NCBI RefSeq assembly: GCF_000300815.1
Contig: NZ_AMRX01000008.1
Coordinates: forward strand, 682,001 to 746,000
Reading direction: 5' to 3'
DNA from: Gayadomonas joobiniege G7
GTDB lineage: Bacteria > Pseudomonadota > Gammaproteobacteria > Enterobacterales > Alteromonadaceae
Length of the DNA stretch: 64,000 nt
Both the position numbers and the translations under genes were made by a program. The notes below the pieces were generated by a model. That model was not told the DNA's origin, made no database searches, and saw only the letters and a list, made by a program, of their open reading frames with translations. Positions 1 to 64,000 of this stretch are shown here, in pieces. Numbering within the stretch: the first letter of the stretch is position 1; every line of letters starts with the position of its first letter.

Positions 1-319
1 ATACGCCGAAGACTGGGTCAATTTTAACATCGCCTCTGTAGTTGAGTTAATGCCGAATGCCGCTGGTTTTTATGTACCGGATGCTTTTACTGATACTAAA
101 TATGGCCGCGGGGTGACTTGGGGATTATCGCATTTTACTGCGGTCAATGGTTGGGACACAAATCACTCGCAATTAACTCGGTTTGATACTGATTTAAGTT
201 TAGATCTGCACGATCCTGAGATGAAAAAACACAATTATAAATACAGTCCAGAGCACCACTACAAATTTGGTTTATCGGCCAAACAAAAAGAACGTATAAA
301 AAACCAAAATTATAAGTAA
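1..319 (+). CDS. GH117-like glycoside hydrolase, C-terminal part (5' end outside window)
   Basis: The reading frame is open from base 2 and ends at TAA 317-319. The visible ~105 residues align closely with the C-terminus of the complete GH117-like gene at 13048-14340. Both share a YAED-VNF segment, a PDAFT...GRGVTWG.SHF segment and a DLSLD-HDP tail. GH117 enzymes are five-bladed propellers that remove 3,6-anhydro-L-galactose from the non-reducing end of neoagaro-oligosaccharides. Catalytic residues would lie upstream of the window, so activity cannot be judged here. A strong terminator follows directly, so this is the last gene of its transcript. The truncation is only the window edge. Confidence 0.8.
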   Translation, partial: YAEDWVNFNIASVVELMPNAAGFYVPDAFTDTKYGRGVTWGLSHFTAVNGWDTNHSQLTRFDTDLSLDLHDPEMKKHNYKYSPEHHYKFGLSAKQKERIKNQNYK

Positions 320-325
320 AAAATA

Positions 326-362
326 CCCATTCAGTAAAATATTTATTGAGTGGGGTTTTTTA
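326..362 (+). terminator. Rho-independent terminator after the GH117-like gene
   Basis: An 8-bp stem (CCCATTCA at 326-333 with TGAGTGGG at 347-354, one G-U pair) is followed by a run of six T at 356-361. It sits 7 bases after the stop codon and separates the GH117 transcript from the next gene. Confidence 0.8.
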
Positions 363-444
363 ATCGAATTATTATTGTTATGTTATAACGTTATATGATT
401 GTAAAAATGACCCTAATATAAGTTATCTGCTTAGGAGAAATAAA

Positions 445-1344
445 ATGAAACACTTTGATCCGCACATTCACATGTTATCTAGAACCACAGATGACTATCA
501 AAATATGGCGAATGCCGGGGTTGTTGGTCTAGTTGAGCCAGCATTTTGGAATGGTCAGCCGCGCACTCAACTTGGATCTTTTATCGATTATTTTGATTCT
601 TTAATTGGTTGGGAGCACTTTAGAGCGTCCCAGTTTGGGATACAGCATTATTGTACTATAGGCCTTAACTCTAAAGAATCGAATGATTTGGAGTTAGCCG
701 AAGGCGTGATGAAATTATTGCCTAGGTATTGCCAAAAAGAAAACGTTGTAGCCATAGGTGAAATTGGTTATGACGATATCACACCGGCAGAGCATAAGTT
801 CTTTTTGGCTCAATTAGAGTTAGCGAAAGAATCAAATTTACCTGTTCTTGTGCATACCCCGCACCGAGATAAAGTCACTGGCACTAAAAAGACGATAGAG
901 GCTATTCGAGAGGTGGGTGTTGCTGAAAAAATGGTATTGATTGATCACTTAAACGAGCAGACCTTGCCATTGGTGTTAGAAACAGACTGCTGGCGAGGTC
1001 ACAGTATTTATCCAAATACTAAAATGTCATCTGAGCGAATGGTGGCCCTATTAAAAGAATATGGTTTAGAAAAAATGGTGGTTAATAGTGCAGCTGATTG
1101 GGGGATTAGTGATCCGTTAGCGGTTCCTAAAACCGCCAAAGCCATGTTAGCGGCAGGATTTACAGAAGCCGAAGTTGAGCGAGTGACGTTTGAAAACCCG
1201 ATTAATTTTTATGCCCAAAGTGGTCGCATTAATTTGGCTGACGTTAATCGACTGGCCATTGACCAAACAAAAACCTATCAAGCCAATTCGGTGACTCGCG
1301 GCCAACAACCTGTTGTTGAATTAGCAGCCAGTTTGCAAGATTAA
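445..1344 (+). CDS. TatD-family metal-dependent hydrolase, EboB-like
   Basis: This is a 299-residue amidohydrolase-fold protein of the TatD type. The expected metal ligands are visible: HxH at H7/H9, Glu106 in GEIG, His137 and His140 in VHTPH, His168 in IDH and Asp218 in ADWG. The SRTTDDY segment near the N-terminus and the long EPAFW...GQPRT segment resemble the TatD-like protein of ebo clusters (EboB) rather than housekeeping TatD DNase; this resemblance is from memory. ATG 445 is preceded by AGGAG at 433-437. It lies 9 bases upstream of a class-I dihydroorotase and is very likely cotranscribed with it. None of the other ebo genes (UbiA-like, sugar-phosphate cyclase, EboE/F) is visible. The substrate is unknown. 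Confidence 0.75.
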   Translation: MKHFDPHIHMLSRTTDDYQNMANAGVVGLVEPAFWNGQPRTQLGSFIDYFDSLIGWEHFRASQFGIQHYCTIGLNSKESNDLELAEGVMKLLPRYCQKENVVAIGEIGYDDITPAEHKFFLAQLELAKESNLPVLVHTPHRDKVTGTKKTIEAIREVGVAEKMVLIDHLNEQTLPLVLETDCWRGHSIYPNTKMSSERMVALLKEYGLEKMVVNSAADWGISDPLAVPKTAKAMLAAGFTEAEVERVTFENPINFYAQSGRINLADVNRLAIDQTKTYQANSVTRGQQPVVELAASLQD

Positions 1345-1353
1345 AGGTGATTG

Positions 1354-2661
1354 ATGAAAACACTTATAAAAAATGCAATCACGTTAGAGCGCTTGATGGG
1401 TGGCCTTGGCGACAATCAGATGAAAGTTAATCTGGTTGTAGAAGGAACAAAGATAACACAGATTTCAACGTCTCAAATACATGACGATTTTCATCAGGTG
1501 ATTGATGCAGACGGGTTATTTTTGTCGCCTGGGCTGGTCGATCCCCAAGTTCATTTTCGTGAACCTGGAATGGAATACAAAGAAGATATTGAATCTGGCA
1601 GTCGCGCCGCGGTTAAAGGTGGTTTTTGCACTGTTATCTCAATGCCAAACACCTCGCCGGTTGCTGACCATCCACACGTGATCCAAAACATGCTTGCCCG
1701 TGCAAAAGAAGTTGCGCTCTGCCATGTATATCCCACAGGATCGCTATCCATAAATTTGGCAGGCAAAAAATTAACTGACTTTAAAGCACTTAAAGCGGCC
1801 GGCGCGATTGCGATCACTGATGATGGCAAAGGGGTGCAATGTGATTCCTTGATTGAGCAAGCCCTGATGCAAGCCAAACAAGTAGGCTTGGCGATTTTGG
1901 ATCACTCTGAAGATGAGCGCTTATCTAATCAAGGAGCCATTCATAACGGTGAGATCGCAAAACAATTTTCTGTCGCCGGCATAGATAGCGACTCTGAAAG
2001 CAAACATGTCGAGCGTGGTTGTGCATTAAGTTTAAAAACGGGTGGCCGCTACCATGTGTTACATGTGTCCACGGAAAAATCTATTGCCGCCATTCGTACT
2101 GCAAAAGCGCAAGGGGCCCCCGTCACAGTAGAGGTTTCGCCACATCATTTATTGTTGTGCGATCAAGACATCAAAATTAAATCTGATCAAACACTTGATG
2201 CCAATTGGAAGATGAATCCGCCGCTGCGCAGCAAACAAGATATGCTTGCTTGCCAACAAGCGCTACTAGACGGAACCATAGACGCTATTGCCACCGACCA
2301 TGCGCCGCATACGCCGGCGGAAAAAGCACTCGACATAGAGATTGCTCCGTTTGGCATTATAGGGTTAGAAACAGCATTTCCTTTGATGTATACCTATTTT
2401 GTTAAATCAGGCAAACTGGCATTGGGTCAATGTATTGATCTTATGAGTAAACAGGCAGGGGCACTGTTTAATTTAGACTGCGGTCGTATCAAAGTTGGTG
2501 CGACAGCCGATTTGGTTTTATTTGATTTAGACAATTGTTTTGAGGTAAATGAAGCATTTTTTGCCTCTAAATCAAAAAATTCTCCGTTTATTGGTTATCA
2601 ACTCTATGGGCTAACTCGTATGACAATGACAGCCGGAAATATCGTTTATCAGCAGGGCTGA
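1354..2661 (+). CDS. Dihydroorotase-like amidohydrolase (class I)
   Basis: A 435-residue class-I dihydroorotase-type protein. Dihydroorotase reversibly cyclises carbamoyl-aspartate to dihydroorotate in pyrimidine synthesis. Visible motifs are GLVDPQVHFREPG near residues 60-72, HVLHVST, VEVSPHHLLL and the C-terminal metal Asp in ATDHAPHT. The usual HxH metal pair reads QxH here (Gln65, His67), as in a DQVHFREPG subgroup that I recall from Bacteroidetes and some Proteobacteria. ATG 1354 is preferred over the in-frame TTG at 1351 because AGGTGA lies just upstream. Gammaproteobacteria normally carry a class-II PyrC for pyrimidine synthesis, so this may be a second amidohydrolase with another cyclic-amide substrate. 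Pairing with the EboB-like gene supports a specialised role. I do not assign pyrC. Confidence 0.75.
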   Translation: MKTLIKNAITLERLMGGLGDNQMKVNLVVEGTKITQISTSQIHDDFHQVIDADGLFLSPGLVDPQVHFREPGMEYKEDIESGSRAAVKGGFCTVISMPNTSPVADHPHVIQNMLARAKEVALCHVYPTGSLSINLAGKKLTDFKALKAAGAIAITDDGKGVQCDSLIEQALMQAKQVGLAILDHSEDERLSNQGAIHNGEIAKQFSVAGIDSDSESKHVERGCALSLKTGGRYHVLHVSTEKSIAAIRTAKAQGAPVTVEVSPHHLLLCDQDIKIKSDQTLDANWKMNPPLRSKQDMLACQQALLDGTIDAIATDHAPHTPAEKALDIEIAPFGIIGLETAFPLMYTYFVKSGKLALGQCIDLMSKQAGALFNLDCGRIKVGATADLVLFDLDNCFEVNEAFFASKSKNSPFIGYQLYGLTRMTMTAGNIVYQQG

Positions 2662-2805
2662 AGCTATTAGCTCTATCTATTATGGAGCTCGTTTAAGTGT
2701 CATACAAAATTAAATAATTCTTGTTAAATAATTTGCTCTGAATGAAACTTTGTGTTTACAATTGGTATTACATGTAAATATACTCTTGTCATTCAGGTGC
2801 CGATT

Positions 2806-3648
2806 ATGTTTTTACCAAAAATAAGTGTTTTGGTTATCTTGCTAGCTTTATTATCTGGCTGCGGTAGTTCTTCAACTGGGCCGGCTGCGATTAAACAGCC
2901 GGAACCTTTGCCTTCCCCGAGCCCTTCACCACAACCAGGCGAAGAAGCGTTGGAACCAGCCTCAGCCCCTTATGATGTTCAGGCATACCAGGCTGTGATT
3001 GATGATGCTTATTTACAAGCACCGACCAGCACTAAGCTGATTGCTCATGGCGATTTTGATGGCCAGTATAATCAATACTTCTTTATCCCTAAGCAGGGAA
3101 ATGCATGGATGACGTTTAGAGTGTCTGGTGATCATAAGCGCTCGGAACTGCGCCAGATTAGTGAATGGTATGTAAATGATGCGAACTATGTTTACCAATT
3201 AAGCGGTGAAGTTAAAATCATAGATCCTTTGGCCGAGTCGGTTGATGAAATCACATTTATGCAAATTCATGATGTGACAAAAAATAGTAATGCTATTAAC
3301 AAACCTCTATTGCGAGTAGTTTGGCTTCGTGAACGCAGCGGAATACAAAACAATTATTGGGCTGTGATTAAAGCAAATGCATGTTTAGAGTGCTCAGAAT
3401 ACGATAAGATCCCATTGGGTGCTTATTCAGCCGATGAGGTCGCAAATATCCAAATCACAGTCAAAAATAGTCGTATGAGCATTGCATTTAATGATCAAGT
3501 GAATCCACAAATTGATGAATACGATATTAGTTATTGGGATCATCTCGAAAGTTACTTCAAAGCAGGTGTATATAACCAGACTGATGGCACGGCAACAGTT
3601 CAATTTAAATCTTTAAACTTTTTAAAGATACCAATTAACAATAACTAA
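2806..3648 (+). CDS. PL7-family alginate lyase, lipoprotein
   Basis: All three diagnostic PL7 motifs are present in order: RSELR (residues 112-116), QIH (153-155) and YFKAGVYNQ (250-258). PL7 enzymes cleave alginate by beta-elimination in a jelly-roll fold; QIH in the second motif is usually linked to action on G-containing blocks. The chosen start is ATG 2806, with AGG at 2795-2797. It gives a clean lipoprotein signal ending in LLSGC (Cys19), followed by a Pro/Ser linker (about residues 30-50). An upstream in-frame start would add 18 residues that spoil the signal peptide. Outer-membrane anchoring is inferred. Alginate is a brown-algal polymer, so this gene stands apart from the galactan enzymes around it. 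Confidence 0.88.
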   Translation: MFLPKISVLVILLALLSGCGSSSTGPAAIKQPEPLPSPSPSPQPGEEALEPASAPYDVQAYQAVIDDAYLQAPTSTKLIAHGDFDGQYNQYFFIPKQGNAWMTFRVSGDHKRSELRQISEWYVNDANYVYQLSGEVKIIDPLAESVDEITFMQIHDVTKNSNAINKPLLRVVWLRERSGIQNNYWAVIKANACLECSEYDKIPLGAYSADEVANIQITVKNSRMSIAFNDQVNPQIDEYDISYWDHLESYFKAGVYNQTDGTATVQFKSLNFLKIPINNN

Positions 3649-3730
3649 TCGCTTTATTGGTAAATATCAATTTTTTACAAATTCTGGTCAGATTAATCAA
3701 TTGTTAACTGTACAACCGGATATTAACATT

Positions 3731-3756
3731 CACTCATATTAATAATGATATGAGTG
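3731..3756. promoter_or_regulatory. Inverted repeat overlapping the leader of the cytochrome block
   Basis: Perfect 9-bp arms, CACTCATAT (3731-3739) and ATATGAGTG (3748-3756), are separated by 8 bases. The repeat ends 7 bases before ATG 3764. It could be a repressor operator or an RNA hairpin occluding the ribosome binding site. No T-run follows, so it is not a terminator. Confidence 0.5.
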
Positions 3757-3763
3757 GGTGTGT

Positions 3764-5173
3764 ATGGATTTAATCCAATTTTTTGGCCGTTTCCATGTGT
3801 TGGTGTTGCATTTGCCAATTGGCATTTTGTTAATGGCCGCGGTGTTAGAATTATATGCGTTGTTTTTTAATAAACAGCGAACAAAAACATTGCAAACCAT
3901 TTGGTTGTGGGGTGCGTTATCGGCGTGCGGCGCCGCGCTATTGGGTTACTTATTGTCGCTAGGCGGCGGTTACAACGCAGACGCAGTTTTTGTTCATAAA
4001 GCTTTTGCTTTTGCCGTTATAGGCTGTGCTTTTATTTGCTGGTTTTATTTTTGTTTGTTAAGCCGCATTTCTTCCAAATTTGCCCCCTTTATCACCACAA
4101 TTTTGTGTTTTGGTCAGCTGTTTTTACTATTTTCAACGGGTCATTATGGCGCAAATATGACCCATGGTTCGACTTATTTGTTTGATTATGCGCCCGATCC
4201 CGTTCGTAAATTAGCGGGTTTGGAAGCTCACCCGACACCACGCGAAAAAGTAACGGATTTGGCTCAGGCGCATGTTTATCTCGATTTGATTGGACCTGTC
4301 TTGGAGCAAAAATGTGTTGCTTGCCATAATGATGACAAAAGCAAAGGCAAACTTAATTTAACCCGACTAGATTCGCTTTTTAAAGGTGGGCAGTCCGGGC
4401 CAGCAGTGGTAGCTGGCGATCTCAATGCCAGTGAGCTGTATCGGCGCATTACTTTAGACAGCCATGATAAAAAATTTATGCCAGCGGGTGGAAAGCCACC
4501 GCTAAGCGATATTCAAGTTAAAACATTGGCTTGGTGGATTGAAGCCGGATTGCCGCAGGATAAGCTGTTAGGTGAGCTGGAACTTGATGATACAGCGCGC
4601 TCGATTTTGGCAACTCAACTGGGATTGCAAGCAGCCAAAGGCAGCTGGCCATTAGCTAAAACTGAGCCTTTATCACAAACACTGGCTGATGAACTAACGG
4701 CAGCAGGATTTGTGGTTAAACAAATATCGCAAGACGTCGCTTATATCGATTTAGATTATTCAGTTTCACGGCAAGCATTTACCGATCAGGCGCTTGAAGT
4801 TTTATTAAAGGCTAAAGACCATGTGGCTTGGCTTAATTTGGCTAATAGTCAAGTGAGCGATCCGCAGCTGGCTGCACTTTCTCAATTAACTCATCTGATA
4901 AAACTGAGATTAGAAAAAAATCCAATTACCAGTCAGGGGATCAATCATCTTGCAGGGTTAGATCAGCTGACTTATCTGAATTTATACAAAACTAAAGTTG
5001 ATGATCAGGTTTTTAGCGCGTTGCAACAGCTTCCAGCACTAAAAAATTTGTATTTAACCGAAACCCTTGTTAGCGAACAAGCACTGACCCAATGGCAGCA
5101 AAAAAATAAAACAAGTTCACTTCAGGTAATTGCCGCCAATTATGATTTGATGGGACAAAATAATGAAAAATAA
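3764..5173 (+). CDS. Membrane protein: DUF2231-like + Planctomycete-type cytochrome c + leucine-rich repeats
   Basis: A three-part protein of 469 residues. About four hydrophobic helices lie within residues 8-130, starting with the FHVLVLHLPIG motif typical of DUF2231-like membrane domains. A PSCyt1-like domain (~170-265) follows, with one c-type haem site CVACH (Cys184, Cys187, His188) and the sequence KFMPAGGKPPLS, where a Met could be the distal ligand. The C-terminal part (~330-440) shows leucine-rich repeats of the type L..L..LTHLIKLRLEKNPI. The haem domain should face the periplasm. ATG 3764 is chosen over GTG 3758. It overlaps the next gene by 11 bases and heads the block. The function is unknown; a membrane-anchored electron-transfer partner for the downstream DUF1553 and DUF1501 proteins is my inference. 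Confidence 0.8.
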   Translation: MDLIQFFGRFHVLVLHLPIGILLMAAVLELYALFFNKQRTKTLQTIWLWGALSACGAALLGYLLSLGGGYNADAVFVHKAFAFAVIGCAFICWFYFCLLSRISSKFAPFITTILCFGQLFLLFSTGHYGANMTHGSTYLFDYAPDPVRKLAGLEAHPTPREKVTDLAQAHVYLDLIGPVLEQKCVACHNDDKSKGKLNLTRLDSLFKGGQSGPAVVAGDLNASELYRRITLDSHDKKFMPAGGKPPLSDIQVKTLAWWIEAGLPQDKLLGELELDDTARSILATQLGLQAAKGSWPLAKTEPLSQTLADELTAAGFVVKQISQDVAYIDLDYSVSRQAFTDQALEVLLKAKDHVAWLNLANSQVSDPQLAALSQLTHLIKLRLEKNPITSQGINHLAGLDQLTYLNLYKTKVDDQVFSALQQLPALKNLYLTETLVSEQALTQWQQKNKTSSLQVIAANYDLMGQNNEK

Positions 5174-6326
5174 TCAATTTAGTAAACGCGACTTTTTAAA
5201 AAATACGGCTTTGTTATCGGCCGGGATGATGTTATCAGGTGCCAGCCGTAGTGTGATGGCTAAAACCTCTAAAAATCCAATAGCCGCCGATCAGGTAGGC
5301 CGCTCGGCCCATGGCAAAATAGTTGGCCATGGTGATTTTAAATATAAGGTAAATTTTGAGTGGGGTAATTTGCATCCGCATAAAACGCCGGTTGAAAACA
5401 GTCATGGTTTAGCTATCGACTCAAAAGGTCGAATCATAATGTGCACCGACAGTGATGTGAATAATTTTATTGTTTATAACAAAGACGGGAAATTAATAGA
5501 CGCATGGGGTACACAACACCCAGGTGCACATGCTGTCAAAATCGTTAATGAAAATGGCGAAGACGTGATTTATATCGTCGACAGTGGTTGGATTTTGAAC
5601 CGTCACCGCACCAGTAATCAGTGGCGCGGTAAGTGGATTAAACAAACGGGTTTTGTTTCTAAATTAACCATAGACGGAAAACTGATTTATACCTTAGCCC
5701 ATCCAGTGCAGCAGGGCATTTATGAACCAGGCATGGCGTATAACCCAACTGATATTGCGATTGCGCCAAATGGTGATTTATATGTCACAGACGGGTACGG
5801 CTCAGATTTTGTCATTCAATATGACAGCCATGGTCGCTATATTCGTCATTGGGGCGGTCCAAAAAATTCTGATCCTAATTATCGGTTAATCAATAGTCAT
5901 GGCATTGAGATTGATAACAGAGATCCGTCCGATCCGCATTTATTAATTAGCTCACGTCAGCAAAAACAACTCAAAGCTTTTTCATTTGATGGCCAATTTC
6001 GTTCGGTGATTGATTTTCCCGGCGCTTATATTGGTGGCCCAGTATTTAAAGGTGATTATTTTTACGCACCGGTTTGTTGGACGGATGATAATGGTCGCAA
6101 ACTGCCCAATTCTGGCTTTATTACGATTGTTGATAAAAACAACCGAGTCGTGGCGAACCCAGGCGGCGCAGCCCCCAACTATATTGATGGAAAATTACAA
6201 CCTATGGCAGGCACATATGGTGTATTTAATCATTGTCATTCGGTGTGTGTAGATGATGAAGAAAATATTTATGTAGGCCAATGGAACGCCCATCAGGCAT
6301 ATCCGATTAAGCTGGAGCGTGTGTAA
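5163..6326 (+). CDS. Tat-exported NHL-repeat beta-propeller protein
   Basis: The 387-residue product begins with a twin-arginine-like signal (SKRDFLK, then a hydrophobic stretch ending ASRSVMA). It then shows NHL-like blades such as HGLAIDSKGRI, PTDIAIAPNGDLYVTDGYG and HSVCVDDEENIYVGQWN, fitting a six-bladed propeller. The KR instead of RR in the signal is a tolerated variant. It overlaps the gene before by 11 bases and shares TAATG with the gene after, so translation is coupled. Similar propellers accompany DUF1549/DUF1553 proteins in Planctomycetes. They may bind carbohydrate or a lactone, but nothing in the sequence proves an enzymatic activity. Periplasmic location is inferred. Confidence 0.75.
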   Translation: MKNNQFSKRDFLKNTALLSAGMMLSGASRSVMAKTSKNPIAADQVGRSAHGKIVGHGDFKYKVNFEWGNLHPHKTPVENSHGLAIDSKGRIIMCTDSDVNNFIVYNKDGKLIDAWGTQHPGAHAVKIVNENGEDVIYIVDSGWILNRHRTSNQWRGKWIKQTGFVSKLTIDGKLIYTLAHPVQQGIYEPGMAYNPTDIAIAPNGDLYVTDGYGSDFVIQYDSHGRYIRHWGGPKNSDPNYRLINSHGIEIDNRDPSDPHLLISSRQQKQLKAFSFDGQFRSVIDFPGAYIGGPVFKGDYFYAPVCWTDDNGRKLPNSGFITIVDKNNRVVANPGGAAPNYIDGKLQPMAGTYGVFNHCHSVCVDDEENIYVGQWNAHQAYPIKLERV

Positions 6327-9300
6327 TGATAAAAAACAGATATTTAGGTCTCTCAGCAATGACTCTTTTGCTCAGTGGTTGTTTTGATAATGAACCTGAG
6401 CAAGTGTTTGCCGAACCTATACCGGACAAGGTAGATTTTAACTTTGACGTTAAACCAATTCTATCGGACACCTGTTTTTTGTGCCACGGCCCAGATAAAG
6501 TGAATGCAAAAGCGGGTTTAAGTCTAGATACCTTTGAGCATGCGACTTCGCATATTACAGATAACAAAATGGCAGCCATTACGCCGGGAGACGCAGATCA
6601 ATCGGAAATTTATCATAGAATTATTTCAGAAGATGATAATTTTGTGATGCCGCCCCCGAGCTCAAATTTAAAACTCTCGCCTCGCGATAAAGCCATCATC
6701 AAAAAATGGATTGAGCAAGGTGCAGAATATAAAAAACATTGGGCTTTTATAAAACCAGAAAAAACAGAGCTACCAGAGGTTAAAAATGCAGCTTGGGTAA
6801 AATCTCCAATCGATGCCTATGTATTGGATAAAATCGAAAAACGTGGTTATGAGCCAGCACAAAGGGCAGATAAAGTCAGTTTAATTCGGCGCTTAAGTTT
6901 CGATTTAACAGGCTTGCCACCAACCGAAAAAGAGGTGGCTGACTTTTTAGCGGATCAGTCTGATTCAGCCTGGCATCAATTAATCAATTATTATATGGCA
7001 AAACCCGCTTATGGCGAGCGTATGGCACAAGAATGGTTGGATGTTGCTCGTTTTGCCGATACGCATGGTTATAGCACAGATTTTTACCGTGATATGTCAC
7101 CATACCGCGACTGGGTGATTGATAGTTTTAACCAAAACCGCCCTTTTGATCAATTTATTAGTTGGCAGATTGCCGGTGATTTAATGCCAAATCCAAGCAC
7201 TGAACAAAGGCTGGCTACTGCGTTCAATCGGGTGCATGCACAAAACGGTGAAGGGGGCATAGTTAATGAAGAGTTTAGAGTTGAATATGTTAAAGATAGG
7301 GTACAAACATTAGGCACGGGGTTAATGGGTTTAACTATGCATTGTGCTCAATGTCACGATCATAAATATGACCCTATCTCGGCCAAAGAATATTATCAAA
7401 CCACAGCGTTTTTTAATAATTTAGATGAATCTGGTCAGATATCTTATGATCCAAATGATATGCCTGTGCCGACTATGTTATTGCCAAGCGCTGAAGAAAA
7501 AGCTCAGTTAACCAAGTTAACCACTGAGATTAAAAGCCTTGAGAATCGATTGCAAGCAATCAAACAAACGGCTAACGACGCTTTTAATCAATGGAAAGGC
7601 AGTTTTTCAATTGCAGCGGCAAAAACCAGCGCTCAACAGCATTTGATTGCAGATTATCCATTGACGTTAGAAGATAACAATGAAGCTATTAAAAATCGTT
7701 TAAACGGTGAAGCACAAGGCAAAGTCATCTATGGCTCTAACGTTAAGAAAAAAGACGGCCCGGCCATGCAGTATTATCAGCAGGATAGTCGCCAAGCGAT
7801 TAAGTTAAACGGAGACGATCCTTTATATTTTCAGCATTTAAATGATTTTAGAAGAGGTATTCCTTTTGCTGTGACTATAGATGCCTGGTTGCCTGAATCT
7901 GCACAAGAAGGTGTGCTTTTTCACTATAATAAAGCTGGTATTTTATATAACTTTAAAGGTTTTGATGTGGGTATAGAACACGGCCATTGGCATGTTCGGC
8001 TGGCCCATACTTATCCATATAATGCGATTTCTTTAAAATCAGTTGCTCCAGTACAAAAGGAACAATGGCTAAATGTTGCTTTTTCTTACGATGGCTCATC
8101 TAAAGCCAGTGGCGTAGATTTTTATGTCAATGGTCACGCGGTTGAGATGCAGGTAGAGAGAGACAACCTGTACAAAGAAATAAAACATACTAAAGCGCAG
8201 GTGCTTGAAGAAATTGGTCTTAAAGTGGGTGCCCGTTGGCGAAGTCGAGGTATCGCGGGTGCAATCGTTGATAATTTAAAAGTGTATAACAGTCAGTTGA
8301 GTCGTGTAGAGTTAATGGCCACCTCAGATTTACAAACGGCCAAACTCAGCGAAGAATTATTATTAGAGCATTATTTATTGCGCCATCATAAAGCGTATCA
8401 AAGTGAGCTAGCAGCACTGGCCGCACGCCGAGATGATTTAAATCAGCAGCAAGAAGCCGTTAAAGAAGTCATGGTGATGGAAGAGATGAAAACACCACGC
8501 CAAGCTTATATTTTGTTACGTGGCAGTTATGCAAGTCACGGAGATCCGGTTGAACCTGGTGTGCCTGAAGCGGTTTTACCATACGACCCGAGCTGGCCAA
8601 AAAACCGTTTAGGATTAGCTAAATGGTTAACGCACAAAGATAATCCTTTGGTCTCTCGCGTATTGGTAAACCGTTATTGGCAGATGTTTTTTGGCGATGG
8701 CATTGTGCGCACACCGGAAGATTTTGGCAATCAGGGTAAACGTCCAACCCATCCAGCACTATTAGACTGGTTGGCGGTTGAGTTTGTTGAATCTGGTTGG
8801 AATTTGAATCATTTAGTAAAACTTATGCTGCATTCATCCACTTATCAGCAATCCTCTAAAGCAACAACAGAACTACTGCAAAAAGATCCAGAAAATACCC
8901 TTTTCGCGCGCGCTTCTGCGCAACGTTTAACCGCTGAAATGTTGCGCGATAACGTCTTAGCCGTTAGTGGTTTGCTGGTGGATAAAATTGGCGGTAAAAG
9001 TACCCATCCATATCAACCTGACGGGATCTGGAGCATGAACAATATGGAATATAAACAAGGCAGTGGTGAAGATTTATATCGCCGCAGCATGTATACCATA
9101 TATAAACGCAGTACACCGCCACCCAATATGACTAACTTTGACGCCTCTATGCGTGGCCACAGTATCGGCCAGCGTCAAGAAACCAATACACCACTGCAAT
9201 CGTTGACCCTATTAAATGACCCACAAGTGGTTGAAGCGAGCCGGGTGCTGGCTGAAAAAATGATGCAAAAACGACCCAAGGTGGAAGATCAGTTAGCTGG

Positions 9301-9532
9301 GGTATTTAAAGCCCTAACAAGCCGAGAGGTCACAGCTGAGCAGTTGCAAATACTTCATCAGATGTATCAGCGGGTGGTTGTAGATTTTAAACAAGATCCA
9401 AGTAAAGCCGAAGCCTTTTTAAATGTCGGTGAAATGCCGGTAAATAGCGATCTGCCTGCCGTCGAGCTTGCAGCTTTAGGTACCGTAAGCAATATGTTGG
9501 TCAGCCATGACGCGGCCGTTATTAAGCGATAA
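6326..9532 (+). CDS. PSCyt1 / DUF1549 / LamG / DUF1553 multidomain cytochrome lipoprotein
   Basis: A 1068-residue protein with the Planctomycete-type architecture: lipobox LLSGC (Cys19), PSCyt1 haem domain with CFLCH (Cys50-His54), DUF1549 (~145-370) including a second haem site CAQCH (Cys340-His344), an inserted concanavalin/LamG-like beta-sandwich (~460-650) and a C-terminal DUF1553 (~745-1020, with NRYWQMFFG and RLTAEMLRDN motifs). The two haem sites imply electron transfer in the periplasm or at the cell surface. It shares TAATG with the preceding gene and lies 17 bases before the DUF1501 gene. These families are abundant in Planctomycetes and Verrucomicrobia, usually near sulfatases and glycosidases. 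Their reaction is not established to my knowledge. Finding the set in a gammaproteobacterial island suggests transfer as a unit. Confidence 0.88.
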   Translation: MIKNRYLGLSAMTLLLSGCFDNEPEQVFAEPIPDKVDFNFDVKPILSDTCFLCHGPDKVNAKAGLSLDTFEHATSHITDNKMAAITPGDADQSEIYHRIISEDDNFVMPPPSSNLKLSPRDKAIIKKWIEQGAEYKKHWAFIKPEKTELPEVKNAAWVKSPIDAYVLDKIEKRGYEPAQRADKVSLIRRLSFDLTGLPPTEKEVADFLADQSDSAWHQLINYYMAKPAYGERMAQEWLDVARFADTHGYSTDFYRDMSPYRDWVIDSFNQNRPFDQFISWQIAGDLMPNPSTEQRLATAFNRVHAQNGEGGIVNEEFRVEYVKDRVQTLGTGLMGLTMHCAQCHDHKYDPISAKEYYQTTAFFNNLDESGQISYDPNDMPVPTMLLPSAEEKAQLTKLTTEIKSLENRLQAIKQTANDAFNQWKGSFSIAAAKTSAQQHLIADYPLTLEDNNEAIKNRLNGEAQGKVIYGSNVKKKDGPAMQYYQQDSRQAIKLNGDDPLYFQHLNDFRRGIPFAVTIDAWLPESAQEGVLFHYNKAGILYNFKGFDVGIEHGHWHVRLAHTYPYNAISLKSVAPVQKEQWLNVAFSYDGSSKASGVDFYVNGHAVEMQVERDNLYKEIKHTKAQVLEEIGLKVGARWRSRGIAGAIVDNLKVYNSQLSRVELMATSDLQTAKLSEELLLEHYLLRHHKAYQSELAALAARRDDLNQQQEAVKEVMVMEEMKTPRQAYILLRGSYASHGDPVEPGVPEAVLPYDPSWPKNRLGLAKWLTHKDNPLVSRVLVNRYWQMFFGDGIVRTPEDFGNQGKRPTHPALLDWLAVEFVESGWNLNHLVKLMLHSSTYQQSSKATTELLQKDPENTLFARASAQRLTAEMLRDNVLAVSGLLVDKIGGKSTHPYQPDGIWSMNNMEYKQGSGEDLYRRSMYTIYKRSTPPPNMTNFDASMRGHSIGQRQETNTPLQSLTLLNDPQVVEASRVLAEKMMQKRPKVEDQLAGVFKALTSREVTAEQLQILHQMYQRVVVDFKQDPSKAEAFLNVGEMPVNSDLPAVELAALGTVSNMLVSHDAAVIKR

Positions 9533-9549
9533 GTGAGTAGAGGATAATT

Positions 9550-10995
9550 ATGATTAATCGACGTCAATTTTTAACCCGAGCCGCACAAGGTTTAGGTACA
9601 GCGGCTTTGGCCGGCGCGACTGACTTATCGCTGGCAAAAGACTTATCTGGCTTGGCGATGCAACCAGAACAAAGACCCGATTTAAACGGTATTTTAGGTA
9701 AACCGCATTTGCCTGCAAAAGCAAAACGAGTGATTTATTTATTTCAAAGTGGTGGTCCGTCACAGCTTGAAACCTTTGATTATAAACCCATGCTTAATAA
9801 GATGCATGGACAGGAACTACCTGCAGAAGTGCGCGGCGATCAGGTATTAACTGGTATGAGTGCGCAGCAATCTTCACTGCCTTTGGCTGGATCTATTTAC
9901 GATTTTGCCCAATATGGTGATTCTGGCGCTTGGGTGAGCGAGTTGCTACCTCATACTGCAAAAATCGTCGACGATTTATGTTTTGTAAAATCAATGCATA
10001 CAGATCAAATTAACCATGATCCGGCGATCACCTTTTTGCAAACTGGTTTTCCAATCGCTGGGCGGCCAAGTATTGGGGCTTGGTTAAATTATGGTTTAGG
10101 TACAGATAACAATAATTTACCCGGTTTTATTGTTATGGTCAGCACCAATGGGGGCGGCCAGCCGCTATATTCACGTTTATGGGGCAATGGCTTTTTGCCA
10201 TCCATCCATCAGGGTGTACAGTTTAGAGGTGGTAAAGAACCAGTGCTGTATCTGAACAACCCAAAAGGGCTGAGTATGGATTTGCGCAGTGAGTTGATGC
10301 AGCATTTACGTAAACTCAATGAAGCCGAATATGCGCATTGGCACGATCAAGAAATTAAATCACGCATTGCGCAAATGGAAATGGCTGAGCGCATGCAATC
10401 ATCGGTTCCGGATGTGACCGACTTTTCTGATGAACCCGACTGGGTTTTTGAGATGTATGGGCCAGATTCACGCAAACCTGGTACTTATGCGGCTAACTGT
10501 TTGTTAGCGCGCCGGTTAGCCGAGCGCAATGTTAAATTCACTCAGTTGTATCATCAAGGTTGGGACCAACATGATTATTTACCGGGTGGTATTAAAAATC
10601 AGTGTAAAAAAACGGATCAGGCGTCAGCCGCACTGGTCACGGATTTAAAACAACGTGGTTTATTAGAGGATACCCTAGTTGTTTGGGGCGGTGAGTTTGG
10701 CCGCACCAACTATTCGCAAGGTAAATTAACCGCCACTAACTATGGTCGCGATCATCATCCGGGCTGTTTTACCATGTGGATGGCAGGTGGTGGGGTCAAA
10801 CCTGGCATGAGTTACGGAGAAACCGATGAGTTTGGCTATAACATAACTAAAAATCCTGTTCATGTGCATGATTTTCAAGCGACGCTTCTGCATTTAATGG
10901 GCATAGACCACGAAAAGCTAACCTATAAATACCAAGGCCGTCGTTTTCGATTAACCGATGTTCACGGCAAAATCATCAAAGATATCTTAGCTTAA
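9550..10995 (+). CDS. DUF1501 protein, Tat-exported, alkaline-phosphatase-like fold
   Basis: A 481-residue protein starting with a clear Tat signal (NRRQFLTRAA, then ALAGATDLSLA). The DUF1501 body carries SGGPSQLETFDYKP, HTDQINHDPA, YHQGWDQHDYL, VVWGGEFGRTNYS and NYGRDHHPG. These His/Asp-rich motifs resemble the metal site of the alkaline phosphatase/sulfatase superfamily. AGAGGA lies just upstream of ATG 9550. DUF1501 proteins nearly always accompany DUF1553 cytochromes, as here. The function is unknown; a periplasmic metal-dependent hydrolase working with the haem protein is plausible. A stable hairpin follows the stop, so this probably closes the operon. Confidence 0.85.
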   Translation: MINRRQFLTRAAQGLGTAALAGATDLSLAKDLSGLAMQPEQRPDLNGILGKPHLPAKAKRVIYLFQSGGPSQLETFDYKPMLNKMHGQELPAEVRGDQVLTGMSAQQSSLPLAGSIYDFAQYGDSGAWVSELLPHTAKIVDDLCFVKSMHTDQINHDPAITFLQTGFPIAGRPSIGAWLNYGLGTDNNNLPGFIVMVSTNGGGQPLYSRLWGNGFLPSIHQGVQFRGGKEPVLYLNNPKGLSMDLRSELMQHLRKLNEAEYAHWHDQEIKSRIAQMEMAERMQSSVPDVTDFSDEPDWVFEMYGPDSRKPGTYAANCLLARRLAERNVKFTQLYHQGWDQHDYLPGGIKNQCKKTDQASAALVTDLKQRGLLEDTLVVWGGEFGRTNYSQGKLTATNYGRDHHPGCFTMWMAGGGVKPGMSYGETDEFGYNITKNPVHVHDFQATLLHLMGIDHEKLTYKYQGRRFRLTDVHGKIIKDILA

Positions 10996-11002
10996 ATATG
11001 TT

Positions 11003-11036
11003 GCCGTCAGCCCAAGTTTTGCGTGGCGCTGGCGGC
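11003..11036 (+). terminator. Hairpin after the DUF1501 gene
   Basis: Nine-bp stem GCCGTCAGC (11003-11011) with GCTGGCGGC (11028-11036), one G-U pair. There is no clean T-run, so it may be a terminator of the weaker kind or an mRNA 3'-end stabiliser. Confidence 0.5.
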
Positions 11037-11130
11037 CAAGAAAGATTAATTATTTGTTGTGATTTGTATCTAAAATGTATATTCTATATATAAATTTATC
11101 CATTTAAAAATAAATGATATAGAGAATAAA

Positions 11131-12966
11131 ATGCAGATAAAATCAAAATTGGCTGTGACCTTATTGGCTTTCTGGTTGCCGCTCACTGTGGTTGCCGCAA
11201 GTCAGGATAAACCCAATATTGTTTTAGTGATGACAGATGATCAGGGCGCAGGCGATATCGGCTTTAATCAAAATCCAATTATCGAAACCCCGAATTTAGA
11301 TCAATTGGCTCAGCAATCCACCCGATTGACTAATTTTCATGTAGACCCGACCTGTTCGCCCACTCGAGCTGCGCTATTAACCGGTAAACATTCACTTAAG
11401 GCTGGGGTTTGGCATACGATTTTAGGACGCTATATGTTAGGGCCTGAGCACCAAACATTAGCCGAAGCTTTAAAACAAGCGGGTTATTCAACTGCTATTT
11501 TTGGTAAATGGCATTTAGGCGATAACTATCCATACCGACCGCAAGATCAAGGTTTTGATCAAGCCGTGATCCATGGCGGCGGTGGTGTTGGGCAAACGCC
11601 TGACTATTGGGGGAACACCCAGTTTGATGATGTTTATTATCGCAATGGTGAACCTGAATTTTTTTCAGGTTATGCAACCAAAGTTTGGTTTGATGAAGCG
11701 ATAAAATATATTAGTCAAAAAAGACAACAACCGCATTTTGCATACATAGCATTGAATGCGCCGCATGGGCCATATCGCGCGCCTGAACCTTATATTAAAC
11801 GCTATCAAGACAAAGGCTTACATTATGATGATGCTGCTTTTTACGGCATGATCAGCTACATAGATGAACAAGTCGCTCGCCTGCGTCAAACAATCAAAAA
11901 CAATGGACAAGAAGATAATACTATCTTTATTTATATGACAGATAACGGCAGCTCAATGCGTGCACTGCGGGGACAAAAATTGACCACAAGGGCTGAAAAA
12001 ATGCAACAGCAATATCCAAATTGGGTCCCAAACAATGGTCGCCGTGGTTTTAAAGGTGAAGTATATGAGGGCGGTCACCGGGTACCCTTTTTAATTTTTT
12101 ATCCAAATGGCCAGTTGGCGGGTGGTGAAATTGATGCGTTAACCGCGCACTATGACGTGCTGCCCACTCTATTAGACATGGTTGGCGGCCCGTCCCCTGC
12201 GGCAGATGTAGATGGCCGCAGCTTAAAAACCTTGTTGCAAAAAGGACAAGATGAAAAGTTGCAAGGTCGATCTGTTATTGTGACCAATCAAAGGGTTTAC
12301 CATCCGGATATCAAACGACCGACAGTGGTGATGCGTGATCAGTGGCGTTATATTGCTTTTAATAATAAAAAAGCCCTATACGATATTCAAAGTGATCCTA
12401 AGCAGCAGGTAAATTTATTAGAATCTAATGATGCAAACATTAAAGCGATTGCTGGTGAGCTTAATTATGAGCAGCAAAACTGGTTTGCGCAGTTAGCTAA
12501 ACTAGGATTTAAAGACAGATATATACATGTTGGAAATTCAGCAGAAGATCCAGTGCGACTCAACGCAATGGATTGGATGGAAGTACCAGATAAACAGCCG
12601 GTTCCTTGGTTTATTGGTCATCAGCCGAATGTGCCTGAATATGACTATGTTCATTGGTTGGGCAAAGAAGATAAATTTTCGGCGCTGCCTTGGTATATCA
12701 ATATTGAGCAAGCGGGTGAGTATAAAATACGTGCTTATTATCACGACAAACCGGCTGCAACCCCAGTCAATACCAGATACTGTGTCATAAAACTCGCTGA
12801 CAAAGTATATTCAAGCCCTATTTATGGTCGTGCTTCATATTGTGAGGTAAAAATCAACGCCAAGGCAGGTAAACAAAAGGTAACAGCTTGGTTTACTAAT
12901 GATTTAGCAACGCAAAAAGAAGAAAAAGCCGCTTTTTATTTATACCTTGATTATCAAGGTAAATAA
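11131..12966 (+). CDS. S1-family sulfatase, secreted
   Basis: A 611-residue formylglycine sulfatase with an N-terminal signal peptide ending near VVAAS. The metal-binding MTDDQG is at ~34-39 and the maturation motif is CSPTR (Cys75), which fits C-x-P-x-R; GKWHLGDNYP and TDNGSS supply other active-site and metal residues. The C-terminus (~480-611) forms an extra beta-rich domain. The family hydrolyses sulfate esters, and the genomic setting points to sulfated galactan. It stands 135 bases after the DUF1501 gene and 81 bases before GH117, so it may have its own promoter. Cys75 must be converted to formylglycine by an enzyme not encoded here. The exact S1 subfamily cannot be assigned by eye. Confidence 0.88.
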   Translation: MQIKSKLAVTLLAFWLPLTVVAASQDKPNIVLVMTDDQGAGDIGFNQNPIIETPNLDQLAQQSTRLTNFHVDPTCSPTRAALLTGKHSLKAGVWHTILGRYMLGPEHQTLAEALKQAGYSTAIFGKWHLGDNYPYRPQDQGFDQAVIHGGGGVGQTPDYWGNTQFDDVYYRNGEPEFFSGYATKVWFDEAIKYISQKRQQPHFAYIALNAPHGPYRAPEPYIKRYQDKGLHYDDAAFYGMISYIDEQVARLRQTIKNNGQEDNTIFIYMTDNGSSMRALRGQKLTTRAEKMQQQYPNWVPNNGRRGFKGEVYEGGHRVPFLIFYPNGQLAGGEIDALTAHYDVLPTLLDMVGGPSPAADVDGRSLKTLLQKGQDEKLQGRSVIVTNQRVYHPDIKRPTVVMRDQWRYIAFNNKKALYDIQSDPKQQVNLLESNDANIKAIAGELNYEQQNWFAQLAKLGFKDRYIHVGNSAEDPVRLNAMDWMEVPDKQPVPWFIGHQPNVPEYDYVHWLGKEDKFSALPWYINIEQAGEYKIRAYYHDKPAATPVNTRYCVIKLADKVYSSPIYGRASYCEVKINAKAGKQKVTAWFTNDLATQKEEKAAFYLYLDYQGK

Positions 12967-13047
12967 TAAATTATGTAACTTTTATAGCAACGTTAATTTG
13001 TCTGTGTTATATTTTTGTTGTTCACTGTAAACAATTTGAGGCAGGCA

Positions 13048-14340
13048 ATGAATCTATCTAATATAAAAGTTTCGCTGTTGATCGCTGCGTTATGTGCGGG
13101 CTCTGCGGTCGCGCCAGTTAACGCAGCACCAGAGCGATCGGTTTTCCCACATAAGGTACCAACCGAAAAACCAGATATTCCATTAAGTGCGGCAATGGAG
13201 CGAATGTTTGAATATGATGCGCCTAGGCCGCAAGATAGTGAGTTTTATACCCAGTTCAAATACAGCCGTTTGCAGGGGTTTGATTATAACGGCGGTGACG
13301 GTACTATCACGCGCAGAGATCCATCTAGACCTATTTTAGTAGATGGTAAATATTATATTTATTATACCAAGCGCCATACCAAAGTTCCGCCAGTTGGGGC
13401 TGCGAATGCGGCGCAAGCGACCGATGAAATTCCGAGTACTGATTGGGATCTGGCCGACTTGTGGTATGCAACTAGTACCGATGGAGTCACTTGGGCAGAG
13501 CAGGGGGTCGCTGTACCTCGCCCAGCCAAACCGCATCCGGGCCATCGCTCGGTTGCAACGCCTGATATCTTGATCTGGAAAGGCAAGTACTATCTATATT
13601 ACCAAGCGTTTAATGAGCCTAGTGGTTTAAAAGGCGACCACAGTGTGGTGACGGTTTCTTGGGCTGACTCGCCAGAGGGGCCCTGGACACCTCTTAACAA
13701 AGCAGTCATCACGCCGGGACAAAAAGGGGATTGGGATCAAAGTTTAATTCATGATCCAATGCCAATTGTTTATAACGACCAAATATATGTTTATTTTAAA
13801 TCCACTTATAATAAATGGCCGGACAACCGCAAAAACTATCATGTTGCACATGGTTTGGCGATTTCTGATGATCCGCTAAAAACCTTTAAAAAACATCCAT
13901 TAAACCCTGTCATTAATTCAGGTCATGAAACTTTTTATTTTCCATTTAAAAGCGGGGTTGCTGGGGTAATTATCCGAGACGGTATCGAGCGCAATACCGT
14001 TCAGTACGCAGAAGATGGAGTTAACTTTAAAATTCAGGCGAATATTTCATTGCCGCCTATCGCTGGAGGCCCCTATACACCTGATGCTTTTACCAATACA
14101 GATAATGGCCGTGGTGTAACTTGGGGGATCAGTCATTTTATTAATTTTGGTCCTAAACGCCACTCAGAGTTGTTACGTTTTGATTGTGATTTGAGCTTGG
14201 ATATGCATGACCCGGCCTTTAAATCACCTAATATTTGGTTTAAACCTGAGGTTTATTTTAACTCACTCGGTTTATCTAAAAAACAATTAGAAGCACGCAA
14301 AGCAAAGGCTAAAAACGTCGCTCAAGACTCCAACCATTAA
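13048..14340 (+). CDS. GH117-like alpha-1,3-(3,6-anhydro)-galactosidase
   Basis: A propeller glycosidase with a signal peptide (LIAALCAGSAVAPVNA). Three conserved GH117 elements are present: RRDPS (Asp91), IHDPMP (Asp236) and NSGHE (His293/Glu294). These correspond to the acidic and His residues used for catalysis in characterised neoagarobiose hydrolases. ATG 13048 is preferred over TTG 13015 because GAGGCAGG lies 3-10 bases upstream and it gives the proper signal peptide. The expected reaction is release of 3,6-anhydro-L-galactose from neoagaro-oligosaccharides. It is paralogous to the truncated gene at 1-319 and lies before the two GH50 genes, matching an agar pathway. Some GH117 members have other activities, so substrate is inferred. 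Confidence 0.85.
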   Translation: MNLSNIKVSLLIAALCAGSAVAPVNAAPERSVFPHKVPTEKPDIPLSAAMERMFEYDAPRPQDSEFYTQFKYSRLQGFDYNGGDGTITRRDPSRPILVDGKYYIYYTKRHTKVPPVGAANAAQATDEIPSTDWDLADLWYATSTDGVTWAEQGVAVPRPAKPHPGHRSVATPDILIWKGKYYLYYQAFNEPSGLKGDHSVVTVSWADSPEGPWTPLNKAVITPGQKGDWDQSLIHDPMPIVYNDQIYVYFKSTYNKWPDNRKNYHVAHGLAISDDPLKTFKKHPLNPVINSGHETFYFPFKSGVAGVIIRDGIERNTVQYAEDGVNFKIQANISLPPIAGGPYTPDAFTNTDNGRGVTWGISHFINFGPKRHSELLRFDCDLSLDMHDPAFKSPNIWFKPEVYFNSLGLSKKQLEARKAKAKNVAQDSNH

Positions 14341-14484
14341 CCCAAGTCATTTTTAATGATTAGCAGCTTAGGCAGTTTTGCTTAAGTTGCTGAATGCCAA
14401 CCCACACCTATCTTTACCGCGCTTGCGCAAAACCCATTTGAGTTTTTTAGTCATTAATCTATCAATTTTATGTGTAATTTATTG

Positions 14485-14502
14485 TTGACAATTAACCGTC
14501 AA
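14485..14502. promoter_or_regulatory. Short inverted repeat upstream of the GH50 pair
   Basis: TTGAC (14485-14489) and GTCAA (14498-14502) form a 5-bp inverted repeat, about 130 bases before ATG 14629 in the 288-base gap after GH117. The first arm also reads as a -35-like TTGACA. It could be an operator; the evidence is weak. Nothing else recognisable is seen in this gap. Confidence 0.25.
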
Positions 14503-14628
14503 TATAAGAATGTATAATAATTGTTAGTGTTGATGTTAAATTGTTAGGGTTTGAGTCGCATCAGTTATTAGTCTTTGCGAGATGTTTAAGCAACCACGAT
14601 TGAAGATACAACAAGGAGCCAATGTTTT

Positions 14629-16923
14629 ATGAAGTTTTTTAGCATAGCCACACTTAATAAAATAGCCGGGGTCACCAGTGTGGTGGCGGCCCTTGTTGTT
14701 TTTAATAGTTTTGCCAAGTCGCCAGACACCCTTTTAAAACGATTTTCAACTCAAGCGTTAATGAAAAGTTTAATTGCCGAAAACGCCGACATTCGTGTGA
14801 CAGATGATGGCACTATTCGAATAAATATGCGATCAAAAACAGCGTACCAATCAGGTTTTAGTTTTAAGCCAAAACAGCCTTGGAATTGGCAGCATGATCA
14901 AGCTTTTGCCTTTGCGCTAAATATTAAAAATAATAAAGATGAGTCTATTCATTTTTATGTAACTGCCAAAGATACCAGAGGTCAAACCCATAACCGCAGT
15001 TTTGCAGTACCAGCCCAATCTGATAATGGCTATTACATGCTGTTAAAAGGCCCATCGCTTAATGTTAATACCGGCATACGCTCGGACCCGCAAGCATGGA
15101 AGACAGATTTAACTCCAATTATCTGGCGTCATGGCAGCAAAAATATTGATTTAAGCAATATCGAATCGATCACTTTTAATGTCAGGGGAGTGCCGAATGA
15201 TAAAAGCATTGAGATCAAAGATGTACGCCTAATCGCTATGACAGAGCCAGATCCGGCCTATTTAAAACAATTGCTTGATAAATTTGGCCAAAACAACAAA
15301 CAAGAGTTTGCCAATAAAGTCTCATCGGTTGAGCAATTGCAAAAGCTAGGTATAGATGAGCAATCTCAATTGCGCGATCAGCCTATTGCAGGGCGGTCAA
15401 AGTTTGGCGGTTGGAAAAAAGGCCCTAAACTTAAAGCAAGCGGCTATTTTAGAACAGAAAAAGTGAATGGCCAATGGTGGCTCGTTGACCCAGAAGGATA
15501 TCTGTTTTTTTCTAATGGCATTGCGAATATCCGTATGGCCAATACATCAACAATTACAGGTTATGATTATGATGCTAAATATATCAAACCTAGAACGCCA
15601 GGCGATTATACACCAGAAGATTCTTTAGGTTTGAATCCTGCCCCAGCCAGCGCTTGGCCTAGCCGCTATATAAGTTCAAAGTTGCGTGCTGATATGTTTG
15701 TCGACTTACCCGAGTTGAACGATCCCTTTTCGGCCTATTATGGTTACCGACGTGAGGTGCACACAGGCGCAGTTGAAAAAGGCGAAACCTATAGCTTTTA
15801 TCGTGCCAATCTGGCACGCAAATATGGTACCCATTCAGCTGAAAAAATAGACCAAATGTGGCGAAAAAACACCATAGACCGCATGCTGACATGGGGTTTT
15901 ACCTCGTTTGGCAACTGGGTTGATCCCATGTTTTATCAAAGCAATCGTTTACCTTATTTTGCCAATGGATGGATCATAGGAGATTTTAAAAAGGTTAGTA
16001 GTGGCAACGACTATTGGAGCCCACTGCCAGATCCTTTTGATCCAGTTTTTGCACAAAGAGCAGCAGTCACGGTTAAACAAATTGCTGCAGAAGTTAAAAA
16101 TAATCCATGGTGTATAGGGGTATTTATTGATAACGAAAAAAGTTGGGGCAAAGCAGGTCAACCAGAATCCGAATACGGTGTTGTGATCAATACACTCTCT
16201 TATAACGCAACCGAGAGTCCTACCAAAGCTGCGTTTATGCAGTATTTAAAATCAGAATATTTAACTATCGAGGCGTTAAATACGGCTTGGGACAGACAAT
16301 TTGTTAGTTGGGACAAGTTGGCACTGGGTGTGCGGCTAACTGATTTTAATCAAACTATGTTAAAAGATTTTTCAGCATTAATGAGTCTGTATGCAGAAAA
16401 ATATTTTGCTGTGGTTAGGGCTCAAGTGCAGCGTTTTATGCCAAATCACCTATATATGGGCGCTCGCTTTGCGGATTGGGGGATGACAGAGGAAGTGCGA
16501 CGAGCGGCCGCTAAGTATGCGGATGTTGTCAGCTATAACTTTTATAAAGAAAGTATTCATGATGGTTTTTGGGGATTTTTAAAAGATTTGGATAAAGCAT
16601 CGATTATTGGCGAGTTTCACAATGGCGCGTTAGATTCTGGCTTGTTAAATGCTGGGCTGATCCATGCCGAAAGTCAGGCTGATAGGGGAGCCAAATACCA
16701 AGACTATTTAAATAGTGTGTTAGATAACCCCTATTTAGTAGGTGCCCACTGGTTTCAATACATAGATTCACCGTTAACCGGACGAGCTTATGATGGAGAA
16801 AACTATAATGTTGGCTTTGTTAGTGTTACCGACATTCCTTATCGCCCCCTAGTTGAGGCAGCGAAAGAGATCAATACAAATTTATACTCACAACGTTTTG
16901 TAAAAGGAGAGACGCATGACTAG
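14629..16923 (+). CDS. GH50 beta-agarase-like enzyme, secreted
   Basis: A 764-residue protein with an N-terminal signal peptide/anchor. A carbohydrate-binding-like beta-sandwich occupies roughly residues 40-205, then comes a GH50-type (beta/alpha)8 barrel. The motifs GQWWLVDPEGYLFFSNG, GFTSFGNWVDP, FIDNEKSWG (Glu503) and IGEFHNGA (Glu662) match the family. The two Glu are the probable acid/base and nucleophile. GH50 enzymes are mostly exo-acting beta-agarases releasing neoagarobiose or neoagarotetraose, which is the substrate of GH117. ATG 14629 follows an AAGGAG box (14612-14617). It overlaps the second GH50 gene by 8 bases. Other red-algal galactans remain possible substrates. Confidence 0.85.
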   Translation: MKFFSIATLNKIAGVTSVVAALVVFNSFAKSPDTLLKRFSTQALMKSLIAENADIRVTDDGTIRINMRSKTAYQSGFSFKPKQPWNWQHDQAFAFALNIKNNKDESIHFYVTAKDTRGQTHNRSFAVPAQSDNGYYMLLKGPSLNVNTGIRSDPQAWKTDLTPIIWRHGSKNIDLSNIESITFNVRGVPNDKSIEIKDVRLIAMTEPDPAYLKQLLDKFGQNNKQEFANKVSSVEQLQKLGIDEQSQLRDQPIAGRSKFGGWKKGPKLKASGYFRTEKVNGQWWLVDPEGYLFFSNGIANIRMANTSTITGYDYDAKYIKPRTPGDYTPEDSLGLNPAPASAWPSRYISSKLRADMFVDLPELNDPFSAYYGYRREVHTGAVEKGETYSFYRANLARKYGTHSAEKIDQMWRKNTIDRMLTWGFTSFGNWVDPMFYQSNRLPYFANGWIIGDFKKVSSGNDYWSPLPDPFDPVFAQRAAVTVKQIAAEVKNNPWCIGVFIDNEKSWGKAGQPESEYGVVINTLSYNATESPTKAAFMQYLKSEYLTIEALNTAWDRQFVSWDKLALGVRLTDFNQTMLKDFSALMSLYAEKYFAVVRAQVQRFMPNHLYMGARFADWGMTEEVRRAAAKYADVVSYNFYKESIHDGFWGFLKDLDKASIIGEFHNGALDSGLLNAGLIHAESQADRGAKYQDYLNSVLDNPYLVGAHWFQYIDSPLTGRAYDGENYNVGFVSVTDIPYRPLVEAAKEINTNLYSQRFVKGETHD

Positions 16924-19285
16924 GTTATCGCTATATACAGCTGCGATATGTTCCATGGGGCTTTTAGTGGGCTGCTCTGCGCCTGAGTCTGAAGGCGCGT
17001 ATAAAGATGGTTTAAAATCTCTGCTTGCTCATCAAGCGGATCTATTAGTGGATATAATGGATTTTGAGCAAGATAACGAACAAATAAAATTATTAGCACA
17101 AGGGGCTAGGTACGAATATAGCCCAGCATTTAATGGCTCTAAAGGTTCGCTAACCATTCACTTTTCGGCTGATCATTACCGCTCAATCGTTAAACTGCAA
17201 CCTCAGGTGCCTTGGGATTGGAGTAGTTACCCCGAAGCCCATATTGCCTTTGAGGCCGAAAATCTTTCTGATCAATCTATCCAGCTTTATTTATCTCTTG
17301 CCGACTCGCAAGCCGTGGTGAAAGCGGATGATTTGACTGGTAGTCGAGCCTACACAGCAAACCGCAGTATTAACTTGGCAGCCGGTGAAAGAGGCCGCTA
17401 TTTTGCCATTATTAAAGGTAAGTTTACGCAAACGGACGCTGGTATCCGTGAAAAACCCAAACCTTGGTCAACTGACGCAGAAATGTTTACCTGGAGAACA
17501 GGTAAAACCGATTTGGATTATCGCCAAATTACCGAGCTAGCTTTATACACGCGAGGTAACTTACAAGATAAAAGCATCCGGATTGATAACTTGAGGTTAT
17601 TAAAAAATCCAACTTACCAAGATGATTATTTAGTTGGTTTGGTGGATCAGTTTGGCCAAAATGCTAAACAAGATTTTCCAATTAAAATCAGTTCGGCAGA
17701 CGAGCTAAAAACAGTTGCCGAAGCCGAACTTAAGCAACTTGCTGCCGAAGGACAAATGGCAGACAGAAGCCGTTTTGGCGGCTGGAAATCTGGGCCTAAA
17801 TTAGCAGCAACAGGTTATTTTAGAACTGAAAAAGTAAATGGCAAATGGTGGATGGTGGATCCTGAGGGGCATTTATTTTTTTCGCACGGGGTTGCCAATG
17901 TTCGCATGGCCAACCTAACAACACTAACTGGTGTTGATTTTAAAGATCCCAATATTCGCCAAATTGATGCTGATGAGGTGACGCCGGAAGATTCCATTGG
18001 CATTGTCCAAGTGTCTGAGCAAACACGTAAAACAAGGTACATAGCGTCTGGGTTACGCCATAAGATGTTTAATTGGCTTCCTGACTATAATGATCCGCTT
18101 GCCGACCATTATAGTTACCGGCGAAAAGTGCTTAAAGGTCCATTAACCTCAGGCGAAACTTACAGTTTTTATCGCGCCAATTTGGAGCGTAAATATGGTC
18201 AGCAATATCCAGAATCATATATAGATAAATGGCGTCAGGTGACCTTAGATCGAATGCAAAATTGGGGTTTTACTTCGTTTGGTAATTGGGTTGACCCAGG
18301 GTTTTATAATAATAAACAAGTGCCTTATTTTGCTAATGGCTGGATTATTGGAAATTATAAAACTTTAGCCTCTGAACACGATGTTTGGGCACCGATGCCA
18401 GATCCTTTTGATGCTGAATTTAAGCGCCGCGCAGAGGTCACCATTTCGGTTATCGCCGACGAAATTAAAGAGTCACCTTGGTGTGTGGGTATTTTTATTG
18501 ATAACGAAAAAAGCTGGGGCATGCCAGAAGGAAATGTTGAGGAGCGATATGGCGTTATTTTAGGTGCGCTTGCAAACAATGCAGTGGATAGTCCGGCAAA
18601 AGCGGCTTTTAGTCGACAGCTTAAAAATCAATACGGGAAGATCGCGGCGCTGAATAGCGCATGGCAAAGTGACTTTGCTGATTGGTCTGAATTTGAGCAG
18701 GGCTTTCATTTAAATGCCTATTCTGATGCGGCAGTGGCCGATATTTCTAATCTGTTAGAAATGTTATCAGAGCAATATTTTAAAGTGGTGCATGATACAT
18801 TAGGAACCTATTTACCCAACCATTTATATATGGGCGCTCGTATGGCTAATTTTGGTATGCCAAAAGAAACCATTAAAGCTTCAGTAAAGTATTCGGATGT
18901 ACTAAGTTTTAATATATATGAAGAAGGTATGCAGAGTCACCAGTGGGACTTTTTAAAAGCGGTAGATTTACCAACAGTCATAGGTGAGTTTCATATTGGC
19001 GCAACCAGAGAAACGGGACTCTTTCATTCAGGTTTAGTGCAAGCTGATAACCAAAAAGATAGAGCACAAATGTATTATGATTATATGCAAAGTGTTGCAG
19101 GCAAAGATTATATGGTGGGGGCTCATTGGTTTCAGTATATAGATTCACCTATTACTGGCCGTGCCTTTGATGGCGAACCTTACAACGTGGGTTTCGTCTC
19201 GACCACAGATATTCCGTATCCTGAAATGGTGGCTGCCGCCAAGCGTTTTAATCGCCATTTATATCAAAACAGATTCAATCGGTAA
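16916..19285 (+). CDS. GH50 beta-agarase-like enzyme, lipoprotein paralogue
   Basis: This 789-residue protein is a close relative of the upstream GH50 gene along its whole length (shared RFGGWK.GPKL, WWMVDPEGHLFFSHG, FIDNEKSWG, IGEFHIGA and VGAHWFQYIDSP segments). It therefore arose by tandem duplication. It starts with a lipoprotein signal ending LLVGC, while its neighbour has no lipobox. This suggests one enzyme is membrane-anchored and the other soluble in the periplasm or secreted. Both catalytic Glu positions are kept. The 8-base overlap implies translational coupling (GGAGAG precedes ATG 16916). A hairpin follows the stop. Product-length division of labour between the two is plausible but not shown. 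Confidence 0.85.
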   Translation: MTRLSLYTAAICSMGLLVGCSAPESEGAYKDGLKSLLAHQADLLVDIMDFEQDNEQIKLLAQGARYEYSPAFNGSKGSLTIHFSADHYRSIVKLQPQVPWDWSSYPEAHIAFEAENLSDQSIQLYLSLADSQAVVKADDLTGSRAYTANRSINLAAGERGRYFAIIKGKFTQTDAGIREKPKPWSTDAEMFTWRTGKTDLDYRQITELALYTRGNLQDKSIRIDNLRLLKNPTYQDDYLVGLVDQFGQNAKQDFPIKISSADELKTVAEAELKQLAAEGQMADRSRFGGWKSGPKLAATGYFRTEKVNGKWWMVDPEGHLFFSHGVANVRMANLTTLTGVDFKDPNIRQIDADEVTPEDSIGIVQVSEQTRKTRYIASGLRHKMFNWLPDYNDPLADHYSYRRKVLKGPLTSGETYSFYRANLERKYGQQYPESYIDKWRQVTLDRMQNWGFTSFGNWVDPGFYNNKQVPYFANGWIIGNYKTLASEHDVWAPMPDPFDAEFKRRAEVTISVIADEIKESPWCVGIFIDNEKSWGMPEGNVEERYGVILGALANNAVDSPAKAAFSRQLKNQYGKIAALNSAWQSDFADWSEFEQGFHLNAYSDAAVADISNLLEMLSEQYFKVVHDTLGTYLPNHLYMGARMANFGMPKETIKASVKYSDVLSFNIYEEGMQSHQWDFLKAVDLPTVIGEFHIGATRETGLFHSGLVQADNQKDRAQMYYDYMQSVAGKDYMVGAHWFQYIDSPITGRAFDGEPYNVGFVSTTDIPYPEMVAAAKRFNRHLYQNRFNR

Positions 19286-19305
19286 GCCCGCCAAGGTTTA
19301 ATAGC

Positions 19306-19325
19306 GGCAGCCAAATTCGGCTGCC
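19306..19325 (+). terminator. Hairpin after the second GH50 gene
   Basis: A perfect 7-bp GC-rich stem, GGCAGCC (19306-19312) and GGCTGCC (19319-19325), is followed by TTAATT. It is probably the terminator of the GH50 operon, although the T-run is weak. Confidence 0.6.
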
Positions 19326-19415
19326 TTAATTCGTGTTAAGGATTTTTTAAAGGTTAAAATAGAGATGATTTGACTGCTGGGAAATCAATCTTACCAGGCC
19401 TGGGTTTAATTTGTT

Positions 19416-21161
19416 CTATTCATCAGTAAATTGGGATTTATACATTTGTGCTTGTGAGTCCCAAAAAACTTTAAAGGGTCCATTAGTCGCTTTTAGCATA
19501 TTCGGCTCCCCATCCTGTACTATTTGGCCCTGATCTAACACAATAACTCTGTTAGTTAAATTTACAGCCCCCATCCGGTGTGTAATGGTGAAGCATAATT
19601 TATCTTTTGATAGGGCACTAAACATTTTGTAAATTTCCGCTTCATTTTGAGGGTCAATTGACGAAGTCGGTTCATCGAGAATAATCATAGATGAATTCTT
19701 GAAAAAACATCTGCCGATAGCCGTTTTTTGCCAATTACCACCTGATAGCTCTTGACCGCCAAATAATTTTCCCAGCAGGGTGTTAGTGCTTAAATTTGGT
19801 TTTAAATCTATTTTTTTAACGATATCTAACACTTCGGTGTCATCATAATTCTCTGATAATGTAATGTTTTCACCTAGAGTAAAGTTGAATCGAGTATGAT
19901 TTTGGGGAACGCTGCTAATGCACTTTCGCAATTGAATTGGGTCAAACTGTTTAATATCCGTCCCATTTATTTTTATCTGTCCTTTTGTGGCATCCCAAAA
20001 TCTTGTTAACAAATAAGTTATAGTTGATTTACCAGCTCCATTATGTCCTACAATAGATACAGACTCACCTTTTGTTACTTTGAAAGATATATTTTTAAGA
20101 GTATATTTTTGCTCGTGTGGGTACTTAAAGTATACATTCTTAAACTCGACGGAATTAATAGAGTTTATTGATTGAGTCCCAATTTCAACCTTCTCTCGAT
20201 AATCAATGTAAGCAAAATATTTGTTAAAATATGGCATTATTTCAGTCAATAAGTTTCCATATTGTACGATAGACTCCAACCTTCCGTGCATTAAAACCAA
20301 AGCATTGAATATGATCACAATTGAAGCGACATCCAATGCTGAAGTTTGCATGGCAATAAATATCCCGTATAAGATTATTGAAATTGTTGAAATCATTAAT
20401 AATTGAAAGGGAATAGGTTTACTGAAAACTTTGATACTTGAATTGAACAATTTGGTTTGAATAATGGAAAAGGCCTTTTCGTATTTTCTTAAAATCAATT
20501 TATCAGCATTATAGATTTTAATATCCTTTTGGGTTTCTTTACTTAAGTTAAGGCTGGATAAATATTCTAACATTCTTGAGTGCTCTCCAACGCTGACTAA
20601 AGCTTTCCAGCTGTAGGACGCAACCTTTAAGTTTATCCAAGATAGAGGGATAGCTGCTAGGAACATCAGAAATGGAGCCCACCAAATTAAATTACCAAGC
20701 ATAAATGTTAAAGTGATGACGACCGTGATTTCTCTTATTAAGGTAACCAAGGTTACTATGAAATTTGTTGGACGAAATTTAGACTCTTTGTTCAATGTAT
20801 TAATGTCGTTCTGAAATTTGGTGTCCTCAAAAATGCTGATACCAACGAAAGATGCGGATTTTTTCATTAACTTTGTGGTCAAGCTGTATGAAAGATATTG
20901 ATTAATGTTGCTTTGCAAAAAGGCTATGAGTGGATTTAGTATGGATGGGATTAATAACGCTAAACCCCAAAAGAAAAGGTGCTCGCTGATGGAAGCATCC
21001 AGACTATTAGATTCGAATAAAGATATTATTTCGGCAGTTAAATAAAGATTGATGGAAGGCATAAATCCCAGCACGATCAATACTATAATGATGCTGATTG
21101 AGTACTTAGGGCATGCAACTACTGTTTCCTTTATTGTCCTCAGTAATATATTAACTTTCAT
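19416..21161 (-). CDS. ABC exporter, fused permease-ATPase half-transporter
   Basis: A 581-residue type I exporter half-transporter. The N-terminal ~320 residues hold about six membrane helices. The ATPase domain shows Walker A GHNGAGKST, signature LSGGNWQ and Walker B MIILDEP with a following H-loop in TITHRMG. It must dimerise. The LSGGNWQ signature, in place of LSGGQ, is common in exporters of peptide natural products, but no precursor peptide or modification enzyme is seen nearby. The gene is transcribed against both neighbours. By eye it is richer in AT and uses more AAA/ATT codons than the flanking genes, hinting at separate acquisition. The substrate cannot be deduced. Confidence 0.85.
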   Translation of the reverse strand: MKVNILLRTIKETVVACPKYSISIIIVLIVLGFMPSINLYLTAEIISLFESNSLDASISEHLFFWGLALLIPSILNPLIAFLQSNINQYLSYSLTTKLMKKSASFVGISIFEDTKFQNDINTLNKESKFRPTNFIVTLVTLIREITVVITLTFMLGNLIWWAPFLMFLAAIPLSWINLKVASYSWKALVSVGEHSRMLEYLSSLNLSKETQKDIKIYNADKLILRKYEKAFSIIQTKLFNSSIKVFSKPIPFQLLMISTISIILYGIFIAMQTSALDVASIVIIFNALVLMHGRLESIVQYGNLLTEIMPYFNKYFAYIDYREKVEIGTQSINSINSVEFKNVYFKYPHEQKYTLKNISFKVTKGESVSIVGHNGAGKSTITYLLTRFWDATKGQIKINGTDIKQFDPIQLRKCISSVPQNHTRFNFTLGENITLSENYDDTEVLDIVKKIDLKPNLSTNTLLGKLFGGQELSGGNWQKTAIGRCFFKNSSMIILDEPTSSIDPQNEAEIYKMFSALSKDKLCFTITHRMGAVNLTNRVIVLDQGQIVQDGEPNMLKATNGPFKVFWDSQAQMYKSQFTDE

Positions 21162-21680
21162 TTTTTATAATTCCATAAATAAAATAGGAGAAATATTATT
21201 GTTTTTGGCTTGCGTTAAATAATTGATTCCGCCTATCTCATTTTAGGCCCGCCGTTTTTCAAGTTAGTTGTCATCTTTAAAGCGCTTTCGGCTACTTTGT
21301 TTACTCTCTTCACGCATCTACTATGTTGGGTTCAGCGTGCTTGCTCCTAATGGTTCGCTGTTACTAACTTTACGTGCCTTTTTTAAGCAATACTGGTTTA
21401 CTTCAAGCTCGCTAAATGAAGCCATTTTAATGGCAACAGCAAGTTTTGGTTATGCAAGCCACTGTTTAGATGTTATTTTTCTAGACTCCAGTGTTGCTTT
21501 GTTTTATCCGCCAAGTATACAAGGTCTTATGGCTAATGCATTCGATCTGTGCAAATTTGGCTACAGTCATCTTTATCGGTGTTAAGTATTTTTTTAAATT
21601 CACAAAACCCTTACTTTAAATGTAAAATAAATGTGTCATAATTAAGCCAAAAAGGAAAACCTAAATAAAAAGGATGCTAA
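21162..21680. other. Gene-poor spacer, possible interspersed repeat
   Basis: This 519-base stretch between the ABC exporter and the RDD gene holds one long open frame (21268-21585, +, 105 codons). I do not accept it as a protein: it has no ribosome binding site, a Leu/Ser/Phe/Cys-rich composition and no recognisable domain. An AAAGCGCTTT palindrome lies at about 21277-21286. The block looks like a copy of a noncoding repeat as seen in some Alteromonadales genomes, but only one copy is in this window. The last ~90 bases probably carry the promoter of the RDD operon. Confidence 0.35.
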
Positions 21681-22388
21681 ATGTCCGATCCCTGTAAACC
21701 TCATCAATCTAACGGACTAATTTGCCAAAGTGTTTTATTAGATACTGCCGAAGGCATTGAAATCGAGTTTCAACCCGCCGGATTAGGCATACGTTCAATT
21801 GCATTTGTTATTGACCTCGGCGTGCGCCTTGTTATTTTTATTCTATTAGCTTTATTAGTCGGATTTTTCGGCGATTTTGGCACAGGTTTAATGTTAATTG
21901 GTGTATTTTTATTAGAGTGGTTTTACCCAATTATATTTGAATATTATTGGGGCGCGACACCGGGTAAAAAGCTCACTGGCCTTAAAGTTATTTATGCGAA
22001 CGGATTGCCGTTAACTTTGCCTGGGGCTATGACTCGGAATCTTTTTAGAACGATAGATTTTTTACCCTTTGCGTATTGTCTGGGTGCAATCAGTATGCTG
22101 ACTAGCAAACAGTTTCAGCGTATTGGTGATTGGGTCGCAGGGACCATGGTGGTCTACCAAAACGAAAACAAAACATATCACCCAGCAGAAAGTCAGCAGC
22201 AATTTAGCTCTGATTTTGTCCTTTCAACCGAAGAACAAGTCGCTGTGATACGTTTTGCAGAGCGCGAACCCTTATTATCAAAAAGCCGCAGTAAGGAACT
22301 CGCCGCTATTTTATCGCCGCTTTTCAAATCTAATTTGTCTGCCAGCGAATGCCTTAAAGCAATGGCCAACCGTTACTTAGGTAAATAA
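21681..22388 (+). CDS. RDD-family membrane protein
   Basis: A 235-residue protein with an RDD-type core of about three to four membrane helices. The Arg-Asp pattern is visible in GIRSIAFVIDLGVRL and later in NLFRTIDFLPFAY and RIGDWVAGTMV. It begins a six-gene operon with SpoIIM, DUF4129, DUF4350, MoxR and DUF58 proteins, all overlapping or touching. AAAGGATG precedes ATG 21681. RDD proteins have been linked to transport and stress; in this cluster type the role is undefined. The soluble C-terminal ~80 residues are variable. Confidence 0.82.
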   Translation: MSDPCKPHQSNGLICQSVLLDTAEGIEIEFQPAGLGIRSIAFVIDLGVRLVIFILLALLVGFFGDFGTGLMLIGVFLLEWFYPIIFEYYWGATPGKKLTGLKVIYANGLPLTLPGAMTRNLFRTIDFLPFAYCLGAISMLTSKQFQRIGDWVAGTMVVYQNENKTYHPAESQQQFSSDFVLSTEEQVAVIRFAEREPLLSKSRSKELAAILSPLFKSNLSASECLKAMANRYLGK

Positions 22389-23341
22389 TGAAACAAACTC
22401 AATTTATCTCAATTCGGCAAGCCCATTGGCAAAAGTTAGAAGCTTTTTTTAATGGTGAGGCGTCAGCCGAAAAACTTGATTTACCGGCTTTATTGCGTGC
22501 AGTGACCCATGATCTGGCCGTGGCTAAAAGCCGCGGATATAGTCCAGCCATTATAGACCGCTTAAATACTTTGATTACAAGCGCACAAGCTCATATGTAT
22601 CGCCCTAAACAGCGTATTGGATATCAATTAATTCGATTTTTGCGGTTGGGTTTTCCGCTTTCTGTGCAAAATTTAAAACAGGCCTGTGTTATTAATCATA
22701 TATTATTTTATGGTTTTGCATTGCTTGCCGCTGGCCTTGTTGCCTATCAACCACAAATGATTTATTCCTTTGTTGATAATGCTCAATTGCGCACTATGGA
22801 GCATATGTACAATCCAGACGCCAATTGGCGACAGATCGAAAGAGCCTCATCAGGCGATTTCCAAATGTTTGGCTTTTACATATTTAACAATATAAAAATT
22901 GCCTTTCAGACATTTGCCGGTGGTTTGTTGTTGGGTGTTGGAGCTTTGTTTTATTTGTTGTTTAACGGTTTTTATTTTGGTGCGCTTAGTGCTCATATGG
23001 TGAATATAGGGTATCAGTCGACTTTTTTTTCGTTTGTGATCACTCACGGTGCATTTGAGTTAACTGCCATCGTTTTATCAGCCGCGGCCGGCACGCATAT
23101 CGGCTATAGCTTATTAAATCCAGGTCGATTAAGCCGCCACATTGCCGTTAAACAAGCTGCGTTAAGGGCCTTTCCTGTTTTATTGGGAGCCTTTGTATTT
23201 TTAGTGATTGCCGCGTTTATTGAAGCATTTTGGTCTTCCAGCCAAGCTTTGCCACAGGGTGTTAAATACGCAGTAGGCACCTTATGTTGGATTGGTGTGG
23301 CTATTTATTTTTGCCGGGGCCTTAAATATGCAACTAGATAA
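22388..23341 (+). CDS. SpoIIM-like (stage II sporulation protein M family) membrane protein
   Basis: A 317-residue integral membrane protein with about five helices after a soluble N-terminal ~90 residues. The segment FNNIKIAFQTFAGGLLLGVGALFYL and the HGAFELTAIVLSAAAG motif are typical of the SpoIIM/DUF95 family. The organism is not a spore former; family members in Gram-negatives occur in MoxR clusters. It shares TAATG with the RDD gene and overlaps the next gene by 14 bases. A role in envelope or peptidoglycan processes is inferred from the family and the cluster. Confidence 0.82.
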   Translation: MKQTQFISIRQAHWQKLEAFFNGEASAEKLDLPALLRAVTHDLAVAKSRGYSPAIIDRLNTLITSAQAHMYRPKQRIGYQLIRFLRLGFPLSVQNLKQACVINHILFYGFALLAAGLVAYQPQMIYSFVDNAQLRTMEHMYNPDANWRQIERASSGDFQMFGFYIFNNIKIAFQTFAGGLLLGVGALFYLLFNGFYFGALSAHMVNIGYQSTFFSFVITHGAFELTAIVLSAAAGTHIGYSLLNPGRLSRHIAVKQAALRAFPVLLGAFVFLVIAAFIEAFWSSSQALPQGVKYAVGTLCWIGVAIYFCRGLKYATR

Positions 23342-24869
23342 GTTAAGGATAGAATTACGGCCCCGAACGGGATGGCAAGCAGTAGATTTGGGCTGCCGCA
23401 TGGCGGTGTTTTGGTTCCGACCGCTATTTTTTATTTGGCTGCTGGTGAGTTTACCTATTTTTATTGCCATTGTTTGGCTATCCCCGCTTTGGGCGATTAT
23501 TTTAGTTTGGTTATTAAAACCTTTGTTTGAGCGAGCTCAGCTTTATTATTTAAGTCGGGCGGTATTTTCGGCTGAACCTAGTGTAACAGAAACACTTAAA
23601 AATTGGCCGGGTCAGTGTAAAAACGGCGGGCTGTCCAGCTGCACTTTAACGCGAATTTTATTTTCTCGCAGCTATCGGCTGGCGGTTTTTCAATTAGAGC
23701 AGCTAAAAGGTTCCGCGCGTAAAAATCGCTTGCGGATATTCCACAGAGACAACGACGACCAGTCCGCTTGGTGGGGCGTGGTGTGTTATATATGGGAGTG
23801 GATACTCTTTGCGGGTTTACTGTCGCTGTTTGGCTGGTTAACCCCGCAAGGAGTCGCGCCATTTGATTTTTATCAATTGTTTTATTCTGAATATTGGCAG
23901 TTGATTTCGGCGACGCTTATCTATGTTTGTTTTGCGTTGGTTTCTCCTTTTTATTTAGCTGGTGGCTTTAGCCTTTATTTAAACCGGCGAGTCATGCTTG
24001 AAGCTTGGGATATTGAGTTAGCTTTTAAAAAAATACGTCAACGCCTAGTCTCAAAAGTCAGTGTGTTTGTGATGTGTGCGTTTTGTTTTACCGGTGTTTC
24101 TACAACTTTTTCTCCGGTGCATGCGAACCCACCAAAAGTAAATATAAACCTCAGTGCGCCCAAAGGGGTTAAAAACACTGATGTTGCAGAGCAAACCAAA
24201 CGGATGCAAACAAAGCTTGCGAATACGCAAAAATTAATCGATCAGGTTTATCAAAAAGAGCCGTTTAAAAATGTAAAAACCACTAAACATTTAGTTTGGG
24301 TGGGGCCAGATTTAAGTGTTTCTAGCGATTTTGATTTAAGTTTTTTGGCCGAGTTTATTAAGTCTATTAGCTTGTTTATTGAAATAATGCTCTGGGCAAT
24401 TTTTATTATTGGTTTTTTTGCCTTGGTATTTTATCTCCGCAAACATCTCTTTTTTTGGCGCAAATTTAAAAAAGTAGATCTGGCTGAAAAAGTGCAAATG
24501 CCTGATTTTATTGTCGATGATAGATCTGAATATGCCATAACTAATTGTCACCAGTTTATCCAGTTAGTTGAAACAGCGATAGCAAATGCCGATTTTAGAT
24601 TCGCTCTGTCGTTAATTATCCGTTTTAGTTTGCACCAAATGAGTCAAGCTTATCGCGTTCGTTTGAGTCGCTCGATGACGGAGCAAGAGTGCCTAAATAG
24701 TCTTAAACAAGAGGTCCCCACAGCGATTTATGAACATATAGCGGCGGTTTTTAAGCTATGGATACAACTCGCTTGGGCGCATAGATCCGCGCAGCATGAC
24801 GAAGTGCAATCGCTTTATCAAAAAAGTATCGAGCTCTTTGTGCATTCAAAAAAAGCGGAGGCAAAATAA
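23328..24869 (+). CDS. DUF4129-type membrane protein of the MoxR cluster
   Basis: A 513-residue membrane protein with N-terminal helices (~25-65), further helices (~140-220), a periplasmic part with VSTTFSPVHANPP, another helix around residues 350-375 and a cytoplasmic C-terminal region with the DUF4129-like FRFALSLIIRFSLHQM...SRSMTEQECL pattern. ATG 23328 is chosen over GTG 23292 because CGGGG lies 8 bases upstream. It overlaps SpoIIM by 14 bases. Related proteins carry this domain next to DUF4350 and MoxR. It may form a membrane complex with the neighbours. The function is not known. Confidence 0.75.
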   Translation: MQLDKLRIELRPRTGWQAVDLGCRMAVFWFRPLFFIWLLVSLPIFIAIVWLSPLWAIILVWLLKPLFERAQLYYLSRAVFSAEPSVTETLKNWPGQCKNGGLSSCTLTRILFSRSYRLAVFQLEQLKGSARKNRLRIFHRDNDDQSAWWGVVCYIWEWILFAGLLSLFGWLTPQGVAPFDFYQLFYSEYWQLISATLIYVCFALVSPFYLAGGFSLYLNRRVMLEAWDIELAFKKIRQRLVSKVSVFVMCAFCFTGVSTTFSPVHANPPKVNINLSAPKGVKNTDVAEQTKRMQTKLANTQKLIDQVYQKEPFKNVKTTKHLVWVGPDLSVSSDFDLSFLAEFIKSISLFIEIMLWAIFIIGFFALVFYLRKHLFFWRKFKKVDLAEKVQMPDFIVDDRSEYAITNCHQFIQLVETAIANADFRFALSLIIRFSLHQMSQAYRVRLSRSMTEQECLNSLKQEVPTAIYEHIAAVFKLWIQLAWAHRSAQHDEVQSLYQKSIELFVHSKKAEAK

Positions 24870-26134
24870 TGCGGATACTAGCCCATTGGCGTTGGTTCAT
24901 CAGTGTATTTTTGCTCTTGCTGATTGCCTGGTTTTGTTATCAAAACTTTGTTTGGAAACAAAAAAAAATCGTTTTAGGGCTCCCCGACGATGTGATGCAG
25001 CAGCCATTTTTGGCATTACAAGGTTTTGCCGAGTTAAATAATCAAGATTTGCTCGTGTCGACTGAGTATCCGCTACTTTTTTCTCAGCAAGCCGAAAGAC
25101 AGCTAGTACCGAACAAAAATGGCGTTTTAATCATAGGGCATAGTGACCAGTTGATCACAGCTCGGCAAGCTGAGGCTATTTTAGCTTGGGTCGAACAGGG
25201 CGGCCATTTAATTTTTGCCACCGATGCGGCTATGTATCGACAATTAAGAGATATTTATGACCCGCTTTGGTTAAAATTCCAGATCAGGCTGAGTTTTCCT
25301 ACATCGGCTGAATTTCAGCGCAGACAGGAGAATAAGCAACTTGAAACAAAAGAAACACTCGAGCCACAAGATAACACAGAAGCAGAGCAAAAAAATGAAG
25401 CAGAAGCGAACAGTGAAGTTGTAAAATCACCTGAATACCAAAGCCAAATAAACACAGCTGATGGCCAAGTCTTTTACGTAAACTTGAACAAAAGTTACCG
25501 CATTCAGATCCCACAAGAGACAGAAATCATAAATTACAGTGCTGATCGACATGGTTATACTTTTGTTCAATTCAAACGCCAACAAGGTTTGGTTAGTTTG
25601 CTGACCCATATAGATCTTTGGAACAATATCCAGCTAGCGGACGCCAATAATGGTTATTTTTATCAATGGTTAACAACGTCATCAACAGATATTTTATTGA
25701 TGCATTCGGTTGCCAAAGAGACTTGGTTAGTCCGTTTGAGTAAATGGTCGCCCATGTTAATCGCCTGTCTTATCCTTTACATTTTATTTTTTGTTTGGCG
25801 GCAAGCTGTGCGTTTTGGACCCGCTTACCAGCTGGATGAAACCAGTGTTCAATTTTTTAATCAACATATTGAAGCGGCCGGTGATTATTATTGGCAACAT
25901 GGGCAAAGCGATCGTTTAATAGATGCCCTGCAAAGCGAAGTGTTAGAGTTGGCTCAGCGGCGCTGGCCGGGGTTTGCAAGTTGGCCCGAACAAACACGTA
26001 TTTTGCATTTGCATGAGCAAACTGAATTACCGCAAGCTGATATTCAGGCGGCACTCAATACAGCTAAACACAAAAGTGAAGATAGCTTTACGCTACAGGT
26101 GCAAGTGCTACAAAAAATAAGGAAAATAATATGA
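24869..26134 (+). CDS. DUF4350-type membrane protein
   Basis: A 421-residue protein with an N-terminal anchor (RWFISVFLLLLIAWF), a Rossmann/GATase-like DUF4350 domain (~40-250: GVLIIGHSDQLITARQAEAILAWVEQGGHLIFA), a second membrane helix (~290-310) and a cytoplasmic tail. The stretch at ~155-190 is a Glu/Lys/Gln-rich low-complexity insert. It shares ATAATG with the preceding gene and overlaps moxR-like by four bases (ATGA). The DUF4350/MoxR/DUF58 order is standard in this operon type. Confidence 0.8.
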   Translation: MRILAHWRWFISVFLLLLIAWFCYQNFVWKQKKIVLGLPDDVMQQPFLALQGFAELNNQDLLVSTEYPLLFSQQAERQLVPNKNGVLIIGHSDQLITARQAEAILAWVEQGGHLIFATDAAMYRQLRDIYDPLWLKFQIRLSFPTSAEFQRRQENKQLETKETLEPQDNTEAEQKNEAEANSEVVKSPEYQSQINTADGQVFYVNLNKSYRIQIPQETEIINYSADRHGYTFVQFKRQQGLVSLLTHIDLWNNIQLADANNGYFYQWLTTSSTDILLMHSVAKETWLVRLSKWSPMLIACLILYILFFVWRQAVRFGPAYQLDETSVQFFNQHIEAAGDYYWQHGQSDRLIDALQSEVLELAQRRWPGFASWPEQTRILHLHEQTELPQADIQAALNTAKHKSEDSFTLQVQVLQKIRKII

Positions 26135-27111
26135 ATGAAACCGCATTAAGTGAATCTGATCTCGCGCAGGCAAGTGAATGGATAACACAATTAAAGCAGT
26201 CAGTCACACGCACCTTAATTGGCCAAGAAGCTGTGGTCGATCAAGTGATAAAATGTTTATTGGCGGGCGGGCACTTGTTATTAGAAGGTGTGCCGGGTTT
26301 AGGTAAAACCCTGTTGGTGCGTGCACTCGCTCAATCTATATCGGTGAATCATCATAGGATCCAGTTTACGCCCGACTTAATGCCTGCCGATGTCACTGGT
26401 CATTCGTTATTAGATATGAAATCTGGCCAATATCAAGTGCGTAAAGGGCCCGCTTTTACTAATTTATTGTTGGCTGATGAGATCAACCGAGCGCCAGCAA
26501 AAACGCAAGCCGCACTGTTAGAAGTCATGCAAGAGCAGCAAATCACCATTGATGGAAATAGTTATGTTTTGCCGTCTCCGTTTATGGTGTTAGCAACACA
26601 AAACCCAATTGATAACGAAGGGACCTATCCGTTGCCAGAAGCCGAACTTGACCGTTTTATGATGAAAGTAGTCATAACTTATCCGAGTTTAGCAGACGAA
26701 ATCAGGCTATCGTTAATGAACACCGGCTTGCAAAAAAATACCAGTTTTAGCAAAAAGATTGATCCTGTCTTAACGGGTGAACAAGTTCAAACGCTAAAAC
26801 ATTGGGCGAGCCAAGTGATTGCCGATGACAAAATTGTAGAGTACGCCGTGGCTATCGTGCGGGCAACGCGTCAATGGAATGGCTTTGAATTTGGTGCAGG
26901 GGTTAGAGCCAGCATTGCACTGATAAAAGCAGCTAAGGTCAATGCGTTAGCACGCGGGCAAAATTTTGTTAGCCCAGATGAAGTGAAACAAAGTGTTATT
27001 GATGTGCTACGCCATAGAGTTAGGGTTTCGGCTGAACGGGAAATCGAAGGGGTTACCGCTGAACAATTGCTGCATGAGCTAATAAGCAGCATAGAAGTGC
27101 CAAGACAATGA
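26131..27111 (+). CDS. MoxR-family AAA+ ATPase
   Basis: A 326-residue AAA+ ATPase with Walker A GVPGLGKT, Walker B LLADEINRA, sensor I in ATQNP and a C-terminal lid. MoxR proteins act as chaperone-like ATPases that activate partner proteins, typically those with VWA or DUF58 domains encoded beside them. It overlaps both neighbours by four bases, so coupled translation is certain in practice. Closely similar clusters in Gammaproteobacteria are linked to envelope stress and cell-surface integrity, but the specific client here is not known. Confidence 0.93.
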   Translation: MNETALSESDLAQASEWITQLKQSVTRTLIGQEAVVDQVIKCLLAGGHLLLEGVPGLGKTLLVRALAQSISVNHHRIQFTPDLMPADVTGHSLLDMKSGQYQVRKGPAFTNLLLADEINRAPAKTQAALLEVMQEQQITIDGNSYVLPSPFMVLATQNPIDNEGTYPLPEAELDRFMMKVVITYPSLADEIRLSLMNTGLQKNTSFSKKIDPVLTGEQVQTLKHWASQVIADDKIVEYAVAIVRATRQWNGFEFGAGVRASIALIKAAKVNALARGQNFVSPDEVKQSVIDVLRHRVRVSAEREIEGVTAEQLLHELISSIEVPRQ

Positions 27112-28448
27112 AGTTAATCAGTGTTCGTCCTACTTGCCAGGCCCTTATTTGGATCTCAGTTTTAATTGGTTACGCAATTGTTTGGCCAATACTGCAAGAG
27201 GCTCAGATCATTCAAGGGGACGATGCAATTTATTATGCGGTGTTTGTCATTTTTATTTTGTTATTTTGCATTGATGTCATGCTTGCTTTAAAACGCCCGC
27301 CTGCCATTTGCATAAGTCGAGCGCACGAAACCAATATTTCTTTGGGTGTTGAGCAGGTTATTCAATTAACCGTTGAAAATAAATCAGATACTTTTATAAC
27401 CCTTGATTTGGTTGATGATGTTCCGCCGCTTTGGCGGCAGCTCGGCCGTCAGTTGACGGTTAAAATAGCGGCTCAAAGTAGCGCACGAATAGGGTATAAG
27501 GTGTTAGCGACCAGACGCGGTCGGTATACGCTAGATGCCACTTTTGTCCGATTAGATTCAAAGTTTAGTTTTGTTCAAATATGTTGGCGTTATCCGCTTA
27601 AAACTGAGGTTAAGGTCTTTCCAAACTTTTCTGCAATCGCCCATGTAGAGGGGTTAAATGGGCGTCTAAATTTAACTCAGGCCGGCCTTAAAAAGTTTAA
27701 TAAACGCGGCAGTGGCATGGATTTTCACCAACTAAGAGAATACCGCCAAGGTGATACCTTACGGCAATTAGATTGGGCCGCGACGGGGCGCTTTAATAAA
27801 TTGATCTCGCGCGAATATCAGGAAGAAAAAAATCAAAATATTAGCATTTTGTTAGATGCGGGCAAACGCATGTGTGTTAAAGATGGACAAATGAGTTATT
27901 TTGATCGCGCACTTAACGCCTTGATCTTATTAAGTTATACGGTTTTAAAAAATAGCGATCAATTAAGTTTTATGAGTTTTGGCGAATCAACCCGCTGGCT
28001 TGGTAAAATAAAAGGGGTGAAACAAGTCAGCCAGATTCTAAATCACTTTTTTGATTTGTATCCGAGTTCTGCCGCGAGTGATTATTTAATGGCAGCGCAA
28101 GCTTTGCTAAATAAGCAGCACAAACGCAGTTTAGTGTTATTGGTGACCTGTTTACGGGATGAAGATTTTTCCGACCTCAGTGAAGCTTGTCGGCTGTTGC
28201 AGAAAAAGCATATGGTTGCCGTGATCAGTGTTCGTGAAACCCTTTATCAAGAGATGCGAGCAGCGCCTGTCGCCAGCTTTGAGCAAGCCATTTCGCACAG
28301 TTCGGCGGCATTGATGCAGCAAAAAATAAATAAACAGATAAACCTGTTACGGCACCAAGGCGTGATCTGCTTTCAAGTGAATAGCACAGAAATAAGCAGT
28401 CACATTTTGAATACGTATTTATCTATTAAAAAGAGTGGTTTGTTATAA
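27108..28448 (+). CDS. DUF58-domain protein
   Basis: A 446-residue protein with two N-terminal membrane helices (~10-30 and ~43-60), a beta-rich middle (~75-190) and the DUF58 segment with FHQLREYRQGDTLRQLDWAATGRFNKLISREY, which leads into a von Willebrand A-like fold (ISILLDAG as the DxG remnant of a MIDAS). It is the probable partner of the MoxR ATPase just upstream and ends the operon at a strong bidirectional terminator. The cellular role is unknown. Confidence 0.9.
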   Translation: MKLISVRPTCQALIWISVLIGYAIVWPILQEAQIIQGDDAIYYAVFVIFILLFCIDVMLALKRPPAICISRAHETNISLGVEQVIQLTVENKSDTFITLDLVDDVPPLWRQLGRQLTVKIAAQSSARIGYKVLATRRGRYTLDATFVRLDSKFSFVQICWRYPLKTEVKVFPNFSAIAHVEGLNGRLNLTQAGLKKFNKRGSGMDFHQLREYRQGDTLRQLDWAATGRFNKLISREYQEEKNQNISILLDAGKRMCVKDGQMSYFDRALNALILLSYTVLKNSDQLSFMSFGESTRWLGKIKGVKQVSQILNHFFDLYPSSAASDYLMAAQALLNKQHKRSLVLLVTCLRDEDFSDLSEACRLLQKKHMVAVISVRETLYQEMRAAPVASFEQAISHSSAALMQQKINKQINLLRHQGVICFQVNSTEISSHILNTYLSIKKSGLL

Positions 28449-28472
28449 GCCTGCTGTTCATGGCAGGCTTAT
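28445..28472. terminator. Bidirectional terminator between convergent genes
   Basis: A perfect 10-bp stem (ATAAGCCTGC 28445-28454, GCAGGCTTAT 28463-28472) starts at the stop codon of the DUF58 gene and lies 11 bases from the end of the opposing membrane-protein gene. It can serve both strands. Confidence 0.75.
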
Positions 28473-28482
28473 ATTCAGTCTA

Positions 28483-29262
28483 TTAAGCCGATTTAAGAAA
28501 AATAGCTTTGTAGCTAGTGTAAAGCGAGGCGAACATAACTGGCATTAAAATTAAAAAGCCCAAACCGACTGGGATCATAGCTAAAAACATCAAAATAATC
28601 ATGATTAAGCTGTAAATAAAAAATGGTATTATGTTTTTTAAACAGCCGATAAAACTAAGTTTTAATGCGTTAAAAATGGAGGTTTTATGAAAGATAATCA
28701 ACGCGGGGGCAAACCAAACCGCCATCATCATTGGAATATAAAATGCCGTTGCGATAAGGCCAGACAATAAAAATTGCTGCGGGTCTATGTTTGCAAACGC
28801 TTCAGGGTTTTCATTTCCCATCATAAGATCTAAATATACAGGACCGATGCTAGCAACCATAATGACACTGCTGATAATGCTTAATAATAGAGACAGTAAA
28901 ATAAGCTTGCCCGCTGCTAATTTAAAACCACTAAATAAATATGAAACTTTAAATTTTTCGCCTTTATCAACCTGTTGGCTTCCATAAACCAAACCTGCAC
29001 CCCACACATAGGTGGTTAACATCATAAAAATACTGCCGATGAGCGGGATAATATTAATGGCTATCATAATAATAAAACCTAACAAGCAGGTCAGTATCCA
29101 ACCGCCCGGAGAGGCTTTAAACAACGAGAACGCACTTTTAATCCATTGCCAACCTTGGCCAGCTGACTTTTTTTGTGGATCTGTGAATTGGAGATCTTTT
29201 TGTTCGAGAGGTACATCAAGATCGGCTTCTGGTGCTTGGTAGGGGTTATTGACGTTTTCCAT
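28483..29262 (-). CDS. BPSS1780-like multi-pass membrane protein
   Basis: A ~259-residue membrane protein with about five to six helices. It starts MENVNNPYQAPEADLDVP, the NPYQAP element common to a group of small proteobacterial membrane proteins, then GWQWIKSAFSLFKASPGGWI. The start at 29262 is chosen over 29286 because AAGGAAG lies just upstream. No enzymatic motif is visible. It is convergent to the MoxR operon and divergent from a sulfatase gene. The role is unknown. Confidence 0.72.
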   Translation of the reverse strand: MENVNNPYQAPEADLDVPLEQKDLQFTDPQKKSAGQGWQWIKSAFSLFKASPGGWILTCLLGFIIMIAINIIPLIGSIFMMLTTYVWGAGLVYGSQQVDKGEKFKVSYLFSGFKLAAGKLILLSLLLSIISSVIMVASIGPVYLDLMMGNENPEAFANIDPQQFLLSGLIATAFYIPMMMAVWFAPALIIFHKTSIFNALKLSFIGCLKNIIPFFIYSLIMIILMFLAMIPVGLGFLILMPVMFASLYTSYKAIFLKSA

Positions 29263-29363
29263 TAAACTTCCTTTTATTGTTAACAAAACCTTATTTTGGC
29301 AGGCAATTATTAATAGCGCAATAATTGTTGGTTAATAAATTGTAATTTATTCATGTTTAAAGG

Positions 29364-29397
29364 ATTGACCAAAATACGCTTAGCGTACAAAGCGCTT
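29364..29397. promoter_or_regulatory. Possible promoter/operator region of the sulfatase gene
   Basis: TTGACC (29364-29369) resembles a -35 box. It is followed by a perfect 13-nt palindrome ACGCT-T-AGCGT flanked by T/A (29375-29387) and an AAGCGCTT palindrome (29390-29397). Short AA-CG-TT palindromes are typical of LacI-family operators. The site lies 110-145 bases before the GTG start of the sulfatase and also upstream of the divergent membrane gene. Confidence 0.4.
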
Positions 29398-29507
29398 ACA
29401 GCATATTTGCGGTTAAAAATTGCGGTTATTACCGATTGACTGGTTTTATATATTGAGTTTGTTTCGCAGAGACAGGATTATTAGACCTGAGTTTGGAGTT
29501 TTAATTT

Positions 29508-30986
29508 GTGAGAATATTATTAAGTTTATTATTGGCTGCGAGTTTTAGTGTGAGTGCAGCAAAACCCAATATTGTGTTTATCTTAGTTGATGATCTAGGC
29601 TGGGGCGATGTTAGTTATAACGGAAGCCAGTGGGTCGAAACCCCAAATATTGACCGATTGGCCGCGAACGGTCAAATTTTTGATAACGCCTACATGTATC
29701 CAACCTGTTCGCCATCACGCGCGGCATTAGCGACTGGTAAACATGCGTTTCGAACTCAAGTTTATAATGTGCCCGTTTTAGAACGGGGTAATGCAAAAAC
29801 CAATTTATTTTCACGTTGGACCGTTGAGAAAAAACACAAGTTTTATTCACAAGTTTTGGCAGAGCACGGCTACACCCTTGGCCACTTTGGTAAATGGCAT
29901 TTGGTGGGACCTAACCCAGATTTAGAAAAAGATTACCCGTTTGCTAAAAAACTGAGCCAACCAGACAATGGTGATATGAGTTGGCTGCCAGCGCATCAAA
30001 GTGACAAATATAAAGCCTATTATCCACGCGGCCGCGGCTATTCGGTTAACCTTGGTGGTACTTGGTGGGGCGATCCAGCACGTGGTTATGACAAAGGGTA
30101 TAAATCTGCCAGCGGCGGTTATCATGCTCCTTTTAAAAACCCTTTTATAACTGATAAACCATCGGATGATTGGTTAACCGATCGGATGACGGATGAAGCC
30201 ATTCAATTTATGCAAGCCAATAAAAATAAGCCGTTTTTTGTTAACTTGCATTATTATTCTGTACACAGACCCAGTGTTGCACGTAGCCCTGAACTACTCA
30301 AAAAGTATCAAAATAAAACAATCGACCCTATTACAGGTAAAGACGCGAGCAAACAAAAAGAACTTGCGGCTTATGGGACTTTAGTTGAAAACATGGACGA
30401 CAATGTGGGGCGTTTGATTGACTATTTAAATGCATCTGGTTTACGTGAGAATACCTTGGTTATTTTTACGTCGGATAACGGGTTTAATGGGTTCCAATCA
30501 AAAGATAAACGTTTTAGAGGTGCAAAAGGTGATATTTACGAAGGGGGGATCAAAGTGCCTTTGCTTGTAAACTGGCCGCAAAAAATCCCAGCAGGTCGCA
30601 CTGATGCGCTGGTATCCGTAGTGGATTATTTTGCCACCTTTGCAGATGTTGCCGGTATACAAGATAGTGCAGTCGAAGAGACAGACGGGCGCAGTTTTTG
30701 GCCATTGGCGCAAGGCAAAAAATTGGCTGACCGAGCCATTTATTGGCATTTGGCCAGCGCCTATAAGCAGCCGCCTTTGTCTGTGATTAGAGAAGGCAAT
30801 TGGAAGCTTATTCAGTTTTTAAATTCAGGCAAAGTTGAGTTGTATGATTTACAAAACGATCAGCGCGAGCAACACAATCTGGCTGAAAAAAACACCGCCC
30901 AAGCGGATAAGTTATTGGCTAAACTTGTGCACTGGCGTAAAAGTAATAAAGTGCCACTGCCACCGGCATCTAAATTAGCCTATTAA
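29508..30986 (+). CDS. S1-family sulfatase, secreted
   Basis: A 492-residue sulfatase with signal peptide (ILLSLLLAASFSVSA), metal-site ILVDDLGWGD, canonical maturation motif CSPSR (Cys67), GKWHL and FTSDNGF. The start is GTG 29508, with GGAG about 10 bases upstream; no better ATG exists. It is shorter than its three paralogues here and has no extra C-terminal domain. It is monocistronic with a terminator behind. The substrate is presumed to be an algal sulfated galactan fragment; sulfatase subfamily and regiospecificity cannot be read by eye. A full-length, intact enzyme. Confidence 0.9.
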   Translation: MRILLSLLLAASFSVSAAKPNIVFILVDDLGWGDVSYNGSQWVETPNIDRLAANGQIFDNAYMYPTCSPSRAALATGKHAFRTQVYNVPVLERGNAKTNLFSRWTVEKKHKFYSQVLAEHGYTLGHFGKWHLVGPNPDLEKDYPFAKKLSQPDNGDMSWLPAHQSDKYKAYYPRGRGYSVNLGGTWWGDPARGYDKGYKSASGGYHAPFKNPFITDKPSDDWLTDRMTDEAIQFMQANKNKPFFVNLHYYSVHRPSVARSPELLKKYQNKTIDPITGKDASKQKELAAYGTLVENMDDNVGRLIDYLNASGLRENTLVIFTSDNGFNGFQSKDKRFRGAKGDIYEGGIKVPLLVNWPQKIPAGRTDALVSVVDYFATFADVAGIQDSAVEETDGRSFWPLAQGKKLADRAIYWHLASAYKQPPLSVIREGNWKLIQFLNSGKVELYDLQNDQREQHNLAEKNTAQADKLLAKLVHWRKSNKVPLPPASKLAY

Positions 30987-31012
30987 TTGTTACCCCAGAT
31001 ATTTTCGATCCG

Positions 31013-31065
31013 CCCCCAGTGCCGTTAAACAGTGCCGGTAAATAATGTGCTGGGGGAACATTTTT
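31013..31065 (+). terminator. Terminator after the sulfatase gene
   Basis: CCCCCAG (31013-31019) and CTGGGGG (31050-31056) form a 7-bp GC stem around a long loop, followed by a T5 run at 31061-31065. It is close to the next gene's start (31123), so that gene needs its own promoter. Confidence 0.6.
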
Positions 31066-31122
31066 GATTTAAACTTTGCAAAAGTGTAAAAATAGTATAT
31101 TTTTCTTCTATTCTTATGTGCA

Positions 31123-32931
31123 ATGGTGAATTCAAAAGTGAAAAACCTATATTTTTTGAGTGTGCTTGCCGTGATGTTACCCGCATGCGCAAGCTTAGAT
31201 AAACCGGTAGAATCAGTACAGCTTTATCAAACAGTGACATTGGATATTGAAGGTCCGAATGTTACAGAACAAGATCAAGTTAACCCCTTTACTGATTATA
31301 GAGTCATGGTGGAATTTACCCATGCCGAAAAACAAGTTTTAGTGCGTGGTTATTTTGCCGGTGACGGTCAGGCAGCTGAGTCGAGCGCCTCGGAGGGTGA
31401 TCTCTGGCAGGTTAATTTTAGTCCAGATCTGCCGGGGCAGTGGAACTATCAGGTGCATTTTGATACTGGTAAAGATATTGCGCTCAGTTCAGATTTAACG
31501 CAAGGTGAAGAAACTGACTTTGACGGCGAAACAGGTCAATTGCAAGTGGATAGCCGCGCAGTAGGCTTGGGTCGTTTAACGGTGCAAGATGGTTATTTTT
31601 ACCCGTTAGGGCAAACCCAGCCAAAATTAAAAGTGGGGGCTAATAGCCCAGAAAATCTATTTGGTTATACAGATTTTGATGGCACTTATCGGGTACAGCC
31701 GAATAAGGAAGATGAAGGCAAAGCGCAAGATACACATTTGCATACGTTTGAACCTCATGCAAGAGACTGGCATAAAGGTGATATAAGCTGGCAAGGAAAA
31801 GGTAAAAATTTAATTGGAGCATTAAACTATTTAACCGCTGAGCAAATGAATGCCGTTTATTTTATCACTATGAATATTAAAGGAGACGGCAAAGATACTT
31901 GGCCGTATCTTGATCATAAAACCTTAGACAGATTTGATGTGAGTAAATTGGCTCAATGGCAAAAAGTGTTTGAGCATATGCAAAACAAAGGTTTGATCAT
32001 GCATGTCGTATTGCAAGAAACTGAAAATGAAACACTGTTAGATGATGGTGATACGGGTTATTATCGTAAATTGTACCTAAATGAAATGATTGCTAGGTTT
32101 GCTCATTTTCGTGGCGTAATTTGGAATATTGGCGAAGAAAACGGTCCGGTTAAATGGTCGCCAGTCGGCCAAACGCCCGAGCAGGTGATAACAATGGCGC
32201 GCTATATTAAAGCACAAGACCCGTACAAGAATCCTGTATTAGTGCATAGTCATGCGTCGCAAAAACACAAACAAGAAACCTTGACTGGTTTATTAGGCGA
32301 AGCCAGTATTGATGGCATCTCATTACAGGTAGACCAACCCGCTCGTGTAACACAAGATATTCAATATTGGCAAAAAGCGTCAAAAGAGGCAGGGCATTTA
32401 TGGGCGATTTCGATGGATGAAATAGGTATCTGGCATACTGGCGCTCGACCGGACAAAGATAATCCGAGCCACCAAGATATGCGAACTCAAGTGTTATGGC
32501 CTGCCATGTTCAACCGAGTAAGTGGCATTGAATGGTATTTTGGTTACCGCTACGCACACAACGATCTGGATGCAGAAGATTGGCGTTCTCGCAGTTTGTT
32601 GTGGCAGCAAACTGCAAAAGCAAAAGCCTTTTTTGAAGACGCTCAATTATATTCGTTAACAAGCACTTGTAGCGAAGCAAAAGACAAGAGTTTTTATTGT
32701 TTAACCGACCAAAGTGGTCGCCGAGCTTTGTTATATTTGCCAAATTGGGAAAAAGCGACTTTCAAATCGAATTTGAGTGGTCGCTTCAAAGTGAGGTTTT
32801 TTAACCCATTGTCGGGCCAGTGGCACGCTCGAGAACAATTGTTGACGATAACACCAGGCCAGATGGTAAGATTAACGGATTACCCAGATAACAAACAAGC
32901 AGACTGGGCTATTGAGTTAATTCGACATTAA
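31123..32931 (+). CDS. DUF5060-domain glycosidase-like lipoprotein
   Basis: A 602-residue protein with lipoprotein signal MLPAC. An N-terminal immunoglobulin-like DUF5060 domain follows (~25-130: NPFTDYRVMVEFTH...VRGYFAGDG, SPDLPGQWNYQV). The central part is a (beta/alpha)8 barrel similar to DUF4038/GH140-type enzymes, with WNIGEENGP and SMDEIGIWHTG supplying two Glu that could be acid/base and nucleophile. A small beta-sandwich (~520-600) closes the protein. Members of this group act on plant or algal glycans. The exact glycosidase family is not assignable by eye. It is 7 bases from the housekeeping acpH gene, so the two may be cotranscribed by chance of arrangement. Confidence 0.7.
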   Translation: MVNSKVKNLYFLSVLAVMLPACASLDKPVESVQLYQTVTLDIEGPNVTEQDQVNPFTDYRVMVEFTHAEKQVLVRGYFAGDGQAAESSASEGDLWQVNFSPDLPGQWNYQVHFDTGKDIALSSDLTQGEETDFDGETGQLQVDSRAVGLGRLTVQDGYFYPLGQTQPKLKVGANSPENLFGYTDFDGTYRVQPNKEDEGKAQDTHLHTFEPHARDWHKGDISWQGKGKNLIGALNYLTAEQMNAVYFITMNIKGDGKDTWPYLDHKTLDRFDVSKLAQWQKVFEHMQNKGLIMHVVLQETENETLLDDGDTGYYRKLYLNEMIARFAHFRGVIWNIGEENGPVKWSPVGQTPEQVITMARYIKAQDPYKNPVLVHSHASQKHKQETLTGLLGEASIDGISLQVDQPARVTQDIQYWQKASKEAGHLWAISMDEIGIWHTGARPDKDNPSHQDMRTQVLWPAMFNRVSGIEWYFGYRYAHNDLDAEDWRSRSLLWQQTAKAKAFFEDAQLYSLTSTCSEAKDKSFYCLTDQSGRRALLYLPNWEKATFKSNLSGRFKVRFFNPLSGQWHAREQLLTITPGQMVRLTDYPDNKQADWAIELIRH

Positions 32932-32938
32932 GGCCGCG

Positions 32939-33550
32939 ATGAATTATGTAGCACATTTGTACTTGGCTCAGCCAACGCCTGAATCTTATTTTGGCAACCT
33001 GCTGGGAGACTTTCAGCGAGGGGTACAAATTAATGATTTAAATAATCAGGTGTATTTAGGATTAAAAAATCATTTGTATGTTGATCGTTTCACCGATCAA
33101 CATGCAATCGTCAGAGAGGCAAAGTTTTACTTTGCCCCGCATCGTAGGCGTTTTGCTGGAATTGCGTTAGATGTGCTTTATGATCATTTTTTAATTAAAC
33201 ATTGGCAGTTGTATAGCGAGCAAAAATTTGTTCTGTTTAAACGACAAAGTTATGTTTACCTAGATAGTCAGCTTCCGCAAATGCCAGTGACCATGCAAAA
33301 GGTTGTCGAATCAATAGTGGCGCATGATTGGTTTGCCAGTTACGAAAGCCAAGACGGTGTTTACAGGGCGCTGGATAATATTAGCCGTCGGATCCGTTTT
33401 AAAAATAAATTCGCCGGTAGCGGTGAGGATATCGAGCTGCATTACAAAAATTTTGAGCAGGGATTTTTACAGTTTTTTCCTAATTTGAAACAGGCTGTCG
33501 CTGATTGGGGCCCAGAGGTAAAAAATGCTAGCAATTTACTGATAAAATGA
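32939..33550 (+). CDS. acpH: Acyl carrier protein phosphodiesterase (AcpH)
   Basis: A 203-residue HD-domain-like protein starting MNYVAHLYLA, followed by NLLGDFQRG and HLYVDRFTDQH, the recognisable AcpH signature. AcpH removes the 4'-phosphopantetheine group from holo-ACP in the cytoplasm. ATG 32939 follows AAGG. The length fits the family. It stands between a polysaccharide gene and a methyltransferase-like gene, showing that core genes are interleaved with the island. Confidence 0.9.
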   Translation: MNYVAHLYLAQPTPESYFGNLLGDFQRGVQINDLNNQVYLGLKNHLYVDRFTDQHAIVREAKFYFAPHRRRFAGIALDVLYDHFLIKHWQLYSEQKFVLFKRQSYVYLDSQLPQMPVTMQKVVESIVAHDWFASYESQDGVYRALDNISRRIRFKNKFAGSGEDIELHYKNFEQGFLQFFPNLKQAVADWGPEVKNASNLLIK

Positions 33551-33596
33551 TGTTCTCTGTTATACTGATGCTTAAATTCATCAATTGGAGTCTGTA

Positions 33597-34199
33597 GTGA
33601 TCGCTGAATTTGCACGCTGGTACCTAGCCATATTTTTTACCTTTGTTGCCTGTTTTTATACAATTAGAATTATTAGCTTGCAGCAAAAAAGTAATACTCG
33701 TTATGTTCATGCTGGCGATAAATATTCGGCAAGTTGGTTTAACCACCTTTGTTTTAGAGTGTTTCGTATCAGCATTTGGGCAGTTTGTGTCGTTCGTTTT
33801 TTTTACCCTGATATAGATAGTTATCTAGGCATCTTACCTAATTTATATCAAAGCGAATGGATCTTAACCGGATTAATCCTGCTCACTATCGGCTTTGTTA
33901 GCACTATGTACGGACATTATGCGCTTGGTCCTTTATGGCGCTCTGGTATGGATAAAAACTCACCCAACCAACTACAAACGAATGGGATTTACGCTTATTC
34001 ACGCAACCCTATGTATCTGTCTATTGCGTTTGCTCAGCTTGGTTTCTTTTTAGCGCTACCATCAGCGTTTTCGCTAATATGTTTGATTTTTGGTTGGATC
34101 ATCTTGTATCGACAAACCTTATTGGAAGAAGCTTTTTTACAACGCCGCTTTAACGAGCAATACAGCCAGTATAAACAAACAGTTCGGCGCTGGATTTGA
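33597..34199 (+). CDS. Isoprenylcysteine carboxyl methyltransferase-like membrane protein
   Basis: A 200-residue membrane protein with about five helices. The conserved C-terminal part is GIYAYSRNPMYLSIAFAQLG followed by EEAFLQRRFNEQYSQYKQ, typical of the ICMT/PEMT superfamily where RNPMY and E..L..RF contact S-adenosylmethionine. The start is GTG 33597 with GGAG at 33587-33590; the upstream TTG at 33585 overlaps that box. Bacterial members have unknown substrates, often lipids or small molecules. It is in the middle of otherwise ordinary genes. Confidence 0.8.
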   Translation: MIAEFARWYLAIFFTFVACFYTIRIISLQQKSNTRYVHAGDKYSASWFNHLCFRVFRISIWAVCVVRFFYPDIDSYLGILPNLYQSEWILTGLILLTIGFVSTMYGHYALGPLWRSGMDKNSPNQLQTNGIYAYSRNPMYLSIAFAQLGFFLALPSAFSLICLIFGWIILYRQTLLEEAFLQRRFNEQYSQYKQTVRRWI

Positions 34200-34273
34200 T
34201 TTGTTGCTTTTTTATACAAAAAAAATTATGATTAGTTTATTAAACAAGCGGACCACTCGTTTAAGGACTAATC

Positions 34274-36472
34274 ATGAACCGCCTGATACTGATCATAATA
34301 TGCAGCTTGCTATTCGCTTGTCGTTCTACCATCAATGTCCCTCAAACCGAACAATGGTTAAATTTTCAATCAAACCAAGTTCGCCAAAATGCTCACAAAA
34401 TTAACACTGACTTTCCTATTGTATACGCGCGTTTTTTAACGTTAAAACAATTAGCCGGTGAGCAACAAGTTTCATCGTTAGTACCTTTAGCGGATGCCGT
34501 TAGACACGACTACCAAAGTTACCAAGAGATCGCACAAAAACAGCAGAGTTCACGGCGGGATACCGAGCGTTTGTGGCAAGGTAAACAAGCGATTTCAAAC
34601 CAAGATCAGCATTTTGAAAAAATAAGCGCCTTTAAAAAAACCTCAAAAGAAAATTTTGAGCGCCTCTATCAGTTACAAAAAAACTACCTCAAAAATAGTC
34701 AGCAATTGCATAAGCAAATAAACCAAACAAAATTCTCCCGTTATGCGCGGCAATTGCCCAGCGGTTTGTTTCAGGCAAAACAACAGTTATCGAGACTGCA
34801 AGCAGAAGAAAATTATTTGGCGTTTAACCGAGCCGGTATCCAGCTATACCAACAAAAGCTAATGCAGCCGATCAGCAACTTTGCTCAGATTATTGAATTG
34901 CTTGATGTTCAACGGCAAGTGCAGCCGCTAAAAAACAAATTTACGCCGTTACCAAACAACAAACGACATTTAAGTCAGTCAAATGTTGCGTTAGCACATG
35001 CATTATTGAAAGAAAAAATATCAAGTGATATCTATAAAATAGCTAGCGAATTTGCGTTGCAACAAAAACAAGGTGACAAAGCGATTGTTAATTTACAGCC
35101 GATCGAAGCAGGGCCTTACAATGCATTAACACAAGTATTATCAGTGCAGCAGCAAAACCAAGTGAATGATATTTTTGCAAAACAAAAACAAAAATTGTTG
35201 GTTCAGATCTTGGCTGATAATACAGCAGCGCGCTCTAAAATAATGACTGAAAGTATTTCAGACAGAGATAAGTTAACTCGGTTAGTATTAGAGGAGAAAA
35301 AATTTAATCGTTATCATCAGCCCATTTTAATGGATGCATCAGTTAAACAATATCTCAGTCAAACGCAAGCAGAGCGCTTATCTCTTTTACGAGCTGTCAC
35401 GCCAAACCTGTTGCAAGAGATAGAAAAAGCCGAAAGACCACAAACATTGCTTAGTTTATTGGCAGGCCTAGCAACACAAAGCGATCAGTCTCAGCCTCTG
35501 TATCAAGATCTTAAACAAACTCAAACTCAAAAATTGCAGCAATTATTGGCCTTTAAACCTGCGTATAGCGCCGCGCAGCTTGACCTAAACAGCTTTACTG
35601 CTGAAGACTTGTCGTTTGAAACCGAATTAACTGCGCTTTATCTAGGTGATTTTAAAGCGGCTCGGTTGACAGCGACTGGGCAAGCAACGGCATTATTGTT
35701 CGAGCAGTATTTAACAGCGTTTGGACGGCATTGCCATGCTTATTTACCTGCAAATAGAGTGCCTATGACAGTGCGTAAATGCTCAATGGAAACTGTTGGC
35801 CGCAATATTTATGGGAATGAAGTCAGTCGTACTTGCAGTAGTTGGGTTGACGTCCCTACAGGTTTATATGCAGATCCTATTTTGTATCAAAAGAGTAAAC
35901 ATCTGGCAGCCGGTTTAGGTATTAAAATGCTAACAAACGCATTAAAAGACCCGTTTGCAACCCGAAATATGATTGACGATGCGCTTGATATGAAAGGTGA
36001 AATGGATCTCTTGGTGCAAAAAAACAAATGTAATAATCTAGGGTTAAAACGTTTTGAAGACAATTTTTATCGTTTTGTAAGTAAAAAATCACCATTAACA
36101 TTAACTGGCAACTATCGATTGGCTGATTTACAAGCGATTTACCAGCAACCCCTCCCAGCAAAGAATATTAATTTTCACCATTTATTGGATGATTTGATCA
36201 GTGAAAATGCGCGCGGGTGGATGCTCAACCGTTATGAAAAAAATAGTGTGGCGAACATCAATCTTCTTTCAACTGACCCCCAAGGCCGTGCCAACCAGTT
36301 AACCGCGGGTTATTATTTTAGTGCTTTGAATAAGCGTTATAGTGGGTCCGTTCGCTTAACCTTTACACAAGGAAGGCCGAATTGTTTATATTTTTCTGAT
36401 GCCCCAAATACCTGCCGCAATCCGTCGAGAAAAATTGTCAATGATTATGAAAAAGGGCGTTATTTAAAATAA
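34274..36472 (+). CDS. Large lipoprotein of unknown function
   Basis: A 732-residue protein with a lipoprotein signal (MNRLILIIICSLLFAC, Cys16). I do not recognise the rest. The region ~50-450 is rich in Gln, Lys and Leu with long helical, coiled-coil-like stretches (for example LQKNYLKNSQQLHKQINQ). The region ~490-580 has several Cys (RHCHAY, VRKCSM, RTCSSW, NKCNN) that may form disulfides. The C-terminus (~660-732) is a compact domain with RPNCLYFSDAPNTCR. ATG 34274 is preceded by AAGGA. It lies alone between the ICMT-like and ElbB-like genes. Outer-membrane anchoring is inferred. Confidence 0.7.
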   Translation: MNRLILIIICSLLFACRSTINVPQTEQWLNFQSNQVRQNAHKINTDFPIVYARFLTLKQLAGEQQVSSLVPLADAVRHDYQSYQEIAQKQQSSRRDTERLWQGKQAISNQDQHFEKISAFKKTSKENFERLYQLQKNYLKNSQQLHKQINQTKFSRYARQLPSGLFQAKQQLSRLQAEENYLAFNRAGIQLYQQKLMQPISNFAQIIELLDVQRQVQPLKNKFTPLPNNKRHLSQSNVALAHALLKEKISSDIYKIASEFALQQKQGDKAIVNLQPIEAGPYNALTQVLSVQQQNQVNDIFAKQKQKLLVQILADNTAARSKIMTESISDRDKLTRLVLEEKKFNRYHQPILMDASVKQYLSQTQAERLSLLRAVTPNLLQEIEKAERPQTLLSLLAGLATQSDQSQPLYQDLKQTQTQKLQQLLAFKPAYSAAQLDLNSFTAEDLSFETELTALYLGDFKAARLTATGQATALLFEQYLTAFGRHCHAYLPANRVPMTVRKCSMETVGRNIYGNEVSRTCSSWVDVPTGLYADPILYQKSKHLAAGLGIKMLTNALKDPFATRNMIDDALDMKGEMDLLVQKNKCNNLGLKRFEDNFYRFVSKKSPLTLTGNYRLADLQAIYQQPLPAKNINFHHLLDDLISENARGWMLNRYEKNSVANINLLSTDPQGRANQLTAGYYFSALNKRYSGSVRLTFTQGRPNCLYFSDAPNTCRNPSRKIVNDYEKGRYLK

Positions 36473-36541
36473 CAAACGTATGATTTTAGTGGCGGATATG
36501 CGACCATCAAGTTGAACGTTAAATATACACATGGAGGAAAC

Positions 36542-37204
36542 ATGTCACAGAAAAAATTTGCCCTGATTTTATCCGGTTGTGGTGTTTATGATGGCGCCGA
36601 AATTAACGAAGTTGTGTTAACCCGTTTGGCGTTAGAAGAAAACCAGATCCAGTATCAATGTTTTGCACCCGATTGTGAGCAGGCCGAAGTGGTTAATCAT
36701 CTAACCGGCAAAGTTGAAAAGGGGGAGCGAAACCAGTTGGTAGAAGCTGCCCGCATTTGCCGCGGCGATGTTTTGCCGTTATCTGATTTATCTGTAAACG
36801 AATTTAATGCATTAATAGTCCCTGGCGGATTTGGTGTGGCAAAAAACTTGTCGGATTTTGCGTATGCCGGTGAAGACTATCGTATTCAAAGTGATGTTTT
36901 GACTATTTTAAAAGCCTTTAAAGATGCGGACAAACCAGTTGGTTATATGTGTATCGCCCCCGTATTGTTGCCGCTGGTTTATGGCGATGGCATTAAACTG
37001 ACTTTGGGTGAAGATTCTGATGCCGCCAATATTGCAACTCGCCGAGGCGGTGAGCATGTCAGCTGTAAAGTTGATCAAATTGTCATCGATAAAACTCATA
37101 AAGCAGTTTCAACCCCTGCTTATATGTTGGCCGAAAACTTACTCGAAGCCCAAGCGGGTATCAATAAACTGGTTAAAGCTGTTATCGATCTGGTTAAAGT
37201 TTAA
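36542..37204 (+). CDS. elbB: ElbB-like glyoxalase of the DJ-1/PfpI superfamily
   Basis: A 220-residue protein matching ElbB: ILSGCGVYDGAEINEVV, FAPD, RGDVLPLSDL, ALIVPGGFGVAKNLSDFA and GYMCIAPVLLP, where the Cys is the nucleophile-elbow residue of DJ-1-type proteins. ElbB has weak glyoxalase activity in Escherichia coli and was once linked to isoprenoid synthesis. The start is ATG 36542 with GGAGG 36533-36537; an upstream TTG at 36512 would add 10 residues without a ribosome binding site. Cytoplasmic. Confidence 0.88.
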   Translation: MSQKKFALILSGCGVYDGAEINEVVLTRLALEENQIQYQCFAPDCEQAEVVNHLTGKVEKGERNQLVEAARICRGDVLPLSDLSVNEFNALIVPGGFGVAKNLSDFAYAGEDYRIQSDVLTILKAFKDADKPVGYMCIAPVLLPLVYGDGIKLTLGEDSDAANIATRRGGEHVSCKVDQIVIDKTHKAVSTPAYMLAENLLEAQAGINKLVKAVIDLVKV

Positions 37205-40845
<3,641 letters not shown>

Positions 40846-40850
40846 GTTAA

Positions 40851-42626
40851 ATGATGAAAAAACTATTATCGCTAATGTTAGGCGCAGCGGTCTCCCTTTC
40901 GGGCGCCGCGAGCGCGGCAGAACAGTCACAACCAAACGTGGTTTTGATTTTAATTGACGATTTAAGCCACTATGGCATGACAACCTATGGCGCAAATCGT
41001 ATTCGTTCAGTAAAAGGTGAATTTGAAGATATTACTTTTTCAACGCCAAATATCGATAAACTGGCTGAAACTGGCCTTAGAATGGAAAATGCTTTTACTC
41101 ATCCGCTATGCGAAAATACTCGAATCGCATTAATGAGTGGCAAGCAGAATGACCGCAATTATTTAAAGCCTAAATCCCAGCATCATTCAGATATTACCTT
41201 TGGTGATGTTTTTCAACGCGCAGGTTATGCAACTGGTATGTACGGAAAATGGAAACAAACCCGTGGTACCTCAAATATTCCAGGTAAACAATATATTAGT
41301 GAGTTTGGTTGGGATGATTATGTCGCTTTTGATGTAGTGACCGAAGGGCAGCGTTTTATCAACCCCAACCTCGTCATAAACGGGGAGATTGCTAATTATC
41401 AAGGTCGCACAGATTTAGATCCTGAAACAGGACGACGTTGGTATGGCCCGGATATATACAACAGAGCGGCACTTAATTTTATCGAACAAAATAAAGACAA
41501 GCCTTTCTTTTTGTATTATCCAATGGCTTTAGTGCATGATGACCATAAACCGACCCCAGATACTAAACCAAACAGTATCTTTGACAACTATGATGAAGCA
41601 ACGCATAACCGAAATGGTCATAAGGGCGATGAGCCTAAATATTTAGGTGACATGATTGAATATACAGATAAGCTTATCGGCAAAGTAGTAAACAAGCTGA
41701 ATCAGCTTAATCTACGTGAAGAAACCTTGATTATTGTAATGGGAGATAACGGCACCAAAGAAATTTTCCATCATGTATTACCCGATGGAAGTGTCTATCC
41801 ATCTCGTAAAGGTGGAAACGCTGACCCTGGTATCCATGTCGGTATGGTGGTTAACCAACCTGGTACGGTACCTGCAGGTGATGGCCAAGTGCGTAGCTAT
41901 GATGGTTTAACCTATTTAACAGATGTTTTTCCAACCATTGCTGAAGCTGCAGGTATAAAAATACCGTCTGAAACCCGTTTAGATGGCAAGAGCTTTTGGG
42001 CGCAAGCAACCGGGCAAAGTCGTGAAGAACACAGAGACCATATTTACAGCTGGTATATGGGCAATGGCCTCTATCATGAAGTTAAAGATCCGCGTAAAAT
42101 CAGTTTTGCATTTGATAAAAACTTTAAATACTACGGCCCAAGTGTCTATTTTCCGCAAGGTAGATTTTTTGATCTAAAAAATGACCCATACGAAAAAGCA
42201 GGCGACCGTTATGTTGAACTTAGATTCAGTGTACGCCGCTATTCAGGCTTGAATATGCAAAACCTGACACCAGAGCAATACGAAGCCATGTTGAGGTTGA
42301 AAAAGGTAGTTGAGTCTCGTCAAATTAAACCTGTTGAATCGGTAGAGATTATTGCTGATATATCTGAATTAAAAGTGGGTGAAACTTTTGATTTGGATGC
42401 AGAAGTGACGCCTATCAATGCAACACGTGATGGGGTTATTTGGCATTCGAGCAATCCGCAGATTGCAACTGTTAATAAATTTGGCGAGGTTACTGCGCAT
42501 CAAGCAGGTGAGGTGACCATTAGCCTTTATTCATGGAGTGATGCAAGGCCATTAGCTGACAATAAATCGCCTGAGTTTTTAACAGATGGCATTCAAGACT
42601 CAATTACACTGGAGGTTGTTCGTTAA
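40851..42626 (+). CDS. Sulfatase-like enzyme with atypical CENTR motif and C-terminal BIG2-like domain
   Basis: A 591-residue protein with signal peptide (LLSLMLGAAVSLSGAASA) and S1-sulfatase features: LILIDDLSHYG metal site, MYGKWK and VMGDNGTKE. At the maturation position it reads C-E-N-T-R (Cys87), lacking the proline of the usual C-x-P-x-R consensus for formylglycine formation. The C-terminus (~500-590) is a BIG2-like Ig domain (ELKVGETFDL, WHSSNPQIATVNKFGEVTA), a surface or cell-wall module. It is cotranscribed with the GH2 gene. It could be a mature sulfatase with a relaxed motif, or a relative with a Cys-based or lost activity. Start could also be ATG 40854. Confidence 0.8.
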   Translation: MMKKLLSLMLGAAVSLSGAASAAEQSQPNVVLILIDDLSHYGMTTYGANRIRSVKGEFEDITFSTPNIDKLAETGLRMENAFTHPLCENTRIALMSGKQNDRNYLKPKSQHHSDITFGDVFQRAGYATGMYGKWKQTRGTSNIPGKQYISEFGWDDYVAFDVVTEGQRFINPNLVINGEIANYQGRTDLDPETGRRWYGPDIYNRAALNFIEQNKDKPFFLYYPMALVHDDHKPTPDTKPNSIFDNYDEATHNRNGHKGDEPKYLGDMIEYTDKLIGKVVNKLNQLNLREETLIIVMGDNGTKEIFHHVLPDGSVYPSRKGGNADPGIHVGMVVNQPGTVPAGDGQVRSYDGLTYLTDVFPTIAEAAGIKIPSETRLDGKSFWAQATGQSREEHRDHIYSWYMGNGLYHEVKDPRKISFAFDKNFKYYGPSVYFPQGRFFDLKNDPYEKAGDRYVELRFSVRRYSGLNMQNLTPEQYEAMLRLKKVVESRQIKPVESVEIIADISELKVGETFDLDAEVTPINATRDGVIWHSSNPQIATVNKFGEVTAHQAGEVTISLYSWSDARPLADNKSPEFLTDGIQDSITLEVVR

Positions 42627-42646
42627 AAACAGTCTGATTGCAGTGT

Positions 42647-42674
42647 CCAGCGAGCAGTTAATGCGGCTCGCTGG
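42647..42674. terminator. Bidirectional hairpin between the sulfatase and DUF6436 genes
   Basis: A perfect 9-bp stem (CCAGCGAGC 42647-42655, GCTCGCTGG 42666-42674) overlaps the 3' end of the DUF6436 coding sequence and lies 21 bases past the sulfatase stop. It can serve both converging genes; there is no strong T-run on either side. Confidence 0.6.
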
Positions 42675-43191
42675 CACAATAACAGCCTTTGACCTCAGTT
42701 AAAATACTTGCACCTTGTTTTTGCAAGTGCTGGCCAGTTTTAAGAAAACTCTCAACTAACCCTTGCCCAGGTGAGCACCAGGCACCCGCTGCATAAGGGC
42801 CAAAATAGGCTAACCTTCCATTATCATCAAATACCGCAACAGCTGGGGTTGATGGGATAATTTTTGCTAGTGTGGAGTCATTTGTTAATTCAATAGTTTG
42901 GTTAATATAATTGTTCTGATCAGCAAGTGCAGCAACCGAATTGATATGCCGACTGGCAATCCAGTTACATTGGCAGCCACCTGCGCGGATATGAAAAATG
43001 CGTCGGTTACGCTCAGTCGATATTAAATTAGCAAAATTTTGATCAAATTCTGGCTGTAAAATGGCTTGACCAAGTTGCCCGTGCGGATCAAATTCCACTA
43101 AACGTTTATTAAAACTGAACCAGAGCAAGAGCAATAATGCGGCTAACCAAATCGCACTGGTTGAATAAATTAATATTTTTTTATACGGCAA
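42658..43191 (-). CDS. DUF6436-like thioredoxin-fold membrane-anchored protein
   Basis: A 177-residue protein with one N-terminal membrane helix ([22 protein letters not shown]). The globular part has several Cys: GGCQCNW, AWCSPG and [23 protein letters not shown] resembles a peroxiredoxin/thioredoxin-like DUF6436 protein as I recall the family. The active-site CxC may allow redox chemistry in the periplasm. It overlaps the start of nothing, but its start codon lies inside the 3' end of the MCP gene (11-base overlap), so the two are cotranscribed. The role is unknown. Confidence 0.65.
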
Positions 43192-44662
43192 ATTTTTTCA
43201 TGTCCTGATTAAAACGTTGAATATCAGCATCTAATTGTTTTATTTCAACTTGAGCTTGCTCGGCGTCTGCTTGCAATGAGGCTGAAGTTTGCAATAAGGT
43301 GTGGGTTGAATCAGATATCTCGTTTGCGACCTGAGTTTGTTGATTGGCCGCTACTGCAACCGACGACATGTTCTCATCAACTTTTTTTATAATATTTGCA
43401 ACCTGCAGCATAGATTCGCTGGCTAATTGGGCGCCATTGACCACTTGACCGGTGCGATCAAGGCAAATTTGCATCTGGTCAACGGATGCATCTGCATCTG
43501 TCATCAACTGATGAGTGATATCGCTAATTTGATCAGCGTTCTCTCGAGTTCGCCCGGCGAGCAAGCGAACCTCGTCGGCTACCACAGAAAACCCTCTGCC
43601 GTGTTCTCCAGCCCTAGCAGATTCTATCGCAGCATTTAGCGCCAGTAAATTCACTTGATCAGAAATGTTTTTGATCGCATCCATCACAATCTCAATTTGT
43701 TTACACTGACTGGCAAGCGACTGCATACTCGTTGACGTTTTGGTGAGATCTGTTTCTAACTGAGTCATATCATTATTGGTCGTCTGCATGATTTGTTTAG
43801 CACTTTCACTACGCTCACTCGCTGTTGAGGTTAAAGAGTTAACGGTTTGCGTGCGTGATTCTACTGCCTGATTTGCGGCAGACATTTGCTCGGCTGCGGC
43901 GGCAATTTTTTCAATTTGCAAAACACTTTGATCAATTGAGTTTTGGCTGTTTTGTGAAAGTTTGGTTACTCTTTGACTGACCCCTAAAGCATGATTTGCA
44001 ACCGTCTGTGTATCTTCCACAAAATCTCTAACGGATCCTATTAAGCGGTTAAAATCAGTTAAATCTGGATTATTATTGGTTATGGCGACCGATAAGTTAA
44101 AATGGCCAGACTGGGCCAATATTTTATTGATTGTTTCTTTTAACGATAGCGCAGCAACTGCTTCATTGTGAGTTTTACGTGCGCCATACATCAAAACTCC
44201 GGCTTCGGCTAATGCAAAAGCCGCATGTATCACTAAAATGTATATCTGTAGATGTCCCTGCTCAAGTATATAGGTATGGGAGCCTTGCTGTTGTAATATA
44301 TAAAATACAATATGATGAATGGCGACAAAGCCGGCTGCCGTGCCTATGACCTTCCAATCCCGATAAAACGATAAAAATGCCAATACCACAAAAATTTCAA
44401 AGTGTATCTCAGTGAGACCCATGGTTTGTTGAATATGCAAGGCTGCAAATACTTGGCTGGCGACTGCCAAAGTATGTCGGGTTATCGGGTTAAAGGGTTC
44501 AGTAAAAGTGAATGCGACTGGCAATAATAATATAAATATGCCAATGCCAAACGCTTCAAACCAAGTATTTGTAAAAAAAGCGATCACAATAGATATGATA
44601 AATTGAGTGAATAACACCCCAATAAATATTTTATTGCTGCGGGCAATCCAAGGGTATTGCAT
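43181..44662 (-). CDS. Methyl-accepting chemotaxis protein with membrane-embedded sensor
   Basis: A 493-residue MCP. The first ~190 residues form about six membrane helices without a large periplasmic sensor domain. The cytoplasmic part has the signalling hairpin: [41 protein letters not shown], the invariant MCP tip. A HAMP-like linker is not obvious. It would sense a membrane-related or intracellular signal and control CheA-driven motility. It overlaps the DUF6436 gene by 11 bases. No che genes are in the window. Confidence 0.88.
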
Positions 44663-44828
44663 AACTTACCTCATAAAAAGTGTGCAATCCGGTGCGTATT
44701 ATTTGTTTAATTAGAATGGGTATCAAACGGGCGTTTAAACTAAAGAGATCATTTAATTTTTAATGTTAGAAAACACTTATCAAAACGTCTAGTCAAGTAC
44801 TGGGTTCAATTCACATAAATGAGATTTT

Positions 44829-46262
44829 TCATCGCTTGTTCAGTACCGGCTTTAAGCTAATGATCTGGTCAGCCAACGTAACGATTTGCTCTGTTTGGTG
44901 GCTAATAATAACTAGGGCGGCGTTTTGTTCATAACAGTAGTTAATCAATAACTCTAGGATCGTTCGGCTATGACATTCATCTAATCTGGAGGTCACTTCA
45001 TCCGCGACTATGATTTTGGGTTTTAATAAAAATACCCGCAAAAGCGCAAATCGTTGCAATTCGCCTCCACTTAAGCTGGATTTGTCTCTTTGCAGCAGGC
45101 TAACATCCAGTTTAAGTTTTTCCATTCCGTTCAGGACTGATGAAAATTTAATTTGATGTAGTTTACAAACATCTTTAAATAACAGCTTAAGCGGGATGCC
45201 GGGTGCAAATACTGCGGTCGGTTCTTGGTAAATTTTTTGTATTTCAAGTTTACCAACTTGATTATCAACACTGCGATGTCCGCGGCTGGGCCGTTTTAGA
45301 CCGCAGATTAGATCACCTAAGGTACTTTTACCGACCCCGCTTATGCCCTGTATTAACGTTATTTGAGCACACTTAAGTGTTAAATTGACATTGTTAAGAA
45401 TTGTTTTACCAGAGATGGAATACTGAATATCCTTCATCTCAAGCAGGACTTCATTCACTGAACCAAATTTTTTGTGTATCGACGGAGGTTTAGTTGCAGC
45501 GATGAGTTGCTCTAGATAGGGCAGTCTCGGGCAGGTGAAAAGTTGTTTTGTTTGTGCAAAAGCAAGCTGGCGACCCTGTTGAATTATTAAGAGTTTGCCG
45601 CCTAACCGCTGGCAGAGCGCTAAATCATGGGTGATTGTCAGTAGTGCAGCTTGCTGACTGGTGTGTTTAATTTGTTTAAAAAGTTGTTCCACCGCTGTTT
45701 TATCAAGCCCTTTACTTGGCTCGTCAAGGATCATAACAGGCGTATTGGCACAGCTGATGATCGCGTAGGTCAAGCGTTGAGCCATGCCACCAGATAGTTG
45801 ATGTGGGTATTTGTTTTGACAATCCATTAAAGATAGTGTGGCTAACCGCTGTATACTTTGTTTCGATGCGGTTTGTTTATCTTGGTTTAATACAAACCTA
45901 CCTACTTCGATAATTTGTGAAGCGGCCTTTTTTAACGGGTTCAGTGCGTTCCAAGGCTCTTGGGGCAAAAGGACCAGAGTTTTGCCCCACAAAGCCTGAA
46001 GTTTTTTACGGTCTGCCAAATCAAATATACGGCCGTTAATGGTGAGTGTGCCAGTAACGGTCAGGTTTACTGCCAACGTACCCATTAACGCTTGCGCGAG
46101 TAAGCTTTTTCCAGCGCCTGTGTGGCCTAAAACTGTCACAGGCTCTTGATCCGAAAAACTAAAATTGAGTGGACCTAATAAAGCTCTGCGGTCTGAAAGG
46201 TGCGCACGAGTCGTTAGGTTTTCGTCGCTATAAATCGTTAACTTATCTATTTTCAATTGCAT
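44829..46262 (-). CDS. Fused double-ATPase of a Dpp/Nik-type ABC importer
   Basis: A 477-residue protein with two complete ATPase domains: the first with Walker A GHTGAGKS, signature LSGGMAQR and Walker B VMILDEP, the second with GISGVGKST, LSGGELQR and IIVADEV. It fuses the DppD and DppF roles of peptide or nickel importers. The start is placed at ATG 46262 (MQLKIDKLTIYS); an upstream frame would extend 18 residues into the permease gene. It overlaps the permease by about 20 bases. It is the last gene of the Fur-box operon. The substrate is set by the binding protein at 47982-49520. Confidence 0.85.
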   Translation of the reverse strand: MQLKIDKLTIYSDENLTTRAHLSDRRALLGPLNFSFSDQEPVTVLGHTGAGKSLLAQALMGTLAVNLTVTGTLTINGRIFDLADRKKLQALWGKTLVLLPQEPWNALNPLKKAASQIIEVGRFVLNQDKQTASKQSIQRLATLSLMDCQNKYPHQLSGGMAQRLTYAIISCANTPVMILDEPSKGLDKTAVEQLFKQIKHTSQQAALLTITHDLALCQRLGGKLLIIQQGRQLAFAQTKQLFTCPRLPYLEQLIAATKPPSIHKKFGSVNEVLLEMKDIQYSISGKTILNNVNLTLKCAQITLIQGISGVGKSTLGDLICGLKRPSRGHRSVDNQVGKLEIQKIYQEPTAVFAPGIPLKLLFKDVCKLHQIKFSSVLNGMEKLKLDVSLLQRDKSSLSGGELQRFALLRVFLLKPKIIVADEVTSRLDECHSRTILELLINYCYEQNAALVIISHQTEQIVTLADQIISLKPVLNKR

Positions 46263-47049
46263 GATTGTTTTTTCCGGCAAGCAAGTTAAGAGATAATACG
46301 ACAGTAAAGAGTACAACTAGGGGTTGGCAAAGTAACCAAGGGGCTTCTTCATAATAGGGAAATAATTCAACAATCATCAAGCCGAGTTCTGCTGTGGGTG
46401 GTTTCAAACCGACATAAACAAAACCTATCGACGCCATCATTAAGATTGCGTTCGCTGCGCCATATGCTGACAGAGTGAAGAGGCTGGGTTTTAACTCAGG
46501 TAACAAGTGGCGCTTTAAAATGTAAACATGGTTAAACCCTAACAACTGCGAGGATTCAACCGCAGGGCTGTTTAAAATAGCCTTACTACTGGCTTTAATA
46601 ACCCGATAGTATTCAAGCGATAATACAATAGATATTGCCAAATAGATCATTACAAAAGAACCAGGTATCACAGCAGCAAACAAGAGCACTAAAATCAAAC
46701 CTGGCAATGCCATTAAACTATTAATAAGCGCATCTAAGAGAGTCTCTGTTCTTCCGCGGCACCAGGCGGCGAATATGGCTAAGCCAGTACCAATAATACA
46801 GGAAGTAACAACAGATAATCCCGCCAACCAAAAAGACAGACGCAGACCTGCTGCAAGACGTACATACATACTTCTGCCGTATTGGTCGGTACCGAGCGGC
46901 TGCTCGAAAGAAGGCGTATTTAATATTTTATTTAGATCCTGACTGCCAACTGTTTGTTGCTGGATAACAGGTTGCGTCATTGCAAATACTGCCAACAATA
47001 AAAGAAGTATCGATGCGAAGCGTTGGCTTTTTGAAAAGTTGTTAAACAT
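46243..47049 (-). CDS. ABC importer permease, DppC/NikC-like
   Basis: A 268-residue permease with five to six membrane helices and the EAA-loop-type sequence YRVIKASSKAILNSPAVESSQLLGFNHVYIL. The N-terminus QPLGTDQYGRSMYVRLAAGLR matches DppC-type permeases. It follows the DppB-like gene with a 1-base gap and overlaps the ATPase gene. It forms the membrane pore with the DppB-like permease. Confidence 0.88.
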   Translation of the reverse strand: MFNNFSKSQRFASILLLLLAVFAMTQPVIQQQTVGSQDLNKILNTPSFEQPLGTDQYGRSMYVRLAAGLRLSFWLAGLSVVTSCIIGTGLAIFAAWCRGRTETLLDALINSLMALPGLILVLLFAAVIPGSFVMIYLAISIVLSLEYYRVIKASSKAILNSPAVESSQLLGFNHVYILKRHLLPELKPSLFTLSAYGAANAILMMASIGFVYVGLKPPTAELGLMIVELFPYYEEAPWLLCQPLVVLFTVVLSLNLLAGKNNHAIENR

Positions 47050-47050
47050 C

Positions 47051-47989
47051 TTATATATCTTTATTTAACCTAGGATCCAAATGTTGGCAGAGCAGATCGA
47101 CTAGGGTATTAATGAATACAAATGCTAGAGCTAGAGTGAGCGCTGTGCCTTGCAGCATAGGAATATCTCGGGCAAAAACGGCGTGTGATAGGGCATGGCC
47201 GATACCAGGCCAAGCAAAGAGACTTTCGATCATAATTACGCCTTCAACCAAACCGATAAGTTGGATGCCAAATAATGACAACATAGGAACAGAAATATTG
47301 CGCAAACCATGCGAGAAAAACAATGTTTTGCCCGCTAGTCCTTTGATTTGTGCAAACTGATAATATTCGGATGAAAATACCGTTAATAGTTGGTCACGAA
47401 CAAACTGATTAGACACGGCAGCCAAAGATAAAGCGAGTGTTAGTGCGGGTAAAAAAAGATATTCCGCGCCACCAAAGCCAGCCACAGGAAAGCAATTTAA
47501 TTTGATTGCAAATAGCATAATAAGCAATAAACCCAAACTAAAAACGGGTTGAGCACGGATCACCGCAGCGACTACTAAGCAAGCGTTGTCAAATCCTCCA
47601 CCGGCATATTTAGCTCGCAGGGCGCCAATAGGGATACTGATACATACGCTCAGTAGCAATGCTGTGACTGCTAGCTGTCCTGTATAAGCCAATTGGTGCG
47701 CTAATTCTTTGGTTATTGGCGCTCCGCTAACTAAGCTATTGCCTAAATTAAGCTGGCACAAATCCCATAGCCAGTTGAGATATTGTTGATAAACTGGCTC
47801 ATCAAGGGCAAGCTCAGAGTGCACGGCGCTAGCAGCGGCACTGCTGACTGCGTCATCACCATAACGACCAGCAGCTACTTTATAAGCAATATCGCCAGGT
47901 AGCGCACGAACAAGAAAAAAAGTAAAACTACCAATGGCAATGGGCAAAAAAGCCAACTGCCAGGCTCGATGATATAAAATTTTATTCAT
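47051..47989 (-). CDS. ABC importer permease, DppB/NikB-like
   Basis: A 312-residue permease with six helices and the EAA motif YQFAQIKGLAGKTLFFSHGLRNI plus the ESLFAWPGIGHAL segment typical of DppB/NikB. It overlaps the binding-protein gene by 8 bases. The N-terminal stretch FFLVRALPGDIAYKVAAG is also family-typical. Peptide and nickel permeases are not separable by eye. Confidence 0.88.
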   Translation of the reverse strand: MNKILYHRAWQLAFLPIAIGSFTFFLVRALPGDIAYKVAAGRYGDDAVSSAAASAVHSELALDEPVYQQYLNWLWDLCQLNLGNSLVSGAPITKELAHQLAYTGQLAVTALLLSVCISIPIGALRAKYAGGGFDNACLVVAAVIRAQPVFSLGLLLIMLFAIKLNCFPVAGFGGAEYLFLPALTLALSLAAVSNQFVRDQLLTVFSSEYYQFAQIKGLAGKTLFFSHGLRNISVPMLSLFGIQLIGLVEGVIMIESLFAWPGIGHALSHAVFARDIPMLQGTALTLALAFVFINTLVDLLCQHLDPRLNKDI

Positions 47990-49520
47990 TATCTTGCAAA
48001 GACATTCGGGATATTAAAAAAGAACGCTCAAAGGGATCAAATTCAAATTGCTGGATAGAATTGCTGACCGCACTGGATTGTAGATAATAGGCGATTGGGA
48101 TCAATGGAATATCTTGTTGGATTAAGCTTGCGGTTTGTTGAGCTAAATTAAAAAATTCTTGATTGTCATTAAGTGTTCGCATTTTGTTTAACGTTGTAAA
48201 TACCTCAGCATTGGTATAATTCATTGGCCCCCAGTCACCACCATCACTGTGGCTAAATTCGTTTAAAATTAAACCAAAAGGATCGCCAATAGTACCAAAG
48301 TTACGGGCAATTAATGCCATTTCTAAACTGCCGTCAGCATGACCTGAAGGGATGGCACTGCTATTTTCCATGAGGACCTGAACTAATATACCTAGTTCTC
48401 GCCATTGGGCTTGTAAAACTGTGGCTAACACTATCAATTCAGGGCGGTTTGCGTAGGTTATTAAGTTCAATGAGAGTGGTTCGCCGTTTTTATACCAGAG
48501 GTGGTCGTCAGCTAACTGCCAGCCTGCGGATTTTAAATATTTTTGTGCAGCCATGACGTTGGAATACTCGGGTTCAAGTTTGGCTAAATGCCAATTTTTT
48601 AAAATCGGCCCAAAAATTTGGTTTGCAGCGCTGCCTGGTGCTTTTAAAATCTGACTGGCGATTGCTTGTCTATCGATTGCTAAACTCAGTGCTTTGCGAA
48701 CGTTTGGATCAGCAAGATGAGGATGAGCCAAATTGAGTTTAACCATGATAGTTCGAGGTATTTCTGTTCGATGAACCTGCACATTTTTATAAGTTTTTAA
48801 TGACGTTAAAGTGGCCGGATCTAAATTGTAAACTATTTTAGCTTGCCCTGTTCTAACCATCATAGCCCGACTTTCAGAGCGATGTCCGGTAATATATTCA
48901 ACCGATTTAATCCGTGCGGTTTGACCCCAAAAATCGGAAAATTTTGTCACTTTAATTTGATGAGGTGGAGCAAATTCACTTATTTGATAAGGGCCTGTGG
49001 CAATCAGTTCTTTAACTGAACCTGGTTTGTCGTATGATTCTCGAGCCAAAATGGCTGTGCTATAGTTGCTTAACACGGATGGCAGAGCAGGGTAGCTGTC
49101 TTTTAGATAAATGTGGATCTGGTCGTTGTTTTCGCTTTTGATTTGAACAATGCCTGCATGTTGAATAGGGCCGGGTTTATTTAGCGCTACTTTTAAGGCA
49201 TTGGTAACATCATTTGCTGTCAATAGCCGGCCATTATGAAACTGCACGTTTTTGCGTAGCTTGAATGTCCACACAGTGCCATCTTTTGAACTAAACCATT
49301 CAGTGGCCAACGATGGAACTAATTCTCCGCTAGGATTAACATCGACTAAGGTTTGTATAACTTCCAAGCGGCTAAACATAAAACCAGAAATTGACGGATC
49401 TAAGGTGATGGCTTCAAACGGGCCGCTGATACGAATAGAAGATTTCTCTTGGGGCTGAGTGCAAGCCGTAAATAAAAATACAGCAGCGCAAACGGCTATC
49501 ACTAATTTTATAAAAGTCAT
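47982..49520 (-). CDS. Peptide/nickel-type ABC substrate-binding lipoprotein
   Basis: A 512-residue SBP_bac_5 protein (DppA/NikA/OppA class) with lipobox LFTAC (Cys20). The family body is seen in VPSLATEWFSSKDGTVWTFKLRKNVQFHNGR and DPNVRKALSLAIDRQAI. Substrate could be peptide, nickel chelate or another small solute. Iron control (see the Fur box) and an S26-like gene that resembles Ni-superoxide-dismutase processing proteins argue for a metal or metal-chelate, but this is an inference. It overlaps the first permease gene by 8 bases. Confidence 0.85.
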   Translation of the reverse strand: MTFIKLVIAVCAAVFLFTACTQPQEKSSIRISGPFEAITLDPSISGFMFSRLEVIQTLVDVNPSGELVPSLATEWFSSKDGTVWTFKLRKNVQFHNGRLLTANDVTNALKVALNKPGPIQHAGIVQIKSENNDQIHIYLKDSYPALPSVLSNYSTAILARESYDKPGSVKELIATGPYQISEFAPPHQIKVTKFSDFWGQTARIKSVEYITGHRSESRAMMVRTGQAKIVYNLDPATLTSLKTYKNVQVHRTEIPRTIMVKLNLAHPHLADPNVRKALSLAIDRQAIASQILKAPGSAANQIFGPILKNWHLAKLEPEYSNVMAAQKYLKSAGWQLADDHLWYKNGEPLSLNLITYANRPELIVLATVLQAQWRELGILVQVLMENSSAIPSGHADGSLEMALIARNFGTIGDPFGLILNEFSHSDGGDWGPMNYTNAEVFTTLNKMRTLNDNQEFFNLAQQTASLIQQDIPLIPIAYYLQSSAVSNSIQQFEFDPFERSFLISRMSLQDNE

Positions 49521-49586
49521 AGTAATATCGGCTTTATTGATGTTAAGCAGATAATACCGGAAATTGAGTTAAATTATTATCGGTAA

Positions 49587-49874
49587 TTAAAAATAAAAAA
49601 CTGCTTTACCTATGATCATATGTGGCTGAATGGGGCCCATTTGTAAAGTATCTAACCCATTATTTTCATCGTCTGCGAGCCAAACAATGCCGTTAGAATC
49701 TATGTACTTAATTTGTTGATGGACAATGCCGTATCTTGCATGTCGAACTTTCACAAGATCATTAATCGCGAGGCGTTTAACTAAAAAGAATCGGCTAAAT
49801 ACAACATACTGGTCGGTTTCTGTTTGCACACAGCGATTTGAGCCAAACATTTTGATCACGCTAATCCCTAACAT
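49587..49874 (-). CDS. Small S24/S26-like protein resembling Ni-SOD maturation proteases (possibly degenerate)
   Basis: A 95-residue protein. NDLVKVRHARYGIVHQ, VWLADDENNGLDTLQMGPI and IIGKAVF match the S24/S26 peptidase-like beta fold of signal-peptidase-type and SodX-type proteases (compare the usual GD.V.V, WL.GDN..S.DS...GP and IGK..F pattern). The usual catalytic Ser segment (SM.P) is replaced by GSNRC (Ser12) and the Lys normally following is not in the expected place, so activity is doubtful. SodX cleaves the leader of nickel superoxide dismutase, but no sodN is in the window. AGAGGAC precedes the start. It lies 66 bases upstream of the ABC operon start, in the same transcript. Confidence 0.55.
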   Translation of the reverse strand: MLGISVIKMFGSNRCVQTETDQYVVFSRFFLVKRLAINDLVKVRHARYGIVHQQIKYIDSNGIVWLADDENNGLDTLQMGPIQPHMIIGKAVFYF

Positions 49875-49891
49875 AAGTCCTCTCCGTTGTT

Positions 49892-50083
49892 TTATTCTTT
49901 AGATCTGAGCAAAAGACTGCATGTAAATAGACCGAATCCTACCACACAAGGCAGTAACCAAACCGCGCCATAGAGTGGAGCCGATGCCGATATACTTGTT
50001 TCTGCTAGCGTATTATCATTAAATAACTTAGCCAAAAAAGTAGCGATTAAAATAGCGGAAAAATAAATCACTTTTTTGTTCAT
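49892..50083 (-). CDS. Small two-helix membrane protein, unknown
   Basis: A 63-residue protein with two hydrophobic helices: VIYFSAILIATFLAKLF and APLYGAVWLLPCVVGFGLFTCSLLL. AGAGG precedes ATG (50083). Position between the TPR-like and S26-like genes of the Fur-controlled operon makes it a genuine gene. No family is recognised. Confidence 0.6.
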   Translation of the reverse strand: MNKKVIYFSAILIATFLAKLFNDNTLAETSISASAPLYGAVWLLPCVVGFGLFTCSLLLRSKE

Positions 50084-50104
50084 GTTTAATCCTCTTATTA
50101 ATAA

Positions 50105-50527
50105 TTAATGTAGAACTCGGCGAAATTGATTCTGGTATTGTTCTAATAAAGATTCCAAACAGTGCTCACACGTTGGATATTTTTGAGCAAACTCTAATAG
50201 TGGGATCAGTGTTAGTTTTAACGCTTGTATGGCGTTCACCTGTTGTTGGTTACTCGCTTTTTTATTGCGACTAACGGCTAACATAGTTTGATGGGGTATT
50301 ATTAAACAATCACGCGCTTTTTCGATGTCGCCCGTGCGTTGAAAAACTTGTGCCAGATTATGAAAACCACAGATCCACCCTTGAACAGCTTCAATTGATT
50401 CTGGTTTATTTTCTTTTTGAATTTCTAACTGTCGAATGGCTCTATGATAAAAAAGCGCAGCTTTGGCAAAATTATTGTCGCTATAATGAACATTGCCTTG
50501 CTGCATTAACTTTTGCCAGCGATTCAT
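50105..50527 (-). CDS. Small TPR-like protein, DUF2753-like
   Basis: A 140-residue helical protein with TPR-like repeats (WQKLMQQGNVHYSDNNFAKAALFYHRAIRQLE, then GFHNLAQVFQRTGDIEKARDCL). It ends with a CxxC (PTCEHCLES) that could bind metal. I recall a similar Vibrio family (DUF2753), not confirmed. It is the first gene of the operon, directly behind the Fur box. Probably cytoplasmic; role unknown. Confidence 0.65.
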   Translation of the reverse strand: MNRWQKLMQQGNVHYSDNNFAKAALFYHRAIRQLEIQKENKPESIEAVQGWICGFHNLAQVFQRTGDIEKARDCLIIPHQTMLAVSRNKKASNQQQVNAIQALKLTLIPLLEFAQKYPTCEHCLESLLEQYQNQFRRVLH

Positions 50528-50545
50528 ATATACCTCAATCTAAAT

Positions 50546-50587
50546 GATAATTAGTATCATTATCGATTAATTATATGGCTTTGTAAA
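50546..50587 (-). promoter_or_regulatory. Fur box over the -10 of the TPR/S26/ABC operon promoter
   Basis: GATAATTAGTATCATTATC at 50546-50564 matches the 19-bp Fur consensus at 16 positions by hand count. On the - strand, TTTACA (50582-50587) and GATAAT (50559-50564) are spaced by 17 bases, a good sigma-70 promoter. The box covers the -10 and sits 19 bases before the first start codon. Iron repression of the operon is therefore very likely. Confidence 0.75.
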
Positions 50588-50678
50588 ATGTTTTTTATAA
50601 AAAATTAGTCTGTGATGCCGGCCTGCTATGATTTATGGAGCCGTCATTTTATAGCCTAGTTACTGGAGGCTAGGAGAT

Positions 50679-50702
50679 AAAAAAGGCCGTGGAGACGGCC
50701 TT
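50679..50702 (-). terminator. Rho-independent terminator of the S9 peptidase genes
   Basis: Read on the - strand, an AAGGCCGT/ACGGCCTT stem with a 4-base loop is followed by six T (50679-50684 as A on +). It lies 27 bases after the end of the downstream S9 gene. Confidence 0.85.
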
Positions 50703-50728
50703 ATTGATAGCGCAGGAATAGAAGCTTG

Positions 50729-52666
50729 TTATAAATGTTGTTTTAAAAAACTTTCGATTTTTTTCAGGACGACAAAGCGGCTCGCGTTATTATTATTAAT
50801 TGAATGACCTTCTTGATCGAGCTGAATCAATTCTACCTTTTTCCCTGCATCGAGCAGTGCGTCATAGATATTTTCAGATTGCACTGGCGGTACGATGAGA
50901 TCATCTTTAGCGTGAAATAATAAAACCGGCACGTTAAAGTTTTCGATATGATTAATGGGAGAAATCTTTGCAACCTCTTTTTCAGAAGAGATATGTTTGG
51001 TGATGGTAGATTTCCAGTAGTAGGTTATTTCATGATCTTCACCATGCCGTTCTTCTAGATATGATAGCATTTCGACAAGGTCTGAAACGCCATTGATTGA
51101 TACCACACAGCGGTAGATATCACTATTAAGGGCCGCCCCTAACAAAGCTGCATAACCGCCATAACTCCATCCGACCATGCAGACACGCTCAGGATCTGCA
51201 TTATGTTTTGTGACCGCAAAATTAACTGCATCATTTAAATCCGATTGCATTTTTTGACCCCATTCGCCGTAACCTTTATTAGCGAATCGAAAGCCAAACC
51301 CAGATGAACCTCTAAATTGAGGTTGAATGACCATATAACCACGGTTCGCCAAAAATTGCGCCATATAATCAAAACCAAAAGTGTCATGGCTACGCGGTCC
51401 GCCATGCGGCATGACAATCAGAGGGCGTTTACCGGATTTTTCGTGTTTGGGTCGTGTTAATAAGGTTGGAATTTTTAAACCATCACTGGCGTTATAAAAA
51501 AGAATGCTCACCGGATTAATTAAATCCATGCCAATTTGCGGTCTATCTGCAACTATATGTTGTGCTTTACCGTTGGACAGTAACACATAGTCACCAGCAA
51601 ACTCGTTGCCTTCGATATGCAAAATAATATGTTTCCAGTCTTGGCTGTGATCAACAATACGTACGCTATTTTGTGGAAATTGTTTTTGAATGTTTCTAAT
51701 GTTTTTAGAAAGATTGGCATCAAAAAATTCGTAAGTCGGTTTAAATCCCTCATAGGCAACCCCGTAAACCACACGTTGAGCATTGCTCATTACATGGCTA
51801 ACCCCTTTGCCGGCTTTGACAAAACGAGGTTGAGAGAAGGTGCCGTCGTGTAGCGACATCGTATAATAAGTTCTGCGGTCATTGTGTGCGCGTAAAACAA
51901 CTAAAGATTTAAAATCGGGTGTCAGTCCAACAAACGCGTGGCTGCGAAGGCGTGTTTGATCATAAAAAATCAGTTTCCATTCACCGTCTACTAAAGCTTC
52001 TATCGAATGAACCCCTTTTTGGCTATTAAATTGTTCACGTGCGATCAGCTCGCCTTTGTTATTAACAAAATAATCCCTAGTGTCGTAGGTGCCGCGTTCA
52101 ATGGTTTTGGGTTTTCGCTTTTTAGTTAAATCAATTTGCAGTAAATTATAGGTGGGATCTTCAAACGCGCCGCCAACATAAGCGGGCATATAAGCATAAT
52201 TTTTATCTTCTGATAACCCTAATAATCGTCCTAGACCTGTTTGCCCTTTATAAATGCCATAACCCGGTACTAATAAAGGTCTAACTTCGCCGCTTTTTAT
52301 CTCATAAATATAAGCTGAACTATAGTGATCTTTGCCATCTATATAATCTAAAAAGTTCCGAAATTCTGACACGACAAAGATGATTCTATTATTGTCTATA
52401 AAATAAATGTCTTTCGGATCTAAATCACCAATATTAATTGAACCGGCTCTTTTTCCTGTTTCTAAGCTATTAACAACATACCTATTTTGGCCGTTTTTTG
52501 CATGTCTAAATGCTAGGTATTTAGCGTCAGGCGAGATCCGAAACATATCAGTTTCTGGCAGGTAACTGTATGCTGCGACGGGTGGGGTTATCGCAGCTTT
52601 AAGCGGCAGAGCCGCAAAAATGATAAATAAAGCTGTAAATAAAAAACATGTTTTTTTTGATACCAT
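50729..52666 (-). CDS. S9-family prolyl-oligopeptidase-like serine peptidase, exported
   Basis: A 645-residue S9 peptidase with signal peptide (LFTALFIIFAALPLKA). The N-terminal half is a beta-propeller domain; the C-terminal alpha/beta hydrolase has the catalytic Ser in GWSYGGYA (Ser501), Asp588/589 in HAKDD and His621 in QEGHS. Such enzymes (acylaminoacyl peptidase / DPP-like) cut short peptides in the periplasm. It is downstream of, and paralogous to, the gene at 52698-54623, with only 31 bases between. Probably cotranscribed from the GTG-started paralogue's promoter. Confidence 0.9.
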   Translation of the reverse strand: MVSKKTCFLFTALFIIFAALPLKAAITPPVAAYSYLPETDMFRISPDAKYLAFRHAKNGQNRYVVNSLETGKRAGSINIGDLDPKDIYFIDNNRIIFVVSEFRNFLDYIDGKDHYSSAYIYEIKSGEVRPLLVPGYGIYKGQTGLGRLLGLSEDKNYAYMPAYVGGAFEDPTYNLLQIDLTKKRKPKTIERGTYDTRDYFVNNKGELIAREQFNSQKGVHSIEALVDGEWKLIFYDQTRLRSHAFVGLTPDFKSLVVLRAHNDRRTYYTMSLHDGTFSQPRFVKAGKGVSHVMSNAQRVVYGVAYEGFKPTYEFFDANLSKNIRNIQKQFPQNSVRIVDHSQDWKHIILHIEGNEFAGDYVLLSNGKAQHIVADRPQIGMDLINPVSILFYNASDGLKIPTLLTRPKHEKSGKRPLIVMPHGGPRSHDTFGFDYMAQFLANRGYMVIQPQFRGSSGFGFRFANKGYGEWGQKMQSDLNDAVNFAVTKHNADPERVCMVGWSYGGYAALLGAALNSDIYRCVVSINGVSDLVEMLSYLEERHGEDHEITYYWKSTITKHISSEKEVAKISPINHIENFNVPVLLFHAKDDLIVPPVQSENIYDALLDAGKKVELIQLDQEGHSINNNNASRFVVLKKIESFLKQHL

Positions 52667-52697
52667 GTGACATCCTGTATTTTTCGTTCTGATTTAT

Positions 52698-54623
52698 TTA
52701 TAAGTGTGCTTGTAAAAAACTTTCGACTTTTTTCAAAACCACATAGCGGCTGGCATTGTTATTTAAAATCGAGTGTCCTTCATCTTCTAGTTCAATAAAT
52801 TCGACCGTTTTATCCATATCCTCCAATTCATCATAGATGTCTTCGGATTGCTCAAAAGGGACCACAGTATCGTCTTCACCATGAAATAAAAGCACTGGGA
52901 TATTAATATCAGCAACAAAGTTGATTGGCGATAATTGGTCAAGATCATCCTCACTATAGCGGTCATTTTGAATGGCTTGTTGCCAGTACTCTGTGATTTC
53001 ATGGTCTTCACCATGTTTATCTTCTTCATAGGCTAACATGGCGGTTAAATCAGAAACGCCGTTGATAGAAATAGCACATTTGTACAAGCCACTATTAAAA
53101 GCAGCGGCCGATAGGGCTGCATAGCCGCCATAGCTCCAGCCCATGATGCAGACTTTGTTTGCATCGGCATTAAAGTGATCAACGGCATAGGGTATAGCAT
53201 CATTTAAATCGCTTTGCATTTTGCGACCCCATTCACCATAACCCAAGTTAATAAACCGAGCACCAAATCCTGTTGAGCCTCTAAACTGGGGTTGAATGAC
53301 TAAATACCCTCGGCTAGCTAAAAATTGAGCGATATCATCAAAACCAAACTTATCGTTTGTCTCAGGGCCGCCATGAGGCAAAACGATTAAGGGGTATTTT
53401 TTATCAGATTTTTTGACAGGTTCAGTGATCAGAGCTGGAATGGTTAAACCATCGGCTGCTTTATACTCACCAATAGAGACTGGGTTAATCAGTTGAGAAG
53501 GAATTTTGGGGCGACTCGCACTCAGATGAACAGCCTGTTTACCGGAAATTAAAATATAGTCACCAGCAAACTCATTGCCCTCTAGATAAAAAATAAGCTT
53601 GCTCCAATCTTGAGAATAGTCGGTGAGATAAACGCTGTTTGATTGAAACTCGGCTTGCAACCCAGCAATAGTCTGACTTATTTTTTTATCAAAAAATTCA
53701 TAACTAGGTTTTAATCCGCCATATTCAACACCATAAACAACGCGTTTCAGGTCGGTCAGCACCCTAGTGATGGTGCGGCCTTTTTTGGCAAAATAAGGGG
53801 TCGAAATAGTGCCGTCTTTTAATGACATAGTATAATAGGCGGAGTTATCTTGATGCCCAGCAATAAATACGAGCGATTGATAGTCTTTGGTAAGACCAAC
53901 AAAAGAGTGGGTGCGATATTGGGTTTCTAATTCAAAAATACTTATCCAGCGCCCATCATGCATGGCTTCGATAATATGCAGATTTCGCTTTTGGTTAAAA
54001 CGCTCCCGCGCTAGTGGCTCTCCTTTATCATTGATAAAAAAATCAATGGTATCACGGGTGCCACCGGCGTGACGTCTGGGCATACGTTTTTGATTTAGGT
54101 TGACTTTAAGCAAGTCAAAACGGGGTGTTTCATGGCGCTCGCCAACATAGGCTGGCATATAGGCATAGGCTTTATCGGGTGAGATGCCAATTAAACGGCC
54201 CAAGCCAGTTTGACCTGGATAAATTCCATAACCGGGAATTAATAGCTGCCTAAGTTCTTTATTTTTTATATTGTAAATAAAAGCTGTGCTAATATTTTCT
54301 CGCCCTTCAAAACCATAAATTGAGCGATATTCAGACGCCACTAACAGAATTTGGTTGTCATCAATAAAATAAGCGTTTTTAGGGTTTAACTCGCCAATAT
54401 TAATACCACCCACCACTTTACCGGTTTTTAAATCTTTGACTAAGATAAAGTTATCATCATTTTTGACGTATCTAAAACTTATGTATTTAGCCGATGGGGA
54501 CAAACGAACCATACTGGTTTCTGGTAAATAACTGTAAGCAGAAACAGGTGGTGTGTTGGCAGCTACAAAAAAAGTACCTAAGGGAAGAAACAGAAGTAAA
54601 ACGCGAAATAGATATTTTAACAC
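52698..54623 (-). CDS. S9-family prolyl-oligopeptidase-like serine peptidase, tandem paralogue
   Basis: A 641-residue paralogue of the downstream S9 gene; both share PPVSAYSYLPET/PPVAAYSYLPET, GWSYGGYAAL, HGEDD and EGHS, with near-identical blocks around residues 435-500. It has a signal peptide (YLFRVLLLFLPLGTFFVAA). The start is GTG 54623 (no ATG available nearby), with AGGA 13-16 bases upstream. Tandem duplication with divergence of the propeller half suggests different peptide preference. It is divergent from the MOSC gene at 54714, sharing a 90-base intergenic region. Confidence 0.88.
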   Translation of the reverse strand: MLKYLFRVLLLFLPLGTFFVAANTPPVSAYSYLPETSMVRLSPSAKYISFRYVKNDDNFILVKDLKTGKVVGGINIGELNPKNAYFIDDNQILLVASEYRSIYGFEGRENISTAFIYNIKNKELRQLLIPGYGIYPGQTGLGRLIGISPDKAYAYMPAYVGERHETPRFDLLKVNLNQKRMPRRHAGGTRDTIDFFINDKGEPLARERFNQKRNLHIIEAMHDGRWISIFELETQYRTHSFVGLTKDYQSLVFIAGHQDNSAYYTMSLKDGTISTPYFAKKGRTITRVLTDLKRVVYGVEYGGLKPSYEFFDKKISQTIAGLQAEFQSNSVYLTDYSQDWSKLIFYLEGNEFAGDYILISGKQAVHLSASRPKIPSQLINPVSIGEYKAADGLTIPALITEPVKKSDKKYPLIVLPHGGPETNDKFGFDDIAQFLASRGYLVIQPQFRGSTGFGARFINLGYGEWGRKMQSDLNDAIPYAVDHFNADANKVCIMGWSYGGYAALSAAAFNSGLYKCAISINGVSDLTAMLAYEEDKHGEDHEITEYWQQAIQNDRYSEDDLDQLSPINFVADINIPVLLFHGEDDTVVPFEQSEDIYDELEDMDKTVEFIELEDEGHSILNNNASRYVVLKKVESFLQAHL

Positions 54624-54713
54624 TGTGAGTACATCCTTTTACAAAATATTTAAGATATGTTTTATTTTATTCTATTTTTTTTAAATTGCAAAAGGTCCAA
54701 CTGAAGAGGTGAT

Positions 54714-55193
54714 ATGTCAGATTTTAATCAACTAAGGTCAACACATGCGCAAATCGGTAAAGTCACTTGGATTGGGATACGTCCACAAAGGCGAGCGCCT
54801 TTGCAACCGATGACGGACGTGTGGATAAGCGAGCTTGGCGGTCTCGACGGAGATCATTATTACGCGCCGCGTCATAACAAACGCCAAGTGACCCTGATTC
54901 AGGCTGAACATCTTGCAGTAATGGCGGCGCTATTAAATGTACCAGAAGTCACGCCACAGCAGTTGCGGCGTAATATTGTGGTAGCCGGTATCAATTTACT
55001 GGCGTTTAAAGACAGCGAGTTTTTAATTGGTGAGGTTGTATTAAGAGGGACCGGCCTCTGTCATCCTTGTCGCCGGATGGATGAAGCTTTTGGGCCGGGC
55101 GGCTACAATGCGGTGCGCGGGCATGGTGGTATCACAGCAACCGTGGTTAGAGGTGGCCGAATTCAGTTACAGGATGAGGTAAAAGCACTCTAA
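54714..55193 (+). CDS. MOSC-domain protein
   Basis: A 159-residue MOSC (molybdenum cofactor sulfurase C-terminal) protein with the family pattern GGLDGDHYY, RQVTLIQAEHL, LRRNIVVAGINL and GTGLCHPCRRMDEAFG, where the Cys is the conserved MOSC cysteine. Stand-alone MOSC proteins take part in molybdenum-cofactor-dependent detoxification or sulfur delivery. It lies alone between the S9 and the P450 genes. Substrate unknown. Confidence 0.88.
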   Translation: MSDFNQLRSTHAQIGKVTWIGIRPQRRAPLQPMTDVWISELGGLDGDHYYAPRHNKRQVTLIQAEHLAVMAALLNVPEVTPQQLRRNIVVAGINLLAFKDSEFLIGEVVLRGTGLCHPCRRMDEAFGPGGYNAVRGHGGITATVVRGGRIQLQDEVKAL

Positions 55194-55338
55194 ATATTAT
55201 TTTTTTGATATTTATTGGCAAAAACCGCCAGATAAGGACAAATATTTAATATTTTTATTCATGATCTGTGTATTTTAAAAAAATGTTATCAATATAATGT
55301 CAGCTATTGTTAAGAAGCATTTTTTGTGAGGCTGAGAT

Positions 55339-56496
55339 ATGAATAAAAGTGAATTGCCTGATCCTTTTGAACAAGCACGAGTTGAGTCGGGTGTCGGTTA
55401 TATGAATGATCAAGATGACCCTGTGCAAATTTTATTGCGCTTAAAAGATGTTCGAAAATCGGCTCACAATTGGAAAACATTTCAATCCGGTGCCAAACCC
55501 GGCCGTATCGTAGTGCCGTCTGAAGTGAATATTAGAGAGACACGGCAAATTCCTTTTGAAGTTGATCCGCCTGAGCACGGTGGTTTTAGAAAACTATTGG
55601 ACCCTTGGTTTAAACGACCACTCAATGATGACTACCAACAAAAACTGCAAGCGCAAATTGATGAGCTACTGGATGAGGTTTTAAATAAAGACTCGGTTGA
55701 AACCGTCTCTGAGTTTTCACTTAAATTACAATCACGTGCGCTTACTTTATTATTAAACACCCCGTATGAAGAATCAGAGGTTTGGATTGGCTGGGGCACC
55801 CATGTATTTAGAAGTGAAGGGGTTGCTTTGGATGGTGATAAAGCCAATATTCTGTACGATTATATTGACGAACAGATTGAACGCGCCGCGGCAAAGCCAG
55901 GCGATGACTTATATTCGGTGTTATTAAACTCAGAAGTCAACGGCAAAAAATTAACTAAAGAAGAAGTTAAGGGCGTAATGATACTGACCTTTGCCGGTGG
56001 CCGAGACACAGTCATTAATGCGGTCACTAACTCAATTGCCTATTTTGGCGAGCATCCTGAATCACTCGCGCGTTTAAAAGCTGAACCTGAAATTACCGGC
56101 AAAGCGGTTGAAGAACTGATCCGTTATTTTGCGCCACTGACTCATATGGGGCGCGTCGCGACCCAAGATACCCAAGTGTGTGAGCATGCGGTTAAAGCAG
56201 ATACCAGAGTGTCTTTATGTTGGGCTTCAGCGAACCGAGATGCAAGTGTGTTCGAAAAACCAAATGAAGTTGTTTTAGACCGAAAAGTGAACCCGCATAT
56301 TAGTTTTGGTTTTGGTACACATAACTGTTTGGGCGCAACCCATGCCAGAACCATAATGAATTTATTATTAAAGAGTTTGGCACAAAAAGTGAGCTCAATT
56401 GAAATTTTAGAGTGCAAAGAAAATATTGAAGATCTTGAGCAGTTCAAGCGAAAAGTCGGTTTTGATAGTTTAACTGTTAAATTTAAGAACGCATAA
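55339..56496 (+). CDS. Cytochrome P450, probable 6-O-methyl-D-galactose demethylase
   Basis: A 385-residue soluble P450. The haem thiolate is Cys330 in FGFGTHNCLG; the I-helix reads AGGRDT (219-224) and ExxR is EELIR (259-262). It lies 12 bases before a ferredoxin and a ferredoxin reductase gene, forming a three-component system. In agar- and porphyran-degrading marine bacteria the same trio (CYP236 group) oxidatively demethylates 6-O-methyl-D-galactose. Gene order, redox partners and the galactan island strongly support this role; the P450 family itself cannot be assigned by eye. ATG 55339 follows GAGGCTGAG. Confidence 0.85.
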   Translation: MNKSELPDPFEQARVESGVGYMNDQDDPVQILLRLKDVRKSAHNWKTFQSGAKPGRIVVPSEVNIRETRQIPFEVDPPEHGGFRKLLDPWFKRPLNDDYQQKLQAQIDELLDEVLNKDSVETVSEFSLKLQSRALTLLLNTPYEESEVWIGWGTHVFRSEGVALDGDKANILYDYIDEQIERAAAKPGDDLYSVLLNSEVNGKKLTKEEVKGVMILTFAGGRDTVINAVTNSIAYFGEHPESLARLKAEPEITGKAVEELIRYFAPLTHMGRVATQDTQVCEHAVKADTRVSLCWASANRDASVFEKPNEVVLDRKVNPHISFGFGTHNCLGATHARTIMNLLLKSLAQKVSSIEILECKENIEDLEQFKRKVGFDSLTVKFKNA

Positions 56497-56508
56497 GAGG
56501 ATATTAAA

Positions 56509-56817
56509 ATGGCAAAAGTTACTTTTATTACGGCAGATGATGAACAAATCACTTTAGAAGGAGATTCAGGTTCGGTAATGGAACTGGCAGTACAAAATGA
56601 TGTGGCTGGTATTGATGGTGATTGTGGTGGCGTTTGCTCATGCGCAACTTGTCATGTTCATGTAGCGCCAGAACATTTGGCAAAAGTGGGTAGTGCCAGT
56701 GAAATCGAGCAAGATATGTTAGAGCTAGATGATAATGCAAACGAGTATAGCCGTTTGTGTTGCCAAATTGAGCTGAACGAGCAAATTGATGGCGTGATTT
56801 TACGCGTTGCACAATAA
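56509..56817 (+). CDS. [2Fe-2S] ferredoxin of adrenodoxin type
   Basis: A 102-residue ferredoxin with Cys39, Cys45, Cys48 and Cys85 in the C-x5-C-x2-C-x36-C spacing (GDCGGVCSCATCH, RLCCQI). It has two extra Cys (43 and 84). It carries electrons from the downstream reductase to the P450. AGAGG lies 8 bases before ATG 56509. Confidence 0.93.
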   Translation: MAKVTFITADDEQITLEGDSGSVMELAVQNDVAGIDGDCGGVCSCATCHVHVAPEHLAKVGSASEIEQDMLELDDNANEYSRLCCQIELNEQIDGVILRVAQ

Positions 56818-56835
56818 GTTAAAATAGGATCTACG

Positions 56836-58086
56836 ATGACAACGAAAAATCAACAAACCTGTGTGGTAATTGGTGCCAGTCATGGCGGAGTGAACTTTGC
56901 GTTTGCGCTTCGTAAAGAAGGTTGGCAAGGTGACATTATTTTGTTTGATGTAGATCCGGTTTTGCCATATCACAGACCGCCGTTGTCAAAAGCTTATTTA
57001 AGCAGCTCTGATAAGATAGAAAAGCATGCTTTAAAAGCCGAAGAAGCCTACCAAAAAAATGATATTCAACTTCGCCTAGGTGTGCGTGTTGCAGCGATTA
57101 ACCGAAGCGAACAATCAGTTACCTTGGATAATGGTCAGGTGCAAAATTACGACAAATTGGTGATTGCCAGTGGTGCTAGGCCGTTAATGCCGCCGATTGA
57201 AGGTATGCAAACGGTTAATCATTTATATCCGCTGCGTACGGCCGCAGATGTAGAAAATATCCGCAATGCCTTTTTACAAAGTCGACGAAAAAAAGTGGTT
57301 GTGATTGGCGGCGGTTATATTGGACTTGAAACCGCAGCTTCATTAAACAAGATGGGGGCTGAGGTGACTGTGTTAGAGCGGGAATCTCGTTTATTGGCTC
57401 GTGTAACCGCACCTTATATGTCGGATTATTTTAAACACTTGCATGAGTCGCAGGGTGTTTCAGTTTGCACTGGGCAAAATGTTACCAAGATAGAAACTGA
57501 GAACAATAATAATCGAGTGATTTGTGCAGACGGAAAAGCATTTGATGCAGATGTGATCATTGTAGGGGTTGGCATTCGTGTTAATTTAGAGTTGGCGGAA
57601 GACGCAGGTTTGAAAATTGAAAACGGTATTTCTGTTGATGAAACTGCTTGTACAACTGATGAAAATATCTACGCGATTGGCGATTGTAGTTGGTTTTTCA
57701 ATCAACATTATCAAACTCATATTCGCCTTGAGTCTGTGCAAAATGCGGTTGATCAAGCAAAAGTTGCGGCTAAGGCCATTGTTGGTAAAACGGTCAGCTA
57801 CGACGCGCTGCCTTGGTTTTGGTCAGATCAGTACGATGTTAAGTTGCAAATGGTAGGTTTATCAACCGGATATGATGACTTTGTGGTGCGCAACGAAAAA
57901 GATAGCAAAAACAAGTTTTCGGTTTGGTATTTTAACGGCGACAGGCTACTGTCAGTGGATGCTGTGAACAACGCTAAAGCTTACGTGCTGGCAACTAAAC
58001 TCATCAAGTCGGGTGCCATAATTGATAAGGGTAAGCTCGCTGACCCGGACGTTGAATTTAAAACCGAAAATTTACTTATAAACTAA
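56836..58086 (+). CDS. FAD-dependent ferredoxin reductase
   Basis: A 416-residue NAD(P)H-ferredoxin reductase of the putidaredoxin-reductase type: FAD-binding VVIGASHGG at the N-terminus, RPPLSKAYL, second Rossmann VVIGGGYIGLETA (~155-167), and IYAIGDCSW near residues 275-283. It feeds electrons to the ferredoxin and on to the P450. It follows the ferredoxin gene by 18 bases with TAGGATC before ATG. It completes the demethylase trio. Confidence 0.92.
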   Translation: MTTKNQQTCVVIGASHGGVNFAFALRKEGWQGDIILFDVDPVLPYHRPPLSKAYLSSSDKIEKHALKAEEAYQKNDIQLRLGVRVAAINRSEQSVTLDNGQVQNYDKLVIASGARPLMPPIEGMQTVNHLYPLRTAADVENIRNAFLQSRRKKVVVIGGGYIGLETAASLNKMGAEVTVLERESRLLARVTAPYMSDYFKHLHESQGVSVCTGQNVTKIETENNNNRVICADGKAFDADVIIVGVGIRVNLELAEDAGLKIENGISVDETACTTDENIYAIGDCSWFFNQHYQTHIRLESVQNAVDQAKVAAKAIVGKTVSYDALPWFWSDQYDVKLQMVGLSTGYDDFVVRNEKDSKNKFSVWYFNGDRLLSVDAVNNAKAYVLATKLIKSGAIIDKGKLADPDVEFKTENLLIN

Positions 58087-58194
58087 AATATAAATATTTG
58101 AGTATTTTTTAAAGAATCATTGTCAATTGTTTACTTTGGATACAATAGTTATAACTGTATTTTAAAAACCAACTAAACAATAAAGTAGAGCAAT

Positions 58195-60132
58195 ATGATT
58201 TTTAAAAATAAAAACCTCAAATTAAATATAGGCCTCACAGCCTTAGCTGTCATTAGCATCTTGGGTTGCTCTAATGCAACCCAAAACACCCGCTCTTCAT
58301 ATTCTGCAAGCGATACCAGCCTTGATAGCAGTGCTATGCAGCAAGCTAAACCAGCGCCAGAACGCAAGGTGAAACCTAATATTCTTTGGATTTTAACTGA
58401 TGATCAGAGGGCTGATTCAATTGCAGCGGTCAATAAAGCGTTGCGAGGCACGCCCGAAAGTGAACTAGGTTATGTTGAATCGCCCAATTTAGATGCATTA
58501 GCAGAAGAAGGCGTTTTGTTTCCACTGGCTTACAATCAGTCGCCCGGTTGCTCTCCCTCTCGCTATTCAATGGCCACTGGTCAGTATCCTCATCATAGCG
58601 GACGTTATGGTTTTGAATATTCTCACCGCCAAAATGAGCATGCAAAGCCGACCATCCCTGAAGTATTGCGTGCCAACGGATATCAAACTATGTTGGCTGG
58701 TAAAGCAGGTTTACGTATTAAAAACGCGCCAAATAAAGGGGGAAGCCCATTAATTTATGATCACGAAGTTGAACGCTATGCACTAGAGCGAGCTGGCATA
58801 GGTGATTGGGGAAAAAAAGTTGTGACCAACTGGGAAACGAGAAAAACAGTCTCTATCACAGAAAACTTATATTTTCCCGACGGTTCTGTTGATGCTTTTG
58901 TTTATTTCAAAGATGGAAAATATCTAAATAAAGCAAACCCAGTTGATAAAAAGCTCGATATTATTCGTTCATATACGCGTAATTCAGAAACTTTGATCGT
59001 TGCTGGAGAAAGCCCGATGCCAGAAGATAAAACTTTGGACGGTCGTATTTTAGAAGCGTTTCAAAACTACTTGGCTAACGCGAATCAAACATATACTTCA
59101 ATGTTGGGTGATAAAATTGTTGGTCCAAAAGACGATAACCCTGTGATGATTAGTTTAAGTTTCCATTTTCCTCATACACCTGTTTTGCCACCCAAAAGTT
59201 TTCAAGACAGGTTTGAACAGTTCGATTATAAGATCCCTGAGTTTTCTAAAGAAGAGTTAGCTAAATTGCCACCGCAACTGGTTAAACTCTATAAGATCAT
59301 GCAGATTGATGGGTTAACAAAAGCCGAAAAATTACGAACGATACAGGATTATTATGCGTTTACAGCTTATGGTGATCGCTTAATTGGTAAAGCTATTGCA
59401 GACTTTAAAGCATATAACGAACGAGTAAATCGGCCTTATTTGATTATTGCTACCGTTGGTGATCATGGTTGGCACCTAGGTGAACAGGGGATTGAAGCTA
59501 AGTTTGCACCTTGGAATAAATCAAATCATGGTGCCATGATAGTGGTCGACTCATCAGGTGAGTACTTTCCTAAAAATACAGTTCATAAAGAATTTGTTGA
59601 GTATGTAGATATAGCGCCAACTATTTATGCAGCCGCTGGGGTTGATGTGAATAACTCGCTACCCCATTTAGATGGTTTTGATTTATCTGATGTCATCCGC
59701 AAGCCTGAATTAAAGCGCGACTATGTGCTGGGTGAGATGAATCAAATAATTGGTGATAGAGCTTATCTACGTTCAAAACGTTTTGGTTTTTCAATGAAAG
59801 TACGCCCAAAAAATGGCAAACCGGGTGAAACACATAAACCAGGTGAAAATATTGATTGGGCGTTGAATGCTTCAAATAAAGAAGTAGAGCTCGCCCTATA
59901 TGATATGAAGTGTGATCCGAACGAGCGAAATAATGTGGCTTATGACCCTGCTTATCGTGAAATAGCCGAAATTTTACGGAAGAAAGCGCAAAATATCTTT
60001 TTAGGTGATGGCCGCTTAGAAATCGATTGGAAAAAAGACAACATCAGCCATGTTTCAAATTTTGCACCTGGTGCACATGATCGTAGATTAGACGAATTAG
60101 CGGGTATTAAATTGCCTAGCTGTATGAATTAA
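58195..60132 (+). CDS. S1-family sulfatase, lipoprotein
   Basis: A 645-residue sulfatase with lipobox ILGC (Cys25), metal site ILTDDQRAD, canonical maturation motif CSPSR (Cys119), GKAGLR and TVGDHGWHLGEQG. The lipobox predicts membrane anchoring. It follows the P450 trio by 108 bases in the same direction and could be in the same regulon. Sulfate removal and demethylation both act on porphyran-type galactan. It closes with a perfect hairpin. Confidence 0.9.
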   Translation: MIFKNKNLKLNIGLTALAVISILGCSNATQNTRSSYSASDTSLDSSAMQQAKPAPERKVKPNILWILTDDQRADSIAAVNKALRGTPESELGYVESPNLDALAEEGVLFPLAYNQSPGCSPSRYSMATGQYPHHSGRYGFEYSHRQNEHAKPTIPEVLRANGYQTMLAGKAGLRIKNAPNKGGSPLIYDHEVERYALERAGIGDWGKKVVTNWETRKTVSITENLYFPDGSVDAFVYFKDGKYLNKANPVDKKLDIIRSYTRNSETLIVAGESPMPEDKTLDGRILEAFQNYLANANQTYTSMLGDKIVGPKDDNPVMISLSFHFPHTPVLPPKSFQDRFEQFDYKIPEFSKEELAKLPPQLVKLYKIMQIDGLTKAEKLRTIQDYYAFTAYGDRLIGKAIADFKAYNERVNRPYLIIATVGDHGWHLGEQGIEAKFAPWNKSNHGAMIVVDSSGEYFPKNTVHKEFVEYVDIAPTIYAAAGVDVNNSLPHLDGFDLSDVIRKPELKRDYVLGEMNQIIGDRAYLRSKRFGFSMKVRPKNGKPGETHKPGENIDWALNASNKEVELALYDMKCDPNERNNVAYDPAYREIAEILRKKAQNIFLGDGRLEIDWKKDNISHVSNFAPGAHDRRLDELAGIKLPSCMN

Positions 60133-60152
60133 TAATTAACACCTGTGAGCTT

Positions 60153-60181
60153 AGAATACTTGCCGTCATGGCAAGTATTCT
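60153..60181 (+). terminator. Hairpin after the sulfatase gene
   Basis: A perfect 12-bp stem (AGAATACTTGCC 60153-60164, GGCAAGTATTCT 60170-60181) with a 5-base loop, about 20 bases after the stop. There is no T-run, but its position suits termination or 3'-end stabilisation. Confidence 0.6.
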
Positions 60182-60324
60182 GGACCTTAAAAATCAAAGT
60201 TAAATATTATACCAAAATAGATATATTTAACACTTGTTGTAAGCCTTGCCTTTTTTCTAAACTAAATCCAATCAAATACTAACATGAATGTTACAGATGT
60301 AGCAGGTCGTCAGGTTTATTTATT

Positions 60325-61806
60325 ATGTATCTATTAGGGTTGGATATAGGGAGTTCGTCAACTAAAGCGAGCATCCTGGATAGTCAGAGTGGTCAATGTA
60401 TTGCTTCCACCCATTATCCGAAAACTGAATTGAGTATTACGTCGGAACAGGCAGGTTTTGCCGAGCAAGATCCAGAAGTTTGGTGGCAGTGCGTGCAAGC
60501 GGCTTGCAAGGCGCTGTTTGCATTGGATCATGTGGATGCCAGCTTAATAAAAGCGATAGGTATATCGTATCAAATGCATGGTTTGGTTTGTGTTGATAAG
60601 GCGCAACAGGTCTTAAGACCTTCTATTATCTGGTGTGACAGTCGGGCAGTTAATATTGGCCAGCAGGCGTTTGCTCAATTAGGCGAGCAAAGATGTTTGC
60701 AAACCCTTTTAAACTCGCCAGGTAATTTTACCGCATCCAAACTTAAATGGGTTAAAGAAAACCAACCTGAGATATTTGAAAAAATAGATAAGTTTATGCT
60801 CCCGGGTGATTTTATTGCCATGAAATTAACCGGCGAAGTGACGACGACAGCCTCAGGGCTAAGCGAAGGCACCTTATGGGATTTCGAAAAACAAGATATC
60901 GCTGAGCATTTAATGCAGCATTACGGCTTTGATGCAAACTTAATCCCAACTATTGTGCCTAGTTTTGGTGCGCAAGGGCAAATATCGGCACAATCTGCCA
61001 ATCTATTGGGATTATCGCCAGATGTGCAAGTCTGTTATCGCGCAGGTGATCAACCGAATAATGCCCTGTCGCTTAATGTTATGCGTGATGGAGAAATCGC
61101 CGCAACCGCTGGAACGTCCGGTGTTATTTATGCGGTGACAGATAAAAATGCATACGACCCTAAATCAAGGGTTAATACTTTCAAACATGTTAGCGAACCC
61201 AGTCAAGCCGACAGCAACGGCGTTTTATTGTGTGTCAATGGGACTGGACGTTTATATAGCTGGATACGCAGTTTATTAGCAGAGACTGGGCAAAACCCAG
61301 ACTATGAGTCTCTCAACACATTAGCGGCTGGGGTGCCCATTGGCAGCGAAGGGTTAGTTGTGCACCCTTTCGGTAATGGCGCTGAGCGTGTATTAGAAAA
61401 CCAAAACCCGGGTGGTCAATTCCATCATTTGGATTTTAACCGCCATCAACTTGGCCATCTAATGCGTGCGAGCCAAGAAGGCATAGTGTTCGCGCTTAAA
61501 TATGGTTTTGATGTGTTGAAAAACATGGGGGTTCAAGGTGAAGTGATCCGAGCCGGTAAAGGTAATATGTTTTTAAGCCCTGTTTTTCGTGAAGCGTTTG
61601 TCAATACTTGCCAAATCCCCGTCGAATTATATCAAACAGATGGTGCCGAAGGCGCCGCCCGAGGTGCTGGTTTGGGCTTAGGCGTTTTTAAAAATAGAGA
61701 TGAAATGGTTGCCGGTCTTAAACTTAACGAGTGTATTGAACCGGCAAGCGACAAAGTGGTCGCGTATCAAAATGCATATCAACAATGGTTAAATAAAATG
61801 GCTTAA
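60325..61806 (+). CDS. xylB: Xylulokinase
   Basis: A 493-residue FGGY-family kinase: GLDIGSSSTKASI at the N-terminus, SYQMHGLV, WCDSRA, PGDFIAMKLTGE and C-terminal GAEGAARGAG. It phosphorylates D-xylulose. Downstream lies a xylose isomerase gene (28 bases), which fixes the identity. The pair allows xylose to enter the pentose phosphate pathway. Cytoplasmic. The promoter must lie in the 192-base gap before it; no transporter or XylR is visible. Confidence 0.9.
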   Translation: MYLLGLDIGSSSTKASILDSQSGQCIASTHYPKTELSITSEQAGFAEQDPEVWWQCVQAACKALFALDHVDASLIKAIGISYQMHGLVCVDKAQQVLRPSIIWCDSRAVNIGQQAFAQLGEQRCLQTLLNSPGNFTASKLKWVKENQPEIFEKIDKFMLPGDFIAMKLTGEVTTTASGLSEGTLWDFEKQDIAEHLMQHYGFDANLIPTIVPSFGAQGQISAQSANLLGLSPDVQVCYRAGDQPNNALSLNVMRDGEIAATAGTSGVIYAVTDKNAYDPKSRVNTFKHVSEPSQADSNGVLLCVNGTGRLYSWIRSLLAETGQNPDYESLNTLAAGVPIGSEGLVVHPFGNGAERVLENQNPGGQFHHLDFNRHQLGHLMRASQEGIVFALKYGFDVLKNMGVQGEVIRAGKGNMFLSPVFREAFVNTCQIPVELYQTDGAEGAARGAGLGLGVFKNRDEMVAGLKLNECIEPASDKVVAYQNAYQQWLNKMA

Positions 61807-61833
61807 CGCCAAGCGCACATTACAGAGGTGATT

Positions 61834-63165
61834 ATGAGCATAATAACAGGTGATAAAGAGTTTTTTCCAACGGTTGGAAAGATCGAATATGAAGGTCGGG
61901 ATTCGGATAATCCGTTTGCTTTTAAATGGTATGATGCGGATCGTGTGGTTGCTGGTAAAACATTAAAAGAATGGCTGAGATTTTCGGGTTGTTATTGGCA
62001 TACTTTTTGTGGCAAAGGCCATGATCCTTTTGGCCCGGGACCACAAAGATTTGCTTGGGATAATTATGCCGATGCTAAAGGTCGAGCAACTGCAAAAATG
62101 GACGCTGCGTTTGAATTTTTTACTAAAATGGGCTTGGGTTATTATTGTTTTCACGACGTCGATCTAATTGACGAAGAAAACTCATCAGTTGAAGAATTTG
62201 GTAAAAAGCTAGATTTTATTACAGATTATGCTCAACAAAAACAACAGGCGTCTGGCATAAAACTCTTATGGGGTACGGCAAATCTTTTTTCTAACCCGAG
62301 ATATATGAATGGTGCTGGTACCAACCCGCATTTTCCAACACTGGCACGCGCGGCAGCCCAATTAAAGCTGGCTATCGACGCAACCATCAAACTTGGCGGC
62401 GAAAATTATGTATTTTGGGGCGGCCGTGAAGGCTATGTGACCTTATTAAATACAAATATGAAACAAGAGTTAGATAATTTTGCTCAGTGGTTACACACTG
62501 CAAAAGACTATGCGCGCAAGCAGGGTTTCACTGGTAACTTCTTTATTGAACCAAAACCAATGGAGCCCACTAAACATCAATATGATTTTGATACAGCAAC
62601 AGTTGCTCATTTTGTAAACAAATATGGCTTGCAAGATGACTTTAAAGTAAATATCGAAGTTAACCACGCAACTTTAGCAAATCATACTTTCCAGCATGAG
62701 TTGCAAGTGGCAGCTGATAATAACATGTTAGGATCTATAGATGCCAACCGTGGTGATTATCAAAACGCTTGGGATACTGACCAATTCCCAAATAACATTA
62801 ACGAAGCGGTTGAAGCTATGTTGGTTTATTTAGAAGCCGGTGGGTTGCAAGGTGGTGGAGTGAATTTTGATGCTAAAACGCGTCGTGAATCAACCGATAT
62901 GGAAGATATCTTTTTGGGTCATATTGGTGGCATGGATACGTTTGCTCGAGGTTTGATTATTGCTGATGAAATTTTAAATAAATCGGACTATAAAAAATTA
63001 CGAGAAGCGCGCTATGCGACTTTCCAAAGCGGACAAGGCAAGGCTTTTACTGAAGGTAAATTAGATTTAGCTGAACTTGCTAAAATTGGTATTGAAGTGG
63101 GTGAACCAGAGCAAATATCTGGCAAACAGGAACTATTTGAAAATATCATTAACCGCTACATTTAA
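61834..63165 (+). CDS. xylA: Xylose isomerase
   Basis: A 443-residue class-II-type xylose isomerase with the metal and substrate motifs [50 protein letters not shown] and [20 protein letters not shown]. It converts D-xylose to D-xylulose with two divalent metals. ATG 61834 is chosen because AGAGG lies just upstream; GTG 61828 overlaps that box. It is cotranscribed with xylB and ends at a terminator. Confidence 0.95.
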
Positions 63166-63177
63166 GACTCTCCAAAG

Positions 63178-63204
63178 CAGGCTATCCGGTTATTGGTTAG
63201 CCTG
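63178..63204 (+). terminator. Terminator after xylA
   Basis: CAGGCTA and TAGCCTG arms, extended by two CC/GG pairs past one mismatch, form a hairpin 13 bases after the stop, followed by TCTTTCCCTCT. A plausible terminator of the xylBA operon. Confidence 0.6.
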
Positions 63205-63419
63205 TCTTTCCCTCTCTGCAAATTTTTAAACAACAATCGTTCATATACTATACTGCAACTGATCATACCGCTGTCAGTTAATATGTGCACCAGTTAACAC
63301 TTTGGGTCTGCTTTGTCACAAATTAATTTTTAAGATGATCATTTTAAATACACGGACGTAACAATACCGACGGCGTATCGCATGTGCGAGCGTTTAATAA
63401 AAGAGAATTGGAGATACTC

Positions 63420-64000
63420 ATGAAATATTCTATACCACTAATGTGTACCTTAGGTTTGACAGGCTGCGCGTTAGACTTTAATGACGATGATGATAAAGAG
63501 TTTGTTGAGTTCAACCCAAGCATGACCTTTAATGTCGCCTTGTCGGGTAGTCAAGAAGTACCGGCAGTGATGACAGACGACACGGCAACAGCCAAAATAG
63601 AATATGATGAAGATGCAATGGAGTTTAGAGCGACGTTAGATGTTAGCAATGTTGAGGATTTCCAGGCGGCGCATATACATCAAGGTTATGTGGGCACGAA
63701 CGGCGACGTCGCATTTGCGTTTGCAGAATCAGACTCCTCAGGTATATATCACATTGAAGCAACAGATATTGATCAAGCCGCTGTTGATGAATTAATGCAA
63801 GGGGGCTGGTACGTCAATGTTCACACCGCAGACAATCCATCCGGTGAATTACGTGGTCAAGTTTTATCAGATAAATTCACTTTAATCACTTTCGAGCTCT
63901 CTGGCCACCAAGAAGTCCCTATGGTTGAAACTGATGCGATGGGGTATGGGTATGCAACCTTCAATCAAGATAACATGGCGTTAGATTTAAAAGTGAAAAC
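63420..64000 (+). CDS. CHRD-domain lipoprotein, N-terminal part (3' end outside window)
   Basis: ATG 63420 with GGAG at 63410-63413. The product starts with a lipoprotein signal (LGLTGC, Cys16), then an acidic linker (DFNDDDDKEF), then a CHRD domain: NVALSGSQEVPAV, AAHIHQGYVG, WYVNVHTADNPSGELRGQV. A second CHRD repeat begins at ~residue 155 (TFELSGHQEVPMV) and runs off the window end. CHRD domains are beta-rich modules of unknown biochemical role on exported bacterial proteins. The true length is unknown. Confidence 0.85.
   Translation, partial: MKYSIPLMCTLGLTGCALDFNDDDDKEFVEFNPSMTFNVALSGSQEVPAVMTDDTATAKIEYDEDAMEFRATLDVSNVEDFQAAHIHQGYVGTNGDVAFAFAESDSSGIYHIEATDIDQAAVDELMQGGWYVNVHTADNPSGELRGQVLSDKFTLITFELSGHQEVPMVETDAMGYGYATFNQDNMALDLKVK

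Follow-up and report, generated by a model that had tools for sequence, protein, structure and literature searches.

The closest described counterparts of the locus analysed here are the gene pairs of Planctomycetes and Verrucomicrobia that encode a PSCyt2/PSD1 protein next to a DUF1501 protein. According to the available text of PMC2754498, PSD1 and PSC2 each occur 41 times in Rhodopirellula, and a redox function for the family is a suggestion relayed there. The domain sets, two adjoining unknown gene families and a proximity to sulfatases are reported in PMC5615132, whose available part describes the function of the family as unknown and suggests mono- or oligosaccharides and carbohydrate metabolism as its field. 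The particular reaction and direction of electron flow put forward below are what we infer for this locus. Elsewhere, DUF1501 and DUF1800 proteins are described as close to chitin synthases and as carrying Tat motifs (PMC5122149, available portion), a 2012 study of DUF1501 clusters is cited in an accessible section of PMC4452313, and DUF1501 appears only as an off-target amplicon in the accessible portion of PMC4982196. The word 'cytochrome' is absent from the main texts of PMC5943477 and PMC5698469 as far as these are available, and the literature searched, accessible in part, yielded no tested function for DUF1501 or DUF1553 proteins.

In the window, a stretch of 64,000 nucleotides from Gayadomonas joobiniege G7, a marine bacterium that feeds on seaweed, the same domains occur in the same gene adjacency. 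Unlike the planctomycete pair, the block adds a membrane protein joining a DUF2231-type domain to a cytochrome domain, an NHL protein resembling peptidyl-hydroxyglycine lyase (PAL), and an operator element linked to an AraC gene. Its four plus-strand ORFs (3764-5173, 5163-6326, 6326-9532 and 9550-10995) lie where an earlier note on this DNA had placed four coupled genes, and are spaced by an 11-nt overlap, a 1-nt overlap and a 17-nt gap. The block is a real and conserved unit. Among 79 relatives not cut by a contig end, the DUF1553 and DUF1501 genes are kept in 77, the DUF2231-cytochrome-LRR membrane protein in 50 and the NHL protein in 36; the cassette lacks an NHL gene in 43 loci, and the pair stands without the other block genes in 16. 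This sample is biased because resemblance to the DUF1553 protein of the window decided which relatives entered it; of 186 confirmed stretches, the best 80 were kept. For gene-content counts, 14 of 93 loci ending at a contig end were set aside. Two duplicates (L046 and L048, of L036 and L033) were left out of the locus counts and retained in alignments A1-A4.

The label 'planctomycete-style' given to the block in the earlier note holds as a family name, not as a statement of closest kin. Among the best 80 of 186 stretches, the nearest relatives belong to Alteromonadales and Bacteroidota, not Planctomycetes. A tree with SH-aLRT support only, rooted on one PVC row, was built without the two duplicates and without L081, L083, L093, L098, L120 and L044. 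In it, sequences of the window's type group into an Alteromonadales clade that lies among those of Bacteroidota. Outside Alteromonadales, the closest kin of the window's version are Bacteroidota, a further difference from the planctomycete pair. In 20 PVC regions, hand-picked from two genomes, 20 of the 24 DUF1501 genes adjoin a DUF1553 gene on the same strand, and these regions yielded no partner of the membrane, NHL or b561 type; one Pirellulaceae genome has at least 87 DUF1501 matches. The pair is present in the PVC group, as had been claimed, whereas the vicinity of sulfatases, placed there by the same claim, is more a trait of Alteromonadales (5/10 type-A loci, against 9/72 loci outside the Alteromonadales types).

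The third gene (6326..9532, plus strand) encodes a dihaem c lipoprotein with the architecture PSCyt1-PSCyt2(DUF1549)-LamG-PSD1(DUF1553). Its Pfam scores for PSCyt1, DUF1549 and PSD1/DUF1553 (57.7, 280 and 327 bits) are all over the cut-off, LamG is matched as well, and the lipoprotein Cys19 is invariant (51/51 aligned rows). The first CxxCH (residues 50-54; 6473..6487, plus strand) and the axial Met108 are found in 51/51 rows, and in a wider set of 73 rows C50, C53, H54 and M108 are present in 72, 73, 72 and 72, respectively. The second CxxCH (residues 340-344; 7343..7357, plus strand; 51/51 rows, and 73/73 in the wider set) is followed by an invariant His346, and no distal Met was assigned to it. 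From the invariant CxxCH motifs and the axial Met, haem c is predicted to be attached at these sites. The lipoprotein with two haem sites had been described in this form before, and the total of three haem sites also stands, the last one being an invariant CxxCH (residues 184-188; 4313..4327, plus strand; 32/32 aligned rows) in the product of the first gene, together with an axial Met239 (32/32).

This first product (3764..5173, plus strand) is a membrane protein with a four-helix DUF2231-type domain, a PSCyt1 haem c domain and an LRR C-terminus. Its domain assignment in the earlier note was borne out for PSCyt1 by Pfam. DUF2231 is matched at E<=0.01 by 29 of 32 aligned members but not by the protein itself, and its LRR match is below threshold. 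The DUF2231-type domain has five invariant His residues. In a sister type, type B, a cytochrome b561 occupies the slot of DUF2231, and this replacement suggests that electron transfer by the block is quinone-linked. Type B comprises eight loci that form one clade in the tree, and the swap may have been a single event. Both modules have invariant His sets in a short membrane bundle, but sequence kinship between DUF2231 and cytochrome b561 was not detected (hhalign E 0.18). The haem sites and the membrane module support the periplasmic electron-transfer anatomy that had been supposed for the block.

The surroundings of the block are those already named: an alginate lyase on one side (2752-3648; PL7-type, Pfam Alginate_lyase2), and on the other a sulfatase (11131-12966; Pfam, ordinary C-x-P-x-R) and a GH43/117-like protein (13015-14340; Pfam Glyco_hydro_43), with two Agarase_CBM proteins also among the neighbours. 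We take the family labels PL7, GH117 and GH50 to apply to this set. A putative AraC-type operator of 40 bp (3665..3704, plus strand), in which CAA is directly repeated at a spacing of about 10 bp, lies 59 bp upstream of the membrane-protein gene. The element is found upstream of the block in nine of ten type-A loci, 54-61 bp from the start codon in seven of the nine and 78-80 bp in two. A weight matrix from eight other loci, leaving out the window and L050, which has no site, gives the window operator 34.7 bits and the runner-up in the 64 kb 12.3. The complete pattern, which was drawn up with knowledge of the window row, matches the genome once at <=3 mismatches, and a looser pattern has a second match with 3 mismatches. 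An AraC gene (42-56% identical) adjoins seven of the other nine type-A blocks, and its product presumably binds the operator.

In two relatives, the element also lies upstream of a GH29 gene closest to the exo-alpha-L-galactosidase of porphyran breakdown. Since the element is common to the block and to this gene, L-galactose itself, or a piece of porphyran or agar that ends in it, is the probable substrate, and the block is probably switched on together with the release of L-galactose, a sugar of red algae. The GH29 site scores 18.4 bits in Pseudocolwellia, the same score as a site in the window's own genome where, as judged by eye, a NUDIX-like ORF begins; another strong site (28.8 bits) precedes an efflux gene in Agaribacter. 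The shared upstream element may be due in part to common descent. The earlier proposal that the block processes a sugar set free by the enzymes encoded around it is thereby supported as to the link and narrowed to L-galactose (or L-fucose), while oxidation itself is something we only infer.

Our preferred reading, held tentatively at a probability of roughly 0.42, is that the four genes encode one inducible, AraC-controlled, membrane-linked periplasmic redox enzyme for an L-galactose-bearing sugar. The AraC-type regulator would turn the block on, and the substrate would be L-galactose or a porphyran or agar fragment ending in it. The catalytic pair would consist of the dihaem lipoprotein with DUF1553 and its DUF1501 neighbour. 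Electrons from substrate oxidation would pass to the DUF1553 haem c, then to the haem c of the membrane protein, to its DUF2231 domain, which is predicted to bind haem b through the invariant His residues on the periplasmic side, and finally to the quinone pool.

It is unlikely, in our estimate, that the block instead has a housekeeping role in the envelope or in respiration, independent of galactans, and that in Alteromonadales the block has no more than its place in a galactan island and a shared regulator to link it to galactans. Such a role would fit the neighbours of the Maribacter, Cognataquiflexum/Aquiflexum and Cyclobacterium loci, which look like housekeeping genes by eye, the scarcity of sulfatases outside Alteromonadales (the 9/72 given above) and the presence of three mutually unlike DUF1553 loci in this genome. 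It accounts poorly for the AraC genes beside most type-A blocks, for the operator element before GH29 in two genomes and for a patchy distribution (2/295 sampled genomes of the order, 8/8 of the genus). As no member of the sulfatase and GH families tested lies in the region fetched for 63 of the 72 outside loci, the L-galactose role could be restricted to the Alteromonadales branch.

The second gene (5163..6326, plus strand) encodes an exported NHL propeller, assigned to NHL by Pfam. Its export by Tat, previously asserted, is likely but not certain, since the window's signal has KR instead of RR; 29 aligned rows, the window included, have KR in nine, RR in 19 and neither in one. Aligned to 3fvz, the NHL protein retains the zinc and catalytic residues of PAL (H123, Y212, H246, R265 and H359; 29/29 at each place), the third zinc His being paired by blade only. 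We assume that these places have the roles of their PAL equivalents, namely three zinc His, a catalytic Tyr and an Arg. Some TRIM-type NHL proteins have a His at one such PAL blade place (TRIM3 at that of H246), so that only the complete set argues for PAL. The block proteins differ from PAL in having Asn or His at the place of Met784, and a peptide substrate is unlikely for them. Within our preferred redox reading, this putative zinc hemiaminal lyase site would serve a later, non-redox step, in which a product resembling a hemiacetal or lactone is opened or cleaved.

Cytochrome b561 supplies electrons to the animal amidation system. In that system a monooxygenase acts before PAL (PMC3241674, available text), which offers a parallel for a cascade in the opposite direction: quinol would deliver electrons to DUF1553/DUF1501 by way of haem c and either DUF2231 or b561, after which O2 would be activated by DUF1553/DUF1501 and a sugar C-H hydroxylated, and the resulting hemiacetal would be cleaved by the NHL protein. 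The invariant PAL set, b561 in type B and the second haem site without an assigned distal Met are compatible with this rather improbable scheme, as is the greater density of PSCyt genes in epilimnion genomes, tied by the authors of PMC5615132, in its available part, to oxygen availability and carbohydrate complexity. Against it, no known oxygenase family was recognised among the scanned block proteins, the NHL gene is missing from more than half of the cassettes (43/79), and sequence does not tell which way the electrons run. The PHM copper monooxygenase that is the partner in PAM-type amidation systems was not detected by Pfam in the block, in the other scanned ORFs of the window (40 of 41 listed) or in the scanned cassette proteins of the same genome. 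Most specifically, and distinctly unlikely, the block might perform a two-step periplasmic oxidative cleavage on L-galactose residues of porphyran, with a haem-c/metal oxygenase (DUF1553 and the converted sulfatase fold of DUF1501), a quinol-cytochrome b module (DUF2231/b561) and a PAL-like zinc lyase cleaving the hydroxylated sugar, as a glycan-directed bacterial counterpart of PHM-PAL-b561.

The fourth gene (9550..10995, plus strand) encodes a DUF1501 protein (Pfam, 528 bits), and its Tat export is supported by RRxF in 47/48 rows. DUF1501 has the alkaline-phosphatase/sulfatase fold, a superfamily shared with S1 sulfatases and NPP phosphodiesterases, and its C-terminal part gives a profile match to sulfatases (E 3.8e-5). 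It differs from these enzymes in that the nucleophile and one metal site are replaced by an invariant His-rich set (H156, D339, H341, E382, R385, D401 and H402 in the window). In an alignment of 97 rows from 96 genes, the nucleophile column of the sulfatase C/S-x-P-x-R motif is His in 97/97, the register here depending on a weak profile hit (E 0.4). The metal-binding Asp pair after strand 1 is absent, with Q66/S67 in the window and residues such as Met, Leu, Asn and Arg in other rows (register by eye), and the His/Asn of the SDH/SDN motif is replaced by Phe in 96/97. An S1 sulfatase was rejected as an identity for DUF1501, with both the nucleophile motif and the metal Asp pair missing in these registers (E 0.4 and by eye). 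H156, D339, H341, R385 and H402 are also found in 23/23 DUF1501 rows (22 genes) that all adjoin a DUF1800 gene; this second pair differs in that the DUF1800 protein of locus E lacks CxxCH and shows only weak profile matches to DUF1549/DUF1553 (E 0.025 and 0.042).

It is very unlikely that DUF1501 is still a desulfating or dephosphorylating hydrolase with a new single-metal mechanism, beside haem proteins that only sense or anchor. The fold, the C-terminal match and the sulfatase neighbours of half of the type-A loci would suit such an enzyme, but the altered nucleophile, metal and SDH/SDN columns do not, and an ordinary sulfatase is encoded alongside. In the redox enzyme that we favour, a former sulfatase or phosphatase fold would have had its active site turned into a nucleophile-less His/Asp/Glu metal site. 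Flavin glucoside 3-dehydrogenase/cytochrome c systems are the model for a last alternative, the production by the pair of 3-keto-glycosides for DUF1080-type 3-keto-disaccharide hydrolases; a gene for such a hydrolase lies 224 bp from the block in L047, but a single-sequence seed search, which may miss distant ones, found the type in only 1/93 block loci and 1/20 PVC regions and not at the window block, which makes this alternative scarcely credible.

The widespread DUF1501 and DUF1553 proteins are strongly multiplied in Planctomycetes. At the present locus they belong to a compact, regulated block in a genus that can be cultured; an inducer and a co-regulated enzyme can be predicted for it, together with key residues in each protein, and the function of the family thereby becomes testable. 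If the redox reading is true, DUF1501 would be a sulfatase-fold protein converted into part of an oxidoreductase.

The four-gene block that the earlier note had described at 3764-10995 was borne out, its open reading frames being as claimed. The genes are tightly packed, with overlaps of 11 and 1 nt followed by a 17-nt gap, and code in turn for a membrane protein (a four-helix N-terminal domain, a PSCyt1 haem c domain and LRRs), an NHL propeller, a lipoprotein (PSCyt1, DUF1549, LamG and DUF1553) and a DUF1501 protein. The Gayadomonas joobiniege genome (3.9 Mb, 99.99% complete) has seven PSCyt1 matches and three DUF1553 loci, which with two further loci make five related arrangements: the window block (A); NHL, DUF1553, DUF1501, a membrane-anchored PSCyt1 protein and cytochrome b561 (B); DUF1553, DUF1501, DUF2231-PSCyt1 and NHL (C); a fused DUF2231-PSCyt1-PSD3/5/4-PSCyt3-PSD2 protein, its DUF2231 match weak (E 0.01), with DUF1552 (D; L017:7516-14711); and DUF1800 with DUF1501 (E; L018:5469-8000). 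In arrangement D, two ORFs of 193 and 539 aa come after the fused protein and DUF1552.

The linkage of the block genes, whose conservation the earlier note had proposed to check, holds up in relatives. Gene order was read with profiles built here at 93 loci, and 14 truncated ones were set aside. DUF1501 is present in 77 of the remaining 79 cassettes, the membrane protein in 50, NHL in 36 and a cytochrome and b561 pair in 8; none of the 79 combines the membrane protein with b561. Ten loci have the window's gene order. When 107 DUF1553 sequences were placed in a tree (by a quick method, with support from SH-aLRT only and the root chosen on a row from Pirellulaceae or Verrucomicrobiales, hereafter PVC), these ten form one clade (100), nested in a 79-row clade (100) with 59 rows from Bacteroidota; the node that unites them with 25 Bacteroidota rows is supported at just 81. 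The 8 loci of the b561 type form a clade of their own (100), grouped with 13 PVC rows (98). Two genomes, one from Pirellulaceae and one from Verrucomicrobiales, supplied 20 regions with 24 DUF1501 genes; 20 of these genes are paired with DUF1553, and the DUF2231, NHL and b561 profiles found no match there. Given the cassette counts, the tree and these regions, the DUF1553/DUF1501 pair looks like the core, with the membrane and NHL genes as probable additions of the Bacteroidota/Alteromonadales branch. In the Pirellulaceae genome L106 (8.7 Mb), DUF1501 is matched at least 87 times, and most of the copies in its fetched regions have a DUF1553 partner.

As for distribution, DUF1553 occurs in all 8 genomes examined from the genus, in 1 of 28 from elsewhere in the family and in none of 24 from elsewhere in the order. 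In a sample of 295 genomes of the order it was present in 2, G. joobiniege being one. A scan of a named genome collection gave 186 relatives; the best 80 of these are headed by Alteromonadales, followed mainly by Bacteroidota, with a few from Rhodothermota and one each from Pirellulaceae and Verrucomicrobiales.

The cytochrome protein of the b561 type lacks the DUF2231 part but otherwise corresponds to the window membrane protein, matching it in PSCyt1 (E 6e-23) and in the C-terminal LRR (E 6e-12); a b561 gene follows it. Five His are invariant in all 32 DUF2231-type domains; from hydrophobicity and the need for the cytochrome to lie outside, we infer that they face the periplasm. There is no detectable sequence kinship between the DUF2231 domain and b561. 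Their exchange between the two types suggests that they are functionally equivalent modules and, as the b561 type is one clade, the swap may have been a single event.

The AlphaFold model of DUF1501 (pLDDT 73, pTM 0.78) has a predicted alkaline phosphatase superfamily fold according to Foldseek and VIA-align. We aligned 97 rows from 96 genes (48 close, 2 own paralogues, 24 PVC and 23 adjoining DUF1800). H156, D339, H341, R385 and H402 of the window protein are invariant, D401 is found in 95 rows and F383 in 96, and position 382 is Glu or Asp; position 66, in the place of the metal Asp, is variable. In profile alignments, E382 pairs with the Asp of the sulfatase SDN motif (E 3.8e-5), and H156 pairs weakly (E 0.4) with the catalytic Cys of sulfatases from the same loci, a register supported by the P and TG around the site in both. 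On our reading, the hydrolase mechanism has been lost and the site remodelled into a putative mononuclear metal centre. The DUF1501 protein of L018, partnered with DUF1800, has the same His/Asp/Glu site, which suggests one chemistry for all DUF1501 proteins.

The NHL profile matches rat peptidyl-hydroxyglycine lyase (PAL; 3fvz) with E 5.5e-13, two TRIM-type NHL proteins ranking above it. H123, Y212, H246 and R265 align with 3fvz residues 94, 163, 199 and 215, which we take, with one offset, to be PAL H585, Y654, H690 and R706; H359 falls in the same blade as PAL H786, and the place of Met784 is Asn or His. All five residues are invariant in 29 of 29 proteins and present in both own paralogues. 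Because TRIM3 likewise carries a His where the window protein has H246, one such His does not by itself mark a protein as PAL-like, and the putative likeness to PAL would rest on the full set.

Shortly before the window starts there is an AraC-type gene (288 aa; C1:680018-680884). It shares full-length identity of 42-56% with the AraC gene found beside 7 of the 9 other window-order blocks. Between it and the block are GH43/117-like and PL7-type lyase genes, flanking tandem TatD-like and dihydroorotase-like genes (445-2661) in the galactan cluster. Alignment of upstream regions revealed a 40-bp element, a putative operator, common to 9 of the 10 window-order loci and placed in the window at 3665-3704 (+), 59 bp ahead of the membrane gene. 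With a weight matrix from 8 loci, the window left out, this site scores 34.7 bits and the next best 12.3; in leave-one-out runs the site ranks top in all 8. At locus L050, the matrix search found no site, and its region has no AraC gene. With up to 3 mismatches allowed, the full pattern matches the G. joobiniege genome once, and a looser pattern adds one 3-mismatch site; the genome also has an 18.4-bit site where a NUDIX-like ORF begins.

Two relatives have a second site ahead of a GH29 gene: in Pseudocolwellia agarivorans it scores 18.4 bits, against 8.8 for the next in the region, and in Paraglaciecola algarum 34.2 against 10.1. The P. algarum gene (L195:7087-8597) is interrupted by an in-frame stop and has an L-rhamnose-mutarotase-family gene just upstream. 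The closest solved structure to both GH29 proteins is the exo-alpha-L-galactosidase BpGH29, which, as described in PMC12316285, works after sulfatase S1_11 in porphyran breakdown. One of the six GH29 genes of G. joobiniege is of this type (501.5 versus 258.6 bits), 7.3 kb beyond the window end, with no operator of its own by the full pattern. Of the 10 window-order blocks, 3 have FucP (above cut-off) in their region and 1 has a fuconolactonase-like gene whose match falls below cut-off. Since C6 is the only position at which L-galactose and L-fucose differ, we prefer L-galactose as the sugar for these agar and porphyran degraders, with L-fucose possible. This preference leaves unexplained a 28.8-bit site in Agaribacter marinus (L194:6999-7038), some 330 bp ahead of an HlyD-type membrane-fusion (efflux) gene.

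Other genes of the island and of related loci are of note. A cytochrome P450 and, after it, a ferredoxin-reductase-type flavoprotein (55339-58086) presumably resemble the 6-O-methyl-galactose demethylase systems of agar and porphyran degraders. A mid-island row (21681-28448) codes for RDD, SpoIIM, one further protein, DUF4350, a MoxR-type AAA protein and DUF58, and a 732-aa protein (34274-36472) matches no Pfam family at E 0.001. In a Colwellia genome, a 3-keto-disaccharide hydrolase (DUF1080) gene (L047:9082-9900) adjoins the block.

In our best reading, the block would be inducible and linked to quinone, and would oxidise a sugar that bears L-galactose. More boldly, an oxygenase reaction followed by PAL-like cleavage may take place. 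Against both oxidation and oxygenase readings, 63 of 72 loci outside Alteromonadales have none of the tested glycan genes nearby, and several lie, by eye, amid housekeeping-looking genes. Redox and carbohydrate roles for the family are earlier ideas, the first relayed in PMC2754498 and the second suggested in PMC5615132; to these the present analysis adds the membrane-module swap, the sets of conserved residues and the link to regulation.
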